A stretch of 64,000 bases of DNA from Strigamia acuminata (lineage: Eukaryota; Arthropoda; Chilopoda; Geophilomorpha; Linotaeniidae), in assembly GCA_949358305.1 (NCBI GenBank), contig OX442314.1, positions 47,252,581 through 47,316,580 of the forward strand. The letters are read 5' to 3'. How positions within the stretch are numbered: the first letter of the stretch is position 1; each line of letters opens with the position of its first letter. The position numbers were made by a program, and so were the translations under genes. Of the stretch, positions 1-64,000 are shown piece after piece. The notes beneath the pieces are model-generated. The model ran no database searches, had not been told where the DNA came from, and was given only the letters and a program-made list of their open reading frames with translations.

Positions 1-132
1 ACACGCACTTAGACGAATCTCGGGTAACGCCCGAGAAACCGCTCACTGTCGGACATCGTGTGCTCCATTGACGTGTCCGGGCACTCCATCGTCGCCACAG
101 CAAACACACTTGCCGTGAACCATAGTAAACGA

Positions 133-225
133 CTGTAAGCCACCGCGGAGTCCCTCCGGAGCTTGCAATCGCTGCCATCGTACGAGCAGTGAAATTTGTC
201 TCAGCGAGTCCGTCTCGCCATTTTG
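133..225. repeat. Dispersed repeat, copy 1 (matches 5064-5155)
   Basis: This stretch aligns to 5064-5155 in the same orientation. Shared blocks include gccaccgcg, gccatcgtacga and agagtccgtctcgccatttt (with cgagtc here). In the second copy it sits exactly at the truncated 5' end of the transportin-3 frame, so it marks the border of a mobile or duplicated unit. No coding role is clear: the short frame through it has no recognisable domain. It may be part of the untranslated leader of the element that carries the orphan membrane-anchor ORF downstream of copy 2. That link is inferred. Confidence 0.6.
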
Positions 226-630
226 TGTGTGCGTTTGTTGCGCGCCAAACGATTCCTTTGTTCAGCGTGAGCATTATCGCTCACGTTGTATTTCTATTTC
301 CTTTCTTCTTCCGTTTTCATTTGCCCCCAAAACCGTCAATGCCATTCGATTCCCCACCCTTGACTACCCCTAAAACCAAATTTTGGAGATGATCTGAGAG
401 GTGGCTCATAAAGTAAAATTATACCAAAAATGGCGTACACAACGATGGCTAGTCGTTGTGCGGCGATGTCTTCTCTTCTCCCTCGTTACTCACACGTACG
501 ATGGCGGTGGCGGGAACTCCGGACAAGTCAACGGTGGCTCCAGCGACGGTGATGGTTTACGGCGAGCGTCTCCTCACTCCTCGGCGGTGGTGCGCGTAGC
601 AGCGGCGGCTGGTACACGCGAACGAAAACG
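226..630. other. Unassigned region, locally GC-rich
   Basis: Short frames run across this stretch, but none shows a domain, a convincing start context or a repeat of known type. The block at about 500-610 is richer in G and C than its surroundings, with many GGCGG-type trinucleotides. It may be leader sequence of the repeat that begins at 133. I see no RNA gene here. Confidence 0.3.
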
Positions 631-713
631 ATTTTCATAAATTTGGTTGAAATGTAATAAATTTTCATGAATTTGGTTGAAATGTAATAAATTTTCATGA
701 ATTTGGTTGAAAT
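631..713. repeat. Tandem repeat, 30-bp unit, about 2.8 copies
   Basis: The unit attttcatgaatttggttga plus aatgtaataa is repeated head to tail at 631, 661 and 691, and the last copy is cut off at about 713. The first copy differs by one base (cataa for catga). The repeated peptide seen on the minus strand (FNQIHENLLH) is only a translation of this repeat and not evidence of a protein. Confidence 0.9.
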
Positions 714-867
714 AAAAAAACAAAGAAAAAAACAAAAAAAACTCATTAAAATAAAAAACGTTATTTTCATTTCTGCTGAACAAACTAGTCGCAAAATTCT
801 CATTTAAATTAAAACGCACAATCTAAAATAATAATCTTGTTTCTATACAGCCAACCATACCTTGCCA

Positions 868-1157
868 AATAACTGCCACCAACGGACCACCGTAGATGCC
901 AAAAATTAAAATGTCCGCGAAAATTGACGAGAACCGTCTTGTTTAGCCAATATCTATAGGGTAGAATTTTTAAATTATTACAAAACATCTGCAGAGATGT
1001 TCAGAATGTACAAAACCTCTAACCAACAGACAACTGGTCAATACGAAATAGAAATGAGACGACCCGCGAACAGGGCCGTTTCGACCTATGAGGCGAAGAG
1101 GCGGCCGCCAGGTGGCCATGCCGTGGTAAGTAGCTTTACCAAGGCATTGACATTGTC
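868..1157. repeat. Hairpin-forming MITE-like repeat, copy 1 (one arm)
   Basis: Positions 868-1129 match 2581-2842 almost base for base, starting at aataactgccaccaacgg. In this copy the sequence leaves the shared part after ggccatgcc, and the short central segment (gtggtaagtagctttaccaagg) is the reverse complement of the centre of the other copy. The second hairpin arm is missing: after gcattg the sequence is unrelated. The short frame beginning MFRMYKTSNQQ occurs in both copies but has no known domain and stops inside the repeat. Confidence 0.8.
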
Positions 1158-1226
1158 ACAACATCAAAACGAGTTATCGCACATGTTGGCAATGCGTGCT
1201 GACCACGCCGCTAATGCATCTTGATT

Positions 1227-2400
1227 GAGGAACTTCTGCACATTTAAATATTGCTTAATTGCAGCATGAACCAAGCATGACACAAACACGTATCCATTTT
1301 TCAACCCGGCTGCTTTTTACTACACTTTTTTCCCCCGGCTGCAAGTAAAATTCGATACAAGTTAGCGCGTCACCTAAATCGTCACACCAGCACTGTAAAA
1401 CACTAGCAGATATGTTTTTTTTAATGTATGATCGCCTTTTGTTTCAAGTCGCAAAACCAAAACACGAGTACTCAAGCAAAAGTTTTGTACCTGTTGGCAA
1501 TGTGTGCTTATACCATGCTTGATCTTAATTGATCAATCACGGATGCAGTGGGATTTTGTGCTGGCGCCATATTTGATCACCTAGGTTTACTTTCCAAAGT
1601 AACACTTAATTATTCCAAATTTAATAAGAGTTGCTACGCGCAACAACTCCACTTTTTCCCATCATAATCACGTCAAATGGAATAATTTTCTCTTTCTGCT
1701 TCTAAATTTTCTAGAAAAAACACAGTTTATTCCGCATAGGAACATGTTAGACTTGTTTAAAATGTGGAAAATCAACAAACTTCAGCCAGTGAGAAATTTC
1801 AAACATTTGAATTAAACGAATTATTTCAACTTCTGATGCATTGTAGCACTTCATTCTGCCACAAAATCAATATTTTCATCCTAAACACATTTTCTATATA
1901 CACGGTGGGAGTTTTGTTAAAATTTATATTTTCCGTCAAACGGTAAACTTGTAATTGAATCAGAAAAACTGTCCAGAGTGCTTAGAACACATTAGTTCAT
2001 TCTAGATTGTTCGAGTCGATACCCCAAAAAGCCCGTGTGGTGACAACGAGCAAGTATCAGAATGTGAACAGGACTGTTATGCATCCCAACTGAATATTTC
2101 ATGCAGGTCAGCATTTACATTATCACTTTATCCTAGAGCATTTAGCTTACTGAATGAATGGCACCAACTGCAAACTTTAATTCAGAGAAAATACTACGAG
2201 CAATAAGATTTAAAACTTATCTGTATTGCTTTATAGTTAGATGCCAGAACTGCTTTGTATTGCAAGTAGATTGGGACAATATAGGAATATTCTACATCTC
2301 TTTTTAACGATTCTGCTCTATTGTTTATTGCAATGCTACAAATAGCCTTGACTTAACAACATTTATTTGTAGTGGGAATATGATAGAATTAATACTGTAT
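1227..2400. other. AT-rich region without recognised genes
   Basis: No frame of useful length, splice-bounded exon, RNA gene or terminal repeat was recognised. Only short frames occur, such as a 60-residue one at 1764-1946 without a domain. The sequence lies between the two copies of the hairpin repeat and could be the interior of one larger element ended by those copies, but no coding remnant supports that. Confidence 0.4.
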
Positions 2401-2412
2401 TTATTTGATTAA

Positions 2413-2566
2413 GAACCACTCTCGAATAAGAGCCGCGGCTGAGACAGTAAAAATTTTGTATTATCGAAAAAATACGGTAAATACGAACGGAAAAAAATAT
2501 TGGATTGGATATTGGATATTTGATTTTCTTCGAATATGAGCCGCGACTCTCATTCGAATAAACATG
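2413..2566. repeat. Short repeat of a TCGAATAAGAGCCGCG-like motif
   Basis: The motif ctcgaataagagccgcgg (about 2420) recurs in altered form as ttcgaatatgagccgcgact (about 2530), followed by an inverted partner ctcattcgaataaa. A related string, gcctcgaataaa, occurs near 11495. The pattern is typical of the ends of short dispersed repeats. The family is not recognised. Confidence 0.45.
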
Positions 2567-2580
2567 GTATGGTACTCCGT

Positions 2581-2907
2581 AATAACTGCCACCAACGGAC
2601 CACCGTAGATGCCAAAAATTAAAATGTCCGCGAAAATTGACGAGAACCGTCTTGTTTAGCCAATATCTATAGGGTAGAATTTTTAAATTATTACAAAACA
2701 TCTGCAGAGATGTTCAGAATGTACAAAACCTCTAACCAACAGACAACTGGTCAATACGAAATAGAAATGAGACGACCCGCGAACAGGGCCGTTTCGACCT
2801 ATGAGGCGAAGAGGCGGCCGCCAGGTGGCCATGCCTTGGTAAAGCTACTTACCACGGCATGGCCACCTGGCGGCCGCCTCTTCGCCTCATAGGTCGAAAC
2901 GGCCCTG
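2581..2907. repeat. Hairpin-forming MITE-like repeat, copy 2 (both arms)
   Basis: This is the second copy of the repeat at 868. Here it includes a long inverted repeat: left arm 2784-2842 (cagggccgtttcgacc ... ccttggtaa) pairs with right arm 2849-2907 (ttaccacggcatgg ... aacggccctg) over about 59 bp with a loop of about 6 bases. One or two mismatches are visible in the arms. Such snap-back structures are typical of foldback or MITE-type elements. No transposase is encoded. Confidence 0.85.
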
Positions 2908-3110
2908 CCCGCGAATATCCACACCAATAGCCGAAGCAAAGCAACCGCTCATCACAAGAGAAGCATTGCTTCGAATTGCTTCCACCTGATGGTAGAATAA
3001 ACGACATAAAAATTATGTATTCACTATTTTAATTGTATTGAAATTGTATTAATTTAAATGGCCTAAAATTTTTTTCTGTTTTTTGCCACTTAATAATTGA
3101 GGTGACACAC

Positions 3111-5066
3111 TCAGCAATATAAACGCGATAATTTCCTCAAGGCCAACGTGACGTGCGCGCAAACCTTCGCTTTGCGCACGTCTCGTATAAAATCGATCAC
3201 TTGTTCGGACGTAACCGTATTGTTTCCACCGCTATTTTGCGCAAACAAACGTTTAACAGCTTCTTCCACCCACGAACACACCGCTCGCCTATCAAACTCC
3301 ATTAACCCAAAAATGACGTCGGCCAAGTCCCCGATCATGAAGAACCGCTGAGAAAAGATGCACGACTCGATTAAATTACTTATCAACAACGCCCCGTGCT
3401 CGGCCAAGCAAGCACCGACAACTTCACTACAATGAGATTGAATGAGACCTTTGAAAAATGTCAACACCGAATGATTCGCCTCTCGATGAGCGATCGAACA
3501 CGCAACCAAACCACACCGAACAATCGCTGTAAACACCGACGACTGCAAAAAGGGAACCATGATTTGTGTCTGACATCTCAAACATAGCTTGAATAAATCC
3601 TCAACGATATCCGGATGGTTTTCTACACTATTTCCTCCATCTAACAATACGAATGTTGGTCCGCACAACGCTGCCAGCATTTCAACTAACACAACATGAA
3701 AATCTGGAAACACGTCGACTAAAACACTCCCCAAATATAAATAACACGAATGGAAGTGAACTCGGTACAGTCGCACAATCAGTTTTGCTACTGGTTCCAG
3801 CAAAGGCGACGACTGCCGGCCCACACACCGAATCATAAACCCAACACACGCGCAACACTTGTCGATGATTCGCCGATCGTGCTGAAATTTAACGAACGTT
3901 TCCGACAAAATCGGCCAAATCTCCCTCACGACATCCGCACAAGGATGCGTTTCTCCGTCCGACAAATCGGCTCGTACATCTAAATTCCGAAAAACAGCCG
4001 TCAGACGTTCGAGCGAATCTTCCGGCGAATCTTTCGAATCGTGAATCGTTTGATAAATCTCACGCATCAGGATCCAACACAGCTGCCTCACTACTCTCGA
4101 TATGACCGCGAACGGCATTCTATCCAATACGAGAACAGCGCCTTTGAATAAACCGACAGCCGCTTTGCCAGAAACGTTAAGAAACTGTACGTTGCGTAGA
4201 ACACCCAGAAGACAGTCCAAATGATTAACCATGTGATCCGGGCACGCGCTGCAGATGCTTTCCAACGCAATCGCCGCCGTCGTGGCCAACGAGTGCTCGT
4301 GTAAACATTTCAACAAGAAATTCAGAACCGGTTGGATGAATCTCGGATGGGATTCGATCCACCCGTGCAGCTCTCCAACAAGTCGAACGCCCGTCGCCCG
4401 CACCGCCGCGTGAGTGTCATCTGGTAAATCGAGAACGGCGCCCAACACTTGCGCAATAATTGCGCCCGGAAGAACATCAGCGTCGGCAACGGCGCCCATG
4501 ACGAACAACGACGCTTCAAACACCTCCCACGTGCTACTTCCCTCGAACATTTGTCGAAAACAATCCGAAGCAGAAGCACCCACAACAAACACAATATCTT
4601 TAATCAATTCCGAAATTTTGGCGCGAAACTCGACGAAATCGTCCCCGTCATCGAGGACCCCTTCGAAACCAGGTTCCAGCCGACAATGTCTGCACAAGGC
4701 CGCTATTAACCTCGAAATGTACGGTTTGAACGTCTCTTTGAGCTGCGTATTCGTATTGCCTTCTCTTCCCACAGACTCGCACAATGGATTCCAAACATCG
4801 AACGTCTTTTCGGCCATCTCGCGATTGCCGTTCTCCAAACAAACGAGAACCATTTCCAACGCCCACAATGTGCCCGTCGTTTTCATCACGTCTTCTTCCA
4901 AGAGTGATAGCACGAGCTCCGTGAATACATTGCACAAATTCAAACACCTGTCGCCGTCCCCCGACTTAACCGAGTCATTATACGGCTCGATTAAAGTACG
5001 CACGCCTTGCAGCAAAGCCTCTTTCAACTCTTTCCCCTTTTCTTCCTCTTCCTCCTCTTCGATCTG
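3111..5066 (-). pseudogene. TNPO3: Transportin-3 (TNPO3-like) C-terminal two thirds, 5'-truncated copy
   Basis: The open frame of about 638 residues matches the C-terminal part of transportin-3, the importin-beta-type receptor that carries SR-rich splicing factors into the nucleus. Recognisable family segments are FTEL near the start, a DD(F/G)xEFR block, the run HPCADVVREIWPILSETF, the segment FHSCYLYLGSVLVD, NHPDIVEDLFKLC, and the C-terminal ALRKLSRLYC. The family is about 920 residues long and the match begins near residue 290. Upstream, the frame continues only into a Glu-rich run (5030-5066) and then into a dispersed repeat (5064-5155), so the N-terminal Ran-binding repeats are missing. 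There are no introns in the frame. It may be a truncated retrocopy, a captured gene fragment, or the last exon of a gene rearranged at its 5' side. The frame is free of stops, so the insertion is recent or the frame is still used. Confidence 0.75.
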
Positions 5067-5155
5067 TGAGCCACCGCGAGCTTCCTCCAGAGTTTACAGA
5101 GAAGCCATCGTACGAACGAGAGCAATTTTTCAGGAGAGTCCGTCTCGCCATTTTG
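5064..5155. repeat. Dispersed repeat, copy 2 (matches 133-225)
   Basis: This block matches 133-225 in the same orientation (ctgtgagccaccgcg ... gtccgtctcgccattttg). It abuts the broken 5' end of the transportin-3 frame on one side and leads into the orphan membrane-anchor ORF region on the other. That position suggests it is the left edge of the element carrying that ORF. Confidence 0.6.
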
Positions 5156-5441
5156 AGCAAGATCCAGGCAAAAAGGCAGCTAAGGCGCTGGAACCCGTAC
5201 CAAGCCAGCAGTGGACATCTTCCGATTCGATCAGACGCTCAAAGAAGACTGAAAACCAGAAGCGAGGGTTCTTCAGAAGGAAACACACAACGCAATAGGC
5301 AAGAACAACATCTAGAACTTTACAAGAGATCGACTGCAGGAAGAGAATCTGAAAAAAAGAATTCCATTAGAATAAGTAGAATAAGGTTTTTGTTGGAATT
5401 GAAACAATCTTTTTGGGGGATATTGCCAATAGAAGATATGA

Positions 5442-6098
5442 TTAGAAGAGAGCTGGAAAATTGACTCTATACAGAGAAAATTTGAGAAGAAGTTTGATCA
5501 GTTAAAACATGACCCCATTGCATTCAATCTTGTATTCAACCCAGAGAAAACAGGTAAGTGGGTTAGGAACTTAGAATCGTATTGTTTGGAGATGCAGGAG
5601 TTGGTGAAAGGGAGAGTTGAGGTAATTGAGAACCCACCTGAGCGGGAAGTTGACAATGATTTGGTTTTTCTGGGGGAATTAAAAGCACCGCAAACCATAA
5701 GGGATGTGGCTCCTGCATGGTTTGAAAATTGTCAAATGTGCAAGAGACAGAAAACGCATTTTCGACATTATTTCATGTGTCCAGAGGAACCAGATGAAGC
5801 AGGTGTTGGTCAGTTAGTAAGGGTTGGGTCAGGAGAGAAATCAGGGTTGTTAGATAATTCTTTAGTAATTGGACCTCCTTTTTCTATACCAACCGGTAAT
5901 GTGGAGATTTCTCAGATTGGTACATAAGAAGTTAAATTAATTCCGGGAGGGTTAATCAACCAGCAACTTAATCAGTTTGCGATGAGTCGAATAACTGGTG
6001 GCTCTGAATTGAAAGGAATCGAAGTCAATAACAGTCTTGTCGGGATGATTGGTGTCTTGGCAGTCCTTGTAGTAGTGCTTTTGTTGTTCTTCAAGTAA
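5442..6098 (+). pseudogene. Orphan ORF with zinc-finger-like motif and C-terminal membrane anchor, copy 1
   Basis: The frame is open from 5442. The first good ATG is at 5586, and the frame runs to a TAA at 6096-6098 with one in-frame TAA at 5925-5927. Visible features are a Cys/His cluster (CQMCKRQKTHFRHYFMC) that could bind zinc and, after the internal stop, a C-terminal segment ending in a hydrophobic stretch (VGMIGVLAVLVVVLLLFFK) that would be a tail anchor. The C-terminal 55 residues are clearly related to those at 47130-47289 (shared LIP, LNQ, ELKG/QLKG, the hydrophobic tail and a final FK). AATAAA follows at 6261. I do not recognise the family. Domestication, an accessory ORF of a retroelement or a virus-derived gene are all possible. 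Confidence 0.55.
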
Positions 6099-6286
6099 AT
6101 TCGTCAATTCTAAAATAAGATAGTATTAGGTCGTTTGTTTTGAAAGAATTCAATGTTTTTGTTCTTACGATTAATGTTGTTCAATTGGTAGGTTAAGTTT
6201 TTGAGTCGAATTTCCGTTGTTAAAAATAAGTTCGTTTTAAGTAGTTGCTTTCTGTTCAAGAATAAAAAGAAATTTTGTTATTTGCT

Positions 6287-7321
6287 TCAAGTCACCTTGC
6301 GTTTTTCTTCATATGTGTGGAAAAAAAAAACGAACCGAAGTTGAGTGTTTTTGATTCGGTTACGCCTTTGGAAGAAGAGTGTACCAAATATTGGAATGGT
6401 GCTGCAGGAGTGACACGCTCCATTGGCGGGTCTCCTGTCCGAGGATTGTTGTAACTCAGCTTTGCTATGCGACACAACATGCAACTGCGCAACACTGATT
6501 TTACTGTGCGCCTTCCTCGAACCACCCAGTATTGATCTCTCACTCTGAAAAGAGTCTCACTTAAGTCCCCATGTAAAAGGTCTGTATGTGCTTTACGAAT
6601 AATCAGCCTTGTTACCCAACTATCTGGATGTAAGAGAATGGGGTACGCTTCTTCAAACGTAAGTTGAGATTTCCCAATCTAGTCCTTAGTCTTAACCCTT
6701 TTTCGTTTAGAAAAAGGTCAAAATTCTTCAAAACCGAATTTTTGTTTACTTCTATTTTTTCTCTCACAGCTTCAATCTCGTCTTGAAAATGCATCGTCTG
6801 ACTTAAACGAAGAATTTTTTGTTCGGATACCTCTAACTCGACAAATTCGAGTTCCTTCCCCCGCAAAGAATGAGAGATTAAGCGCAGCATGTATGCGTAA
6901 ACTCGCACTAGCCGGTTCATGGAACTGAATCTTTGTAAGAAGCATTCTGCAAAATTTTCCTGTGTAACCACAACCAAGCTAACACTTTTTGTCTCTTCAA
7001 CAGGAAATTCTACTTCTTCTAATGAGATTGTGCTTTTTTCTGAAAGTTCTGGCCCATTCCACCAGAGACTGTTATTCATCAACTCCTGGACCTTGCAAGG
7101 GCGCGTTAAAACGTCCGCTGGATTTTTGTCCGTAGAGATATAAGACCACTGATCCTGAGTTGATTTTGCTAGCACTTCTGCTACTCGATTAGAAACATAA
7201 GGTTTCCAACAATTTTTTGTGGATTTTATCCATCCTAATGCCACCATGGAATCTGAGAAGTATCATACTTCTTTGATGGAGTAATCTGGTAAGAAATCCT
7301 TTGTTAAATAATCAATCATTC
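6287..7321 (-). pseudogene. BEL/Pao retrotransposon pol remnant (RNase H end and integrase zinc domain)
   Basis: Reading on the minus strand from 7321, the frame gives SDSMVALGWI, then YISTDKNPADVLTRP and SLWWNGPEL. These are the BEL/Pao RNaseH-to-integrase linker signatures. Further on (6543-6290) a different frame gives RDQYWVVRGRRTVKSV followed by CMLCRIAK, the zinc-binding start of BEL integrase. The two frames are offset near 6610-6640, and a stop lies upstream of SDSM, so the copy is dead. No LTRs or catalytic integrase core are present. It is a short relic flanked by unrelated repeats. Confidence 0.85.
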
Positions 7322-7372
7322 TGACTCTTAATTTCCTTCATTTATTATATTTCGTACCAATTATATTGTAAA

Positions 7373-7710
7373 TTGCGGAATAAAGTTCATTTGTATTATT
7401 TTTATTCAAACCAACTTGAGTTATTCTTTATAAAAATATCCCTAGACACATTTTTACAGGCAACAGAGTTTAAGGCCTATAAACGGCATCTCATTTGCGG
7501 TTTATTCACGGACAAGGTAAGTATTTTCGTGAATAAATTCACGGATTGCAACAGGTTGAAGTATAGCAATGGTGCTAAGACAAGAAAAATCCTTAAAAGA
7601 ACAAATACCAATGTGGACAATCCTGCAAAAAAATTACGAATCCAGGTCTTATCACAAAATTCATTTAAAAAATACCTAAATTATGTAATGAAATTTAATG
7701 TGTAGGAAGT
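7373..7710 (+). other. Possible small spliced gene fragment, function unknown
   Basis: A segment encoding ATEFKAYKRHLICGLFTDK is bounded by a good acceptor (tttttacag, about 7459) and a good donor (gtaagt, 7517). It is followed by a second basic, Lys-rich segment (KTRKILKRTNTNVDNPAKK) after a possible acceptor near 7552. This looks like internal exons of a decayed transposon or host gene. No domain is recognised. Confidence 0.3.
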
Positions 7711-7928
7711 AGTTGTGCATTCTGAATCCGAAAATGAGTCCACCATTAATCAGCACATTAGCTTCATGAAGGCTAAAGCCAAGAAATTATGACCCAACAT
7801 TGTTGAGATCAAAATAAGAATGACGATGCATTGTATCTAAATTATAATCATTTCCCTCTGGTGCTAAAAATAATACCATAGGCGACACGATATGTTTAAT
7901 TATTAAAACACAGTTGGCAACCCAAATT

Positions 7929-8655
7929 CAATGTGACAAAGACGTCTCATTTATTATTGTCTTGGAACAATACAATGGCGACGAGGAAAATTTAAAAAAA
8001 ATTCCAAATGAGTGAACATAATACAGTGGAAGAAGAGTGTGTGGATTGTGTATTCTATTTTTGGATTTAGAAGAGAAGCATAGTGAATTAGCTTTCATTG
8101 GATTTTGAAGTGGAAGACAGAAAATCATGTGTTCTATTTTGGAATCAAAGAGGAAAAAACATTCTTTAGGCTTATCAGATAAGAAATCATATGCATGAAT
8201 TTCAGGAATATAATATAGAATATATATTATTATTGTTAATTAATTTAAAAAAAAATGGCCGTTGAAATGAGACACACAAGCTAACCTGTTTTGTTGCAAA
8301 GTTGCGACAATTTTTGAAAGCCAAGAAATGGCGACGGGACAGAAAGCAAAACTTGGTCAGCCACCGAAAACTAATTCAGTCCTAAAAGCCCTTGAAAATT
8401 TTTTTTTTGTGATAAACTTTATTCGAAATTCATGTGACGATTTGTACAAAGTTCTGAGAGTGGTTGTGTCACTGCTTGTGATTTACTGCTGCCTATGGGA
8501 TTACAGCGGATTAGAGCAAATTGACAGTGCAATTTAACCAACTATTTGTTTTTCGGAATGTTTTTCCGAACTGTTTTTCCAACTGAAATGTGAATAAATT
8601 TTAAATTTAGTGAGAAAGACGTCTCATTTATTATTTTCTCGGAACAATGCAATAC
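7929..8655. repeat. Pair of direct repeats flanking a 0.7-kb segment
   Basis: The strings caaagacgtctcatttattattg...ggaacaatacaat (7938 on) and gaaagacgtctcatttattatt...ggaacaatgcaat (8613 on) are about 50 bp long and similar in the same orientation. They bracket a segment with a 69-residue frame (8328-8537, MATGQKAKLGQPPK...) of no recognised family. The arrangement resembles terminal direct repeats or two tandem partial copies of one element. Confidence 0.5.
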
Positions 8656-8791
8656 AAACCTATAAAGACCGACAAAATCTTGTGAAAAAGGAAACTGTAG
8701 CAGTAGTCATAAATAAATACCCATTTATGTTGGATTTCAATGCGGTTTGAAAAACTAAGATTCATTTTTTTAATCATTATGAAATAAAACC

Positions 8792-9632
8792 ATGCCTCAT
8801 ATTTTTCAGATAATACAAGATGTCCTCCAGTTAAACCAAAAGGATTTACCTGGACTGATGACTCAAACAATTGATGACATCAACCTCGACAATCTTCTCT
8901 TACTGCTAACATCAAAGCAAATCCATAATGTTATGGAAGATTATAACAATTTCCAAGAAAATAATGGGTTAAAAGAAATCAAGAAAGGTTTGTAGTTCAT
9001 TCAGTAGAGCTTGTGCCACGTGTAGGAAAACAGGTTGCAGCCCCTGGTGGATTGAGAGGTTAAAAATTTTAACTTTATGAACCAGAAATTTATTTTTTTG
9101 TGGACCAAAAATTCAATTTTTTCTATAAATTGACATTTTTATTTTTAAAAAAAAAATTTGTCAAATTTATTTTTTTAAATCATAATAATGTACTTTGTTG
9201 GTAAAATTGTCAATAATGTCAAAATTGGAAATACTGTAAATAATGTTATTAATGTCAAATTTTTTTTTCAGATTCTCAAAGGATGTTAAAACTGGCATTG
9301 ATTGGGATTTTATTACGGGAAAACCCATATCGATTGTTTGTAACAGAAGAGGTATAAATGCTAATTTATTTAAATTATATCCTTAATTTCTATTTCCTAG
9401 AGCAAAGCAATTGAAACTAAAACACCCATTTTGTTTTAAAAAAACAACTCATTGATGAGTGGAGGTGTTTTGTTTGTGGAAGGAAATAAAATTACAACTG
9501 TGTCATCTATGCTCCAAGTAGTTGAGCTGATGATGGCGGTCTACTGGATTTTTTATATGGAGTAGCAAATTTTTTTCTGAACTTTTCAGTTTTATTGAAC
9601 ATTTTTGCTTGAATTTAAATTCCAAGCAATAA
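8792..9632 (+). pseudogene. Decayed multi-exon gene carried by a DNA transposon
   Basis: Exon-like pieces lie in order. The first is 8792 to about 8987 (MPHIFQIIQDVLQLNQ...), with a possible donor gtttgt. The second is about 9272-9352 after a ttttttttcag acceptor (DSQRMLKLALIGILLRENPY) and before gtataa. A third follows a tttcctag acceptor at 9401 and is broken by several stops. It ends with GGVLFVEGNKITTVSS, VYWIFYMEY-like residues and a taa at 9630. The last block resembles the C-terminal end of uncharacterised proteins common in invertebrate DNA transposons. That resemblance is from memory of the pattern, not a search. The gene lies just inside the GGTGTAA-rich end at 9755-10203, so it probably belongs to that element. 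Confidence 0.5.
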
Positions 9633-9754
9633 CATCAACAATCATTAAAGTAATTTCATCAATTACTAAGTAATTGTTTCTAACATTTAAGAAAATAAAA
9701 GACCATTGTATTCAAAAACATTTATTTGCATTTATTTATTTATTAACTTTTATT

Positions 9755-10205
9755 TGCCATTTACACCTGTTTTCAAACACTACGGTGTGATGCTATTCCA
9801 CAATGGGGTAAATTTACACCTCTTACGAACACCTGTAGGGTGTGATTCTACTCCATAGTGGGGCAAATTTACACTTGTTTTCTAACACCTAACAGGTGTG
9901 ATTATACTCCATAATAGAGTTCTTTTACACCTGTTGATCAACAGTTCAAAGGTGTAATATTACTACATGATGGAATCTACTTACACCTTTTTTGAAAATG
10001 GTTTCAAGAAGTAAGTTTACATTTAAGAGTGTGCCATCACACCCACAAAGTGTAAATGCATAAAAGTGTAATATTTACACCTTATGTTCATTACACCTCA
10101 ATGGTGTAATTTTACTCACAAAAGGAGTCTGTATAGGGACAAGTGTTTTACACCTATAAAAGTGTAACTTTACACCTTTTTAACACCTACATTTCTCCTA
10201 GTGTA
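9755..10205 (+). mobile_element. Terminal region of a DNA transposon with TTACACC/GGTGTAA arrays (right end)
   Basis: The last 450 bp carry about two dozen copies of ttacacc or ggtgtaa in alternating orientation and finish in aacacctacatttctcctagtgta. The same end is found inverted at 55679 onward (tacactaggagaaatatagg...), and the similarity continues into the untranslated region (attcaaaaaca...tttatttgc). The tip begins or ends with CACTA/TAGTG, as in CACTA-type (CMC) elements, although the superfamily cannot be fixed without the transposase. The left end of this copy was not found. Confidence 0.75.
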
Positions 10206-11840
10206 TGGATGTTTTCTGGAATGTGATTATTGGTTGGCTAGGCTGTATGCATGATGCAAGGGTTTTTAGAATCAAGGCAATTTAGTGTAGTGACTTATTA
10301 TCCCTATGTAGAACGCTCCTCACGTAAATAAACTAATTTGTAATACTCCAGATTGTTGGGTTTGCTGGCCTTTAATCGTTTGTCTAGGGGTTGGAATCCC
10401 AGTCTTACCCACGTGCCAAATGTGCCTCTCCACACACCAGAGGTTATCCCCATGGGTGATGTGGTCGGCATACATAATACATTCTGCCTTACTTATACCT
10501 AAGGCCCATGCAGCCGTTCATGGAGACTGTGGTGCAATTGACCTCACACCACTGAGCCTCACAGTGGTAAGTGGGAAGGAGAATGGAACATTGCTGCTGT
10601 CGCTGCAACACAGCAACTTCTTACACTTCTGTCTCAGTTGAGATCCAAACTCTCTCTCACTACTGCCCACACCACTCAGATCGAGAGATCAGATTGTATT
10701 GAATTTGAAAATGTAAAATGTGAAAAGTGTGAAAATGTTACTGTGTTCGTTGTGTTCGTAGGAAATGGATGCGATTCGAACGAATTGCGAACGAATTGAA
10801 GAATAAACAAACACCGGCATTTGATTTCAATTGAATGTTTTGTGCAACACTACATAATAAATAATTGCATTGAATGAAATTAATCAATCTTTTGAAAATA
10901 ATTCAGAATAAATTTGCTAAAATTAAAATTTGGAAGAAATGATGAAATAAATAAATAAATGTATATTTTGTATTTTCAGATTAAGATTCCAGAAAATTAC
11001 TGTAGCTGGAAAATGGAAAATGGACATGACATGAAATTACATGAAATTGAATTTGTATTGAATTTGTATTGAGAGATTTGCATTAAAGTTTTAATGAAAG
11101 TTGAATTTGATTTGATTTCAATTGAATGTTTTGTGCAACATACCGGGTATTGCAATAGAATGTACAGTATCCGTGGGAACCGAGCAACAATTGATTGCTC
11201 ATCTTTGCCAGGACTCAGCCCCGGCGAAACGTCAAACCGTCAAACCGTCACGACGCATCAGCAACTCTATCTCTGCAAGTCTGCAACTTTGCAACAGAGA
11301 ATTAACGAAATTCGAAAAAATAATAAATAAATGAATTTAGAGAAAATTAGGCTTTTATTCCCAATTTTTAAATGCTGATAAAATATTGGGTTAAAATATT
11401 GTGTTCAAACGTTGCAAAATAATTATATCTATCTCAAGCAAACTCGTGAAATGTCTCTCTCTCATCAAATGTAGCAATACATACCGTACTGCCTCGAATA
11501 AACTTTTTGCTAGCATAAAGTACCAGTCTGTATATACCCAGGTAGTGTTATATAAGGTGTAGCTGACAGGATTGTGCTATTTGATGTTGTGATGTGGTCG
11601 GGCGAGGAGCTCCAGCCATTTTATTTTTGAATCACATTCCACCGGATTATTTTCAGAAGTGAGAAAACGAGAGATTGTATTTAATTTGAATTAAACGAAA
11701 ATGAAGATATTTTGTGATGTGTGAAAATGTTGGAGACCAACCCCAATAAAAATAAAAATAACCCTATATGATCCATCTGGCCTAATTGATAACACCTATC
11801 CACCACGGATAATGAGGTAGCAGCAATAGTGTTTAGATTA
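10206..11840. other. Region with short internal repeats, no convincing gene
   Basis: Two parts of this stretch repeat each other. The string tttgatttcaattgaatgttttgtgcaaca occurs at about 10818 and 11110, and a gagagat...gtatt(g/t)aatttgaa...gtgaaaatgtt block occurs near 10683 and 11668. Small frames at 10420-10641 and 11094-11334 have no domain. The repeats suggest two degraded copies of one non-coding element. Confidence 0.4.
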
Positions 11841-11841
11841 T

Positions 11842-12540
11842 GAAAGTTCCACAGCCAACTGACTACAAGCCCCTCTTGGACATCCTAGGCCTAACAAAAC
11901 CATACCCCATATCATAAGCCCCAGATTGCTCAGATGGGCTTTGTAAATGCCTACTTATGATTATGACCTATTCTACAGACCTGAGACCCAGCTGAGAGAA
12001 ACCGACGCTTTGGGCCGATTACCATTACTCGACATAGAGGCTCCAATGCCGACACAGAATGCTTATTATATATCCGACAACCGTGCTTTGTTCACGGATG
12101 TCGGAGCAGTGCTTACAAAGAATCGCATTATTCAGACTACATTGGCAGATCCTCTGTTATACAAACGGCGGCGGCCCATGTTAGCGTTTCTTGGCCCCAG
12201 CAGAGTCCAACCTTTCTTCCTGTTGCATATTAGCAGCTTAAGCAGGCGCTCACCCTGGTTCACCGTCTATTGTTTGTGGCTGACCATATGGTCATTCCCG
12301 AGATGCTGGTCTCAGACGTACCCCAAGTATTACACTTCCACCATGTTGGAATCTATGAGCGGTTGCATGGGCCGTACAGGTGAGTAGGACAGAATGTTAG
12401 GTTTGACCGGCCCCGTCATATATGGGACTCCCTCCCTGTGTATGACGGCTCGGATGCCAGTCTGGCGTGCCTTCAGGGCACTGCCAACACTCGGGTAGAT
12501 GGGAGTCTCCAACCCCTAGGCAACGGATTAAAGGCCAACA
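11842..12540 (+). pseudogene. Gypsy retrotransposon remnant (RNase H end to integrase zinc domain)
   Basis: In broken frames the plus strand gives DYKPLLDILGLTKPYP, then YDYDLFYRPETQLRETDALGRLPL. This is the end of a Gypsy RNase H domain and its linker. It is followed by weak integrase-like traces: HHVGIYERLHG near 12340 and CLACLQGTANTRV-like near 12470. At least two frame changes and a stop are needed, so it is dead. No LTRs were seen. It resembles Gypsy C (29.9-45.3 kb) more than Gypsy A or B. Confidence 0.7.
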
Positions 12541-12689
12541 ACCCAAAAAATCTGGAGTTCCCTGTCTTATTTACATGGATATGCGTCCCATCAGAGATCC
12601 ATAACACGCGAAAGATTCCTATGCGCGAGATTCCTATGCGCAACACCACCAGTCGCACTAACGAATGGGAAGTGAATGGATCATTCCTT

Positions 12690-13100
12690 CTCGCGATGTC
12701 GGTTTTTGCAGGCCAAGAGCTGTTGGATGCAGCGAACAAACTGCACTCCCTTCCAGATGGATGAAATATTATGGGTGGTGCCAGGAATGTTTTATCAGTT
12801 GTTTACAATATTCTTTGAAAGTGGTGGATTCGTTTTTCCACTATTGTATGCGCTTTTAGAAGGGCCAAACCCAAGCGGCGTGCTGGAAGACCTTCTTTGA
12901 TATGTTGTGAGTTTAAACCTCCTCTGTGCACCTGGCAGAGCGCTTATCGGTGTACAGCCAGATTCATCAAACCAACAACAGTTGAGTCATTCCACACTTC
13001 GCTTAAGCTTAAGATTAAAGTGGCACATCCTAATCTCTGGTCGATTGTGGATGTTCTTAGGAATATGGAGCATGCGCACGCACGGGAACAATTTCTTTAG
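12690..13100 (+). pseudogene. MULE transposase remnant, copy 1
   Basis: Broken frames give QMDEILWVVPGMFYQLF, then VFPLLYALLEGPNPSGVLEDLL, and later a block like HPNLWSIVDVLRNMEHA. In intact MULE transposases the first block is (I)DGTFKVVP..FYQLFTIH around the first catalytic Asp, and the last block lies near the C-terminal end. Part of the middle is missing. A related remnant, with DGTF kept, is at 48840-49195. The Asp position here reads DE rather than DG, and several frame changes are present. Confidence 0.75.
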
Positions 13101-13126
13101 ACGTTACATTTATAAAAATTCTATTG

Positions 13127-13306
13127 TAGAAATATGGCTGATGACCAACGAAGAGGACCGTCCAAATGACACTATGTCCATTACAAAAGTAAGACACCAT
13201 CACCAAAGCCACCCCGACGTGAGTCGCGTGAACCACAAGAATCACTCGCTACCACCGAGGAAGCAGTTATCGAATGGATGAGATTGAAAACTAAACTGGC
13301 ACCACT
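13127..13306 (+). other. Possible start of a gag-like ORF cut by the Gypsy A LTR
   Basis: After gaaat, an ATG (13133) begins MADDQRRGPSK. A stop follows, and a shifted frame gives PKPPRRESREPQESLATTEEAVIEW up to the LTR border at 13306. The basic, Pro-rich start resembles the leader of many retroelement Gag proteins, but no domain can be named. The Gypsy A element is inserted exactly here, with the CACT duplication. Confidence 0.3.
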
Positions 13307-13533
13307 TGTCGTGATTCGACTTTGTGGTTAAAGATAATAAATAATACACTCGGGAATACAATATACTTCAAATACTGCTTTATTAAAACACGCTTACTAA
13401 TACAAATATAAGTTAAGATGTTTTCTGTGGTGGTCCTCGGATTCGGCTGCGAATACGAGTTGCCGCTAAACAATGGCGGATCCAATTGTTTAGTCCTACG
13501 CGTGGTCTGTGTTTGTTGTCTAGGGTATTTCCA

Positions 13534-13625
13534 CGTGTTATTATGAACACGCGAGAATTCGCTTTCTCGTGCGAATTAAACGAATATCGTTCGGATATTT
13601 ATTCTAGCGTAGTTTGGCTACGCTA
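13534..13625. promoter_or_regulatory. Cluster of four hairpins in the Gypsy A LTR
   Basis: Four consecutive inverted repeats are visible: CGTGTT/AACACG (13534-13551), AATTCGC/GCGAATT (13556-13577), AATATC/GATATT (13583-13599) and TAGCGTAG/CTACGCTA (13605-13625). The loops are 5 to 8 bases and differ from one another. A cluster occupies a comparable place in the LTR of Gypsy B, which suggests a shared structural role in the LTR RNA or DNA. Confidence 0.6.
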
Positions 13626-13783
13626 AATAAATGTGGCTGTTGTACAGTTGAATGGTCAGCGGGCACCGGTCCTCGATCAATCCGTGAAACGGCCTGAAAG
13701 GTGAGGTAAATGGTGCTCTTGCTGAGATTGGTAACTGTAGTATCGTTTCCGGTCAAGCGCTAACGTTATATGTTAACCGGAAA

Positions 13784-13800
13784 TGACGTCATATGCAAAT
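13784..13800. promoter_or_regulatory. CRE (TGACGTCA) and octamer (ATGCAAAT) in the Gypsy A LTR
   Basis: The palindrome TGACGTCA is separated by one base from ATGCAAAT. Just beside it lies ACCGGAAA, with its inverse TTTCCGGT 25 bp away. These are classic CREB/ATF, POU and ETS core sites. Their tight grouping in an LTR of a young element suggests the enhancer/promoter of the element. The same cluster is at 24946-24962 in the other LTR. Binding itself is inferred. Confidence 0.55.
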
Positions 13801-13935
13801 CCTTCTGATTATGCAGGTTCGCAGAAACACGAGACTAGTCAGTCTAGTCTGTATTTCTAGCGCGCTCTAGTGGCGAGAATCAATAACATGATAATCGTCA
13901 CCAATTACTTCTTCAGGTGATGCCGAATCACCACA

Positions 13936-13948
13936 CGTCCCTCCCCGA
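13936..13948 (-). other. Polypurine tract of Gypsy A
   Basis: On the coding (minus) strand the sequence directly before the 3' LTR reads TCGGGGAGGGACG. This purine-rich run is the expected primer for plus-strand DNA synthesis. A second G-rich run (GGGGGGCCCC) lies about 20 bp further upstream. Confidence 0.65.
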
Positions 13949-14130
13949 GAATAAATCATCGGGGCCCCCCTTTAAATAAAGGTGGAACAGTATCTTTAAT
14001 CATAAATAATCTTTTTATTAAATGATGATGAATGATGAACAAAATATTTTACATTCTTGAAATTGATACATAAATAATTTCAGGGTTTTTTTTAGAGAAG
14101 ACAGTCTTCTCGTTATGAATTTGTAATTAA

Positions 14131-16812
14131 TTATTTCTTCAAGTTATCGGCGTAACTTGGCTTATCTTCCGAACTTGGTTCGTCCAGGTTGGGAGATGTG
14201 GTCAATTTTGAGGAGTAGTCCGAGGGGTCTTCGCTCTCGTTCAAGTAGAAACGTAAGTGACCTGGCGCTTCCAGCGGATTTCCCGTTCGTTCGTGGGCCC
14301 AAATCGGCGGCAAAAAGGGCGACATCCCCTGATTGGTGTGATGAATTCTTTGGGCTTCGGCAATGCTGGTTGGCGCGCGATGAGCTCGGAGCAGTCGTTG
14401 ATGTTGGATGAAGCGATCGCCTCCGGCTCCGGCTTCGATAGCGTTCTTCATCCAGACATAAAGAGAATAGCCACGGTCTGGGGTTTGGAGTAATTTCGCC
14501 TCCGTGTCCTTTGTCAAGGACAAACCCGGGAAATACATTCTGAGTCTGGCGGCGATCTGAGGTTCGATTGTCTTCGAAACCTTTATGCTCGACTTCGGGC
14601 GGAGCATTTTTCTTTTTACTTCCTTCTTCTTGAGCGAGACTGGTTCGGCCAGTGGCTCAGAAGGTCTTTTCTCCGTTGGTGGAGGCGGAGGAGGAGGCGA
14701 CGGGTCCCTGGGAGCCGGAGTTTCCTCTGCCGTCGAAGGTGGCGGGAGCGGGTGTTGAATGGCCGCTCGCACGTTCTGGTAGGAGGCCTCTGGATCCGGG
14801 TCCTGGGCTACCATTTGGGCTCGAATTACGGCCGCCGAGGGCACTAGGCGTGCCCAACTGTCTACGAGGGCTGGCGGGACTTGGAAACCTTCGTGGGCCA
14901 CCACGATCCAGGCAGCCACAGCGACACGCGCGTTTCGGAAGGTGGCGGCCGCCAGCAAAATCGACATTAAATCGGTAATGGCAACCACGATCCTCGTGTT
15001 CCAATTCGGGTGATTCCGATTCTTGTTTTGCGTATATTCAATCGAGATCCGCTGAAGATTCGTGATGACGTTCTGGATCACGTTTTGTTGGTACGAATCC
15101 ATTTCGCACAAAAGTGCTCTGGCCTGCTCCACGGTTGTGACGTCCAGGAATTGTTGCAACGTTACCTCCGAAGGGTTGATTGGAGTCGAGGCTTGGACGA
15201 CTGCTGGGGCTGGCAACATCGGGTTGGGTCCCGTGGATGTCGTTGGCTGTGGCACAGATCTGACTAGACGTCTTGATTTTTCCGGTTCGGGCTTGTCCCA
15301 AACAATTGGAGTTCTCGTTGAAGTTGAAGCTTCGGGGATAGTTGGGAGAGGTTCGACTTTGGCTGGTCCAAAGCGAGCTTCTCGATGTTTGAGTTGTTCT
15401 TCAGAACTCAGTGTCGGTGCGCCGATTATTACTTTCTTGCGAAAAGCGCTCGGGAGGCTGACGCTGGATGTTACACTTCCCGTCAGCGAGAGTTCTGGCT
15501 TGATGAAAGCACTTGGCGCCGTCTCTAGACTCGAGGCGGTCGAGGGAGTCGGGCGGTAGATTGGTTTCGGCTGCATTTGTTGGTATTTCATAACCACCGC
15601 GAGGAGATCCGCCTGAGTATACATCTTCTTCTGCTCGGGGACCTCGTCGATAATCACTTCGTCGTCAATCTTCATCGGTTCGGGACTGTCCCGAATTGAT
15701 TTGATGTCTTCACAGCATCTCCTATCTCGCTGTCGTATTTCCTCTTCGCGATACGCTTTCCATGAACGTGCGCGACTCTCCGATCCTCTCCTTCTTCGTT
15801 CGTCTTGTAGACGGAGGTTTTCTCGTTCACGTCGGGCTTTCTCATCACGTTCGCGTAGGAACTCCTCTCGGTGTCTGTTCCACGATTCTTTGTTTTCCTC
15901 CCGCCGTCGGAAGTAATTTCTACGATAATCGTCCCAACTTTCTTGGTTCTTATCGCGTCGGCGTTGATCTTCTCGGCGGTCGGGGCGTTCGCGTACATTC
16001 TCTCTTCTTCGGCTGTTTGACGGGGCGTCCCTGGATTGAAATCGTGATGTTTTTGGGATCTCAGTCTTCCCTAGGCGAGAGAAAGCGCTTGGTTTGGCCA
16101 GGCGTTTCTTTGTCGCGGGTTTCTTATTCTGCGCGCTGCTGGAAGTGCTTGGCTTGTCCAGGCATTGTTTCTTCGCTGAGCAGCCTCCTTCGTCGTGCTC
16201 GTTGGAGAGACGTTTCTCGGCCTTCTGGCGTTTGCGACCAAAGAAACCTAAAAAGTGCAATTGGTGCATTGCTCGTTGCGAGGAAATAAAGCCATGTCTT
16301 GGCCTCCAATCTGGGCGGTCGGGTCGATCGTCTCGGATTTGCTGGAGCCAAATCTTAATTTCCTCGGTCGAGTAACCGTCCGGCTGCAGATAATCGAAAA
16401 CTTCGTCATGAGCGGTCCGCCTCACCTCCTCGTAATACGCCATATGGATTTCGTGTTTTTCTTCTTCCGTTTCGGCGTCGCGCCATTGCTCGTACACTTC
16501 CCATCCCCGTTGGTCGTCTGGAAAGGCGGCCCGGATTAGTGGATTCGGGATTGGCGCCGGCGGATCCATATTTCTAGAAATTACCGCCCGCAAAGCTGCT
16601 TGGTATTGGCGCGGCATGTAGTGGATCAACGTTTGCTGGCTGGACCAGTAGCGGCTGATCGCACGAGATAATAAAAGGCGAATTTTCCATGGTTCAAAGT
16701 CGACCGATTCTTCGAGCGCTTGTCGGAACAGTATGGGGATGACTTCACGCCATAAGCTGCCTGCGGAAACTCTTTTCGGGTCGATTTGCCCCCACGTAGT
16801 GCGATATCCGTC
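14131..16812 (-). CDS. Gypsy A third ORF, exon 2 (unknown function, env position)
   Basis: The frame runs from a splice acceptor (AG at 16814-16813) to a stop at 14131, about 893 residues. It stays open upstream of the first internal ATG and joins in frame to exon 1 at 17081-17230. There is no signal peptide and no membrane segment, so it is not an obvious envelope. Visible parts are an N-terminal helical domain with SQRAMHQLHFLG, then a long Arg/Glu-rich low-complexity region (RRRRGSESRARSW), Ser/Pro/Thr-rich linkers, a conserved C-terminal block (VPPALVDSWARLVPS; YSLYVWMKN), and a Pro-rich run before it. The same order of segments occurs in Gypsy B 41381-43870 (SQSDMHQLAMGG; LPRALLDDWESVRP). 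The basic region suggests nucleic-acid binding, which is inference. Confidence 0.8.
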   Translation of the reverse strand, partial: DGYRTTWGQIDPKRVSAGSLWREVIPILFRQALEESVDFEPWKIRLLLSRAISRYWSSQQTLIHYMPRQYQAALRAVISRNMDPPAPIPNPLIRAAFPDDQRGWEVYEQWRDAETEEEKHEIHMAYYEEVRRTAHDEVFDYLQPDGYSTEEIKIWLQQIRDDRPDRPDWRPRHGFISSQRAMHQLHFLGFFGRKRQKAEKRLSNEHDEGGCSAKKQCLDKPSTSSSAQNKKPATKKRLAKPSAFSRLGKTEIPKTSRFQSRDAPSNSRRRENVRERPDRREDQRRRDKNQESWDDYRRNYFRRREENKESWNRHREEFLRERDEKARRERENLRLQDERRRRGSESRARSWKAYREEEIRQRDRRCCEDIKSIRDSPEPMKIDDEVIIDEVPEQKKMYTQADLLAVVMKYQQMQPKPIYRPTPSTASSLETAPSAFIKPELSLTGSVTSSVSLPSAFRKKVIIGAPTLSSEEQLKHREARFGPAKVEPLPTIPEASTSTRTPIVWDKPEPEKSRRLVRSVPQPTTSTGPNPMLPAPAVVQASTPINPSEVTLQQFLDVTTVEQARALLCEMDSYQQNVIQNVITNLQRISIEYTQNKNRNHPNWNTRIVVAITDLMSILLAAATFRNARVAVAAWIVVAHEGFQVPPALVDSWARLVPSAAVIRAQMVAQDPDPEASYQNVRAAIQHPLPPPSTAEETPAPRDPSPPPPPPPTEKRPSEPLAEPVSLKKKEVKRKMLRPKSSIKVSKTIEPQIAARLRMYFPGLSLTKDTEAKLLQTPDRGYSLYVWMKNAIEAGAGGDRFIQHQRLLRAHRAPTSIAEAQRIHHTNQGMSPFLPPIWAHERTGNPLEAPGHLRFYLNESEDPSDYSSKLTTSPNLDEPSSEDKPSYADNLKK

Positions 16813-17080
16813 CTAAATATTAGAATATCAATGAATATATTAGGATCGTTGATCAACCTGCCACATTCCTCAGAGACCCCCTCGTCTAACACAAGATGGC
16901 GTCATGGTCGGCCATGTGCTTTTCGACCACGTGTCTTGAAGTTACTTTTTCTTTCGGTATTTAATCAATTTTGACAATTTGTCACTTAAAGTTAAATTCT
17001 TTCTTCGTTCGTGGTCAGTCCACGGACTTATTTCGTATTTTTAATTATCGATAATTGAATTTTTTCTATTTTTTACTTAC

Positions 17081-17230
17081 GTCGGGTTGGGCATCGGGTT
17101 CATTGGGTTCGTCCCAATTTCCCTCTTCGTTGTTTACGACTATTTGTAACAAATCCACTTGATCTTCATCGTCATCCTCGGAAGCGTTGTTTACGGCCCG
17201 TTCAATTTCTTTCTTCCAATCATTTCTCAT
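17081..17230 (-). CDS. Gypsy A third ORF, predicted exon 1
   Basis: ATG at 17230-17228 opens a 50-codon acidic stretch (begins MRNDWKKEIERAVNN, ends NEPDAQPD) that runs directly into a perfect donor GTAAGT (17080-17075). Splicing the 268-nt intron (17080-16813, ending TTTAG) joins it in frame to the long ORF, predicting a protein of about 943 residues. It lies just after the end of pol, so a separate promoter or a subgenomic splice from the 5' LTR leader could drive it. The intron and start are predictions from sequence only. Confidence 0.65.
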
Positions 17231-17448
17231 TTTTCGAAAATTAATTTGATACTTTGATTTACGGCTGCCTCGAGGTGATCGTCGCTTAGTCGGAGATGAC
17301 AGTGATAAGTGTGGGTCAGGTTAGAGGTTAACTATTAGTCTCATGTCGTCTTTGATTGGTTTGGCCAATTAAGACGCATTGTGGGACGTAACAGGTGTCC
17401 CCCCTGTGGTTGTTTTTATCGATTGTTTGAGACAATGGCCGGAGTCGC

Positions 17449-20400
17449 TTATTGTTTTCCGACGAGTTTCCCGTCTTTTATGAACGGGTTTGGCTTGTGT
17501 CGACGCATACCGTATATTTTATCAGGTTTGAGGATTCTTGTAGTCTTATTTTTGTTTGATTGCTTTCCTTTTTTAGGAGATTCTTCGACTATTTCCTCCC
17601 TCTCCGAAATCTCATCCGGGGCGTCGGCCGCTTCGTGTAACTCATCTTGAACTAAATTGGTTGGGCCAGTTTGTTCATCTAAAAACATGTCGCGAATAAT
17701 TGCATTTTGCGCTGGTTTCGTCTGATATTCCGTCCAAGCCTCTTGAGGAAACTCAGGTAAGTATGGAGTTAATTCTCGGGCGTGGATCGATCTAAAATTA
17801 ACGTTGTCTGCCAATCTTTTTAGCTTGAAAGCGTTTCCGCCGTGGGCTTCGAGTATGACGTACGGGCCGTCGCGTTTGTCTGCTAGGCCTGCGTGGATCC
17901 CCTTATCGGCGCTGGACTGAATATGTGTGTCTTTCCAGACGAGGTCATTGACTTTAAAATTGCAGAAGGGCCGATCCTTTCCAGCAATGCTAATACGATC
18001 TCTCATGTCGAATATGTGAGACATCATGTGTTGATAAGTGGCCGAAATTATTTGCTCCAATCTATCGACATAAATATGAGGCTTCTCGGGATCGATTTCC
18101 AGTATTTCCTCCGGTATTCGCGGGTCCCAGGGCACTCTGAGTTCCCGAGCGAAGTTTAGAAACGCGGGAGAAAATTTGCGGTTCCTCGAGATCGTCGTGC
18201 GGATGCTGAAGGCAATTTCACGAAGATATTCGTCCCAGCTGGAGTGAACATCGGTGAAAATTGCCAGCGCATATTTTATGTCGCGATTTAACCTTTCGAC
18301 GGGATTGGCCCGTGGATTATAGGTTGATGTGTATGATGTCTCGATGTCGAATTTTTTACAGAAGTCTTTATACAAATTTGACGCAAACTGTGGTCCATTA
18401 TCGGAAATTAGTTTCCGAGGGAATCCGAAATGAAGCGCCACTTCGTACAAACATCGAATGATTTTCTGCTTAGTTGGTCTCTCCATTGGAAAGAGCTCGG
18501 GCCATCCGGTCGCGACATCCATGATTACTAAAATATATTTGTTTTTATTGGATGACGTGGGTTTTGGGCCCATTAAATCCACGCTCCAGCAGTCGAAGGG
18601 TGCGAAGGGGCCGAGTGAGATTCTTTCGTAATTCTTGGGCGTCCTAGGTTTGCACGCTTGGCATCTGGGGCAGTGGTGAATGAAACGAACAATATCTCGG
18701 GTCATTTTGGGCCAAAAATAGAGTTGGTTCGCACGGTAGATTGTTCTGGCCACTCCAGAATGTCCGGCGAGTGGGTGTCCGTGGACCATCCACAGAAACC
18801 TTGTTAGCAGACTCCTGGGTATAACGACTTTCATCGAAGTACCTGTCTCCGTCAGATCATCGCGGAAATTCGGGTGGTGTTTTAGTAGAAGTCCATCCTC
18901 GATTAAGTACGTGGAGGCTTCTCTTTCGAATTCTTCGCGTTGGATTTCGTCGAAATTCTTGTCGGGAAATTTTTTATCTGTGATGAAGTCTCGATAAGTT
19001 TTACAGAAGTCGTCTGTCATTTGGGCGGCTATTAATTCGTCCCTGGTGGGCGGCTTGCTGTTCGTCCCCTTGCTTACGTGGGCGACGAATGCTCGAACGT
19101 ACTTGTCGGAGATTCGAGGTTCTATCGTTAGCTCGTAATTTGGGTGAGCGTCCTTGACAGACTGGTACGCTCGGAGCCAATAATTGTAATAATTTTGGTC
19201 TCCTGACTCGAGTTTCTCCTTGGGTAATTCGTTTAGTTTCTTAAATTCCCATTTTCGAACGGGGTTCGGACAGTAGAAGAGGCGTGAGTCGTCCTCTCCG
19301 CAGTCGGTCTCGTCTTCGGGGTCTGAAGCTGGGGCTCGTGAGAGGGCGTCTGCTACGACGTTGAATTTTCCGGGTCGGTATTCAATGATTAAGTCACAAG
19401 CCATTAACTCTAGCTGCCAGCGCGCCATTCTTCCGGACGGTTCTTTCAACGCCATTAACCATTTTAGTGCTTCGTGGTCGGTTTGTACGTTGAACTTGGT
19501 AAATTCCAGGTATGGTCTGAATTTTCGGATTGCCCAGACGACGGCTAGACATTCTAACTCTGTCGCATTATAATTCTTTTCGGCTGCTTGTAACTTCCGG
19601 CTGATGAACATCGTCGGGACCTCTAATACCACTCCGTCGATGTCATGCTTTTGAAGCAACGCAGCACCTAGGCCAATTCGACTGGCGTCGGTGTGGAGAG
19701 TGAATTCTCGATTAAGATCTGGTAGGGGAATCCGTTTTACATCGATCAGCATTTGTTTTATTTTGTTAAACGATGTTTCGCAGTGGTCAGTCCACTCGAA
19801 ATCTTTATCGTTGCGTAACAGATCTGTGATGGGCGCCGCGACGTCTGCCAAATTTGGGAGCAATCGATTGAAGAAATTCACCATGCCCATGAAACGTTGG
19901 ACCCCTTTTACATCTTCCGGGGCGGGGAACTGGCTAATGGCCTGGGTCTTTTTCGGGTCGATGGATAGGCCACCTGTTCCGACTGTGTAACCCAGGAATG
20001 CCAATTCTTTGCGGCAAAATTTACTTTTCCCTGGATGGATGTTTAGTCCGGCCTTTGTGAGTCGCTCCATGACGTCATTCACATGCATCAAGTGGTCTGT
20101 AAAGGTCTGAGAGACTATTACTATGTCGTCAAGATAAGCCCATGCGTATTTGTGTAAGGCATCGCCGAGAACTTTTTCTATTAATTTTTGAAAGGTGGCG
20201 GGTGCGTTTACTAACCCGAAGGGCATTACATTAAACATCAGTCGACCCTGTGGTGCCCAAAAAGCTGTTTTCTCCTTATCCTGTTCCCGCAATTCAACCT
20301 GCCAGTAACCCTTGGACAAGTCCATGGTCGTGACCCAGTTAAATGGGGCGAGTTCTCGTAAAATTGCTTCTATTGATGGCATTTGGATGGGGTCAATGAC

Positions 20401-21529
20401 GGTTATGGCGTTTAAAGGTCTATAATCGATGCAGAGGCGCGGTTCGGAGCCTGGTCGCATGACGAGGACAATCCTCATTCCATACTCTCCGATGGCGTGC
20501 GACACGATCCCTTTTTCGAGCAACTCATTGCACATTGTTCTTACGATGTGTCTCTTCTGGGGATTCATAGTCTTAAAAGGCACTCGTACCGGTTTGCCCG
20601 TAACCAATTCGATCTCGTGCATTACGTAACTTGTCTTCCCTGGATCCTTATTTAAGTTCTTCGAGTGCTTCTTGAGCATTTCTTCGAGGAGTTTCGTTTG
20701 TTCTTCTCCAAGATTGGCGTCTACTGCCAGATTATGTATTAAATTCTCCTCCTGGAGGATAGTATTAAATGATTTAAAATTATAGTCTTGGATGAACTTT
20801 TTAATTTCGCCTCCTCCCCATTCCTCGTCGTCCTTAGCTTTGTCTAGGAGTTCCGGAGGTATTATGGGTAGTCGTGGGTCCTCGTGGTTGTCGATGTAAT
20901 TCCACGAACGTGTGACTGGGTTGGGCTGGATGTTCATCCGTTCCATCAAATCCATTCCTATCAGCAGGATTGTGTCTCGGGTTGGTAACACGATGAAGAA
21001 ATGCTTAATCGTGCCTCCTTCCCATACGAAATCGGTTGATAACGTCCCCACTGCTCTAACTTCTCCCGCTGCCGTAAGAACTCGAATATTCTCGTTCATT
21101 CCCCGTAATTTTTTCTGTATTTTTTCTTCGAGTGATTCGAACAAGTCGGTGGAGATAAACGACTGATCCGCTCCCGAGTCGAGTAGTCCCATTAACACCT
21201 TTTTGCCGAAAGAGACCGGTATTTTTGCCAGTACGTTCTTCGCTTCTGTTGATAGGTTGCAACGAAGTATTCGCTTTTTAAGAGGATTGGCCCCTTGGTC
21301 AAGCGGTAAAGTCATGAAAGCGTTGGCTATGCCGTCTTCGTCTCTAATTTCGAATTCCCGTTTTTTGGTTGGAGTTGTGACTTCCTCGTTGGCAGCTTCC
21401 TCGAAAAATTCCAACAATTTTTTCATTTCTTTAATTTGTTTTTCCACTAGTGTAAGGTCCATCGTTTTTGAAGTTATCGCGAGCGGATGTGGAATTATTT
21501 TTGTTCCGCCCGCGAGTTCCAGTTTTTTG
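17449..21529 (-). CDS. pol: Gypsy A Pol polyprotein (protease, RT, RNase H, integrase)
   Basis: The frame is open from the gag overlap (about 21529) through the first Met (21462) to 17449, 1337 residues from Met. In order: protease LLDSGADQSF (about residue 93), reverse transcriptase with RLCIDYRPLNA and the catalytic WAYLDDIVIV (about 444), RNase H (TLHTDASRIG; ELECLAVVWA), integrase zinc domain (HxxxH at HPLAGHSG ... CPRCQAC, about 895-940), catalytic D at FDCWSVDLMGP, D at ISDNGPQF, E at NPVERLNRD, and a C-terminal GPY-type motif (DKRDGPYVILE, about 1204). All key catalytic residues are present. It is expressed as Gag-Pol by -1 frameshifting at 21522-21528. Confidence 0.95.
21478..21528 (-). 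promoter_or_regulatory. -1 ribosomal frameshift signal of Gypsy A (slippery site plus stem-loop)
   Basis: On the minus strand the gag codons read TCA AAA AAC, which contains the classic heptamer A AAA AAC (21528-21522) in the zero frame. Seven bases downstream a stem forms: CGCGGGCGGA (21514-21505) with TCCGCTCGCG (21487-21478). It is ten pairs with one G-U, and the 17-base loop contains the gag stop. Shifting -1 at the heptamer enters a frame that is open all the way into pol. The same arrangement is found in Gypsy B. Confidence 0.88.
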
Positions 21530-24374
21530 ACATACTGTCGAATTTGGCGGTGAGTTCCTTCAAGACTTTTTCTTGCTCCTTAGCGAGCAATCTCACTAGT
21601 TCTTCTCTCTCTGCGGCCTTGTCGTCGGCTTTTTTCTTTGCCAATTTCGGGCAGGTCTGACGCCAGTGGCCGTCCTCGTTGCAGAAATTACAAGGGCTTT
21701 TCTTCTTTCCCTCCCGCACAAAAGGTTTTTTGGGGTAGTCTTTCTTCTCAGAAGTCGCCTCTGTTTTCGGGTTGTGATGCTCCGATTTTCTGGACTTCAT
21801 CTGAGGTCGGTAGCTGGGTGCCAGTTCCTTCCCCATGTTTGCATGTACAACCTCGTTGATACCTTCGTCGACCTCATCGCTTTCCGAGAATTGCTCAGAA
21901 TCTTCGCTTATTTCGTCTTCCGACTTTTCCTCGGCGGCGTTAGTTTGCGTGCGATAGGCCTTATTTGGAGGTGGTAACGGGTTGGAAGCTTGTTGGTTTT
22001 TCTTTGAGGGGAGTGGCTCTATACTTCCGTTTAGATAATTTCGCGATTGGAGCAGCTTAGTGGAGTCTATGCTGCGTTCCTGTATTCGTTGCTGCCGAGC
22101 CACTCCTAGAGCTCGTTCTTCTTTTGTCAGATTTTCGTTATACCGAGCATTTACTTCGGTGTGTTTTTTCTCGACGAAAGCGAGGATGGCTTTGAAATTA
22201 TCCCCTTTAGGAGCGTTCATTTCTCGTAGGACTTTGGTTGCGGTTTCGTTTAGTCCTTGTTCGAAGAGAGCTTTCTGAGCGTGTTGGTCAAATGGTTTGT
22301 CCATTTCACGGAACAGGCTGTCGGCTCGTTGTACGTACTCCCTCAGAGTTTCCCCGGGAGCTTGCTTCATAGAGCTTACTCTTTTCTGGATTTCTTGGCT
22401 CGTCTCGCCATATTGATTGTGGAACTTTATGACGAAGTCTTCCCAGTTTCGGGGTTGGACATCAGCGTACCAGTTTCGGGCCCGGTTGATCAGCATTTCT
22501 GGTATTCCGCGTGCAACCATTTCGTCGGGTTCCGCTCCTAAACGATTAATCGTCAGGGCGACTTCGTCCAAAAACAAGTTGCCAGCGTTCCAGGATCCGT
22601 CGAACTTAATTAGTCTCAGGGTCGTCCACTTGATGTTGTTATCCTTGCGAGAATACAGCCATCGGTCCGCGGAGTAACGTTTCAACAATCCTTCGCTTCG
22701 ATCGTCTTCCTCGGTCTCTTGGCCACGGCTCTGTTGAAGTTTTTGGTCCATGGCTTGAAGGAGTTCGTCTTTCATCGTCCGTAGTTGGTTGCTTAGCGAG
22801 TCAGTCTCACTAGGCAGCGGTGATGATCGTGGATTGTCGGAAGGGAGGCTTGGGTAATGCGTACCGTTGCCTGTCAGTCCGAATTGATTGTGTTGGAACG
22901 ACGTTTGCCCTGATGATCCCGCGGCGTTCGGATTATTCGTGAGGTCTTGCGCTACCGTTGAGTTATCGGGGTTCGATTTTTCCGGAGCGGAGGTTCGGCT
23001 CAACTTTGTTCCGGGCGGTATCAGATCGTCCAGTCGGGTCCCCGTGAGGCCTTCGTTCGTTTTTTTGATAAAAACATAGGAGTCTCTTCCAGCATAGGCT
23101 TCGGCGGCGTGCTTCTTTTCGAGGTGATTTTTAACTGCGTTAATCTCCTCGAGCGTCGGCATGGCCAGTTTATTTCGACCTGCTTCGTTGCGTATCTGGT
23201 TCTTCTGATTTATACATCTGATTAGTTCGGTGTTAGGGTCGCCTGGGTTGGTATTACTGGTTTGGCCAGTTTTCATTGCAAATGAGTTTTTTATTGCCCA
23301 TGATTGCGCGCCCTGATTATTCCTCCTATCCTGTATAAACGCCTCGTATAGTTCTCCTTTGACTTCGTCCGATTCGTTCAAGATGCTATCTAGTCCGTTG
23401 ACTCGGATACTGCCGTGAGATGCTTGAGAGTCGATACTTTCACTGTCTGACGTTGCTTCGCCGCCGGTCTCGGACTGCTGTCGATCCGCTCCGACCCGAC
23501 GTCGTTTCTCCCCGCGTCTGGCCGTGTTTTCTGCCGATCTTTTTTCAGTCCTCTGATTTACCAGGTCGATTACTCGGCTTAGTTCTGCGTAAGGATCCTT
23601 GTCCTGATCGATCTCGATGCCGTGTGCGCAGGCCACTCGAGTTACTTCTATTGCTTTGGCTACCAGCTCCTTAGCTGTGTGAGACCGTTCTGGGGAGCTC
23701 TGTACGGAGTTTGGCTCCGAATGCTGGCTTAACCCGTTGCTTGGTGGCCGGATCTGGTAGTCCTTTGCCATTTCTCGTTCGATTATTTTTTGCTTCGCGA
23801 GCAATTCTCGAGCCAGCTCGCGCTCCATTGCCATTTGCTTTTCTTGGCTTTCACGGGCGGCCGCCATCTGCTTAGCTTGACGTTCTTGTGCCAAGCTCTG
23901 TTCCATGGCAGCTAACTTCTCGCGATGCTCTCTGGCTAAATCTTCCATCAATTCGTTTTTCTTCTTTTCCAACGCGGCTGTTCTCGCTTGGTCGGCTCGG
24001 GTAGCCTCGTTGATAATTGCGGCGCCTGTACTTGCCGCTTTATTTAGAAGAGTCATTAGGTCCATTTCACTGGGATCCTTTTCGACTGGTCTGGGGCTTT
24101 TCAATCCGAATCGAGGGTTTTCGAACGATTTATTTAGTCTGTTTTCTTCGTGAGAGCTCCCTGATCCTTCGAATTCGCCTCCCGTGAACGGAAGTTGTCT
24201 TGCAAGGGGAAGGCCTTCACTTGATGATTCCGTTGAAACTTCAGTCGAGTTAGTCTCGACTTCTGGTTCCACGTGGTTCGCTTCTTCCGCTTTTTGGCGT
24301 TCGATTTCTTCGGTTTCCTTTCTCTCTTTTTCGTCGTTACGCCTTTTTCTGTCTTCTGCGGTAGTTTTCGTCAT
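21495..24374 (-). CDS. gag: Gypsy A Gag (structural protein, 959 aa)
   Basis: The N-terminal third is charged and predicted coiled coil (EEIERQKAEEANH; long Glu/Lys/Gln heptads, about residues 110-210). A retrotransposon Gag core lies at about 555-725 (WTTLRLIKFDGSW ... NWEDFVIKFHNQYG ... LREYVQRADSLF), and one CCHC zinc knuckle near residue 895 (CNFCNEDGHWRQTC). The stop at 21495 lies 25 bases after the frameshift heptamer. Gag would assemble the particle and bind element RNA. Its length is close to that of Gypsy B Gag (about 964). The Met at 24374 is the first in the frame after the leader. Confidence 0.9.
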   Translation of the reverse strand: MTKTTAEDRKRRNDEKERKETEEIERQKAEEANHVEPEVETNSTEVSTESSSEGLPLARQLPFTGGEFEGSGSSHEENRLNKSFENPRFGLKSPRPVEKDPSEMDLMTLLNKAASTGAAIINEATRADQARTAALEKKKNELMEDLAREHREKLAAMEQSLAQERQAKQMAAARESQEKQMAMERELARELLAKQKIIEREMAKDYQIRPPSNGLSQHSEPNSVQSSPERSHTAKELVAKAIEVTRVACAHGIEIDQDKDPYAELSRVIDLVNQRTEKRSAENTARRGEKRRRVGADRQQSETGGEATSDSESIDSQASHGSIRVNGLDSILNESDEVKGELYEAFIQDRRNNQGAQSWAIKNSFAMKTGQTSNTNPGDPNTELIRCINQKNQIRNEAGRNKLAMPTLEEINAVKNHLEKKHAAEAYAGRDSYVFIKKTNEGLTGTRLDDLIPPGTKLSRTSAPEKSNPDNSTVAQDLTNNPNAAGSSGQTSFQHNQFGLTGNGTHYPSLPSDNPRSSPLPSETDSLSNQLRTMKDELLQAMDQKLQQSRGQETEEDDRSEGLLKRYSADRWLYSRKDNNIKWTTLRLIKFDGSWNAGNLFLDEVALTINRLGAEPDEMVARGIPEMLINRARNWYADVQPRNWEDFVIKFHNQYGETSQEIQKRVSSMKQAPGETLREYVQRADSLFREMDKPFDQHAQKALFEQGLNETATKVLREMNAPKGDNFKAILAFVEKKHTEVNARYNENLTKEERALGVARQQRIQERSIDSTKLLQSRNYLNGSIEPLPSKKNQQASNPLPPPNKAYRTQTNAAEEKSEDEISEDSEQFSESDEVDEGINEVVHANMGKELAPSYRPQMKSRKSEHHNPKTEATSEKKDYPKKPFVREGKKKSPCNFCNEDGHWRQTCPKLAKKKADDKAAEREELVRLLAKEQEKVLKELTAKFDSMSKNWNSRAEQK

Positions 24375-24448
24375 TTTCTTGCGATATAATGATCGGTCGA
24401 AAGATCCCGGTTATTATTTAAAGTTTTGTCGTAAGGTTAGCAAATTCT

Positions 24449-24466
24449 ATCCCGGACAGACCCCCA
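24449..24466 (-). other. Primer binding site of Gypsy A
   Basis: Two bases inside the 5' LTR, the coding strand reads TGGGGGTCTGTCCGGGAT. It starts with TGG, the complement of a tRNA CCA end, and continues like the complement of a T-arm (ATCCCGG). It resembles the tRNA-Pro type primer site, with about three differences from the common sequence as I recall it. The same position in Gypsy B holds a related site. Confidence 0.65.
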
Positions 24467-24468
24467 CG

Positions 24469-25097
24469 TGTCGTGATTCGACTTTGTGGTTAAAGATAAT
24501 AAATAATACACTCGGGAATACAATATACTTCAAATACTGCTTTATTAAAACACGCTTACTAATACAAATATAAGTTAAGATGTTTCCTGTGGTGGTCCTC
24601 GGATTCGGCTGCGAATACGAGTTGCCGCTAAACAATGGCGGATCCAATTGTTTAGTCCTACGCGTGGTCTGTGTTTGTTGTCTAGGGTATTTCCACGTGT
24701 TATTATGAACACGCGAGAATTCGCTTTCTCGTGCGAATTAAACGAATATCGTTCGGATATTTATTCTAGCGTAGTTTGGCTACGCTAAATAAATGTGGCT
24801 GTTGTACAGTTGAATGGTCAGCGGGCACCGGTCCTCGATCAATCCGTGAAACGGCCTGAAAGGTGAGGTAAATGGTGCTCTTGCTGAGATTGGTAACTGT
24901 AGTATCGTTTCCGGTCAAGCGCTAACGTTATATGTTAACCGGAAATGACGTCATATGCAAATCCTTCTGATTATGCAGGTTCGCAGAAACACGAGACTAG
25001 TCAGTCTAGTCTGTATTTCTAGCGCGCTCTAGTGGCGAGAATCAATAACATGATAATCGTCACCAATTACTTCTTCAGGTGATGCCGAATCACCACA
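24469..25097 (-). repeat. 5' LTR of Gypsy A
   Basis: This LTR is 629 bp, matching 13307-13935 with one difference noted. It is followed on its outer side by the target duplication CACT (25098-25101). On the coding strand it is the promoter copy and holds the CRE/octamer/ETS cluster at 24908-24962. Confidence 0.95.
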
Positions 25098-25289
25098 CAC
25101 TGTTTATACACTCGATCTTGGGGTTAATGCCTTCCAATGTTGAAACTTCTCTCCAAGAGAGACCGCGAATTTGATGAAGTCCCTTGCTCCTTTTGTGCCG
25201 GGAGCAGATGGGTTGAGGGTATTTTCGCCCGGGCTCACCTGCTGGTTTGCCCAAATTGAAGCTGGGCAAAGAATAGAAAGCAGACCGCA

Positions 25290-25765
25290 CCATGGGATAA
25301 TGACTCACGAACCTTTGGATGGAAAGCATATAGTAATACACACCTAAAAACTCTGAAAGCCTGTACTTTAATTACAAGAACACATTCAGAATTGTATTCC
25401 TTACTGTGTGCAATTCTGAGTACTGCAACACAATGGTTGACATTGGAAATTATGGACATACTGTATCAGTGATGGTAGAGTATATTCCAATTCTTGGTTT
25501 TGCCAAAAAAATTTGGTCAATAAATTCAATTTACAGGCACTATCACTCATTACCTAAGAACTTTCAAAGCTACCATACAGTATGTTATTACTGCTGATGA
25601 AACATTCCCGCTTCTTAAAAACAGAATGTGACCATTTCCAGGGAAATTGTTGGACCCTCCAAAAACAATGTTCAATTATCGTTTGTCACGAGTTCGTATG
25701 CGAATCGAAAATACTTTTGTTATAACAGCAGCTAGATGGAGAACTTTACGGAAACCTTAAATCTT
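25290..25765 (+). pseudogene. PIF/Harbinger transposase remnant, copy 1
   Basis: Broken frames on the plus strand give PLDGKHIVIHT (catalytic block (A)IDGKHI), then NSESLYFNYKNTFRIVF, MVDIGNYGHTVS (second Asp block VDIGxxG), and finally ADETFPLLKNRM ... [16 protein letters not shown] ... ARWRTLRKP (third block and C-terminal end). These follow the order of the HARBI1-type DDE nuclease. Several stops and frame changes mean it is inactive. The CACT repeat of Gypsy A lies immediately upstream. Confidence 0.85.
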
Positions 25766-25972
25766 AGCCAGTCCACACATAAAAATCACGCAGTTAACAC
25801 CTCATTTATTTAGTCCCATAATCTAAGCCCAAGCAATTCCAATGTGACTGCCTTACGAGTTATGAAGCACTAGTCCCGAGACGTTCTGAACAGTACAATA
25901 CGATTCTGTGCTTACAAGAACATTCGTGCTACAACATACAAAATATTATATTATATTTGTAGAATTGATTCT

Positions 25973-26365
25973 TATTTCAGATGTGGTAATTGTAATTTGT
26001 AATTTCTGAAAGAAGACGAGACAAATGCAACTGGGGAGCAAGGTTTGTCGACGGATGGCTACAACTTCACCTAACATTGTTTGAAATCGCGAATGAATTC
26101 GACTTGCGCGCCCCTGTGCAGCTACGAAGCGAAAATGGTGAATTTGCACGCGCTGGGTTCTGTTTGTTTTCCAGAATTTCACAAGTTGCTCACGTGTGCG
26201 GTCGTGGTCGGTGGACGCAACCACGAGCCCTGTTGCACGCAAAGGATGGCGAGTCTGATTTGCACATCGCTGTGCTCGGGCATGGTGCCGCATTTCTTGT
26301 CCGCCATGGCCGCAATTTCCATTCCCTTCATTCTGGACATCATCATGTGCATGGAAGGAGGTTGG
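25973..26365 (+). pseudogene. DB-module-like cysteine-rich fragment
   Basis: The open part (from about 26081) encodes CAPLCSYEAKMVNLHAL, CFPEFHKLLTCAVV, GRNHEPCCTQR, ICTSLCSG and a C-terminal hydrophobic MAAISIPFILDIIMCMEGG. The spacing C...C, GRxHxxCC, C...C.G matches the DB module of some ecdysozoan immunoglobulin/FnIII proteins as I know it. A stop just upstream and no good acceptor directly at the start leave the exon border unclear. A cttatttcag acceptor at 25972-25981 may belong to it. From about 26350 on the sequence is a repeat shared with 50268-50400, so this gene piece is probably carried in a duplicated or mobile segment. Confidence 0.5.
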
Positions 26366-26712
26366 GTTGGGTTTGATGAGTTTGGTATTTTCTCGTTTTT
26401 CGGTTCACTTTTTGATTTGGGTCTTTTCTTTGTTTTTTTTAGGCGTTTCCGAGTTATATCACAAGGCCACTCGGGGGAGATAAACATAAAAAAGAAAATA
26501 ATTCCAATCCAATGAACCACAATGGTATCCACAGCAGATGGCGACATAACTCCAGTTGGACATCTCCATTTACCATTTCGATGGTCACACAGATTAGGAA
26601 ATCACCAATTCTTAATCTTGCCTTAATCTTGATTTTTTCTAATTACATTTTTATGTTTGATATTTTTACTTTGTTAAAGTTTGGAAAGTACAGATTTTAC
26701 TATAAGATGTGA
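26340..26712. repeat. Dispersed repeat also found at 50268-50400 and 51150-51205
   Basis: The string ggttgggtttga(t/c)g(a/t)gttt...ttctcgtttttcggttca occurs at 26360 and at 50285. It is followed in both by a T-rich stretch and (a/t)ggcgtttcc(g/a)agtta(t/c)atcac. A second shared part, gttaaagtttggaaagtac, occurs at 26676 and 51179. The shared order indicates one element with internal gaps. Confidence 0.7.
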
Positions 26713-26788
26713 TATCTCCTTTGATTTTACCTCATCACTTCTTGATTAACTTGATGGGCTCAGCTTCAAATCCACAGATACAATCCAG

Positions 26789-26793
<5 letters not shown>

Positions 26794-26828
<35 letters not shown>
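26794..26828. repeat. (GA)n microsatellite
   Basis: An uninterrupted run of GA dinucleotides, about 17 units, lies in otherwise unremarkable AT-rich sequence. Confidence 0.97.
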
Positions 26829-26831
<3 letters not shown>

Positions 26832-27340
26832 ATGATTAGTCCAAGGTTAGAAAGATAAATTCTTCTAATATCAATGCATAGATCGTAATGGAGCGCACAT
26901 TGCTACTGCTGGCCCAATCCGAAACCTTGGTGACAAATACTGGGGACACATCCACATCCATACCTACCTAACAGGCACAGGAATTTGCTTTCCTACCCAC
27001 GAAATATGAAAAGCTACTAAAGTTGCTCGACTCCATAATGATTCATGGGGTCCGACAATCCTGTACTTTGCATGTCAATATGTTATTGATCGAGAACTAA
27101 TGTGATGAGCGGAACGAGATGAGTTAGGCGCTAGGATAACGTATGAGATTGAGCATGCCACCAAATTCCAAAGTGTACAATTGCACCAATCAATTACGCT
27201 ATAATTCAAATACAAGCCTATATCTCATAATAATTCCAAAGAAATAAACAACAGGTGTGAAAATTGAACCCAGGATTGACAGGAGAGATGATGGATATTT
27301 TAAGCAACTTAAGAGGAAGAAACTGGAGCAGGGATTGAAT
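26829..27340. other. Region without recognised features
   Basis: Short frames only. No domain, repeat partner elsewhere in the window, or RNA gene was recognised in this stretch. Confidence 0.4.
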
Positions 27341-27348
27341 TGACAACT

Positions 27349-29190
27349 GATAATGTAAATGCCACATTCATATACGAATGCGGTTTTATAGAACAATGGA
27401 AACTGTAAATGCAATCGTACAAAAAATATCAAATAATAAAATTTAAGAAATGTGAAAAATTAAAAATTAAACACCAATTAAGAATCAACCACTGAGGCCA
27501 GTTGAAGCCATGAGTTTCTCCAAAGCTGACCACGAAAAAGTACAGAGTTGAAATTGACAAATACACGAAATTAGTGAGACGAAAGGAAGCGAGAACACAA
27601 GAAAATGTGCTAAAATATATATATTAAACCATATTAAATATGATTAAATATTGCTTAACACTGCGCATCAAGCATCTAGGTTTTAAGTACGTGTTAGAGA
27701 AAACACTCACGAAACTAAAGATAAAATGAAACCATTCAGATGATCAATTCAATCAAGACTTAATCAAACAAAGATTATTGACAGCAGGATTAAATTTTAA
27801 AATATTTGTCAGAAAATGTAAATGCCACATTCATATGGGAATGCAATCTTACAATACAAATTCAATGTAAATGCCACACATTGCGGTCTTACAATACACA
27901 CTCAGGAATGCAAATGCAATTATCAAAAAATATATCAAATAATATAAATACAGGAAAATGTGAAAAATGAAAAAAAAACCAAATCTGGGTAAATTGGTTC
28001 CACTGAATCAACTCATGTCATCAGTTTCTCCAGGGGTGACCACGAGGAGATACAGAGTTGGATTTTACACCCCCAATAAACAAGTTACGTGTTGATCAGC
28101 GATTAAAACCATTCGAATCCAAATTAGGCCCTCGAATTGACCGAGTGAAACAAAAGGGCGGCCATTGAAGTTAAAACTTGAATCGAATTCACGAGCGAGA
28201 TACACACCCAATAAACAAGTTACGTGATGATCAGAGATTAAAAACGTTCAAATCCAAATTAGGTCCTCGAATTCGCCGAGTGAAACTAAAAGGCGGCCAT
28301 TGAAGTTCAAACTTGAATCAAATTCACGAGCGAGATAACAACGGAAAATGCTAAAACAGAAAAACAATTTTCTTTTGAATCAATACCCAAATATTGCTTA
28401 TAATCAAACCGAACAACATATTACATAATAAAATATACCAGTGACCAATTCTAAATCAAATTCCAACGAATTTTCTCAGCCCAAATCGACAAGGAACATC
28501 GCTGGCTAACGGTGAGGATGTGACTACGGGGTTTCCCGAGAGAAAACACGATCAACCGCTTGACATAGAAACAATTCTTAATAACGCCGTACAAACAGAA
28601 GACGATTCCACCAGCTATAAAAAGTCACAACAACTTAACATTTCGTGGGTTGGCTATATACAATATAACACGAATTAAATAAGAATTTTCAAATCATCAC
28701 ACATAAATATTGCAGATTTTCAAGTTCAATTCACACTATTACAGTTTATGACATAAATTGGATTGAGCAAGGAAAAACGAATCGCTCACTTTGGGTTTTA
28801 GCTCGGAAAAAAAGACAAAATTTGCGAAAAATAAGGCAGAAATATAAGCAGCTGTAGCGCGTATTAAGCCACCCATAAATGGGTGTGCTCTCTTTCTGTA
28901 AGTTATTTGGCTCTTCTTCCTTTCCGCCTCTTCCTCTAAGCTCCGCCTGTGCCTCTCCGAGTTAGTTGTTGCCAGTAGCAACTGTTGCTATATCTTAGTA
29001 AAAATTTTCATTTTTTTCATGAAAAAAAATCCAATAACATTATTTGTATATTCGAATTTCAAACCCCAGAATTTTTAAGTCGTCTAACAAATATTGCAGA
29101 TTTTCAAGTAATTTAAACTGTTACAGTTCATGTCACAATTTTTTTTAAATTCAGTTTAATTCACCAATGTAATGAAAATGAGACAATAAA
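27349..29190. repeat. Long non-coding repeat, copy 1 (matches 52172-53670)
   Basis: Many blocks align in order with 52172-53670: gtaaatgccacattcata, cgtacaaaaaatatcaaa, tttctcca...gctgaccacgaaaa, cacgaaattag(t/c)ga(g/a)acgaaaggaag, ggtgaccacgagga, caagttacgtgttgatcagc, aagggcggccatt, ggtttcccgagagaaaacac and a final cactattacagtttatgac. I judge identity at roughly 80-90 percent by eye. No coding capacity is seen in either copy. Within this copy a 55-bp block is present twice (28704-28757 and 29091-29140), bracketing about 330 bp that copy 2 lacks. Confidence 0.85.
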
Positions 29191-29352
29191 ATGAATAGTA
29201 GCTGCATTCAAAAAGTCCTGTTTTTTGTTTTTGTGTTTTGGACTTGGGTTTTGAATTGTGTTTTGAAGCAAACTTTTTGAGTGTTTGAATTTTTGTTGTG
29301 TTTTGTAAGTGTTTTATGGTTGTTTTGAAGTTTGCTGTTGCAACATTTTCAA

Positions 29353-29640
29353 AATGGCCGCACCCATAGATGACCACCTGGCAAGACCTATCAGGAAAAG
29401 ACCAATTCTTGATAGGTTTGGTGCAATAATTATTCAAATGCTGTATACAGAAGAGGATAATGAAGAAGTAATCTATTTGTTGGATAAATATAATTTGGTA
29501 AATTGAAATATTCACATATTTATTATAAACAATTCATAACTAAGTTTTTTTGTAGGTTAAGAGTTCTTTGTATCAAACTCGATATCTGATTCCAAGAAGT
29601 ATTGTTAAGAAAAATTCTGAAATTGTTGTGTTTGAGACAT
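29353..29640 (+). pseudogene. Two-exon transposase-like N-terminal fragment (possibly Harbinger)
   Basis: An ATG at about 29354 begins MAAPIDDHLARPIRKRPILD and runs to a donor (gtaaat, about 29498). After an acceptor ttttttgtag (about 29556) a second exon continues in frame with SSLYQTRYLIPRSIVKKNS. The arrangement (short acidic leader, then YxTRYL.PR) resembles the N-terminus of invertebrate Harbinger-type proteins, but this is a weak match. It breaks off near 29625-29640 where the putative LTR of Gypsy C begins. Confidence 0.4.
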
Positions 29641-29978
29641 TATTTAAGCTTGAAATATTTATTGTAATATGATAACAATATTTACTTGATTGACACATGT
29701 CAAACTGTAACCAATTCCCATGACAACGGTATAAAATAAACGAGTCGAATGCGTACATTCATTGTGGTTTAAATCAAAAGAGTGAACAAATCCAACATTG
29801 GTATCCACGATAACCATGGATGAGTGGACTGTGGCGAGTTTTATTTGATTACATGAATCAAATTATGTTAGTTTTGTGACATTTTAACAGTAACTGCTCC
29901 GATTGGGCCTAACTTGCGTGCATATTCGTGTGAGTTTTAGTTGACATTTCTGCACATTTTTTTTTCTCTTCTCTCCTC

Positions 29979-31100
29979 GTGTTGATTGTGCGAACCGAGC
30001 TACATAATGGCACAGATGATGCTGGGTGTGGTCCCCCGTTCACGGGAACGTCGCTCCAGGACTGGATCTCGTGGCAAGAAACTTTTGAACAATTTGTGAC
30101 TTTAAATGATATACAAGAGGACAAAAAAGTGCCATTGCTCCTTACGGTAGTGGGTGTGCCCACCTATGAGAAGATGAAAAGGTTGGTTCACCCCAAAGTG
30201 GTGGCAAAAACGCCATTGGAAGAGATTTTGGCGGCCATGGACAGTTACTATTCTTCAATTGATATGCCACATGCCTCACGCCAAAAGTTTGGGGCGAAAA
30301 AGAGACAAAAAGGTGAAAGTATTGAAAAGTTTATTGCGGATTTAAGAGTAATGGCACAAAGATGCAATTTCAAGTCAAAAGAAGAAACTGAAAGCGCCCT
30401 CATCAATCAAGTGGTGCGGGAAGCACGTAATGTCCCCTTTGTGCGTGAAATATTACTGAAAATGCCAATGTCAGTCACCGAGATGACCAAGTTGGCAGTT
30501 TCGCATGAAATGGCACACGTGGCGTCATCGGACAGCGACGAGGCGCTGCCGATAACCGAGTCTACACGATCAAAGGCCGCCACGATGATGCAAATCGCCA
30601 CGGGAAGACAGAGAGGTGAATCACGCGGACGAGGAGGGCCGAGCCAGCGTGCAGCAACTCCGACGATGGAGAATCCAACGCCGGGTTACAGTTCGCAGCA
30701 GTGGGATGTCGTGCGGCGACCGTGGAGAGGACGACAGGGCGGCGGCAGGGAACGTGCTGGTCCGCCGCTGAGTAGAGATAGACGCCCCATCAAGTGTTTC
30801 CGGTGCGCGGGCCCGCATTTTGTGGGGGACTGCCCATTCGAACCGGTGTATGGTGCGACGACAAGTTCATCACAAAGGAGTGGTGAAAGACCTTCTCAAG
30901 TGTGGTCCAGGAAACAGCGCGAACCGGAATTAGACTGTGACCAGCCGAAGTTTCCAGGGGCCGAAGATGTGGGTTTCCTCGGCACACGTACGGAGGACGA
31001 GTGGAAACAGCATCGTCGCGTGCCAGTAAATGAAATGCACGAGAATGAGGAGGATTTTGCGCTGTACCAAACCACCATTGTTGATCACGTTATAAAATAA
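29979..31100 (+). CDS. gag: Gypsy C Gag
   Basis: The 373-residue open frame carries a Gag core (LQDWISWQETFEQFVTLN ... KRQKGESIEKFIADLRVMAQRC), an Arg/Gly-rich linker, and a zinc knuckle CFRCAGPHFVGDC. The knuckle has three rather than four residues between the second Cys and His, a variant common in this Gypsy group. The frame ends at a TAA just upstream of the protease frame (31105), which is in another frame. The first ATG used here (29979) gives MLIVRTELHNG. A start further upstream is not available in frame. Confidence 0.8.
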   Translation: MLIVRTELHNGTDDAGCGPPFTGTSLQDWISWQETFEQFVTLNDIQEDKKVPLLLTVVGVPTYEKMKRLVHPKVVAKTPLEEILAAMDSYYSSIDMPHASRQKFGAKKRQKGESIEKFIADLRVMAQRCNFKSKEETESALINQVVREARNVPFVREILLKMPMSVTEMTKLAVSHEMAHVASSDSDEALPITESTRSKAATMMQIATGRQRGESRGRGGPSQRAATPTMENPTPGYSSQQWDVVRRPWRGRQGGGRERAGPPLSRDRRPIKCFRCAGPHFVGDCPFEPVYGATTSSSQRSGERPSQVWSRKQREPELDCDQPKFPGAEDVGFLGTRTEDEWKQHRRVPVNEMHENEEDFALYQTTIVDHVIK

Positions 31101-31104
31101 TACA

Positions 31105-32647
31105 TTGTTGTTTAAGTTACTTTTAGACACAGGTAGTGAACTCTCAATTTTAAATTTGGCGGATTGCAACCGACTGTTACGAGATGGAGTGGTGCAGCCT
31201 AATGAGATTCGCCCTTCATCAGTGAAGTTATTTGCATACCAACACCAACCCAGTAAGGTGTTGGGGACAGTGACGATGCGAGTGAACGTGGCGGATGTGA
31301 TGAGGTTTGTGGATTTTATGGTGGTCGGCCGGAGGGGTCCCAGTTTATTAGGGAGAGATTTTGTGCAGCTATTTCGGTTGGATGTTGTTTTGAAAGCAAC
31401 AAACCAACCACAGGCTACTCTCAAGCAAGAAGTACCAATATTTTAAGCATCAACATCCAAGATGGTGGACGATGTGACACGAGTGGATATGCACCAAGAT
31501 GGAGACGCCTTACGAACGTTATTAATTCGCAATAACGCTGTCTTTGATGAAAAGTTGGGTAGCTACACTGGCGACCCCATTGAGCTTGTGTTGATGCGAG
31601 ATGCGGTACCCCGATTTTACCGACCCAGACCTATACTCTTCGTGTACCGGTCAATCGAGAAATTGACCGCTTAATTCAACAAGAAGTTTTCCGTCCAATC
31701 CCTTATTCAGAATGGGGAATCCCATTAGTAACTGTTTCCAAGAAAGATGGGGGAGTCAGGCTGTGTGGAGATTACTGCTCCACGGTCAACCCTAGTTTGC
31801 AGCCTGACCTGTACCCTTTGCCGCTTATATCCGACTTGCTGGCCTCAATTGGCAAGGCTCAGGTCTTCAGTACCCTGGACTTGCGCCAGGCCTACTTACA
31901 GATCCCCTTGTCAAGCCGCTCCGCCATTATCGCAGCCGTCAATACCCCAAAAGGATTGATGGCGGTGACACGACTACCATTTGGCACCATGCTTTCCGCA
32001 GGCATTTTTCAGAGGATAATTGAGTTGGTTCTAGAAGGGGTCACGAGGATTTTCATATATTTGGACAATATGTTAGTGGCCACTTGGACTTATGGTGAAC
32101 ATCTTGATATTTTACAAACTATTTTTACTCGTTTATTGCAGAAAGGCCTGCGGTTAGCAAAAGAGAAGTGTGTTTTCTGCAAGTCTTTGCTGGTCTTCTT
32201 AGGATTTTCAGTGGACGAAGAGGGAGTTGAGCCGATAGCAACACGTATCGAGGCAATCACTAGAATTTCACCCCCAGCGAACGTGAAGGCACTTCGCACG
32301 TTTTTAGGGATTGTGGCATTTTATGCTGCGTTTGTAAGAAACTTGGCCGATCATGCTGCACCCCTTTATGAACTTGTGGATAGATACCTTATGGCAGTGG
32401 TCACCACGACGTCATGCAGCATTTGAAGCCATCAAGTGGGCATTGATGACAGCCCCATTGCTTGCATTTTATGACTTAGATAGGCCAGTTGTAGTTGCGA
32501 CAGACGCGTCACCTTATGGTGTGGGCGCTGTCCTTGCACATGTCGATGGGAGTGGACGCGAGCTGCCCGTAGCTTTTGCGTCAAGATCCCTGAACAGAGC
32601 CGAATTAAATTACGCTCACATCGACAAAGAAGTGCTGGCCATCATAT
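31105..32647 (+). pseudogene. Gypsy C pol, 5' part (protease, RT, start of RNase H), broken
   Basis: The protease motif LLLDTGSELSIL is at 31117. RT follows in two further frames with GWGIPLV-type start (SEWGIPLVTVSKKDGG), LDLRQAYLQIP, LPFGTMLSAGIFQ and the active site, which reads YLDN (32058-32069) instead of YLDD. RNase H begins near 32360 (WSPRRHAAFEAI ... ATDASPYGVGAVL ... AELNYAHIDKEVLAI) after another frame change near 32390. The RNase H is cut at 32647 by the Gypsy B LTR and resumes at 45119. At least three frame breaks and the lost catalytic Asp make it non-functional. Confidence 0.88.
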
Positions 32648-33719
32648 TGTGGTGACCTCAAATATTCCTATTTGAGCGCGCACCATATTTCCGAATTGTT
32701 TAATAAACGAATCCAACTCTCCTATATGTTTTGTTTCAATGTAGATTGAAATAAAATATATAATATTCAAAGATAAAACAGGACACAATATTACCCAAAT
32801 AATATCGTGTCTTGCAGCAAGTTTTGGCCCAGCAACAGCATCAACCAATCACGTTGCGGCGTGCATTGCTTTGATGATGCTGCTAGGCGTGTGCCTGGGC
32901 GGAGCATCCCTTCCCCTCGCGCATGCCCGGCTCGATTGTTGCACACGACCCGAAGGCGGCCGTGTGCGATCTTCATGCAACTCGTCTTCTGCGCAGCTTT
33001 GCTGAGCAGATTTAGGAGTGAGCCAAACGGTTTTGGCCCACTCTTTCCGCACTCTTGATTCCACCTCCAAACTGTTCACAACCGTGTCAAACTTCTGCCA
33101 AAACTGCAAAGTGTGATCTGTGATTCTTGGACGAATTGAGTTTCATCGCTGGTCTGTACCCACTGTACGGAATAGCAACTTTCTAGCTTGAATTACTACG
33201 CGTAATTTAAGCCATTTCTGTGTGAAACTAACATCGAGTTTACTCTGTTAGTTTGAAGGCTTTGTGTCGAGTTTAACTCCACAAAGCGATTTGTGTAAAG
33301 ACCGATTGTTACGTCGAGCTTGCTCCGTAATAATCGAACCGCTGTGTGCAAGACGTATTCTCGTGTCGAGCGTGCTCCACGAGGATTTTAGTATATTTAG
33401 AGGCGTATTTTAGCGTTGAGTTTACTCCGCTAAAATCCCGCGCTCACACGACGCCGTCGACGCCATCTTGGAGCCAACGGTCAACTGTGAGTTTATATTG
33501 GTGAAGAAGAAGCCAGATCGACCCCAAACATTATTATTTTGCATATATCTCCTGTATATTTTGGAACTAATTAAAACTATCTAATTTTTCCTTTACTCTG
33601 TGTAAAATCATTCCCCTAGACAAACATTTGGCCACAGAGTAGAAGTCCTGTACGGCATCTCACCGACAATTGCTTGTTGAATTTATATAATTTAATAAGT
33701 AAAAACCCGGATCGCCGCA
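32648..33719 (+). repeat. 5' LTR of Gypsy B
   Basis: This LTR is 1072 bp, TG...CA bounded, with a CCAAT box (32845-32849) and an array of five related hairpins (33225-33436) plus one different hairpin at 33187-33211. AT-rich strings with TATA-like and AATAAA-like sequence occur near both ends. Short frames in the LTR are conserved only because the LTRs are near-identical and have no domain. Confidence 0.95.
33225..33436 (+). promoter_or_regulatory. Array of five bulged hairpins with a common GAG/CTC cap in the Gypsy B LTR
   Basis: Five inverted repeats lie in series: 33225-33254 (AAACTAACA/TGTTAGTTT), 33259-33287 (GCTTTGTG/CACAAAGC), 33303-33336 (CGATTGTTACG/CGTAATAATCG), 33357-33386 (ATTCTCGTG/CACGAGGAT) and 33407-33436 (ATTTTAGCG/CGCTAAAAT). 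The stems differ completely but all pair, with a few G-U pairs. The tops are alike: TC then GAG, four or five bases, CTC. So each folds as stem, two-base 5' bulge, three-pair GAG/CTC and small loop. The array is repeated at +11395 in the 3' LTR. Pairing kept while sequence changes is strong evidence for a selected structure. Confidence 0.8.
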
Positions 33720-33721
33720 CT

Positions 33722-33739
33722 TGGGGGCCCGGCCGGGAT
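33722..33739 (+). other. Primer binding site of Gypsy B
   Basis: TGGGGGCCCGGCCGGGAT begins two bases after the 5' LTR. It resembles the tRNA-Pro primer site, with about two differences from the usual sequence as I recall it, and is close to the site of Gypsy A in the same position. Confidence 0.7.
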
Positions 33740-33809
33740 AGTTTTGATTGTTAAAATCCGATTTTTGCAAAAAGATCCTTTATTTCCATTGTTCTCTCAA
33801 TTTGACAAA

Positions 33810-36704
33810 ATGGCGACGCCAATGCAAATTGTGAAACGACAGCGAGGTCGACCAAGCACTCAGAAACGAGCAGCGACGGTTTTGCCGGCTCTCGAGCCTG
33901 AAACGCTTGTGGAGAAAATTATTTCCGAAGAAATAACACCAGTTCCAGATCCGAAACAACTTAAGGATGCTGAAAATGAAGTTGCTAGAGCATTAAGCGC
34001 TTCAAGTGTGAGTTCTAACGACCAAGAACTCCCGCCACTTCCACTGGAGGAAGTGGAAAATACGTTACGAGAAATGGAAAGTGAATCGTCTCACGAATCA
34101 CCTCCTCGCATGACCATGCTGGATGCTTTGAGAAATCAAGCACGCCAGGATGGCGCCCAAATAACGGACGACATGACGGTGGAAGAGATTCATCGCGCCA
34201 TGATACGACTTCACACTGACCGCGCCGTTTCAGATTTAAAATTTGAAATGGAACGGAAAGAAGCCGAGCTTCAACAGCAAAAAGCTGAAGTTGAGCTTCA
34301 ACACATGGAACTCAATCGACAAAACGAAGAATTTCTAGCCCAGAAAGCTAGGGAATACAGATTAAAAGGTGAAGTGGAAGATCTTTCTAAAATGAATACT
34401 AGAAATGAACTTTCAATTCGCTCACACCAAGAGGCGCGAAGACAGCTCGAGCTTACCAAAAGTAAGTTGGAGCAGAAGAATAAAGAACTGATTGATTTGG
34501 CAGAACACTACCAACGCAATCATAATCAACTAGTGAGATATGCTACTGAATTAGACACACGTGCTAAAACACAGCGTACTCGCGAAAGTAAAATAGCTAA
34601 GCGTGAAGACGAGATTTTCCACTCGCTGGATCAACCCAGTACGAGCGGACAAGTCAAGTCCAGCGGCCATGCTGAGCGATTACAACCAGAAGAATCGCAA
34701 AATCAAATAAATGAGAATGAAATTCTCTGAGCTGATTTGTTGCGCGCTCAAGAAGAGCTTGCAGAAATGAAAGATCGTTTGCAAGCAAGAAATTATACTG
34801 ACCAATTGGTGCAACCAGAAATGGCTGCGCCAACTGTTCCTATTTTGACTCCCGAAACAATAGCAATTTCTGTTGTTTCAGAGTTAAGTAGCCAATCTGG
34901 ATTATCGAGTGATGACGACCAACGTTCGCGTCGCCGCCATCGCTCAAAAAGAAAACGTCTCTCCGATTCTGAAGAAAGGAGAGCTGATCGCAATCCGCTC
35001 CCTGGTAATCGGAATCCTATTTTTCACAACAGTGACCGACTGCTGGGAATGGTAGACGATCGAAATAGACGGCATGAAACTGGTATTCATGTTGCTCGAA
35101 CGATACCACTGGCCCAACAGCAAGACTCATCGAAAAGAAGTCGACGAGACACGAATCCAGCGCGCGAACCGCCCGACGGACATGAAAACCCGCCAGGTGG
35201 GGGTCAGTATAGAAGAAATCCACCAGATGGAGGAAATCCAGATGGACATGGAAATGGACCACCTGGAGGTGGACGCCGACTGCCAGACGATGACGGCGAC
35301 CCACCCGACCCACCTGAAACACCACATTTTAACACGCCTTCAAATTCACAATCTGATTCAAGGTCGGATTCTGATGTGAATGCGCAACAAGAACGCGATA
35401 ATCGACATCGATCTCATCGACGTCGACATCGAGGCCACTCTTCTCGGCGTAATACTCATTATTACACTGCTGAGGAAATTGATCGATTATTAGCTGATCG
35501 TCGATCTTCTGATCGATCTGACGCTACTGCCGATAATGCTGACATTGCATTACGACAGAAAATTGCACAATACACTGCCAACAACTGGACTCACGATCTA
35601 GTTGATGAAAGAACTATTAGATGGGATCACATCAAACCCGCTTTATTCGATGGAGAATGGGAAGCTGGATCCACTCTTTTAGATGAAGTTTTACGAATTT
35701 CAAGGTTGAATGGCATTGCATGTCACACTGCTTTGAAAAGAGTAGTACCTAAAGCTCTTATAGACCGAGCTGAAAAATGGTTTTATTCAAAACAATTTCA
35801 AAATTGGAATCACTTTGTAGAGGAATTCATGACTGAATATGGAGAGTCAAGTGAAGACTTACTACAAATGTGGGATAATCTTTCTCAAAATAAAGGCGAA
35901 AGTCTTCGCTCTTATTTAAGAAGGACTGAGGATTTATTGGTCACTCTCCCTTATACGATGGGAGACGCAGCCATTGATCGTCAATTCCGTCGTGGATTGA
36001 CAGATTATTCAAAAAATGTTCTACTTTCAGTACGAGCACCTTATCCGGGTGGTTTCGCTGAATTAGCCAAATTTATGCGAGCCAATCAGATAAGGATTGA
36101 CGAAAATTACAAAGCTTACTTACCAGCTGATGAAAAGGTTGCGTACGCTAAGCGACAGCAAAGGAGAAAGGAATTGGCAAAAGACACACGTTTTGCTAAT
36201 ACCCTTCTTTTGCAACCCCCAAAACGAGGAGATTTTTTGGCAGAGACTGCTAAGGAATCTAAAAAGGGATCGGATGGGAAAAATCCACATCCAACCCCTA
36301 AAGCTCACTTAGCCGAAGTGACAGAAATGGAAACTGCTTCTGAACCAGAGAAATCTGACTCGGAACCAGAAAGTGAGGCTGCAGCTGCTTTATTAGCCCG
36401 TAATAACGCAGTAGCTCGAAAATTTGGACCAAAGATGGCGCCTAAAAACGTTACTTTTGGTTCACCAAAAACAGACGCGTTCAGTAGATCGAAGTCGCCG
36501 ACCCCTAAAAAGGATGAAGCCAAACGTTCAAGTTCGCCTTCACCAAAGGTCGCTAAATCGCCCGCTACTGATCCGTGTAACATCTGCAAAAAATTGGGAC
36601 ATTGGGCTAAAGAGTGTCTTGATAGGAAATCGAGCAAAGACAAGATTATTGAGGAGTTCGAAAAATCGATGAAATCAATCGGCGAACTTCTAAAAAACTT
36701 GTAA
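33810..36704 (+). pseudogene. gag: Gypsy B Gag with one in-frame TGA
   Basis: From ATG at 33810 the frame runs to the TAA at 36702-36704 with a single TGA at 34728-34730. Both sides are in the same frame, and the total (about 964 codons) equals Gag of Gypsy A, so the TGA is most likely a CGA to TGA change or, less likely, a read-through stop. Features: a basic AT-hook-like start (KRQRGRPSTQKRA), a coiled coil upstream of the stop (ELQQQKAEVELQHMELNRQ), a Gly/Pro/Asn-rich linker, a Gag core (IKPALFDGEWEAG ... NWNHFVEEFMTEYG ... LRSYLRRTEDLL) and a CCHC knuckle (CNICKKLGHWAKEC). Confidence 0.85.
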
Positions 36705-36737
36705 GCGCGCATCCAGACGGTCTAGTGGATGTGACGC
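36692..36737 (+). promoter_or_regulatory. -1 ribosomal frameshift signal of Gypsy B (slippery site plus stem-loop)
   Basis: Gag codons CTA AAA AAC contain A AAA AAC (36692-36698) in the zero frame. After a six-base spacer that contains the gag stop, GCGCGCATCC (36705-36714) pairs with GGATGTGACGC (36727-36737), ten pairs with one bulged A and a 12-base loop. The -1 frame is open from the site into pol. The position relative to the gag stop and the heptamer are the same as in Gypsy A, although the surrounding sequence is different. Confidence 0.88.
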
Positions 36738-39700
36738 CTACCGCCTCGGAAGACAAACTAACACCATCTCAAATTTTAGATGATTTTTTAAATACTCAGA
36801 TTAAATTAGAAATTGAAAATAATTTAGTATTTCCAAAAATTGATGTTTCCACTTTAAGGCTTGTGCTGCAAGATGAAAACATCACTGAAGAATTTTTTAA
36901 AGAAAAAGTTCAACAAATAAAAGTTGATTGGGAATCTAAAATAAAAGATGCTGTTACTTTACTAGATGAAAAAGCTAGGCCAACACCTGAAATTGTCGAA
37001 AGATCAGATGAAATTGATTTACCTGGTCTTGACGAATGCATTGAAAAATTAATGGCTACAACGCTAGTCACCAATGATTTATTGGACAAATTACCATTGG
37101 ATCCGCCGATAGAAATTAAGCCACCGCGACGTTTTAAGTGCAAGTACGCGGACATACCAAACAGCAATGATTTGCCGACGATTCGATTGCAGACGGCAAA
37201 CGGTATGATAACAGGGATGTTAGACTCTGGAGCTAATCGAAGCTTCATGGCCTACTCCGTAGTAATTTCACTGAAGATGGAAGACGAAATTCGACCAATA
37301 GGACCGGATGTGAGAGTTACGACTGCTTCCGAAGACGTAGTCCCAGAAGGAACTCTCCTACTTTCTTTTGCGTGGACTCACGGGATGTTAAGTCATCCGT
37401 TCATAATTTTAAGAAATAAATATCCTATTGTTTTATTAGGATGTGATTTCATGAATCGACTCAACATACAACCAAATCCTAAGACAATGTCTTGGAATTT
37501 TGTCAAGTCTTTGAAAAAAGATTTACCTTTTGTTCCTCAAGCGATTCTTGATCGTTATCAAGAGTTCCTTGATCCACCTGAAGAAATAATGAAACGCGAC
37601 TTTATTAAAGCAAATCACATGAAAGCTGGTTCCGCCACTGCGTGTCAAGCTAAAGTTGCCGATGAAGAAAATGTAGTACAAAGACTTGTTAGCGACGCTA
37701 ATTTGTCAATGGAAAATAATTTAATGCTTGAAAAAGTATTAAAGAAACATGAAAAGATTTTATCACGCCGACCAGGTAGAACACACCTCGTTAGGCATGA
37801 AATTAAACTGGACACTGAAGTTCCAATTAGAGTTCCGTTTAAAAGCGTAAATCCACAGAAACGTGAAATTATCCGTCAAATCTGTCAAGATATGTTGGAT
37901 AATGGATACGTTGAACAAGCCACTGGAGACTATGGAATGCGAATAGTTCTAGTGATGCGTCCGGATTGTGATCCGAGACTCTGCATTGATTTTAGACCAC
38001 TCAATGCACACACATTATACGATCCACCTCAAATGTCCAGCATTGAGGAAATCTTGCGAGAACTCGGAAGATTTGAGTGGGTCACAACAATAGATTTGTC
38101 AAAAGGGTATTGGCAAATAGAGGTTCATCCGAACGACCGTGCTAAAACTGCGTTTTGGAGCCCTTTGGGTCGATTACAATTTCGAGTCATGCCCTTTGGT
38201 CTCGTAAATGCGCCGTCAACTTTCCAAAAGTTGATAGAAAAAATTTTGGGAGATGCCTATCGAAAATTCGCATGGGCATACCTCGATGATATAATTATAA
38301 TATCTAAAAATTTTGAAGAACACATGATTCATCTGGAAGAAATTCTGAGTAAACTTGAAAATGCGAATCTTCATGTTCATCCAGAAAAATCAAAATTTGG
38401 TAGAAAAGAACTAACTTTTCTTGGTTACAAATTAAGTGTTCAAGGAGTTAGTGTCGACCCTAAAAAAGTCGCCGCCATTAAAGAAATGCCAGCTCCTTCA
38501 AATTTGAAAGAGTTGCAAAGATTTTTGGGAATGGTGAACTTTTTTCACCGATTACTCAAGAATCTAGCAGTCATGACGGAACCTCTACGTCCTTTACTCA
38601 AAAAGGATGTAGAATTTATTTGGTCAGAAATTCATCAAGAAGCTTTTGATCAAATAAAAGATGCTTTAACGAATGCAGAAACAATGGCCATGCCTGATTT
38701 GACAGAACCATTTATTGTGCATACCGACGCTAGCAGAAAAGGACTAGGCGCCGCGCTTATGCAAATGAGGGAAATCGATGATCAAAATATCGAAGTGCCT
38801 TGTGTTTATGCCAGCAGAAGTTTGCAACCTGCTGAGATAAATTACAGCGCCACAGAATTGGAGTGCCTAGCGGTAATCTGGGCATTACGTAAATTCCGAC
38901 ATTATTTGGAATTTACGACATTCATAGTTAGGACTGACCATCAAGCATTAAAATGGTTGATGCAATTAGACGAACCTGCCGGAAGGTTAGCGCGTTGGCA
39001 AATGGAGCTGATGCGCTACTCTTTCGAAATACAATATATTAAAGGTCCACTAAATGTTTTAGCGGATGCTTTATCCAGATCACCGATTGACAAACCGGAA
39101 AATCCTGAAGATGATGGAGATAATGATGAATTATTATCTTACTGTCCATCACCGCAACGAAATTGGAAAATGGGAAAATTTCATGAACTTCCTGTCTCCA
39201 CGCTAGAGGAAAAGGAAGATCACGAATTCGTCAACTACTGGACTAAAATTTACGACCCCTCTGAGGAATCAGATGACGTCATAAGAGCGCAAATTTCAAG
39301 GAAATTTCAAATTCCTTCGTCAAATGTTTTAATAAAAGCATTTGTCGCCAAAGTCGTAGAGCGTCTTGATTGTGAACCTCCCACAAGGGAAGACATAATC
39401 AAGGCCCAAAAAGAAGATAAAATTTGCCAATTGATGCGTAATTTTTTAGATTGCAATCAATTTCCGCCTGACGTCACAACGCGACTGCAGAGGAAACAAT
39501 ATAGAAAATACGCAACCACCTTCTTAATTGAAGACGACTTATTAATGCAATTTCATCCCACAATGTCTGATGAATTGGGGGAGGATGGGAGAGCACTCAA
39601 AGTTTTTGTACCTCAGACATTGAAGTATAAAATTATTTGGCTAATGCATGGCCACCCACTTTCTGGCCACCCAGGAATTGCAAGAACTCTTTATCGAGCA

Positions 39701-41173
39701 CGCCGAATTTATACCTGGAAAGGTATGAAATCGGACATTACGAGATTCATTCGACACTGCGAGCGTTGTCAAGCTTGCAAACTTCGAACGAAAGGACAAA
39801 TTGAAGCAGCGCAAATGGGTCCTTACAGCCCATTTGACTGCCTAAGTGTTGATTTGACTGGCCCGAAACCTCGGACTAGAAAAAACAACACACACATTTT
39901 AGTCATACTTGACGTGGCAACTCATTGGCCAGAATTATATCCAATGTGTAACCCTACTGCAGGAAAAGTGGCAAATTGCATTTATCACCTTTCCATGAGC
40001 ATGGGATTCCCTCGAAAAATTATTTCTGATAACGGCCCACAATTTCGTGCCCAAGTCTTTAAAAAATTTTGTGAAAAGTTCAAGATGGTTTTAACACCAA
40101 CTTCAACGTATCACCCACAGGCTAACCCGGTTGAAAGGGTTAACCGTGACATCAAATATCTTGTTGCAATTTATTCATCTGTTCATTCCAAATGGGACGA
40201 ATATTTGCGTGAATTTGCATTTAGTTTGAGAACTACGGTGACGAGAGGAAGAGACTTCTCTCCCGCATTTCTTAACTTTTTTCGCGAACTCAGAGTACCT
40301 TGGGATCCAAGAATACCTGAAGGAATTTTGGTCATAGATCCAAAAAACCCACATTTATACGTGCAAAAATTAGAAGCCGTTATCGCCGAAACATATCAGC
40401 ACATGATGTCACACGTGTTAGATTTACGTAAGCGAGTTAATCTTAAAAAAGAAGGTGAGAAGTTCTCCAATTTTAAATTAAACGATTTAGTTTGGAGAGA
40501 TTCTCATGTTTTGTCGAGTGCTGCCCGTGGCATTGCAGCTGGCATCGCTGATAAAAGAACAGGACCTTATGTAATAACCAAAGTATTACAGGGAGGTTCA
40601 GTAGAATTGAGAAAGCTGGAAAATAACGAAATATTTCCAGCTGTCCATTCGTCGGAATTAACTCCGTATTTCCCGAGTTTCGACCAGGAAGTATGGTTAG
40701 AAGGCGAAGACGTCGGTCAAAAGACTGAAAATATAATTAATACGTTAGATGACGATGAATTAAAGAAAATACCAGTCGATAATTCATCTAATCGCCCCCT
40801 GGAGTCCGATTTCGCAAACAACGACGTTGAGCTCCGAGACAGTTTCAAAAAACTTGAAATTGCTAAAAAATTAAATAAAAAGGTGTTTTTAGAAAAGAAA
40901 CAAAAAACATCTAAAACAAAAGACTCATCTGACTCAGTCTCCGATGACAATGAAGACGACGATTTAAATACAATAAATCCCTCGCCGACAAAGAGATATA
41001 ATCTTCGGACTCGTAAACCGAGAGGAAAGAACAACATGTGTCTTCTCCCCTCGCTAACCTCGAGATCCAGGGATCAGCCGTATGACGTAAGGAGCAATTC
41101 CCCAAGCCATGCGCTAACCAATCCACCGATAAGATTGGATGACGTCACTAACAGCGACGTTACCCAAACGTAA
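36692..41173 (+). CDS. pol: Gypsy B Pol polyprotein (protease, RT, RNase H, integrase)
   Basis: The frame is open from the frameshift site. There is no ATG near the start (the first codon after the gag end in this frame is not Met), in keeping with expression only as Gag-Pol. In order: protease MLDSGANRSF (about 37217), RT with RLCIDFRPLNA and catalytic WAYLDDIIII (about 38275), RNase H (VHTDASRKGLGAAL; ELECLAVIWA), integrase zinc domain (HPLSGHPG ... CERCQAC, 39650-39780), D in FDCLSVDLTGP, D in ISDNGPQF, E in NPVERVNRD, and GPYVI. About 1480 residues, longer than Gypsy A because of a 3' extension rich in Asp and Lys. All catalytic residues are intact. Confidence 0.95.
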   Translation, partial: KKLVSAHPDGLVDVTPTASEDKLTPSQILDDFLNTQIKLEIENNLVFPKIDVSTLRLVLQDENITEEFFKEKVQQIKVDWESKIKDAVTLLDEKARPTPEIVERSDEIDLPGLDECIEKLMATTLVTNDLLDKLPLDPPIEIKPPRRFKCKYADIPNSNDLPTIRLQTANGMITGMLDSGANRSFMAYSVVISLKMEDEIRPIGPDVRVTTASEDVVPEGTLLLSFAWTHGMLSHPFIILRNKYPIVLLGCDFMNRLNIQPNPKTMSWNFVKSLKKDLPFVPQAILDRYQEFLDPPEEIMKRDFIKANHMKAGSATACQAKVADEENVVQRLVSDANLSMENNLMLEKVLKKHEKILSRRPGRTHLVRHEIKLDTEVPIRVPFKSVNPQKREIIRQICQDMLDNGYVEQATGDYGMRIVLVMRPDCDPRLCIDFRPLNAHTLYDPPQMSSIEEILRELGRFEWVTTIDLSKGYWQIEVHPNDRAKTAFWSPLGRLQFRVMPFGLVNAPSTFQKLIEKILGDAYRKFAWAYLDDIIIISKNFEEHMIHLEEILSKLENANLHVHPEKSKFGRKELTFLGYKLSVQGVSVDPKKVAAIKEMPAPSNLKELQRFLGMVNFFHRLLKNLAVMTEPLRPLLKKDVEFIWSEIHQEAFDQIKDALTNAETMAMPDLTEPFIVHTDASRKGLGAALMQMREIDDQNIEVPCVYASRSLQPAEINYSATELECLAVIWALRKFRHYLEFTTFIVRTDHQALKWLMQLDEPAGRLARWQMELMRYSFEIQYIKGPLNVLADALSRSPIDKPENPEDDGDNDELLSYCPSPQRNWKMGKFHELPVSTLEEKEDHEFVNYWTKIYDPSEESDDVIRAQISRKFQIPSSNVLIKAFVAKVVERLDCEPPTREDIIKAQKEDKICQLMRNFLDCNQFPPDVTTRLQRKQYRKYATTFLIEDDLLMQFHPTMSDELGEDGRALKVFVPQTLKYKIIWLMHGHPLSGHPGIARTLYRARRIYTWKGMKSDITRFIRHCERCQACKLRTKGQIEAAQMGPYSPFDCLSVDLTGPKPRTRKNNTHILVILDVATHWPELYPMCNPTAGKVANCIYHLSMSMGFPRKIISDNGPQFRAQVFKKFCEKFKMVLTPTSTYHPQANPVERVNRDIKYLVAIYSSVHSKWDEYLREFAFSLRTTVTRGRDFSPAFLNFFRELRVPWDPRIPEGILVIDPKNPHLYVQKLEAVIAETYQHMMSHVLDLRKRVNLKKEGEKFSNFKLNDLVWRDSHVLSSAARGIAAGIADKRTGPYVITKVLQGGSVELRKLENNEIFPAVHSSELTPYFPSFDQEVWLEGEDVGQKTENIINTLDDDELKKIPVDNSSNRPLESDFANNDVELRDSFKKLEIAKKLNKKVFLEKKQKTSKTKDSSDSVSDDNEDDDLNTINPSPTKRYNLRTRKPRGKNNMCLLPSLTSRSRDQPYDVRSNSPSHALTNPPIRLDDVTNSDVTQT

Positions 41174-41180
41174 CTTCCGG
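41082..41180 (+). promoter_or_regulatory. CRE-like cluster upstream of the Gypsy B third ORF
   Basis: At the end of pol there are TGACGTAA (41082-41089), an inverted CCAAT pair (ccaatccaccgataagattgg, 41118-41138), TGACGTCA (41140-41147) and CTTCCGG (41173-41179). The same site types (CRE plus ETS core) form the cluster in the LTR of Gypsy A. An internal promoter for the third ORF is a reasonable inference. The sites also lie in coding sequence, which limits the claim. Confidence 0.4.
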
Positions 41181-41294
41181 TATTTGAAACGATCACTTCG
41201 CGTCTGAGTTCACTTCGATCTCACACGTGTGTTAAGTGCTCATCCCCAAAACCAAAAGAGAAACCGTTGGATTAATTCTCCCGAATCTTCAATT

Positions 41295-41372
41295 GTAAGT
41301 AGTTTTTTCTTTGGAATTTTCCAAGGAAAAACTAATAAATTAATTTTCGTTTTTCTTTTCCATTTGGATTAG
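41295..41372 (+). other. Predicted leader intron of the Gypsy B third ORF
   Basis: GTAAGT at 41295 and a pyrimidine-rich tract ending TTGGATTAG at 41372 define a 78-nt intron eight bases upstream of the ATG of the third ORF (41381). Gypsy A has an intron in the equivalent place. The consensus sites support splicing of a separate mRNA for this ORF. Confidence 0.55.
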
Positions 41373-41380
41373 TCGTTCAA

Positions 41381-43870
41381 ATGGAAGAAGAGGAACCGAA
41401 AGAAGGAAGCGAAGCCGGCGCCAACAGCCTCGAATTAGAAACAAATTCGACGTTGCTTGGTTCCGCAAACACCTCGAATGCATCCGTGGATGTCACCGAA
41501 GAGTCCGCCGAAGCGTCCGCCGAAGCTCAAGCCGCTCTGGCCGACGCTGCTGCCCGTTTGCCGGTCACACCGCCCCGACCCCGCCTACGAGGAGGTCTCT
41601 TCGCCGATCCGAACGGCGAAACACGTGCACAGAGACACGAACGGATTATCAAGCTTCGGGAGACACATCTCGAGTTACATCCCGATGTGCCAACCGACCC
41701 TGGAATCTGGCGACATGCATTGCCGCCAGAAATCATCAAGTCCAAGGGGAGATTGACGTTTTGGGCAGCTCGTCACAAGTTTTCCAAGGCGCTCAACAAG
41801 CGATGGGGCACGAAGCATCGGATTGCCCATCTAATTGAAGATTTTGGCCATCGCGACGCCCTCGAGTGGGCCATGAAGCACGACACCCAAGGCCCACTAC
41901 GGAACGTGTTGCTCGACTTCGCCTTCATAGTGATCGCTCAAGAGACGCGAGATCACCGCCGTTTCTTCAACGCTCCTGCGTGGGAGCGTCGACAGATTTT
42001 GGAGGACATCTTCCAACGTCTGGACCAAACAAAGGCCGAAATCGTGCGCCTTTACAACGAATCTTTCCGGCCAACCACGGATGGAAAGAAACGTTGGGTA
42101 CCGACAAGCCAGTCGGACATGCATCAACTCGCAATGGGCGGCTGTTTGCGAAAAGATTTCGTGCCGAACCCGTATCTAGAGCCTGAGCCCCGGATGCAGG
42201 TCGCTTCCACCATCCACGTGGCACCACCGCGTTCCACGTCGAGGTCACGATCATCGAGGTCGCCCTACAGTGGCCGTCGCTCCTCCCCAACACAGTCGTC
42301 GGGGGAAGGCGCCATTGGAGGGTTACCTCCACTTCAAAAGGCTCGTCATCGCTCACATCACCGACGCGAGTCGACGCCGCCAAAAAGACATTCGAAGTCC
42401 GTGTCGAGACCCGCATCCCGAAGCCGACCTCGAGTGCAATCGCGCCAATCTTCCACGAGGAGTTCACTCTCGCCGCGCGAAGAAAGATCCAACGCTTCTC
42501 AGCTTAGCGCTTCCACCTCCTCCTGCCAGATTGACTGGTCGGACGAGATCGAGAAGGAAGATCGTCGCATCGCCGCATTGCAAGCCGGTCAAGGAGACGT
42601 CAACGCTTCTTTGCCGTTCGCTTGCCGTCCAGTCACCAGCGACATGCGACCAGACCCATCGGTGCCCGTGCCACAAGTGACGACGGTCATTCGATTTGAG
42701 GGATCCCACATCTCGCCGGAACCATTTCCAGCACAGGAGTGCGCTGATCTCTGGAGACGATTCTCATCGTTTCCCGAGACAGCCCAAACGATGTACCTCG
42801 CGCATCTGGACGAGTACCAGCTCGCTCAGATCCGCGAAGGAGAAAAAGGATGGCAATGGCTTGCCCGAGAGATGGAGTCATGCAAATCCGACAAGCAACT
42901 GCAACGGAAGTTGCAGAAGATGCACAGGAAGTTATCGGAGGGACTTCTTAGAATCCTGTTCCAAGGAGTCTTCCCTGACCTACGGATGGCTCTGGCGGCC
43001 GCCACTCGATCGTGGACCGTGCCGTTAGGACTTCCACGAGCCTTGCTAGACGATTGGGAGTCAGTTCGCCCCGATCCTCCAACAATGCTCGCCGAATTGA
43101 CGCAACAAGCCGAGGCGACTGGCGAAACTCCGGCTGGATCCGCCATTCGACTACGGCAGGAATGGGCTACACTGAAACAGCAGCGCGCAACGGAACGAGC
43201 GACCGCCCGTCCCGCTGGCGCCCCGCCATCATCAGCCGCTCCACTCAACGCTGTCGTAGCGGCAACGTCGGGTGTCATGCGAGCAACCGAAGCACCGAGT
43301 TGCCAGCTCTCGTCTCCAATGGAATGGCTCGACAGCGACGATCGCGAGTTCATCGTGCCAGTGGCCAGCGGTGCAAGAGCAAAGACGCGCGCCCCGGCTT
43401 CGCGCAGATCCAGATCCCTCTCGATCTGCAAGAAGTCGCCGCCACCGCCGCCTCCTCCAAAGGATTCGCCGCCAAGAGATAGGGAATTGAGTATGGCCAC
43501 CTACCTCACCGCCTATCAACGCTTGCGCTCGGTGTACGCCTTCTGCTACATCACGAGCGCGACGAAGACGATTCTTCAAAACAACGAGGATCTCTGCAAC
43601 CGAGTCCTCGCGTGGTTGGAGAACCACATCAAAGAGCAGCAGCCGTGGATCCTCCATCAACGTCTCGTTTTTGCCAGGATCACGCCGAAGGACCCGCAAG
43701 AGTACTTCGAAATGGGGTTTGGACGAAGGGATGGTGTGAGACACATTAAGCAAGTGTGGCTTCACATCAACCCTGGCTTCCAGTCAGGACCGAACGTCGG
43801 CCGATCTTTGTGCACCGTCACAGAGCACAAGGATCCAAATGATCATTCGACGGACATGTTGCCTAAATAA
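41381..43870 (+). CDS. Gypsy B third ORF (unknown function, env position)
   Basis: The open frame of 829 residues starts MEEEEPKEGSEAG. It has no signal peptide or membrane segment. An acidic N-terminus is followed by a helical domain (LTFWAARHKFSKALNKRW ... SQSDMHQLAMGG), an Arg/Ser-rich region (SRSRSSRSPYSGRRSS; RSRPRVQSRQSSTRSS), a second domain (LAHLDEYQLAQIREGEKGW ... LPRALLDDWESVRP), a Pro-run (SPPPPPPPKDSPP) and a C-terminal domain (WILHQRLVFARITP). These segments align in order with the third ORF of Gypsy A at low identity. RS-type regions suggest RNA binding and nuclear location. Codon use is more GC-rich than in its own gag and pol, so a different origin from the rest of the element is possible. 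Confidence 0.8.
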   Translation: MEEEEPKEGSEAGANSLELETNSTLLGSANTSNASVDVTEESAEASAEAQAALADAAARLPVTPPRPRLRGGLFADPNGETRAQRHERIIKLRETHLELHPDVPTDPGIWRHALPPEIIKSKGRLTFWAARHKFSKALNKRWGTKHRIAHLIEDFGHRDALEWAMKHDTQGPLRNVLLDFAFIVIAQETRDHRRFFNAPAWERRQILEDIFQRLDQTKAEIVRLYNESFRPTTDGKKRWVPTSQSDMHQLAMGGCLRKDFVPNPYLEPEPRMQVASTIHVAPPRSTSRSRSSRSPYSGRRSSPTQSSGEGAIGGLPPLQKARHRSHHRRESTPPKRHSKSVSRPASRSRPRVQSRQSSTRSSLSPREERSNASQLSASTSSCQIDWSDEIEKEDRRIAALQAGQGDVNASLPFACRPVTSDMRPDPSVPVPQVTTVIRFEGSHISPEPFPAQECADLWRRFSSFPETAQTMYLAHLDEYQLAQIREGEKGWQWLAREMESCKSDKQLQRKLQKMHRKLSEGLLRILFQGVFPDLRMALAAATRSWTVPLGLPRALLDDWESVRPDPPTMLAELTQQAEATGETPAGSAIRLRQEWATLKQQRATERATARPAGAPPSSAAPLNAVVAATSGVMRATEAPSCQLSSPMEWLDSDDREFIVPVASGARAKTRAPASRRSRSLSICKKSPPPPPPPKDSPPRDRELSMATYLTAYQRLRSVYAFCYITSATKTILQNNEDLCNRVLAWLENHIKEQQPWILHQRLVFARITPKDPQEYFEMGFGRRDGVRHIKQVWLHINPGFQSGPNVGRSLCTVTEHKDPNDHSTDMLPK

Positions 43871-44028
43871 TTAGGGAACATACCCGTCCATTAAAAATAA
43901 TTCCTTTTTTATTTTTATACTGTAATAAAAAAGAATAAATATATATCCTGTTCCATTTTACTTTGAAACCTTGTGTATTTATTCTCCTACTTACCTGTCT
44001 CTTCTGGAATAGAATAAGATTCTTTCTT

Positions 44029-44042
44029 AAAAGGGGGGGAAG
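44029..44042 (+). other. Polypurine tract of Gypsy B
   Basis: AAAAGGGGGGGAAG ends exactly at the 3' LTR (TGTGG at 44043). It is a textbook plus-strand primer. Confidence 0.9.
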
Positions 44043-45114
44043 TGTGGTGACCTCAAATATTCCTATTTGAGCGCGCACCATATTTCCGAATTGTTTAATA
44101 AACGAATCCAACTCTCCTATATGTTTTGTTTCAATGTAGATTGAAATAAAATATATAATATTTAAAGATAAAACAGGACACAATATTACCCAAATAATAT
44201 CGTGTCTTGCAGCAAGTTTTGGCCCAGCAACAGCATCAACCAATCACGTTGCGGCGTGCATTGCTTTGATGATGCTACTAGGCGTGTGCCTGGGCGGAGC
44301 ATCCCTTCCCCTCACGCGTGCCCGGCTCGATTGTTGCACACGACCCGAAGGCGGCCGTGTGCGATCTTCATGCAACTCGTCTTCTGCGCAGCTTTGCTGA
44401 GCAGATTTAGGAGTGAGCCAAACGGTTTTGGCCCACTCTTTCCGCACTCTTGATTCCACCTCCAAACTGTTCACAACCGTGTCAAACTTCTGCCAAAACT
44501 GCAAAGTGTGATCTGTGATTCTTGGACGAATTGAGTTTCATCGCTGGTCTGTACCCACTGTACGGAATAGCAACTTTCTAGCTTGAATTACTACGCGTAA
44601 TTTAAGCCATTTCTGTGTGAAACTAACATCGAGTTTACTCTGTTAGTTTGAAGGCTTTGTGTCGAGTTTAACTCCACAAAGCGATTTGTGTAAAGACCGA
44701 TTGTTACGTCGAGCTTGCTCCGTAATAATCGAACCGCTGTGTGCAAGACGTATTCTCGTGTCGAGCGTGCTCCACGAGGATTTTAGTATATTTAGAGGCG
44801 TATTTTAGCGTCGAGTTTACTCCGCTAAAATCCCGCGCTCACACGACGCCGTCGACGCCATCTTGGAGCCAACGGTCAACTGTGAGTTTATATTGGTGAA
44901 GAAGAAGCCAGATCGACCCCAAACATTATTATTTTGCATATATCTCCTGTATATTTTGGAACTAATTAAAACTATCTAATTTTTCCTTTACTCTGTGTAA
45001 AATCATTCCCCTAGACAAACATTTGGCCACAGAGTAGAAGTCCTGTACGGCATCTCACCGACGATTGCTTGTTGAATTTATATAATTTAATAAGTAAAAA
45101 CCCGGATCGCCGCA
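44043..45114 (+). repeat. 3' LTR of Gypsy B
   Basis: This LTR is 1072 bp and matches 32648-33719. Differences noted include positions equivalent to 32768, 32880, 32920-32925, 33416 and 33669. One of them changes the cap of hairpin five from TTGAG to TCGAG, so here all five caps agree. The perfect ATAT target repeat follows. Confidence 0.95.
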
Positions 45115-45118
45115 ATAT

Positions 45119-45348
45119 TTTCTGTAAAAAAGTTCCATATTTACCTAATGGGTAGGGACTTCACTATATTCACTGACCATAAACCGTTATTAGGAATCCT
45201 TGGAGCAGACCGGCCCATACCTCTAGTGGTGAGCCCGCGTATGTTATGCTGGGCCTTAATGTTGACGGCGTACAACTACACTTTATGTTACCGGCGGGGG
45301 GACGAAAATCAGAACGCGGATACACTGACGGCGCAAAAGGCAAATTAA
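45119..45348 (+). pseudogene. Gypsy C pol, 3' part (rest of RNase H)
   Basis: Directly after the ATAT duplication the RNase H of Gypsy C resumes (YLMGRDFTIFTDHKPLLGIL ... SPRMLCWALMLTAYNYTLCYRRGDENQNADTL). In combination with 32353-32647 this shows the insertion point of Gypsy B to the base. A stop follows at 45346 and then hAT-type sequence, so the integrase of Gypsy C is lost. Confidence 0.9.
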
Positions 45349-45983
45349 TCAAACAAACAGATTACAACAAAAAAACAGATTCATTCACACTTGTTAAAGA
45401 TTCATCGAATTCTATGTTCCAGAGAACCAGTCAGCCAACAAAAACGATTGATTCTTATTTCAACGATAAGCTCACTGTAAGTGATGAAATGGTTGCAAAA
45501 CTAGCTGCATATGTTGGCCTCAGTTTCAATCAAATCGTGAATCCCTCGATGCAGAAGTTGATTGAAAGTTATACTAAAGTAGAAGCACCGAAAAATCCCG
45601 TTAGACAGATCGTTTACAAAGCTGCAGAATTCGTTAAAAATATCGTCAAAAAGGATATTAAATTGCTGAAGTCGAAGGAAGCAAAATTCTCGTACCTCAG
45701 TGATGAAGCGACATTCAAGCAAATTAAACTGGTGAATGTTCATCTCTTCGGGCCGAAAGGTTATAACCAGAACTTTGGGATGATTCAAATGGGGAAAGAA
45801 TGCTTTGCCAAAACACTGTTGAGGTTGCAAAACCAACAATTGGTAAACTTCGAGATCGACCCTGACAGAGATTGCATTGGACAAACTATGGATGGCGCAG
45901 CTGTTTGTACGAAATGCGGTCGACTATCTAACCGACTCCATCACAATGCTTTGACATATGCTAATGTGCTTTCATTCTTTTAA
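45349..45983 (+). pseudogene. hAT transposase fragment (N-terminal half)
   Basis: The frame gives a helical region IDSYFNDKLTVSDEMV ... LSFNQIVNPSMQKLIESY, then FSYLSDEATFKQIKLVNVHLFG, and DRDCIGQTMDGAAVCTKCGRL followed by HHNALTYANVL. This is the order of hAT transposases: DNA-binding linker, first Asp block, NxxxH-like strand, TDGAAxM block, and CxxHxxN/H block. The usual BED finger at the start is absent, and the frame stops at 45983 before the C-terminal dimerisation domain. Its 5' edge is the end of the Gypsy C remnant, so two relics are joined. Confidence 0.7.
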
Positions 45984-46395
45984 GTTTTCTTTGTATCTTT
46001 CATATTGTTAGTTCAAAAAATGACTGGATTTCAACCAGCCCAGACCTGTTTTGCAATTAATCAATGTATTCCATTCTTGGTTTTAACTTTTATATAATCA
46101 ATCATTTGTAATTTTGTTTCCATTGTATGATACCATAGTTGCATTTCATCATTGTTATGAATGGCACGTTGTTTCACCTGCCTAGCAACTGTTGTTGTTT
46201 ACTCCGTATTTTTCGTTCCTAGTTTCCTTTCATCACACTTGATGCTGACTCATTTCCTGATCAAAATATCCACAACTCCTCTGTGCAGTTCTATGTAAGT
46301 GCGTCCCAAGAAAAATGTTCCCACGAAATTAGTTAACAGGGAAATAGTAAGACGCAAAGTTTCACACCTCTATTTTTAATCTATGTTTGTCGGCT
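45960..46395. repeat. Duplicated segment, partner of 49578-49680 and 50044-50170
   Basis: The string tgtgctttcattcttttaag ttttctttgt...ttcatat and then ttcaaaaa...gatttcaaccgg/agc(a/c)cagacctgtt occur here (45968-46052) and at 49580-49675. A second shared block (cctctgtgcagttcta...tttcacacct(c/t)tatttttaatct...gctgctcac) occurs at 46278-46403 and at 50047-50172. The order is the same in both places but the gaps differ. Confidence 0.8.
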
Positions 46396-46412
46396 GCTCA
46401 CAGTCAACTTGA

Positions 46413-46646
46413 CGTCACCACAAACTTCCGCATTGGGCACGTCTCGTATAAAATCGGCACTTGTTCGTAAGTAAGCGTTATGTTCCCACCGCTATTTTGC
46501 GCAAACAAACGTTTAACAGCTTCTTCCACCCACGAACACACCGCTCGCCTATCAATTTCCATTAGCCCAAAAATAACGTCGGCCAAGTCCCCGATCATGA
46601 AGAACCGTTGACAAAATATGCACGACTCGATTAAATTACTTATCAT
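46413..46646 (-). pseudogene. TNPO3: Transportin-3 fragment, second copy
   Basis: About 230 bp match 3150-3385 at high identity (shared RRFFMIGDLADVIFGLME-like stretch and EEAVKRLFAQNSGG). Small deletions shift the frame near 46455 (tcggcactt for tcgatcactt). The left break is at the shared string attaaattacttatca, after which unrelated sequence begins. It must derive from the copy at 3111 or a common source. Confidence 0.9.
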
Positions 46647-46935
46647 TTATTATGCTTTGTATTGCACACGTGTCTGCATGTGCTTTCCCGTTTTGTTATG
46701 TGATTAGTTGAGTTGTTCTTGTTATTTTTTTCTAGTTTCTTCTCCTTTGGATTTTGCGCGACTACGGGATACAAGATATTTGAAGCCGTGCATAAGCTGA
46801 GATGTGCTGCTCAACATGATGCGCAGCGTTATTCGATTCCTTCTGCGAAGATCAGTTCGCAGAAGTGAAAAAGATTTAAAAGTGCAATCCATCTTGAGTC
46901 GCTTCTCTCAACGCCATGTTTGGTCGGCAAGAGGA
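46634..46935. repeat. Duplicated segment, partner of 49202-49510
   Basis: From attaaattacttatcattt, 46634-46935 matches 49202-49510 with about ten percent difference (cacgtgtctgca(t/c)gtgcttcc, gattagttgagttgttcttg, gccgtgcataagc(t/c)gagatg). It includes a possible acceptor (tttttttctag, 46734) and the start of the orphan ORF. The partner at 49202 carries the last 15 bases of the transportin-3 piece without the rest, so it derives from a structure like the one here. Confidence 0.85.
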
Positions 46936-47289
46936 GCAGCCAGACATCACGAAAGAGTAGTCAACTGGATTCAGCCGAAAAGAAAAAGAGTGACCAACCA
47001 AGAAACAGCAGAAGCCACTCGAGACATCAGAGTAGTTCGGAACGACCTCGTCAAAGCTACAGTCGGCATGCATCACCCACGCGAAGTTGGGTCTTCCTTT
47101 TCTCTCCCGCCGGGTGATTGGTCGAATCTGATACCAAGCAGGGAAGTTACTCAGAATTTAAACCAGATCACCCTGAACCAAGTAGCTGGTAGTTGTCAGT
47201 TGAAGGGGTCTGGGGTCACTACAAACTTTATCGGGATGCTGGTCGCTCTAGTAGCTCTGGCAGTCACAATGTTTTGGGTTTTTAAGTAA
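46804..47289 (+). CDS. Orphan ORF with C-terminal membrane anchor, copy 2
   Basis: The open frame of 161 residues begins MLLNMMRSVIRFLLRRS, is strongly basic, and ends in a hydrophobic anchor (FIGMLVALVALAVTMFWVFK). The last 55 residues align with the copy at 5943-6098. A frame upstream of the ATG is also open apart from a TGA at about 46800, where the partner at 49378 has CGA. A second frame (46920-47117) is rich in Ser/Arg (SRSHSRHQSSSERPRQS), so the original gene may have used another frame in its middle. An AATAAA (47464) follows. Family unknown. A small membrane-anchored protein is predicted. Confidence 0.5.
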   Translation: MLLNMMRSVIRFLLRRSVRRSEKDLKVQSILSRFSQRHVWSARGAARHHERVVNWIQPKRKRVTNQETAEATRDIRVVRNDLVKATVGMHHPREVGSSFSLPPGDWSNLIPSREVTQNLNQITLNQVAGSCQLKGSGVTTNFIGMLVALVALAVTMFWVFK

Positions 47290-48752
47290 ATTTGTAGTTG
47301 ATAAGAAATAGATTAAGTTTATTTAATTCTTTTCATGTTAAAAAAAAAATTAAGTAATTACGTATTTTCATTTTCCTTGCTGTTATTGTTGATAAATCAT
47401 TTTGAATTTTTGTTCATTCCAGTTGTTAGGTTTTAAGTTATTTTGATGGTTTTCTGGTAAAAGAATAAAAGTACTGTATTATTGTTTATTCAGAACACCT
47501 TTTCCCTCATTTCAAAATTCAAAAGAGTGCCGCGCCTTTAATGAGACCTTCAAAAGATGAGCGATTAAAGACTTTTTGGACGCGTAAATGTCTTGATACT
47601 TAGTTGTTATCATTTCTGTTTTTTTTTTATAACGTTTTTGTGGGCGGCAGAGATACCAGGATAAGTGAAGCTGGGTTAATTGAACGAGGATTAGAGGGAA
47701 ATGGGGTGGTTAATTCTTGAAAGACAATTTACTTTTCAGTTCTTGTTATTCAAATGCATTGTCCCTTTTGCTTCAATCCTATATGGGAGTCAGATATTCT
47801 TGCAAGCCATAAGAATTCGTTGCTGTTTAGAATCAGTCCAACGCCAGACTTGATTGGGAGAAACGATAGTACTAAATTCGAGAAGGTTGGAGAAGAGATT
47901 CAATTAAGGCATTTAGTGATTTAAACAACTAGAATATTTGAGATTGCTTCAGGTTATTGTTATTGAGATATTGTTGAGTTTCGTGTTTTGACGCGCTTGT
48001 CCTTACGCGATTCTACGAAGTCTTACAGCTTAAAGAAAACACTTTTGTCAAAAGAGAGAGTGTTTGGTCAAGCAAATTCAGATTTGCTAATATTGCAGGA
48101 GATTAGTCTTATACGTGAACTTGCAACAGGTTTAAGGAAACGCTTATTTTTGTCAAATTTATGAAAATAACGTTTTAGTTCTGTGATTGTTCCATTGCTG
48201 GTTTCCAGTCTACTGTTGTGATCGTTTTCCACACAAACCTTGGGAATTCATTGCTGTTTAAGAGCAGTCCAATGACGGGTTTATAAGAAAGAAGGTTAGC
48301 TGCTTCTTTTGCCTTGCGCTCTTGGGGTCTTAAAAAGAAAAGAGTCAATAGGACTTCCTGTTCTTCTGTCTTCCAAAAACACCTAATTTCTATAAGTGTA
48401 GTCGTGAGTACCTGTAACGAAATACAAGATATTTGAAAGTGAGAAATTTTCAGTTGGTTCTCGACCCTATAAACCTACCCCTGCCGTTTTGACATATTTA
48501 TAGTCTGTGGGGGGGGGGGGGGGGAGGCAAATAGTGGATAAAAAGAGGTTATTGTGAATGGTCTAAACGCAACATGGTCCCCCCTTTGCCATTAGATGGA
48601 TGTAAGTAATATAAATTTGTATTGGAATTTGAAGTTCAAGCTGGCAAACATCTAATTCAAATACGTACCCAATACACAAATTATACTAATGTCGATTCAG
48701 AGGGCTTGACCAATATATTTTCGACCGTGGCAGCCACCGCCAAATTTAACCC
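47290..48752. other. Region with internal repeats, no gene recognised
   Basis: A block near 47800 (aagaattcgttgctgtttagaatcagtccaac) is repeated near 48240 (gggaattcattgctgtttaagagcagtccaat). Other similarity between 47.7-47.9 kb and 48.2-48.4 kb is weak. This may be the untranslated tail of the element with the orphan ORF. No coding domain or RNA gene was recognised. Confidence 0.4.
48509..48524. repeat. Poly-G run (16 G)
   Basis: Sixteen consecutive G bases follow gtctgt. Long G runs can form quadruplexes and are prone to length errors. No gene is attached. Confidence 0.9.
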
Positions 48753-48754
48753 AT

Positions 48755-49200
48755 GACGAGCAAGAGGTGCCGTATGGTGTTTCCAACAATGCCCGCTACA
48801 TGCACAGAATTTGCTAATCTGGCGTCTATTATGCTGTTCGCAGCCACCAATTGCACTTCCTTCCAGATGGACGGAACATTCAGGGTGGTGTTAGGAATGT
48901 TTTATCAGTTATTTACAATTTTCCCAATATTATATGCGCTGACGAAGCGCAAAACCCATGCTGCGTATAAAGAGCTTCTATGATATGTGGTGAGCTTAAA
49001 TTTGCTGCATTCAACTCCGGCAATTCAGCGCACCCTGCCAACTATGCATCATCAGGGATGTTTATTCCACGTCAGTCAAGCTCTCTGGAGGAAGGTGCAA
49101 AAACTCGGTGTGGTGACACAGTACAAGGAAATTGTAGGAGTCCAAAGCATTGTAAAAAAGGCTTTGGTTGCATACAAGACGAATTCTCTGTTATGTATAG
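48755..49200 (+). pseudogene. MULE transposase remnant, copy 2
   Basis: Frames on the plus strand give CTSFQMDGTFRVVLGMFYQLFT (first catalytic Asp in DGTF) and FPILYALTKRKTHAAYKELL, then in another frame GCLFHVSQALWRKVQKLGVVTQY (the H..C-containing second block of MULE transposases). One frame change lies near 48980. Similar to 12690-13100 but retaining more of the conserved core. Its far end is joined to the residual transportin-3/repeat junction at 49202. Confidence 0.85.
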
Positions 49201-49201
49201 A

Positions 49202-49510
49202 TTAAATTACTTATCATTTATTATGCTTTGTATTGTGCACGTGTCTGCACGTGCTTCCTCGTTTTGTTATGTGATTAGTTGAGTTGTTCTTGTTATTTTT
49301 TCTAGTTTCTTCACCTTCGGAATTTGCGCAGCTACGGGATACGAGAGATTTGAAGCCGTGCATAAGCCGAGATGTGCTGCTCAACATGATACGCAGCGTT
49401 ATTCGATTCCTTCTGCGAAGACCAGTTCGCAGAAGTGAAAAAGATTTAAAAGTGCGATCCATCTTGAGTCGCGTCTCTCTACGCCATGTTTGGTCGGCAA
49501 GAGGAGCAGG
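49202..49510. repeat. Duplicated segment, partner of 46634-46935
   Basis: It begins attaaattacttatcattt and runs to ggtcggcaagaggagcagg. The reading frame LRDTRDLKPCISRDVLLNMIRSVIRFLLRR is open here, while copy 2 has a TGA at the CGA codon. After aggagcagg the two copies diverge (here gcatcgttgg), so the C-terminal membrane-anchor part is missing. Confidence 0.85.
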
Positions 49511-49577
49511 CATCGTTGGCCTGCCTTCTCCATACGAGTTGCTTCACCGACTCCTACAGCCAGCGAGTGATAGCAAC

Positions 49578-50172
49578 AAATGTGCTTTCATTCTTTTAAG
49601 TTTTCTTTGTTTGTATCTTTCATATACAAGTAGTTAGTTCAAAAAGAGACTTGATTTCAACCGGCACAGACCTGTTGTTTATTGTCTCTCCTTTTGGACC
49701 CAATCAGAATCCCTAGCTTCTAAAGTCCCTTATGGACTAGTTGTGATAGTTTCCTCCACTGTAATCCCTTCTGAGGGCGCCGCTGACCAACTTCACTACC
49801 TGTGGTCAGTGTCCGCTTGGGCAAAACCACCTTCACTCCCCACTTCTTCTGCCACTCCAGTTGCAAGACCTACAATTGGACACCATCCACCACAGCATCC
49901 GAGTGCGCTGCTGGCCATTCGTTGACGCACATCCAAGTTCGTCGTTTGTTGCCACACGTACAAGTGCGCCGCTGGTTTCTAAGGGCGTCGCTCATCGCCT
50001 GGCCCTTCCGGGGTTTCATTGCATTTCAAAAGAATTCGATTGATCACCCCTCTGTGCAGTTCTACAGTATGTAAGTGTGTCCAAAAAAAATGTCCACAAA
50101 ATTAGTTCCCAGGGACATAGTTAAACGCAGTTTCACACCTTTATTTTTAATCTAAGTGTGTTCGTCAGCTGC
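49578..50172. repeat. Duplicated segment, partner of 45960-46403
   Basis: Two blocks (49578-49680 and 50044-50172) repeat the arrangement at 45968-46052 and 46278-46403. The sequence between them (49681-50040) differs from the partner, and small frames there (for example 49802-50074) have no domain. Confidence 0.75.
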
Positions 50173-50267
50173 TCACCCTCTGTGCTCGCCCGTGTTACAC
50201 AGCTTCCCTCATTTCGATGAAGGAAAGTGGGCCACTAGTCGCTATCCACATACGCGTGTGGTCCGGA

Positions 50268-50400
50268 CATGGAAGAAGGATGGGTTGGGTTTGACGTGTT
50301 TAGATTTTTCTCGTTTTTCGGTTCAGTTTTTTATTTGCATGTTTTTTTTTAGGTGTTTCCAAGTTACATCACGATGCCACTCGTGAATACACGGGAATAA
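50268..50400. repeat. Dispersed repeat, second copy (matches 26345-26485)
   Basis: Shared strings: aggatgggttgggtttga, ttctcgtttttcggttca, tttttt(a)ggtgtttcc, acatcac. In the first copy the preceding sequence is the DB-module-like fragment, and here it is not. Confidence 0.75.
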
Positions 50401-50940
50401 CGGAGATATCCGTTAACCCTAAACAGTCCAAATTAATCAGAAAAGAATTGCCATTTTTAGGATAAGTTGGGTGTCAAGCTACAGAAAACGTAAAAAGAAA
50501 CGTGGTGTTTACGATCCATCCCCAATATAAATACATTTTCTGATTTCACATGCCACATTGTTTTCGTTTTTCCTCCTAACCAACGTGAAATGGCCGACAA
50601 TGATTTGATTACGAATACATAAATAATAACAACAACTCGAAAAACGAACTGGAAAATGATATCACACTTGATAGCAGCTTTGACTTCGGCTAATTTGCAA
50701 TAAGCAAAATATTAAGGATTGAACTAATCAGTTCTGAAGAGTCCGATGTAGAAGATGAAAACATATTATTAGTTAAAAAATATGATTGGCATTCACCAGT
50801 GTGGATGCCAAACCCGATGAATTCGATAGTCCGAAAACAGTAATTAAGAGTGACAAAAACCAGAATCTCAGGACGTTTAACTGGCAATCCAAACACTCCA
50901 TCTGCAGATAGTTGCAACTGTAACTGAATACACAACATGG
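50401..50940. other. Unassigned, possible transposase scrap
   Basis: A plus-strand stretch near 50725-50810 reads LISSEESDVEDENILLVKKYDWHSPVW in broken frame, with an acidic block then a Trp-containing strand. It might be the start of a transposase N-terminus, but no family fits well enough to name. Nothing else is recognised. Confidence 0.25.
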
Positions 50941-50941
50941 A

Positions 50942-51063
50942 TTTTTGTGTTTTTGTACTTTTATTTTTTCTAATTATATTTTTGTGTTTTTGTACTTTTA
51001 TTTTTTCTAATTATATTTTTGTGTTTTTGTACTTTTATTTTTTCTAATTATATTTTTGTGTTT
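50942..51063. repeat. Tandem repeat, 37-bp unit, about 3.3 copies
   Basis: The unit tttttgtgtttttgtacttt tattttttctaattata is repeated at 50942, 50979 and 51016 without visible change, then fades into related T-rich sequence. A degraded form of the unit occurs near 26632. Confidence 0.9.
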
Positions 51064-51351
51064 GAGATTTGTATTTTCTTACAGTTTATTTTTTTGATAT
51101 TTTTAGTAATTACATTTTAATTATTTTTTATTTTTGTATAATTTGAGTAATAAAACATTCTACTTTGAAAGATGGTAGTTAAAGTTTGGAAAGTACACAT
51201 TTTACATATGGGAAATATGAAATATTCCTATGGAAAACACATCATAAACACAGCAAAAATGTCAAATTTTGGATTTGAAGATGTAACTATAACAACTTGG
51301 AAAGTCATTATTTGATGATGTTACATTTCAGTTATATTTCCAAAATATTTT

Positions 51352-51612
51352 ATGGACAATGTATCCGAAATTCTCCTTTTATTGGTTTTATTTGCATTTT
51401 TCAAATTTTTCAATGTTTTCCAATATGTTTCCAAGACAGTCCCGGACCTAATTGCAACTGGACTCATCGTCCACTGTATCGGTCATTCTACAATCGGAAA
51501 TGTTGTCTGGTTTGTTCGGGGTGAGATTATCTGTACATGGGCACCCAGGAGTGTTAGGCGTGTGAAAGTTTTGACGAGCTATAACGCTGTGAAAATTGTT
51601 TTAGTCTTTTAG
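51352..51612 (+). other. Short hydrophobic ORF of unknown status
   Basis: The 86-residue frame MDNVSEILLLLVLFAFFKFF has a strongly hydrophobic N-terminal segment and a second weaker one. AATAAA occurs near 51832. No homologue, splice signals or repeat partner was seen in the window, so whether it is a gene is unknown. AT-rich sequence often gives such frames by chance. Confidence 0.2.
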
Positions 51613-52171
51613 TTATTTGTTCGAATTTAATTAATAATTGATTGTTTGCTTTAGTGTTTGACTTTTTGATTGGAATTTAAGAAATCTGACCTACTTTTTG
51701 TATTTGACCCACATTCGTTTTGATATAAACCTTAATCCTTTTTGACACCTCTTTTTTGTGATGCCATTCGATATATTGACGAATGGAATCAAATGTATTG
51801 TTTTAACCTTTTCTTTGTCTTAAACTTGAGAAATAAAATCAGTGTAATTTTTGCAACCAGCTAACGTGTGTCCGCGTGAGTTTTTTGCCGTGAAACTTTA
51901 CATTCTTCGAGTTGCGACGAACCCGAATAAGATTTTGAACAATTGAACCTGTGGATTTGCAAGAGGCGACTCTCTTGCATTATTTAAACCGATCGATTGC
52001 TTTTTCGAAGCTTGCAGTGTGTTGGATTCAACAAACGCGGCGCCCATAAAATAAGAATGAGGCGGGGCAGGCCTTGTACCTCTTTAAGGACTATGCCAAC
52101 GGATGCGACATCTCACGTTAAGATCAGCAGCAGTTTGACCGAAATAGCCGGTTCCTTGAGCAGTACAAATT
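51613..52171. other. Region without recognised features
   Basis: No domain or repeat was identified. The stretch 51880-52170 contains ordinary mixed sequence with an open piece (ALYLFKDYAN in one frame) too short to assign. Confidence 0.35.
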
Positions 52172-53670
52172 CAATGTAAATACCACAATTTTAAGGGAGT
52201 GCTGCAGTCTTATTGTACATGGTATTGGGTGTTGAATGCAAATAAAATCGTACAAAAAATATCAAACCATATAATTCAAGAAATGTGAAAAATAAAAAAC
52301 AACACATAAATGAAGATTCGACCAGAGCTCTCTTTTGGTTCCACTGAGGCCAGTTCAAGCCATCAGTTTCTCCAGGGCTGACCACGAAAAGGTACAGAAT
52401 TGGACTTGACATCCACAATAAACCACATCGAAAGAAACTAAATCCTTCAATTAAAAATTGAAGAAAAAGAATTTTTAATGAAAACTGAAAAGAAAAATTC
52501 ATGAAATTTAATTGTTATGATTATTACCAAGTATAAAACGAGTAATTCTTAAAATTTATCCGGCAATTACACGAAATTAGCGAAACGAAAGGAAGTGAAA
52601 GCACAAGAAAATGTGTTAATTATATATTGACCTGTATTAAATATTGCATAAAATCGAGCTAAACAATAGTACCACGAGGAAACACTCAGAAACGAAACAC
52701 AAAAATAAAACCATTCAAATGAGAAATTCAATCTTGACTTAATCAAACAAAGATCAAGGAACAGGAGGATTAAATTTTAAAATATTTGACAGAAAATGTA
52801 AATGCCACATTCATATGGGAATGCAGTCCTACAATACAAATTCAATGTAAATGCCACACATTGCGGTCTTACAATACAAACTCATGAAAGCAAATGCAAT
52901 CATCAAAAAAATATATCAAATATTATAAATACAAGAAATGTGAAAAATGAAACAAAACCAAATCAGGAAATCAACCAGAGCTCTGTTTTGGTTCCACTGA
53001 ATCAACTTATGTCATCAGTTTCCCCAGGGGTGACCACGAGGAGGTACAGAGTTGGATTTTACACCCCCAATAAACAAGTTACGTGTTGATCAGCGATTAA
53101 AACCATTCGAATCCAAATTAGGCCCTCGAATTGGCCGAGTGAAGCAAAAGGGCGGCCATTGAGTCGAATTCACGAGTCAGAAAACAACGGAAAATGCTAA
53201 AACAGAAAACAATTTTCTTTTAAAACAATATCCAAATGTTGCTTATAATCAAGCTGAACAACATATTAGCCAATAAAATATACCTGTGACCAATTCTAAA
53301 TCAAATTCCAACGAATTTTCTCGGCCCGAATCAACGTGGAACATCACTGCTTTACGGCGAGAATGTAACTACGGGGTTTCCCGAGAGAAAACACGATCAA
53401 CCGCTTAACGTAGAAACAATCTTTAATAACACCGTACCAACAGAGAGGACCATTCCTCCAGCTATAGAAAGTCACAACAACTTTACATTTCCTTGGGTTG
53501 ACTATACAATTTAACACGAATTAAAAAAGAATTTTAAAATCATCAAACATAAATATTGTAGATTTTCTTGTTTAATTCACACTATTACAGTTTATGACAC
53601 AATTTTTTTTTTAAATCCACTTTAATTCGCCAATGTAAGCTTAATGAAAATGAAAACAAATCAGCTGAAA
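52172..53670. repeat. Long non-coding repeat, copy 2 (matches 27349-29190)
   Basis: Collinear with copy 1 but lacking the extra 330 bp near 28760-29090. It contains two internal versions of a ccactgag/accagtt...tttctcca(g)...gaccacgaaa/gaggtacaga block (52335 and 53005), so the unit itself has an ancient internal duplication. Confidence 0.85.
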
Positions 53671-54105
53671 TAAAGCCAGCCATTGTGACAAAAATTAAAT
53701 TTCTACTGCAAAAGTACTGACTTTCTTCAATAAATGTATTCAAGTTTCCATTATTATGCAAGTAAACAGAAAAAAACCACTTTTTTTATGTCTAAATTAT
53801 TTTATTTTCTTAAGAAGAAAAAATTTCAATTTGCTGATTTGTTTTCCTTATTTTCTTAAAAAAACAGTTAACGTAAGACGACTAAGATAAATTGGATAGT
53901 GCCAATTTGATGGTGCTCTACAACTTTCTGATTGGAAATTTTGCTCTAACCTGATTGGTTTTGAAGTTAGCAAGTGATTGACCTTGAAAATGGCCTTTAA
54001 GGTCAAATTTGATGACATCATTGGATTGCTCTCATCCAACTTCCTATAAGATCGCTTTATCAAAGTTGTCCTACTTGTAGATGCAATTGCTCAGGAAATA
54101 TTTGG

Positions 54106-54130
54106 GGTGTCCAGACTTTTGGGACACCCT
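54106..54130. mobile_element. Tc1/mariner-like terminal inverted repeat remnant
   Basis: The string ggggtgtccagacttttggg acaccctgta has the form of a mariner-family end (gggtgtccCAAAAGTctgg as the reverse) followed by TA. The matching end and the transposase were not found, so only a stub or a solo end is present. It abuts the Harbinger remnant. Confidence 0.5.
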
Positions 54131-54450
54131 GTATATCAAGAGTGACGTCTACGTGGAATTTCCCACAACTGAAAACCAATGGCAAACAATTGCAGATGAG
54201 TTTCATTTGAAGTCTCAACTTTCTCGTTGCGTCGGTGCCATTGATGGAAAGCATGAATTTTGCACAAATCCAAATTTGGCAAATTACTCCAAAGTAATAA
54301 ATTAAAATTGCCGAAGCCTGCTAAAGTGGGAAGACATAACATTCCATTTTTTTTTGGAGATCAATCTTTTACTCTGCGACCTGATTTAATGCGGCCACAC
54401 AAAGGGAGAGACTTGACGCACACCCAGGAAATCCGCCGCGGGACTTAAGT
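54131..54450 (+). pseudogene. PIF/Harbinger transposase remnant, copy 2
   Basis: Frames give VEFPTTENQWQTIADEF, CVGAIDGKHEF (first catalytic block), and after a deletion LPKPAKVG ... FFFGDQSFTLRPDLMRPHKGRDLT (third block, VGDEAF in the family). The second Asp block is missing. The ending KG.....THTQEIRR stops before the FNYRLSRAR motif. It is not a copy of 25290-25765 at the nucleotide level, so two different Harbinger families are represented. Confidence 0.8.
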
Positions 54451-54774
54451 CGCCGTTCGTCGCCACCAGACTCGGGCTGCCAGACTCGGATCACCTTCTC
54501 GCCGCCACCGTATTGACATCATTACAGGGGGAAAGGCATGTTGTGTCCTGAGACTCGCCATTTTCTGTAACTGTAATAATAGCAATTTATAACACTGTAT
54601 CGCGAGTTGCTAGGCTACACCTTCCTAGCAACCTCGCTCATTCCTTTATATTAAAACCAGTCGACTCACAAAATTCTAATCCGTGCAGACATTTTATTTC
54701 TTCTAGGTGCCAACCCTAGTTGGCCCCTAACTGGCTATTCTAATGAAGCCAGCATACCATCAGGCTGATTAGTA

Positions 54775-55041
54775 GTGATTGACCAGCTGTCACAGTTCTC
54801 TCAGCGCATTCGTGGATTGCCCAAAAATGCAACGGCTGTGGCACAACTAGCTGCAGCAGGAAAACCACAACAACAACTGATAAAATTAACGGGGTACACT
54901 TCTGCAAGCTCAATCCAACCGTACCTACAAATCACCAGCTGTCGACGTGAGAAGTTTATCACAAAAGTCCAAAATTTGAATAGCAATAATTCCAGTACTA
55001 CTGAACCGACTACCACTGTAAAATTCCCACAAAAAATGTAA
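54775..55041 (+). pseudogene. Tyrosine-recombinase-like C-terminal fragment
   Basis: The frame includes SQFSQRIRGLPKNATAVAQLAAAGKPQQQLIKLTGYTSASSIQPYLQIT. The pattern LxKLTGxxSASSIxPYL is that of the final helix of tyrosine recombinases, with Gly-Tyr in place of Gly-His and the nucleophile Tyr in PYL. Such enzymes are carried by DIRS and Crypton elements. The rest of the enzyme is absent. The match is by pattern only. Confidence 0.5.
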
Positions 55042-55680
55042 ATCCAAATTCGCCTGACTTCTGAAATGGTCAATTTTCAATAATTTCAGTGGGAATTGAC
55101 TTCTCAAAGAAGACGTTGAAGAGATAGAACCCCCTCGGATGCAGCCGATTTGTTCACTAACGGCCGCCAGGTGTACACTTTGCCCTTGTGGACTATACAT
55201 GAACGAGGTCCGAAGCCGGAAAGCCTCCGATACTGTCACTGCGCCGACTTTCCACGAGCCTTCCCCCATTCAGAGACCGGTCTTTCTTTGCTCGATTTGG
55301 GCACTGAATGATCCGATGTATCTCTGGGGGGGTGGGCGGAGATCGTGCGGCGGTGGGACTGCGTTTCCTTCCTTCTTTATCCAAACTGGCCACTTGGAAA
55401 TGGGGTATTTTGGGGGACCTTATCCGAAATGTGCCCACTCTCTGGGGGATCGAGTACCTGGAGAGCATTAAATTTCACTTTCATTACATTGTTATCTTTT
55501 GGGGGTCTTACTGCTCACGGAACCATGTTTTGGCGTTATTCCCTTCTATGCTTAAAACGAATCGCCTTAGCAATAGCGCCTTGTATTTGAATTTCCTACG
55601 TTAAGGCTTCTACCTCTACTGCGGGGGGGGGGGGGGGGGCTCTTCGCCCAGGACGATCTCTCGTCTTATAATATTAAATA
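55042..55680. other. Unassigned, includes a 17-G run
   Basis: Overlapping frames at 55139-55604 on the plus strand are open for 80-130 residues but have no recognised domain. A run of 17 G at 55623-55639 is followed by the start of the CACTA-ended element at 55681. Confidence 0.35.
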
Positions 55681-57338
55681 CACTAGGAGAAATATAGGTG
55701 TTAAAAGGTGTAAAGTTACACTTTTATAGGTATAAAACACTTGTCCCTATACAGACTCCTTTTTTGAGTACACTTACACCATTGAGGTGTAATGAACATA
55801 AGGTGTAAATATTACACCTTCATGCATTTACACCTTGTGGGTGTCATGGTACACCATTAGGTGTAAACTTACTCCTTGAAACCATTTTCAAAAAAGGTGT
55901 AAGTGGATTCCATCATGTAGTAATATTACACCTTTGAGGTGTTGATTAACAGGTGTAAAAGAACTCTATTAAGGAGTATAATCACCCCTTTGAGGTGTTA
56001 GAAAACAAGTGTAAATTTGCCCCACTATGGAGTAGAATTACACCCTACAGGTGTTCATTAAAAGGTATAAACTTACCCCATTGTGGAGTAAAATCACACC
56101 GTAGTGTTTGAAATAGCAAATAAAAGTAGTTGTTTTTGAATAAAATGGGCTTTTATTTTTTTTAAATGTAATGAACAATTATTTAGTAATTGATGAAAAA
56201 AATGTGTTTTGCAATGCGAAGAACAAAAAAAATTAATCCAAATTAATTTAAAAACGTTCGAAAAAATTTAAAAAACATTCCAGAAAAATCAAAAATTTGC
56301 AAAAGCTTTTTTAAAAAAATCAGAAAAAATTATAAAAAAAAAATTTTAATTTTTAAAATTTAAAATCTTGAATTACTTTGTAAAAAATATATATATGTAA
56401 ATATAAAAACACAACAAAATAAATAAAAATTATCGACTTAACACGTAAAACTCGATTTTCGACCTCTCAGCGATATCTTGACCTCCTCCTCGACGCTTTT
56501 CCTCGTTTCACTCGCGCCCAACGCATTCAAAACGCCTCAAAACTGCTCAAACCCGACTTCTTCTTATGAAACCAACTTCCCCTCGAATTAATGGTCTTTT
56601 ATTTATTAATTGATGAAATAAAACACAAGATTAATTAATTAATTCAAATGTAAAAAAAAATATAAAAATTAATTCAATTTCGTACCCAAAACACGCTTCT
56701 GAAATAACGATCACCTTGCCGGCAAGCACCGATTTTGAAATAAAACAAACAATTTACCCTAAAAGAAGTAAACAAACCTAATTAATTGAAATCGTGTAAT
56801 CGTTCGACTGAGTGTTAATGTTTTAGATGTCCGGAGCGAGGAAGAACATCGAGTCAACGTACTTATTTTTCTCAGTGCCAAATATCGACGCCAAGTATTC
56901 GGCCATTTTTGTTAAAACAAGCTGCATGCAATTGTTAACGGCGGGACTATTATTCTGTCTCTGTGATTCGTCTTCGCATCACACGATGTGCTGAAACTCT
57001 AAGCGGGGCGCAAATAAATACGAATCGTACAATCAAAAGACGTAATTAATACGTATTTAGTTTAAAAAGGTTCGATAATTCACTTACAAACGTTCAAGCA
57101 ACAGCTAGCGGATAATCCCAGTTTAATTAGGAATATGGCGGATGCATTGGATTGTTACCCCTAACACCTCCCAGTTACACCTTTCAACACCTTTTAGAAG
57201 AATTACACCTTTTTACCAGAAGGTGTAACTCTGCGATTTTACACCATTTTCACTCCATTTTCGTTCACTCCTCCCTGTCACACCTTTTAACACCTTTTAA
57301 CACCTTTTTAAAGGCTTTTATTTAACTTGACTTGAACG

Positions 57339-57339
<1 letters not shown>

Positions 57340-57377
<38 letters not shown>
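57340..57377. repeat. (GT)n microsatellite
   Basis: About 18 GT units, uninterrupted, inside the CACTA-ended element. Confidence 0.97.
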
Positions 57378-57378
<1 letters not shown>

Positions 57379-57736
57379 TTCAACGTCCGGTCACGTGACC
57401 TAAAAAGTAACTTTTCAAACCGCAGCGCCACCTGGCGGAACCCGTGTCCTTTAATGGATGCCAAAATGTTCGCCCGATACGGATTTTGATGTTTTCGATA
57501 CCAAAAAACGTTCTAAAAATTCTGAAACCAGGCTAAATCTGGTTGAAATGAAAATTCCTATCTGCCCATATATTTTGTTTTTTAATATTGTCTAGAAAAA
57601 GTACTTTGTTGAAGGTTTTTTGGCACGATCACGGCAATCACGAAACAATCTGCGATAGTAGGGCACTCTGGCGGCGATTTGAACACCAATATAAAAGCCT
57701 TTTTCAAAAACTTGGTTTTTTATATTTACTTGTTAG

Positions 57737-58404
57737 TAGACACGTGCGCCGAGCCCAATTTTTCGGCGGCGGCTGGATTCAGCTGGGCGCCACCAGATGG
57801 CGGCGGCTCGAATCCGGCTCGTTCGCAGGGACCGGCGGCTGGCGGCTCAACCGATGCAGTACAGTATCGGCGGCGGCTGGCAGCTAGCCGCCCAGCCGCC
57901 AAGCCGAGTCGGCTAAGCCGACTCGGCGCACATGGAAAAAGCCAATAAAACGCCCAAAAAAAATTTAAAAAAAAAATAAAAATTGAAATGAAATGAAATA
58001 AAAAGAATGAAAATTTGTGTTGAGATTTGAGAAGTATCGGATTCGGTATCGGTAAACATGATCAGAGAAGAAGGTTGGATAAAGATAAATTATTCTTTGT
58101 TGTTTTTTGATTTATATAGGGGAAATCTAGAATACAAAACGTAGCAAAAACGTTTTGTAATGATCCAATGGCTGGGCAGTACAGATTCTGCACTGCACAG
58201 CCATTGGTTCATTATGTTTACGTGATTACGTCCAAAACCAAAACGTGAACGTGATCGCAATCGCATTGACGCATTTCAGCCGTTCGACGCCGGAAAATCA
58301 GCGGCGGCGGCGGCTTGTAAATTGTCGCCACACGGCGGCGGCGGCTGGGATCCAGCCGACCAGCCGCCGAGCCGAGTCGGCTAAGCCGACCCGGCGCACA
58401 TGCC
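57737..58404. mobile_element. Nested GC-rich element with GTGCGCCGAG inverted ends
   Basis: The sequence between two copies of tacttgttag (57727-57736 and 58405-58414) begins with CACGTGCGCCGAGCC and ends with ...CCCGGCGCACATG, inverted relatives of each other. Another copy of the right end (GACTCGGCGCACATG) lies inside at 57919-57933. Internal blocks are GGCGGC-rich, and both right ends are preceded by the palindrome gccgagtcggctaagccgac. The 10-bp direct repeat looks like a target duplication. No protein is encoded. Confidence 0.65.
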
Positions 58405-58485
58405 TACTTGTTAGGTGTTAAAAAAAAATAAAAAGTGTATTTGATGCTTTTACACCTTTTTACACCTATTATTTCTCCCAGTGTA

Positions 58486-59195
58486 CATCAATCATAACAG
58501 TTTATAAAACATCAACACAAAATAACACGGTCATTCAAGTTCTGTTGCCGACCCCTTTTTCGTGTGGGTCGGGGAAAATTTCCAACACGGTCATCTTTGA
58601 AATGGGTTTCACGGGTTTGTTCTGTCCGCTCTTTGCCAGGTTTCCACCACTAATAAAATTTTCCTCTTGAACTCGGAGATTTATCTGGAATGTCTGCTTA
58701 CATATCCTTGGTTATCCACGACTTGAACCACTACATCACAATAATACATACTCATCTTCTGCCGCCGGCCCTTTGATTATACGTAAGGGTCGAGGTGAAA
58801 TCATTAAGAACCACACATTAATAATAACAATAACTACAAGGGTCACCCACAATTTTAACATGTTTCTTTCATCTTCAGAGGCCCCTCCCAGGGTTCTGGG
58901 GGGAGGGGGTGGGTGGAGTGCAAGCCGTGAAAACTTTTGTAACAGATTTTAATGACTAATTCTTAGTCACATGGGACTACGGGTGGAGGGGTCTTTACCT
59001 CTAAAACCCGAGATAATTTTGGTTACCCAATGAGCCCACCTAAGCCTATAGTTAACAACATTTATTGCCTTAGCTGTAATATAATTGTTATTTCCTTACA
59101 TCATAGCCAGTTCACTGTAAGTTGTTTTAAATTTCTTTTGTTGCTAGTTATTTTATTTCTATTTTCATTTTTGGTGTTATTTTACTTTGTGATGT
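58486..59195. other. Unassigned, possible LINE leader
   Basis: G- and C-rich strings (cttttttcgtgtgggtcgg, gggggggagggggtgggtgg) precede the LINE-like ORF1. They could be its 5' untranslated region, but no border is seen. No gene found. Confidence 0.35.
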
Positions 59196-59581
59196 TACTC
59201 CTCTCCCGGCCTGAACCGTGCCCATTTTTTTTCCTTTCCCCTTCCCCACCTTTCCTTCCTTGCTGACTTGGTCCGTGGTGTTTGCCGTGCCCCGCGACCC
59301 GTGATGGAGGAAAAGGGCGTACTGGGTGGCCGAGGTTGCGCCTTCGTAGCGGGTGGAGCCGACGTTTGTTGCGCCAATACTCCGCCTTTGTCCCCTGCTT
59401 CTCCTAGAAGGGAGGGCGTGCTAGACCCGAGTACGCTCAATCGGCTAGTGACTTTGGTTGCAAGGGCCAACCGGGATTCGTTCCGGGTATACCTTCTGTC
59501 TAGCGCTGGCGCATCGCGCGTCCCCTTGTTGGGCTCCGTGGAGGGTGGCGCGGACGGAAGGCGAATATTAAGACCTTCAAT

Positions 59582-60990
59582 ATGGCAAATTTTCAAACCC
59601 AACAACCACAACAACCACTAACTCAACACGAATCACAACAGCAAACTCAGCAAATCCAACTTCCGCAAGTTTATTTAGACGGGATCCCGTCGAATTTACA
59701 TGCAGTATGGAGAGAAGAGTGGCCGAATACTTTTACGGAGATCCATAATACGGTTAAAGACCGTATGCGGAAATGGTGTCAAGCCACTCCACATGCCAAC
59801 AGTTCAATGACGACTAATCGGGAAAGGTTTACTTACGACGAAACTATGGAACTGGCTAGAATCTCTTGGATTGAATCCAAAAGGTCCGAGAAGTCCTATC
59901 AACACGCACGAGGAAACCCCCACAATACCTACAAGAACAAGCTCCTTCTATCCTTCTTTTTCTTCTCAAAGAAGTATTGAATTAAAGGAAACAAGTGCAA
60001 CACCTCAGAATCAGGGGCTGAAGCGACTGCGTCATGATGGCACACCACCGGGACAGAGAGACCCAAGCATTGAATCGAGCCCAATGGAGCTGGTAGCCAT
60101 GGTTTTGGATGCAATCAAAGGAATCAATAAAGCCACGAGCCAAGAAAAGGGCTCAAAACTCACTTTTGTTAAGCAAGACCAGGCAGCGGTTAGAGAAGAT
60201 CTAGATGTGATCTCCAGCAGTTTCACCCATTATGCTGGCTAAATATATAATGAACTTGAAGTCAAAAACCTCAAACAACAAGCTGCCGCTAATAAGTCAA
60301 CGGAAGGACCCATAACGCCTCGAGAGGATGGCCGTCTATATACGGAGGTTTTACAGATAGGAACGGGATCAGACCCCCGACCACGAAGAGACCCTACTCT
60401 TACGACCTTGGTTCAGATTGAGGGAGCGGTTGACCCAGCAGAAGCCAGAAAAGTGATAATCAGTCACTTTCCCGCACAAGATGCTGCATTTGGAGCCATT
60501 GCGATGCGGCCGTTGCGCGGCGGCCGTTGAGCGACGGCCGTATCGCGGTGGACATGGAAAACAGAGACATGAAGGATCGATTGGTGAACTTGCTATCCAA
60601 CAAACCTAGGTTGAAACTCAAAAGTACGGAAAAGAGACTCCCGATGATTACAGTTACTGGCGTTGACAGCGGGGAAGACGAACATACAATTGTGAACACT
60701 CTCCTTCAACAAAACTCCGATAAATTGACCGGGATCGGACCTGAACATTTTAAATTCATAACTCGTAGACCCTGTAGAAACATATTAAAAAATAATGTCA
60801 CGTTTGAGGTGCCTCCGCTGTTGTTTGTGAAACTTATGACAATGACATTTTACTATAACCATTTAAAGATTTACTTTGAGGAAAGGATTGATGTAACACG
60901 CTGCTTTTAGTGCAATATGTTTGGACACACCGCCAAGACGTGTCGACAAGGAAAGACCTGTATGCGATGTGGCGGAGACCACGACATTAA
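59582..60990 (+). pseudogene. LINE ORF1 (Gag-like, Jockey/I type), 5' part, broken
   Basis: The ATG at 59582 starts a Gln-rich region (MANFQTQQPQQPLTQHES). The frame shifts near 59880, meets a stop at 60240, shifts again near 60520, and has a TAG (60908) inside the first zinc knuckle. From 60620 on, the order PMITVTGVDSGEDE ... NILKNNVTFEVPP and then CCHC knuckles (C-x-x-C-NMFGH-TAKTC; CMRCGGDH) matches ORF1 of insect-type LINEs, which have three CCHC units with spacing CX2CX4HX4C, CX2CX3HX4C, CX2C. The piggyBac element splits the second knuckle at TTAA (60987). Confidence 0.85.
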
Positions 60991-61163
60991 CCTTCCCATA
61001 GCCAAGCATAATTTCCACCATTGCTAGCTGAGGTCGGTCAAATCGGCCTTCTTTTAAAATGCTTCTGCGCATGTGCAGAATCACATTTTTCCTGGTGTTT
61101 TTTTTTATCGAGTCTAGTTATTGCTTAGTTATTCCTAGCATAGCAACAGAAATCACCGATACC

Positions 61164-61659
61164 ATGCTGGATTCTGCCTTCGAAAATATTAAGTAAGGGA
61201 TTTTAAATTTTATTTGATACTTTCATGAACTAAAACTAATTTATATTGTAGTTCTCACATGCCAAGAGAACTGCTAAACCTTTTTGAAAGGTTTAAGAAG
61301 GATGGAACTAAATCCGATAAAAGCAAGCGTGCGGGAATTTTTCGCATTGTATCGCACACGGTAAAGGTATTATTGCGTTTATTTGTTTATTTATTATTAT
61401 TATTAACCCTAACTTTCTAATTTTCAGCGGAAAAAAAACATAACTGCCGGCATCAAGCTGCCAGCAGAATTTTTGCAATATGTTCGCGAAATTTTCCCCG
61501 ATGATTTACAAAAAAACGATGGGGCATTTAAAAATGTAATATTAATAATAATATACAACTGTAGAATAATGTAACTAATAATATTTATTTTTATTTCCAC
61601 AGGTTTATCAAGTTAATTTGCAAGATCTGCATGATTGTTTTTGTAAATCTTGTAAGTGA
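61164..61659 (+). CDS. Second, convergent spliced ORF inside piggyBac (unknown function)
   Basis: Exon-like segments with good splice sites run inward from the left end. They are 61164-61192 (donor GTAAGG), 61252-61367 (acceptor TTGTAG, donor GTATTA or GTAAAG), 61428-61535 (acceptor TTTTCAG, donor GTAATA) and 61603-61659 (acceptor CCACAG) to TGA, with AATAAA at 61671. Exons 3 and 4 give KNITAGIKLPAEFLQYVREI and VYQVNLQDLHDCFCKSCK. The second exon changes frame at an A run (61319-61323), so either a one-base insertion broke the gene or translation starts at the ATG at 61302 (about 76 aa). I do not recognise a family. The C-terminal CxCxxC could bind metal. Confidence 0.5.
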
Positions 61660-61688
61660 CAAGTAGGTTAAATAAAATTTAAGTTTTA

Positions 61689-63605
61689 TTAAATTGAAGT
61701 TTCACAATTTGTACACAAAGTTACCGTGTGATTAGGACACAAGGCTTTTGTACATTTTACACAGAATTTTCCATATTTGGTTTGATTGCTTCGCTTTGTT
61801 CCTTTCGTGGTGGGACAATAATAACAAACCTTCCGGGGTTTGTTTAGTGGTGCATTGTCATTTGCTGCCACATACTTGATCGTACGCCCAGTGGCTTCAA
61901 TAGCTGCGATGATTGGCAAATGGAGAGAAAGTTGAAGGTTTTCAACTTTTACAGCTCTTTCATTTATTTGAGGCTTGACTAACTCCATTCCAAGTTCGTG
62001 TAAAAATGTTTTTCTACGTGCCCGGTGGGTAGACTAAAAAAAATAAGTAAATTGTTTAAATTTTAATAAATTTTCACTTTTGTTTTAGCTTACCTGGCTT
62101 GGACACCAATTTGGATTTTTTGTATCCCATATGACAAGGGAATTAAAAGCTGCAATGTCCAGGAAATTGAAGAAAATTGTCAATGGCCATCGTCGTGTGG
62201 CTCTCCGGCAGGTGTACTCACGAAGTAATTTGTCTAAAGTATTTACACCACCTTTAGTCCGGTTATAATCCAGTATAATATCCGGTTTTTTCTTTGGATT
62301 TCTAACTTCAGATATACTTTTATCAGGATGCATAGTTGAAAGTAAAACTACAGATTTCTTTGGTTTGTCCTTGCACACATATTCCAAAAGTGTGATGTGT
62401 TTGGAAAAGACAAATTCTGATTCGTACAGCTTTGCACCTTTCAAATTCGAAATCAGCTTGGGTAAATGTTTTCGATTTTTCCTAATGGTGCCTAGTAGAG
62501 TCAAGCCTTCAGCGTACAATTCCTCAGCTAATGGCAAACCCGTAAAAAAATTGTCAGTCGTGATGTTTCGGCCACTTTTGTTCCAAAATTCGGACAGAGT
62601 TTTAACAACTCTTGCTCCCTGGTTAATTTCAGGAGTATTATTCCTTTTTCCGGTATAAATTTCACCATTTGCAAAGTACCAATTGCTTGCAGAACAAAGA
62701 GCCCAAACCTATAAGTATAATAATATTTTTAAGACAAAGTTACAACTGATTTTGATTTTACTAACCTTTATTCCATATCTACCAGGTTTACTCTTCATGT
62801 ACACTTTGAAGGAACAGCGCCCTCGAAATAGAATCAACTGTTCATCAATTGTACCAAATGAACCCACTGTGTACGCTTGCCTACAGTTATCAAGAAAGAA
62901 GTCTGTCACCTCTCGGATAGGTGCCAATTTGTCATTAATTTTTCTTTCTTCTCGAGTGGCTATCAAATCGAAACAAATGTGACGGAGAATGGCACTGAAA
63001 CGTGTCCTTGGCATAACTGCTTGGTAGATCAATTGATTGGTGGCTAGATCCCTCGACCACAAGTCATTTAGACTTGCTCTCCTCTGATGGTAGCGTCCAG
63101 CAATTAGCAGGATGCCAATCCATGCCCTAAGTTCAACTCTGCTTGTTTTTGTCCATGAACCATCACCTTCAGCATGCACATTTGTACAAGAAACAATCTA
63201 AACAAGTTTTACAATAAATAAAAACATGAATAATGACATAAATAAAGTAGATTAAAGTTAAAATAATAGAATTGTACATACCAAGTCCATCATTTGATCG
63301 GTAATGAATAAATTGAAACAATCGAGAAATGAATTGACTCGATTGGAATAAGCAGTCAATCCTTCTATTGTTTTAACCAAGTTTACAGCGCGTGTCTTAG
63401 TTTTCGGTGGTGGTGTTGAACTCCATGCCCATGAGGTTGGAATTTCACCATCGCTATCATCACCATTTGATTCATCGCTTTCAGAAAAATTTTCAATTTC
63501 AGCATCACTAAGATCACTATTTTCTTCATCAGAAACGAAAGAATCACTGTCCGAAAAATCACTAGAGCTGTCCATCTCAAAGCAAACAATAAAATGAAAT
63601 GACAA
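61689..63605 (-). CDS. piggyBac transposase, four exons
   Basis: The exons are 63605-63282, 63197-62766, 62708-62094 and 62033-61689, all joined in phase 0 by GT-AG introns (donors GTATGT, GTTAGT, GTAAGC), giving about 571 residues (594 in the moth enzyme). An acidic N-terminus (DSDSFVSDEENSDLSDAE; a start at 63575 is an alternative) is followed by the DDE core: GTIDEQ (first Asp), NITTDNFFTG (second), and TKGGVNTLDK where the family has GGVD (third). The C-terminal cysteine-rich zinc domain (CYYC ... CVKC ... CPNH ... CTNC) is complete. Apart from the Asn, the gene is undamaged. Confidence 0.9.
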
Positions 63606-63942
63606 GGTGATTTGATAACAAAATCGTATGGATCGTATGGATTACATTTTAAAATCGTATAGACTACGTTTTAAAAATAGCGCCATTTTATAGCGCCATC
63701 TGGTGACGAAATACAGCAAAACTGATGTAAAGCGCTTGCACTAATGGTGTTTTTTAATGAAAATCAGCAATAACTTAATTACAATTAGGAAAAAAAAATT
63801 GATTTATTATTCAAAAAGAGAAAAAAAATACATTCGAGGAATACCAGTTGGTTTCAAATATTTATTTTCAAATAAAAAAAAGTTATGTTGATTTTTCAAG
63901 TTTTTACATTTTGGTGACCTACCATGGCTATGGGAAGGTTAA

Positions 63943-64000
63943 TGCATGTAAAAATGATATGCGCTGTACTAACTGTTTCAAGAGACGGCTGCCAGACTAC
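63943..64000 (+). pseudogene. LINE ORF1, continuation after piggyBac
   Basis: Following the second TTAA, the same frame resumes (NACKNDMRCTNC), finishing the second CCHC unit and starting the third. This places the insertion exactly in the knuckle. The element runs off the end of the window, so its RT (ORF2) is not visible. Confidence 0.85.

Follow-up and report, generated by a model that had tools for sequence, protein, structure and literature searches.

A tandem array of TAR-like hairpins, very probably selected as sense RNA, in the LTRs of a Ty3/Gypsy element from Strigamia acuminata

The long terminal repeats (LTRs) of a Ty3/Gypsy element in Strigamia acuminata (Chilopoda) carry five hairpins in series, and we are highly confident that these are selected hairpins of the sense RNA. 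From the letters that the hairpins have in common with the TAR hairpin of HIV, we tentatively favour a longer chain of reasoning, which taken whole is somewhat likelier to fail than to hold: the array may be a functional cis-acting element made of arginine-sandwich-type RNA hairpins in tandem, perhaps read by the Gag protein.

The element and its hairpin array

The window, that is, the whole stretch of 64,000 nucleotides that was analysed, contains two Gypsy elements, of which the one named Gypsy B carries the array. Its LTR pair, its Gag and a pol in the order RT, RNase H, integrase are those of a Ty3/Gypsy element. The best 120 pol relatives listed are 34–48% identical to it, and those with names come from a salamander, nematodes, fishes, a frog, a pseudoscorpion, insects, an alga and a plant. 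The main parts are as follows.

32648-45114, plus strand: Ty3/Gypsy element (Gypsy B), with an LTR pair, gag, pol and a third ORF
32648..33719, plus strand: 5' LTR of 1072 bp, starting TGTGGTGACC and ending GATCGCCGCA, 99.44% identical to 44043-45114
34737..36704, plus strand: gag frame (Retrotrans_gag, PF03732); of its two arginine-rich stretches one is near residues 63-74, the other near 223-238
36725..41173, plus strand: pol frame, with RT, RNase H and integrase
41295..41372, plus strand: 78-nt intron, GTAAGT ... TTAG, directly before the third ORF
41381..43870, plus strand: third ORF of 829 aa, with an RS/arginine-rich stretch and no Pfam match
44043..45114, plus strand: 3' LTR, with 6 differences from the 5' LTR in 1072 bp
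13302-25098, minus strand: Gypsy A, the second Gypsy element in the window

The hairpins, numbered H1 to H5 in the 5' LTR, recur in the 3' LTR.

33225..33254, plus strand: H1, 9-bp stem, bulge TC, cap GAG-TTTA-CTC
33259..33287, plus strand: H2, 8-bp stem, bulge TC, cap GAG-TTTAA-CTC
33303..33336, plus strand: H3, 11-bp stem including one G-U, bulge TC, cap GAG-CTTG-CTC
33357..33386, plus strand: H4, 9-bp stem including one G-U, bulge TC, cap GAG-CGTG-CTC
33407..33436, plus strand: H5, 9-bp stem, bulge TT (TC in the 3' LTR), cap GAG-TTTA-CTC
44620..44831, plus strand: the five hairpins again in the 3' LTR copy, found by the hairpin scan

In each hairpin the 5' arm alone is bulged, by 2 nt; GAG follows, and a loop of 4 or 5 nt leads to CTC. 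An earlier reading made from the sequence only had reported five hairpins with differing, paired stems at 33225-33436, and these are present, five in the scan against a shuffle mean of 0.009. It had also given all five a TC bulge, which is true of H1–H4; H5 has TT in the 5' LTR and TC in the 3' LTR, one of the 6 differences between the two. Its description of the cap as GAG-N4/5-CTC is right in the GAG/CTC and in the loop length but not in the free N, because the loop ends are complementary in all five hairpins (TTTA, TTTAA, CTTG, CGTG and TTTA). Across the haplotypes described below, where loops are mostly 4–5 nt, these end pairs are Watson–Crick in 388 of 389 gap-free cells and G-U in the remaining one.

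The scan looked for GAG-N3..6-CTC over a lower stem of 6 bp or more with a 5' bulge of 0–4 nt. On both strands of the 64-kb window it found five such hairpins in the 5' LTR, five in the 3' LTR and none elsewhere. Among 2000 dinucleotide shuffles of the LTR none had more than one hairpin; 30 shuffles of the window's plus strand averaged 0.47, with no more than 2 in any. Folded as RNA, 33222-33440 has a z of -3.76, with 0 of 200 shuffles equally stable; the hairpins form in the complementary strand folded as DNA as well (z -4.94). Since both strands fold, folding energy by itself cannot separate RNA from DNA.

Throughout the genome searched (237.5 Mb, 157 contigs), the tandem-cap pattern has 297 + 302 matches, several of which may come from one array; the reversed pattern has 0 + 2. 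Five hairpins is the commonest size among the arrays listed. Seven-hairpin arrays occur at two places 21 kb apart on one contig (C1, loci L058-L063), perhaps the LTR pair of one element, and their order suggests that the first two hairpins were duplicated. Several loci retain only 2–4 of the five hairpins by the strict scan, a loss expected of old, dead copies. Directly after the array, at 33449-33466, lie two adjoining CGACGCC-T units, the first of which has G where many copies have A.

Gypsy A resembles Gypsy B in pol (51% identical over 1211 aligned positions), in Gag (31% over 365), in the length of its third ORF and in having hairpins in its LTR, but the hairpin scan finds no GAG/CTC cap hairpin in it. 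The two strongest small hairpins of its LTR have 5-nt loops and a 1-nt bulge on the 3' side, and no two-sided change is evident in ten other copies of one part of this LTR. For want of the cap hairpin, and from these ten copies, an array common to both elements was rejected. Rfam offered no known family for the array either: in a scan of 32600-33800 none reached its gathering score, the four matches falling far below theirs.

Covariation and strand asymmetry among genomic copies

Copies of the LTR in the same genome were gathered by DNA similarity and by the tandem-cap pattern, giving 128 rows, some of whose loci overlap one another in place, and 78 distinct haplotypes. Fifty loci (L047-L096) came from, or were chosen from, the cap-pattern search and are biased to intact caps. 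The outermost (11th) pair of H3 is poorly conserved, being Watson–Crick in 32 of the 78 haplotypes, and was for that reason dropped from the pairing count.

Across the 78 haplotypes 99.1% of stem cells are paired, compared with 30–46% when the partner is slid by 1–4 columns. Two-sided changes occur at five stem pairs, as against 0–1 in the slid controls: H1 pair 4 (A-T in 39, G-C in 37), H1 pair 6 (C-G 42, T-A 35), H5 pair 1 (G-C 58, A-T 20), H5 pair 4 (A-T 52, G-C 23, A-C 3) and H2 pair 8 (G-C 69, T-G 5, T-A 3). The loop-closing pairs of H1 (C-G 40, T-A 37, T-G 1) and H2 (T-A 71, C-G 7) also change on both sides. The sequence-only reading had proposed covariation among LTRs of the family as a check on the hairpins, and its expectation was borne out. 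When the covarying pairs are traced on a flank-based tree of 73 rows, they change several times, a figure that relatedness and recombination can inflate; because the rows are related and LTRs recombine, we do not count these changes as independent events. The array has the compensatory changes beyond a slid control and the strand asymmetry expected of a conserved structured RNA, with the same reservation that rows are related and LTRs recombine.

The strand asymmetry lies in the kind of mismatch that is kept. Selection on sense RNA would tolerate G-U and not A-C, selection on DNA would leave the two balanced, and antisense RNA would show the opposite bias. Non-Watson–Crick types common to at least three of the rows comprise 13 GU, 1 AC and no others, and those in one or two rows, which are taken to be mostly private changes after insertion, comprise 14 GU, 10 AC and 18 others (78 haplotypes). 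By Fisher's test, shared and rare types differ at p 1.2e-4 for GU versus the rest and at p 0.03 for GU versus AC alone. In a subset of 39 arrays, defined in the next section, the shared types are 9 GU and 1 AC and the rare types 10 GU, 3 AC and 5 others; these counts point in the same direction as the full set, with a weaker contrast and a rare class that also leans to GU. At two stem pairs G-T is the state of most haplotypes (71 and 61 of 78). Exceptions to a pure sense-RNA rule are the A-C at H5 pair 4, in 3 rows, and an A-C at one cap pair of H3, in 4 of the 78 haplotypes. The excess of G-U over A-C among shared types argues for selection on sense RNA rather than on extruded DNA, and sense RNA is most likely what selection acts on. 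Of the two forms that had been suggested, RNA or extruded DNA, the first is thus favoured and the second is not (13 shared GU, 1 AC). Both the hairpin structure and the selection on sense RNA are well supported.

Likeness to TAR and candidate readers

Because rows picked by the cap pattern favour intact caps, constraint was counted again after rows named after pattern loci had been removed, leaving 39 distinct arrays from 50 rows. Haplotypes found by both routes carried pattern-locus names and so are also absent from the 39, and the query of one of the DNA-similarity searches is itself a pattern locus. In these arrays the first base of the bulge is T in 194 of 194 cases (387 of 389 letters in all 78 haplotypes, pattern-picked rows included); C, T and A all occur as the second, which has 46 minor cells in 194. 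Minor cells number 11 of 1167 in GAG/CTC, 183 of 3429 in stems and 248 of 2377 in linkers, and the base that precedes the bulge is A or G in 193 of 194 cases. These counts show that the bulge U and GAG/CUC are held far more strictly than the stems, the linkers or the second base of the bulge. That independent stems stand under one cap, as had been suggested, is upheld, and so are paired changes across the family.

TAR sits at the start of R, and therefore at the 5' end of every transcript, where it binds Tat, which activates elongation; its hexaloop contacts cyclin T1. To our knowledge, TAR-type recognition has known cases in lentiviruses and in the host RNA 7SK. According to the passages available from two papers (PMC11885821, PMC6189040), Tat binding is abolished by U23C and U23A, any base works at position 24, and U25 can be deleted, the HIV-2 form being UU. 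In the same passages (PMC11885821, PMC6189040) a U23-A27-U38 triple is sandwiched between G26-C39 and G28-C37, and the arginines are taken by G26 and G28. Set against these published needs, the constraint on the bulge U and on GAG/CUC is the pattern that an arginine sandwich would require, and the array's constraints appear to match closely those of the HIV TAR sandwich as far as these passages describe it. In each hairpin an invariant first U of a 5' pyrimidine bulge lies under G-C, A-U and G-C; at the level of sequence the arginine sandwich is represented by the bulge pyrimidine, by a G-C on either side of the second pair and by a stackable base below. An outward likeness to TAR had been noticed from the sequence; it reaches further than was claimed, in that the bulge U and GAG/CUC are the sandwich positions in the published passages.

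With HIV-1 and HIV-2 TAR, as those passages present them, the array shares an essential first U in a 5' bulge, a GAG/CUC directly above it, a tolerant second base and a location in the LTR. It differs in having five to seven copies in tandem, in lacking the hexaloop (its loops, mostly 4–5 nt with complementary ends, leave just 2–3 bases unpaired) and in its host, a Ty3/Gypsy element with no known Tat; the likeness amounts to about seven nucleotides per hairpin. Packaging signals of retroviruses and retrotransposons are likewise serial stem-loops with a shared motif, which is read by Gag. Gag would be a putative reader of the array too, but here the motif lies inside the LTR and at a bulge instead of a loop, and a packaging role is putative. 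Another parallel is stem-loop 1 of 7SK, where, in the passages available, several pyrimidine-bulge arginine sandwiches occur in a single RNA (PMC6189040); those motifs lie near one another in a single host-RNA stem, whereas each motif of the array has its own hairpin and belongs to a transposon. The literature search found nothing that pairs the arginine sandwich motif with a retrotransposon, and among the matches listed, each represented by its title and the start of its abstract and PMC3601003 by passages of its text, none describes such an array.

Two other copies preserve both arginine-rich stretches of Gag with few changes; one of these copies has 84.5% DNA identity over 575 aligned positions. 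Arginine-rich stretches are common in Gag proteins, so that they speak weakly for Gag as the reader. Pfam found no Tat domain in the element's frames. The attempt to assign a function to the third ORF by homology was unsuccessful: Pfam gives nothing for it at E up to 1, none of the 7998 candidate proteins scored matches it at E ≤ 0.001, and its match to the third ORF of Gypsy A is non-significant (E 0.29). By analogy, the key letters common to the array and the HIV hairpin suggest that an arginine-rich protein may read the cap.

We propose that the array works as a cis-acting element in the retrotransposon RNA. Each hairpin would present the same pocket, a 5' bulge with U as its first base under G-C, A-U and G-C, and a short loop with a pyrimidine–purine pair would close it. 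As in TAR, the A-U pair would be joined by the bulge U in a base triple, with the guanines on either side taking two arginines. More tentatively, the reader could be an arginine-rich protein of the element itself, most likely Gag, which might bind five (up to seven) pockets jointly and so select and condense the element's RNA. That a Ty3/Gypsy element independently evolved a TAR-type arginine-sandwich code of five to seven tandem pockets, read in the RNA by its own protein, is a conjecture that we hold to be possible and on balance doubtful. If it were true, a Gypsy element would have reached the TAR solution separately and in a multivalent form. The many genomic copies (599 tandem-cap matches, several per array) constitute a natural experiment on the bases that the reader needs, and the arginine-sandwich reading makes a plain prediction for short synthetic RNAs and peptides.

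Place in the transcript and alternative explanations

The genomic RNA of an LTR element contains the whole LTR sequence, each part of it at one end or both. An array lying outside the transcript, which had been named as an outcome that would count against RNA hairpins, is for this reason hardly applicable, and the question becomes which end carries it; a place in the 5' leader is preferred. Three further features lie downstream of the array.

33487..33492, plus strand: GTGAGT, putative, splice-donor-like
33570..33575, plus strand: ATTAAA, a possible polyadenylation signal, in 79 of 81 LTRs at the reference coordinates
33588..33647, plus strand: island of strong conservation, mean heterozygosity 0.011-0.027, in the LTR's 3' part

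Of 118 rows, 70 contain both anchors, and all 30 aligned haplotypes taken from these have GTGAGT, as do 76 of 81 LTRs at the reference coordinates. Searches of the genome for a direct join of this donor-like site to the third ORF (up to 3 mismatches; control, one match) and for a join through an upstream exon of limited length both gave 0 matches, as did a search with one pattern for a poly(A) retrocopy. The exact joined ends of the intron at 41295-41372 occur at three places in the genome (control, 0), which look as if they came from reverse-transcribed spliced RNA.

The conserved donor-like site and the apparent splicing before the third ORF at three genomic places bear on a scheme like Tat–TAR or Rev–RRE, in which nascent or unspliced RNA would be bound by the third-ORF protein or by Gag, with a gain in transcription or export. 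A TAR-type pocket, judged by the published passages, and the RS/arginine-rich stretch of the third ORF would suit such a scheme, but junctions from the donor-like site of the LTR were not found, direct or through an upstream exon, and the third ORF matches neither a Pfam family nor any of the 7998 scored proteins; we regard it as unlikely. Somewhat less unlikely, though still improbable, is that the hairpins are selected with no arginine sandwich at all, being read by a host RNA-binding protein or needed as structure alone for export, stability, leader folding or dimerisation. Covariation and sense-strand asymmetry name no ligand, and the CTTG, CGTG and TTTA loops with their closing pair could themselves be a recognition site; structure alone, however, leaves unexplained why the first base of the bulge stays T beside a free second base and why GAG/CTC is constant amid varying stems.

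Two other explanations dispense with selection on RNA, and we give very little credence to either. Were the hairpins to act as DNA in the LTR promoter, as a cruciform or as protein-binding palindromes, their location in the LTR and their capacity to form in the DNA strand would be natural, yet the 13 shared G-T types (against one A-C) would be 13 A-C mismatches on the opposite strand, and the two stem pairs that are G-T in 71 and 61 of 78 haplotypes are awkward too. The cruciform itself was rejected on this strand asymmetry. Template switching within hairpins during replication or reverse transcription, which can alter both arms together and is frequent in retroelements, might keep functionless palindromes perfect. 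Such an artefact, which we find scarcely credible, would fix A-C as readily as G-U, and it would not keep the cap, the one-sided bulge and the first bulge base constant amid varying linkers; the 18 other mismatch types among the rare stem variants moreover indicate that correction is not automatic.

Other parts of the LTR are conserved as well. Directly past ATTAAA, the island at 33588-33647 contains ACTCTGTG and CACAGAGT, which form an 8-bp inverted repeat with a long loop between them. The 5' half of the LTR has a conserved block of 260 bp (32788-33047), with mean heterozygosity of 0.012-0.062 in 12 of 13 bins and 0.099 in one. When folded, this block gives several strong hairpins that differ in kind from those of the array.
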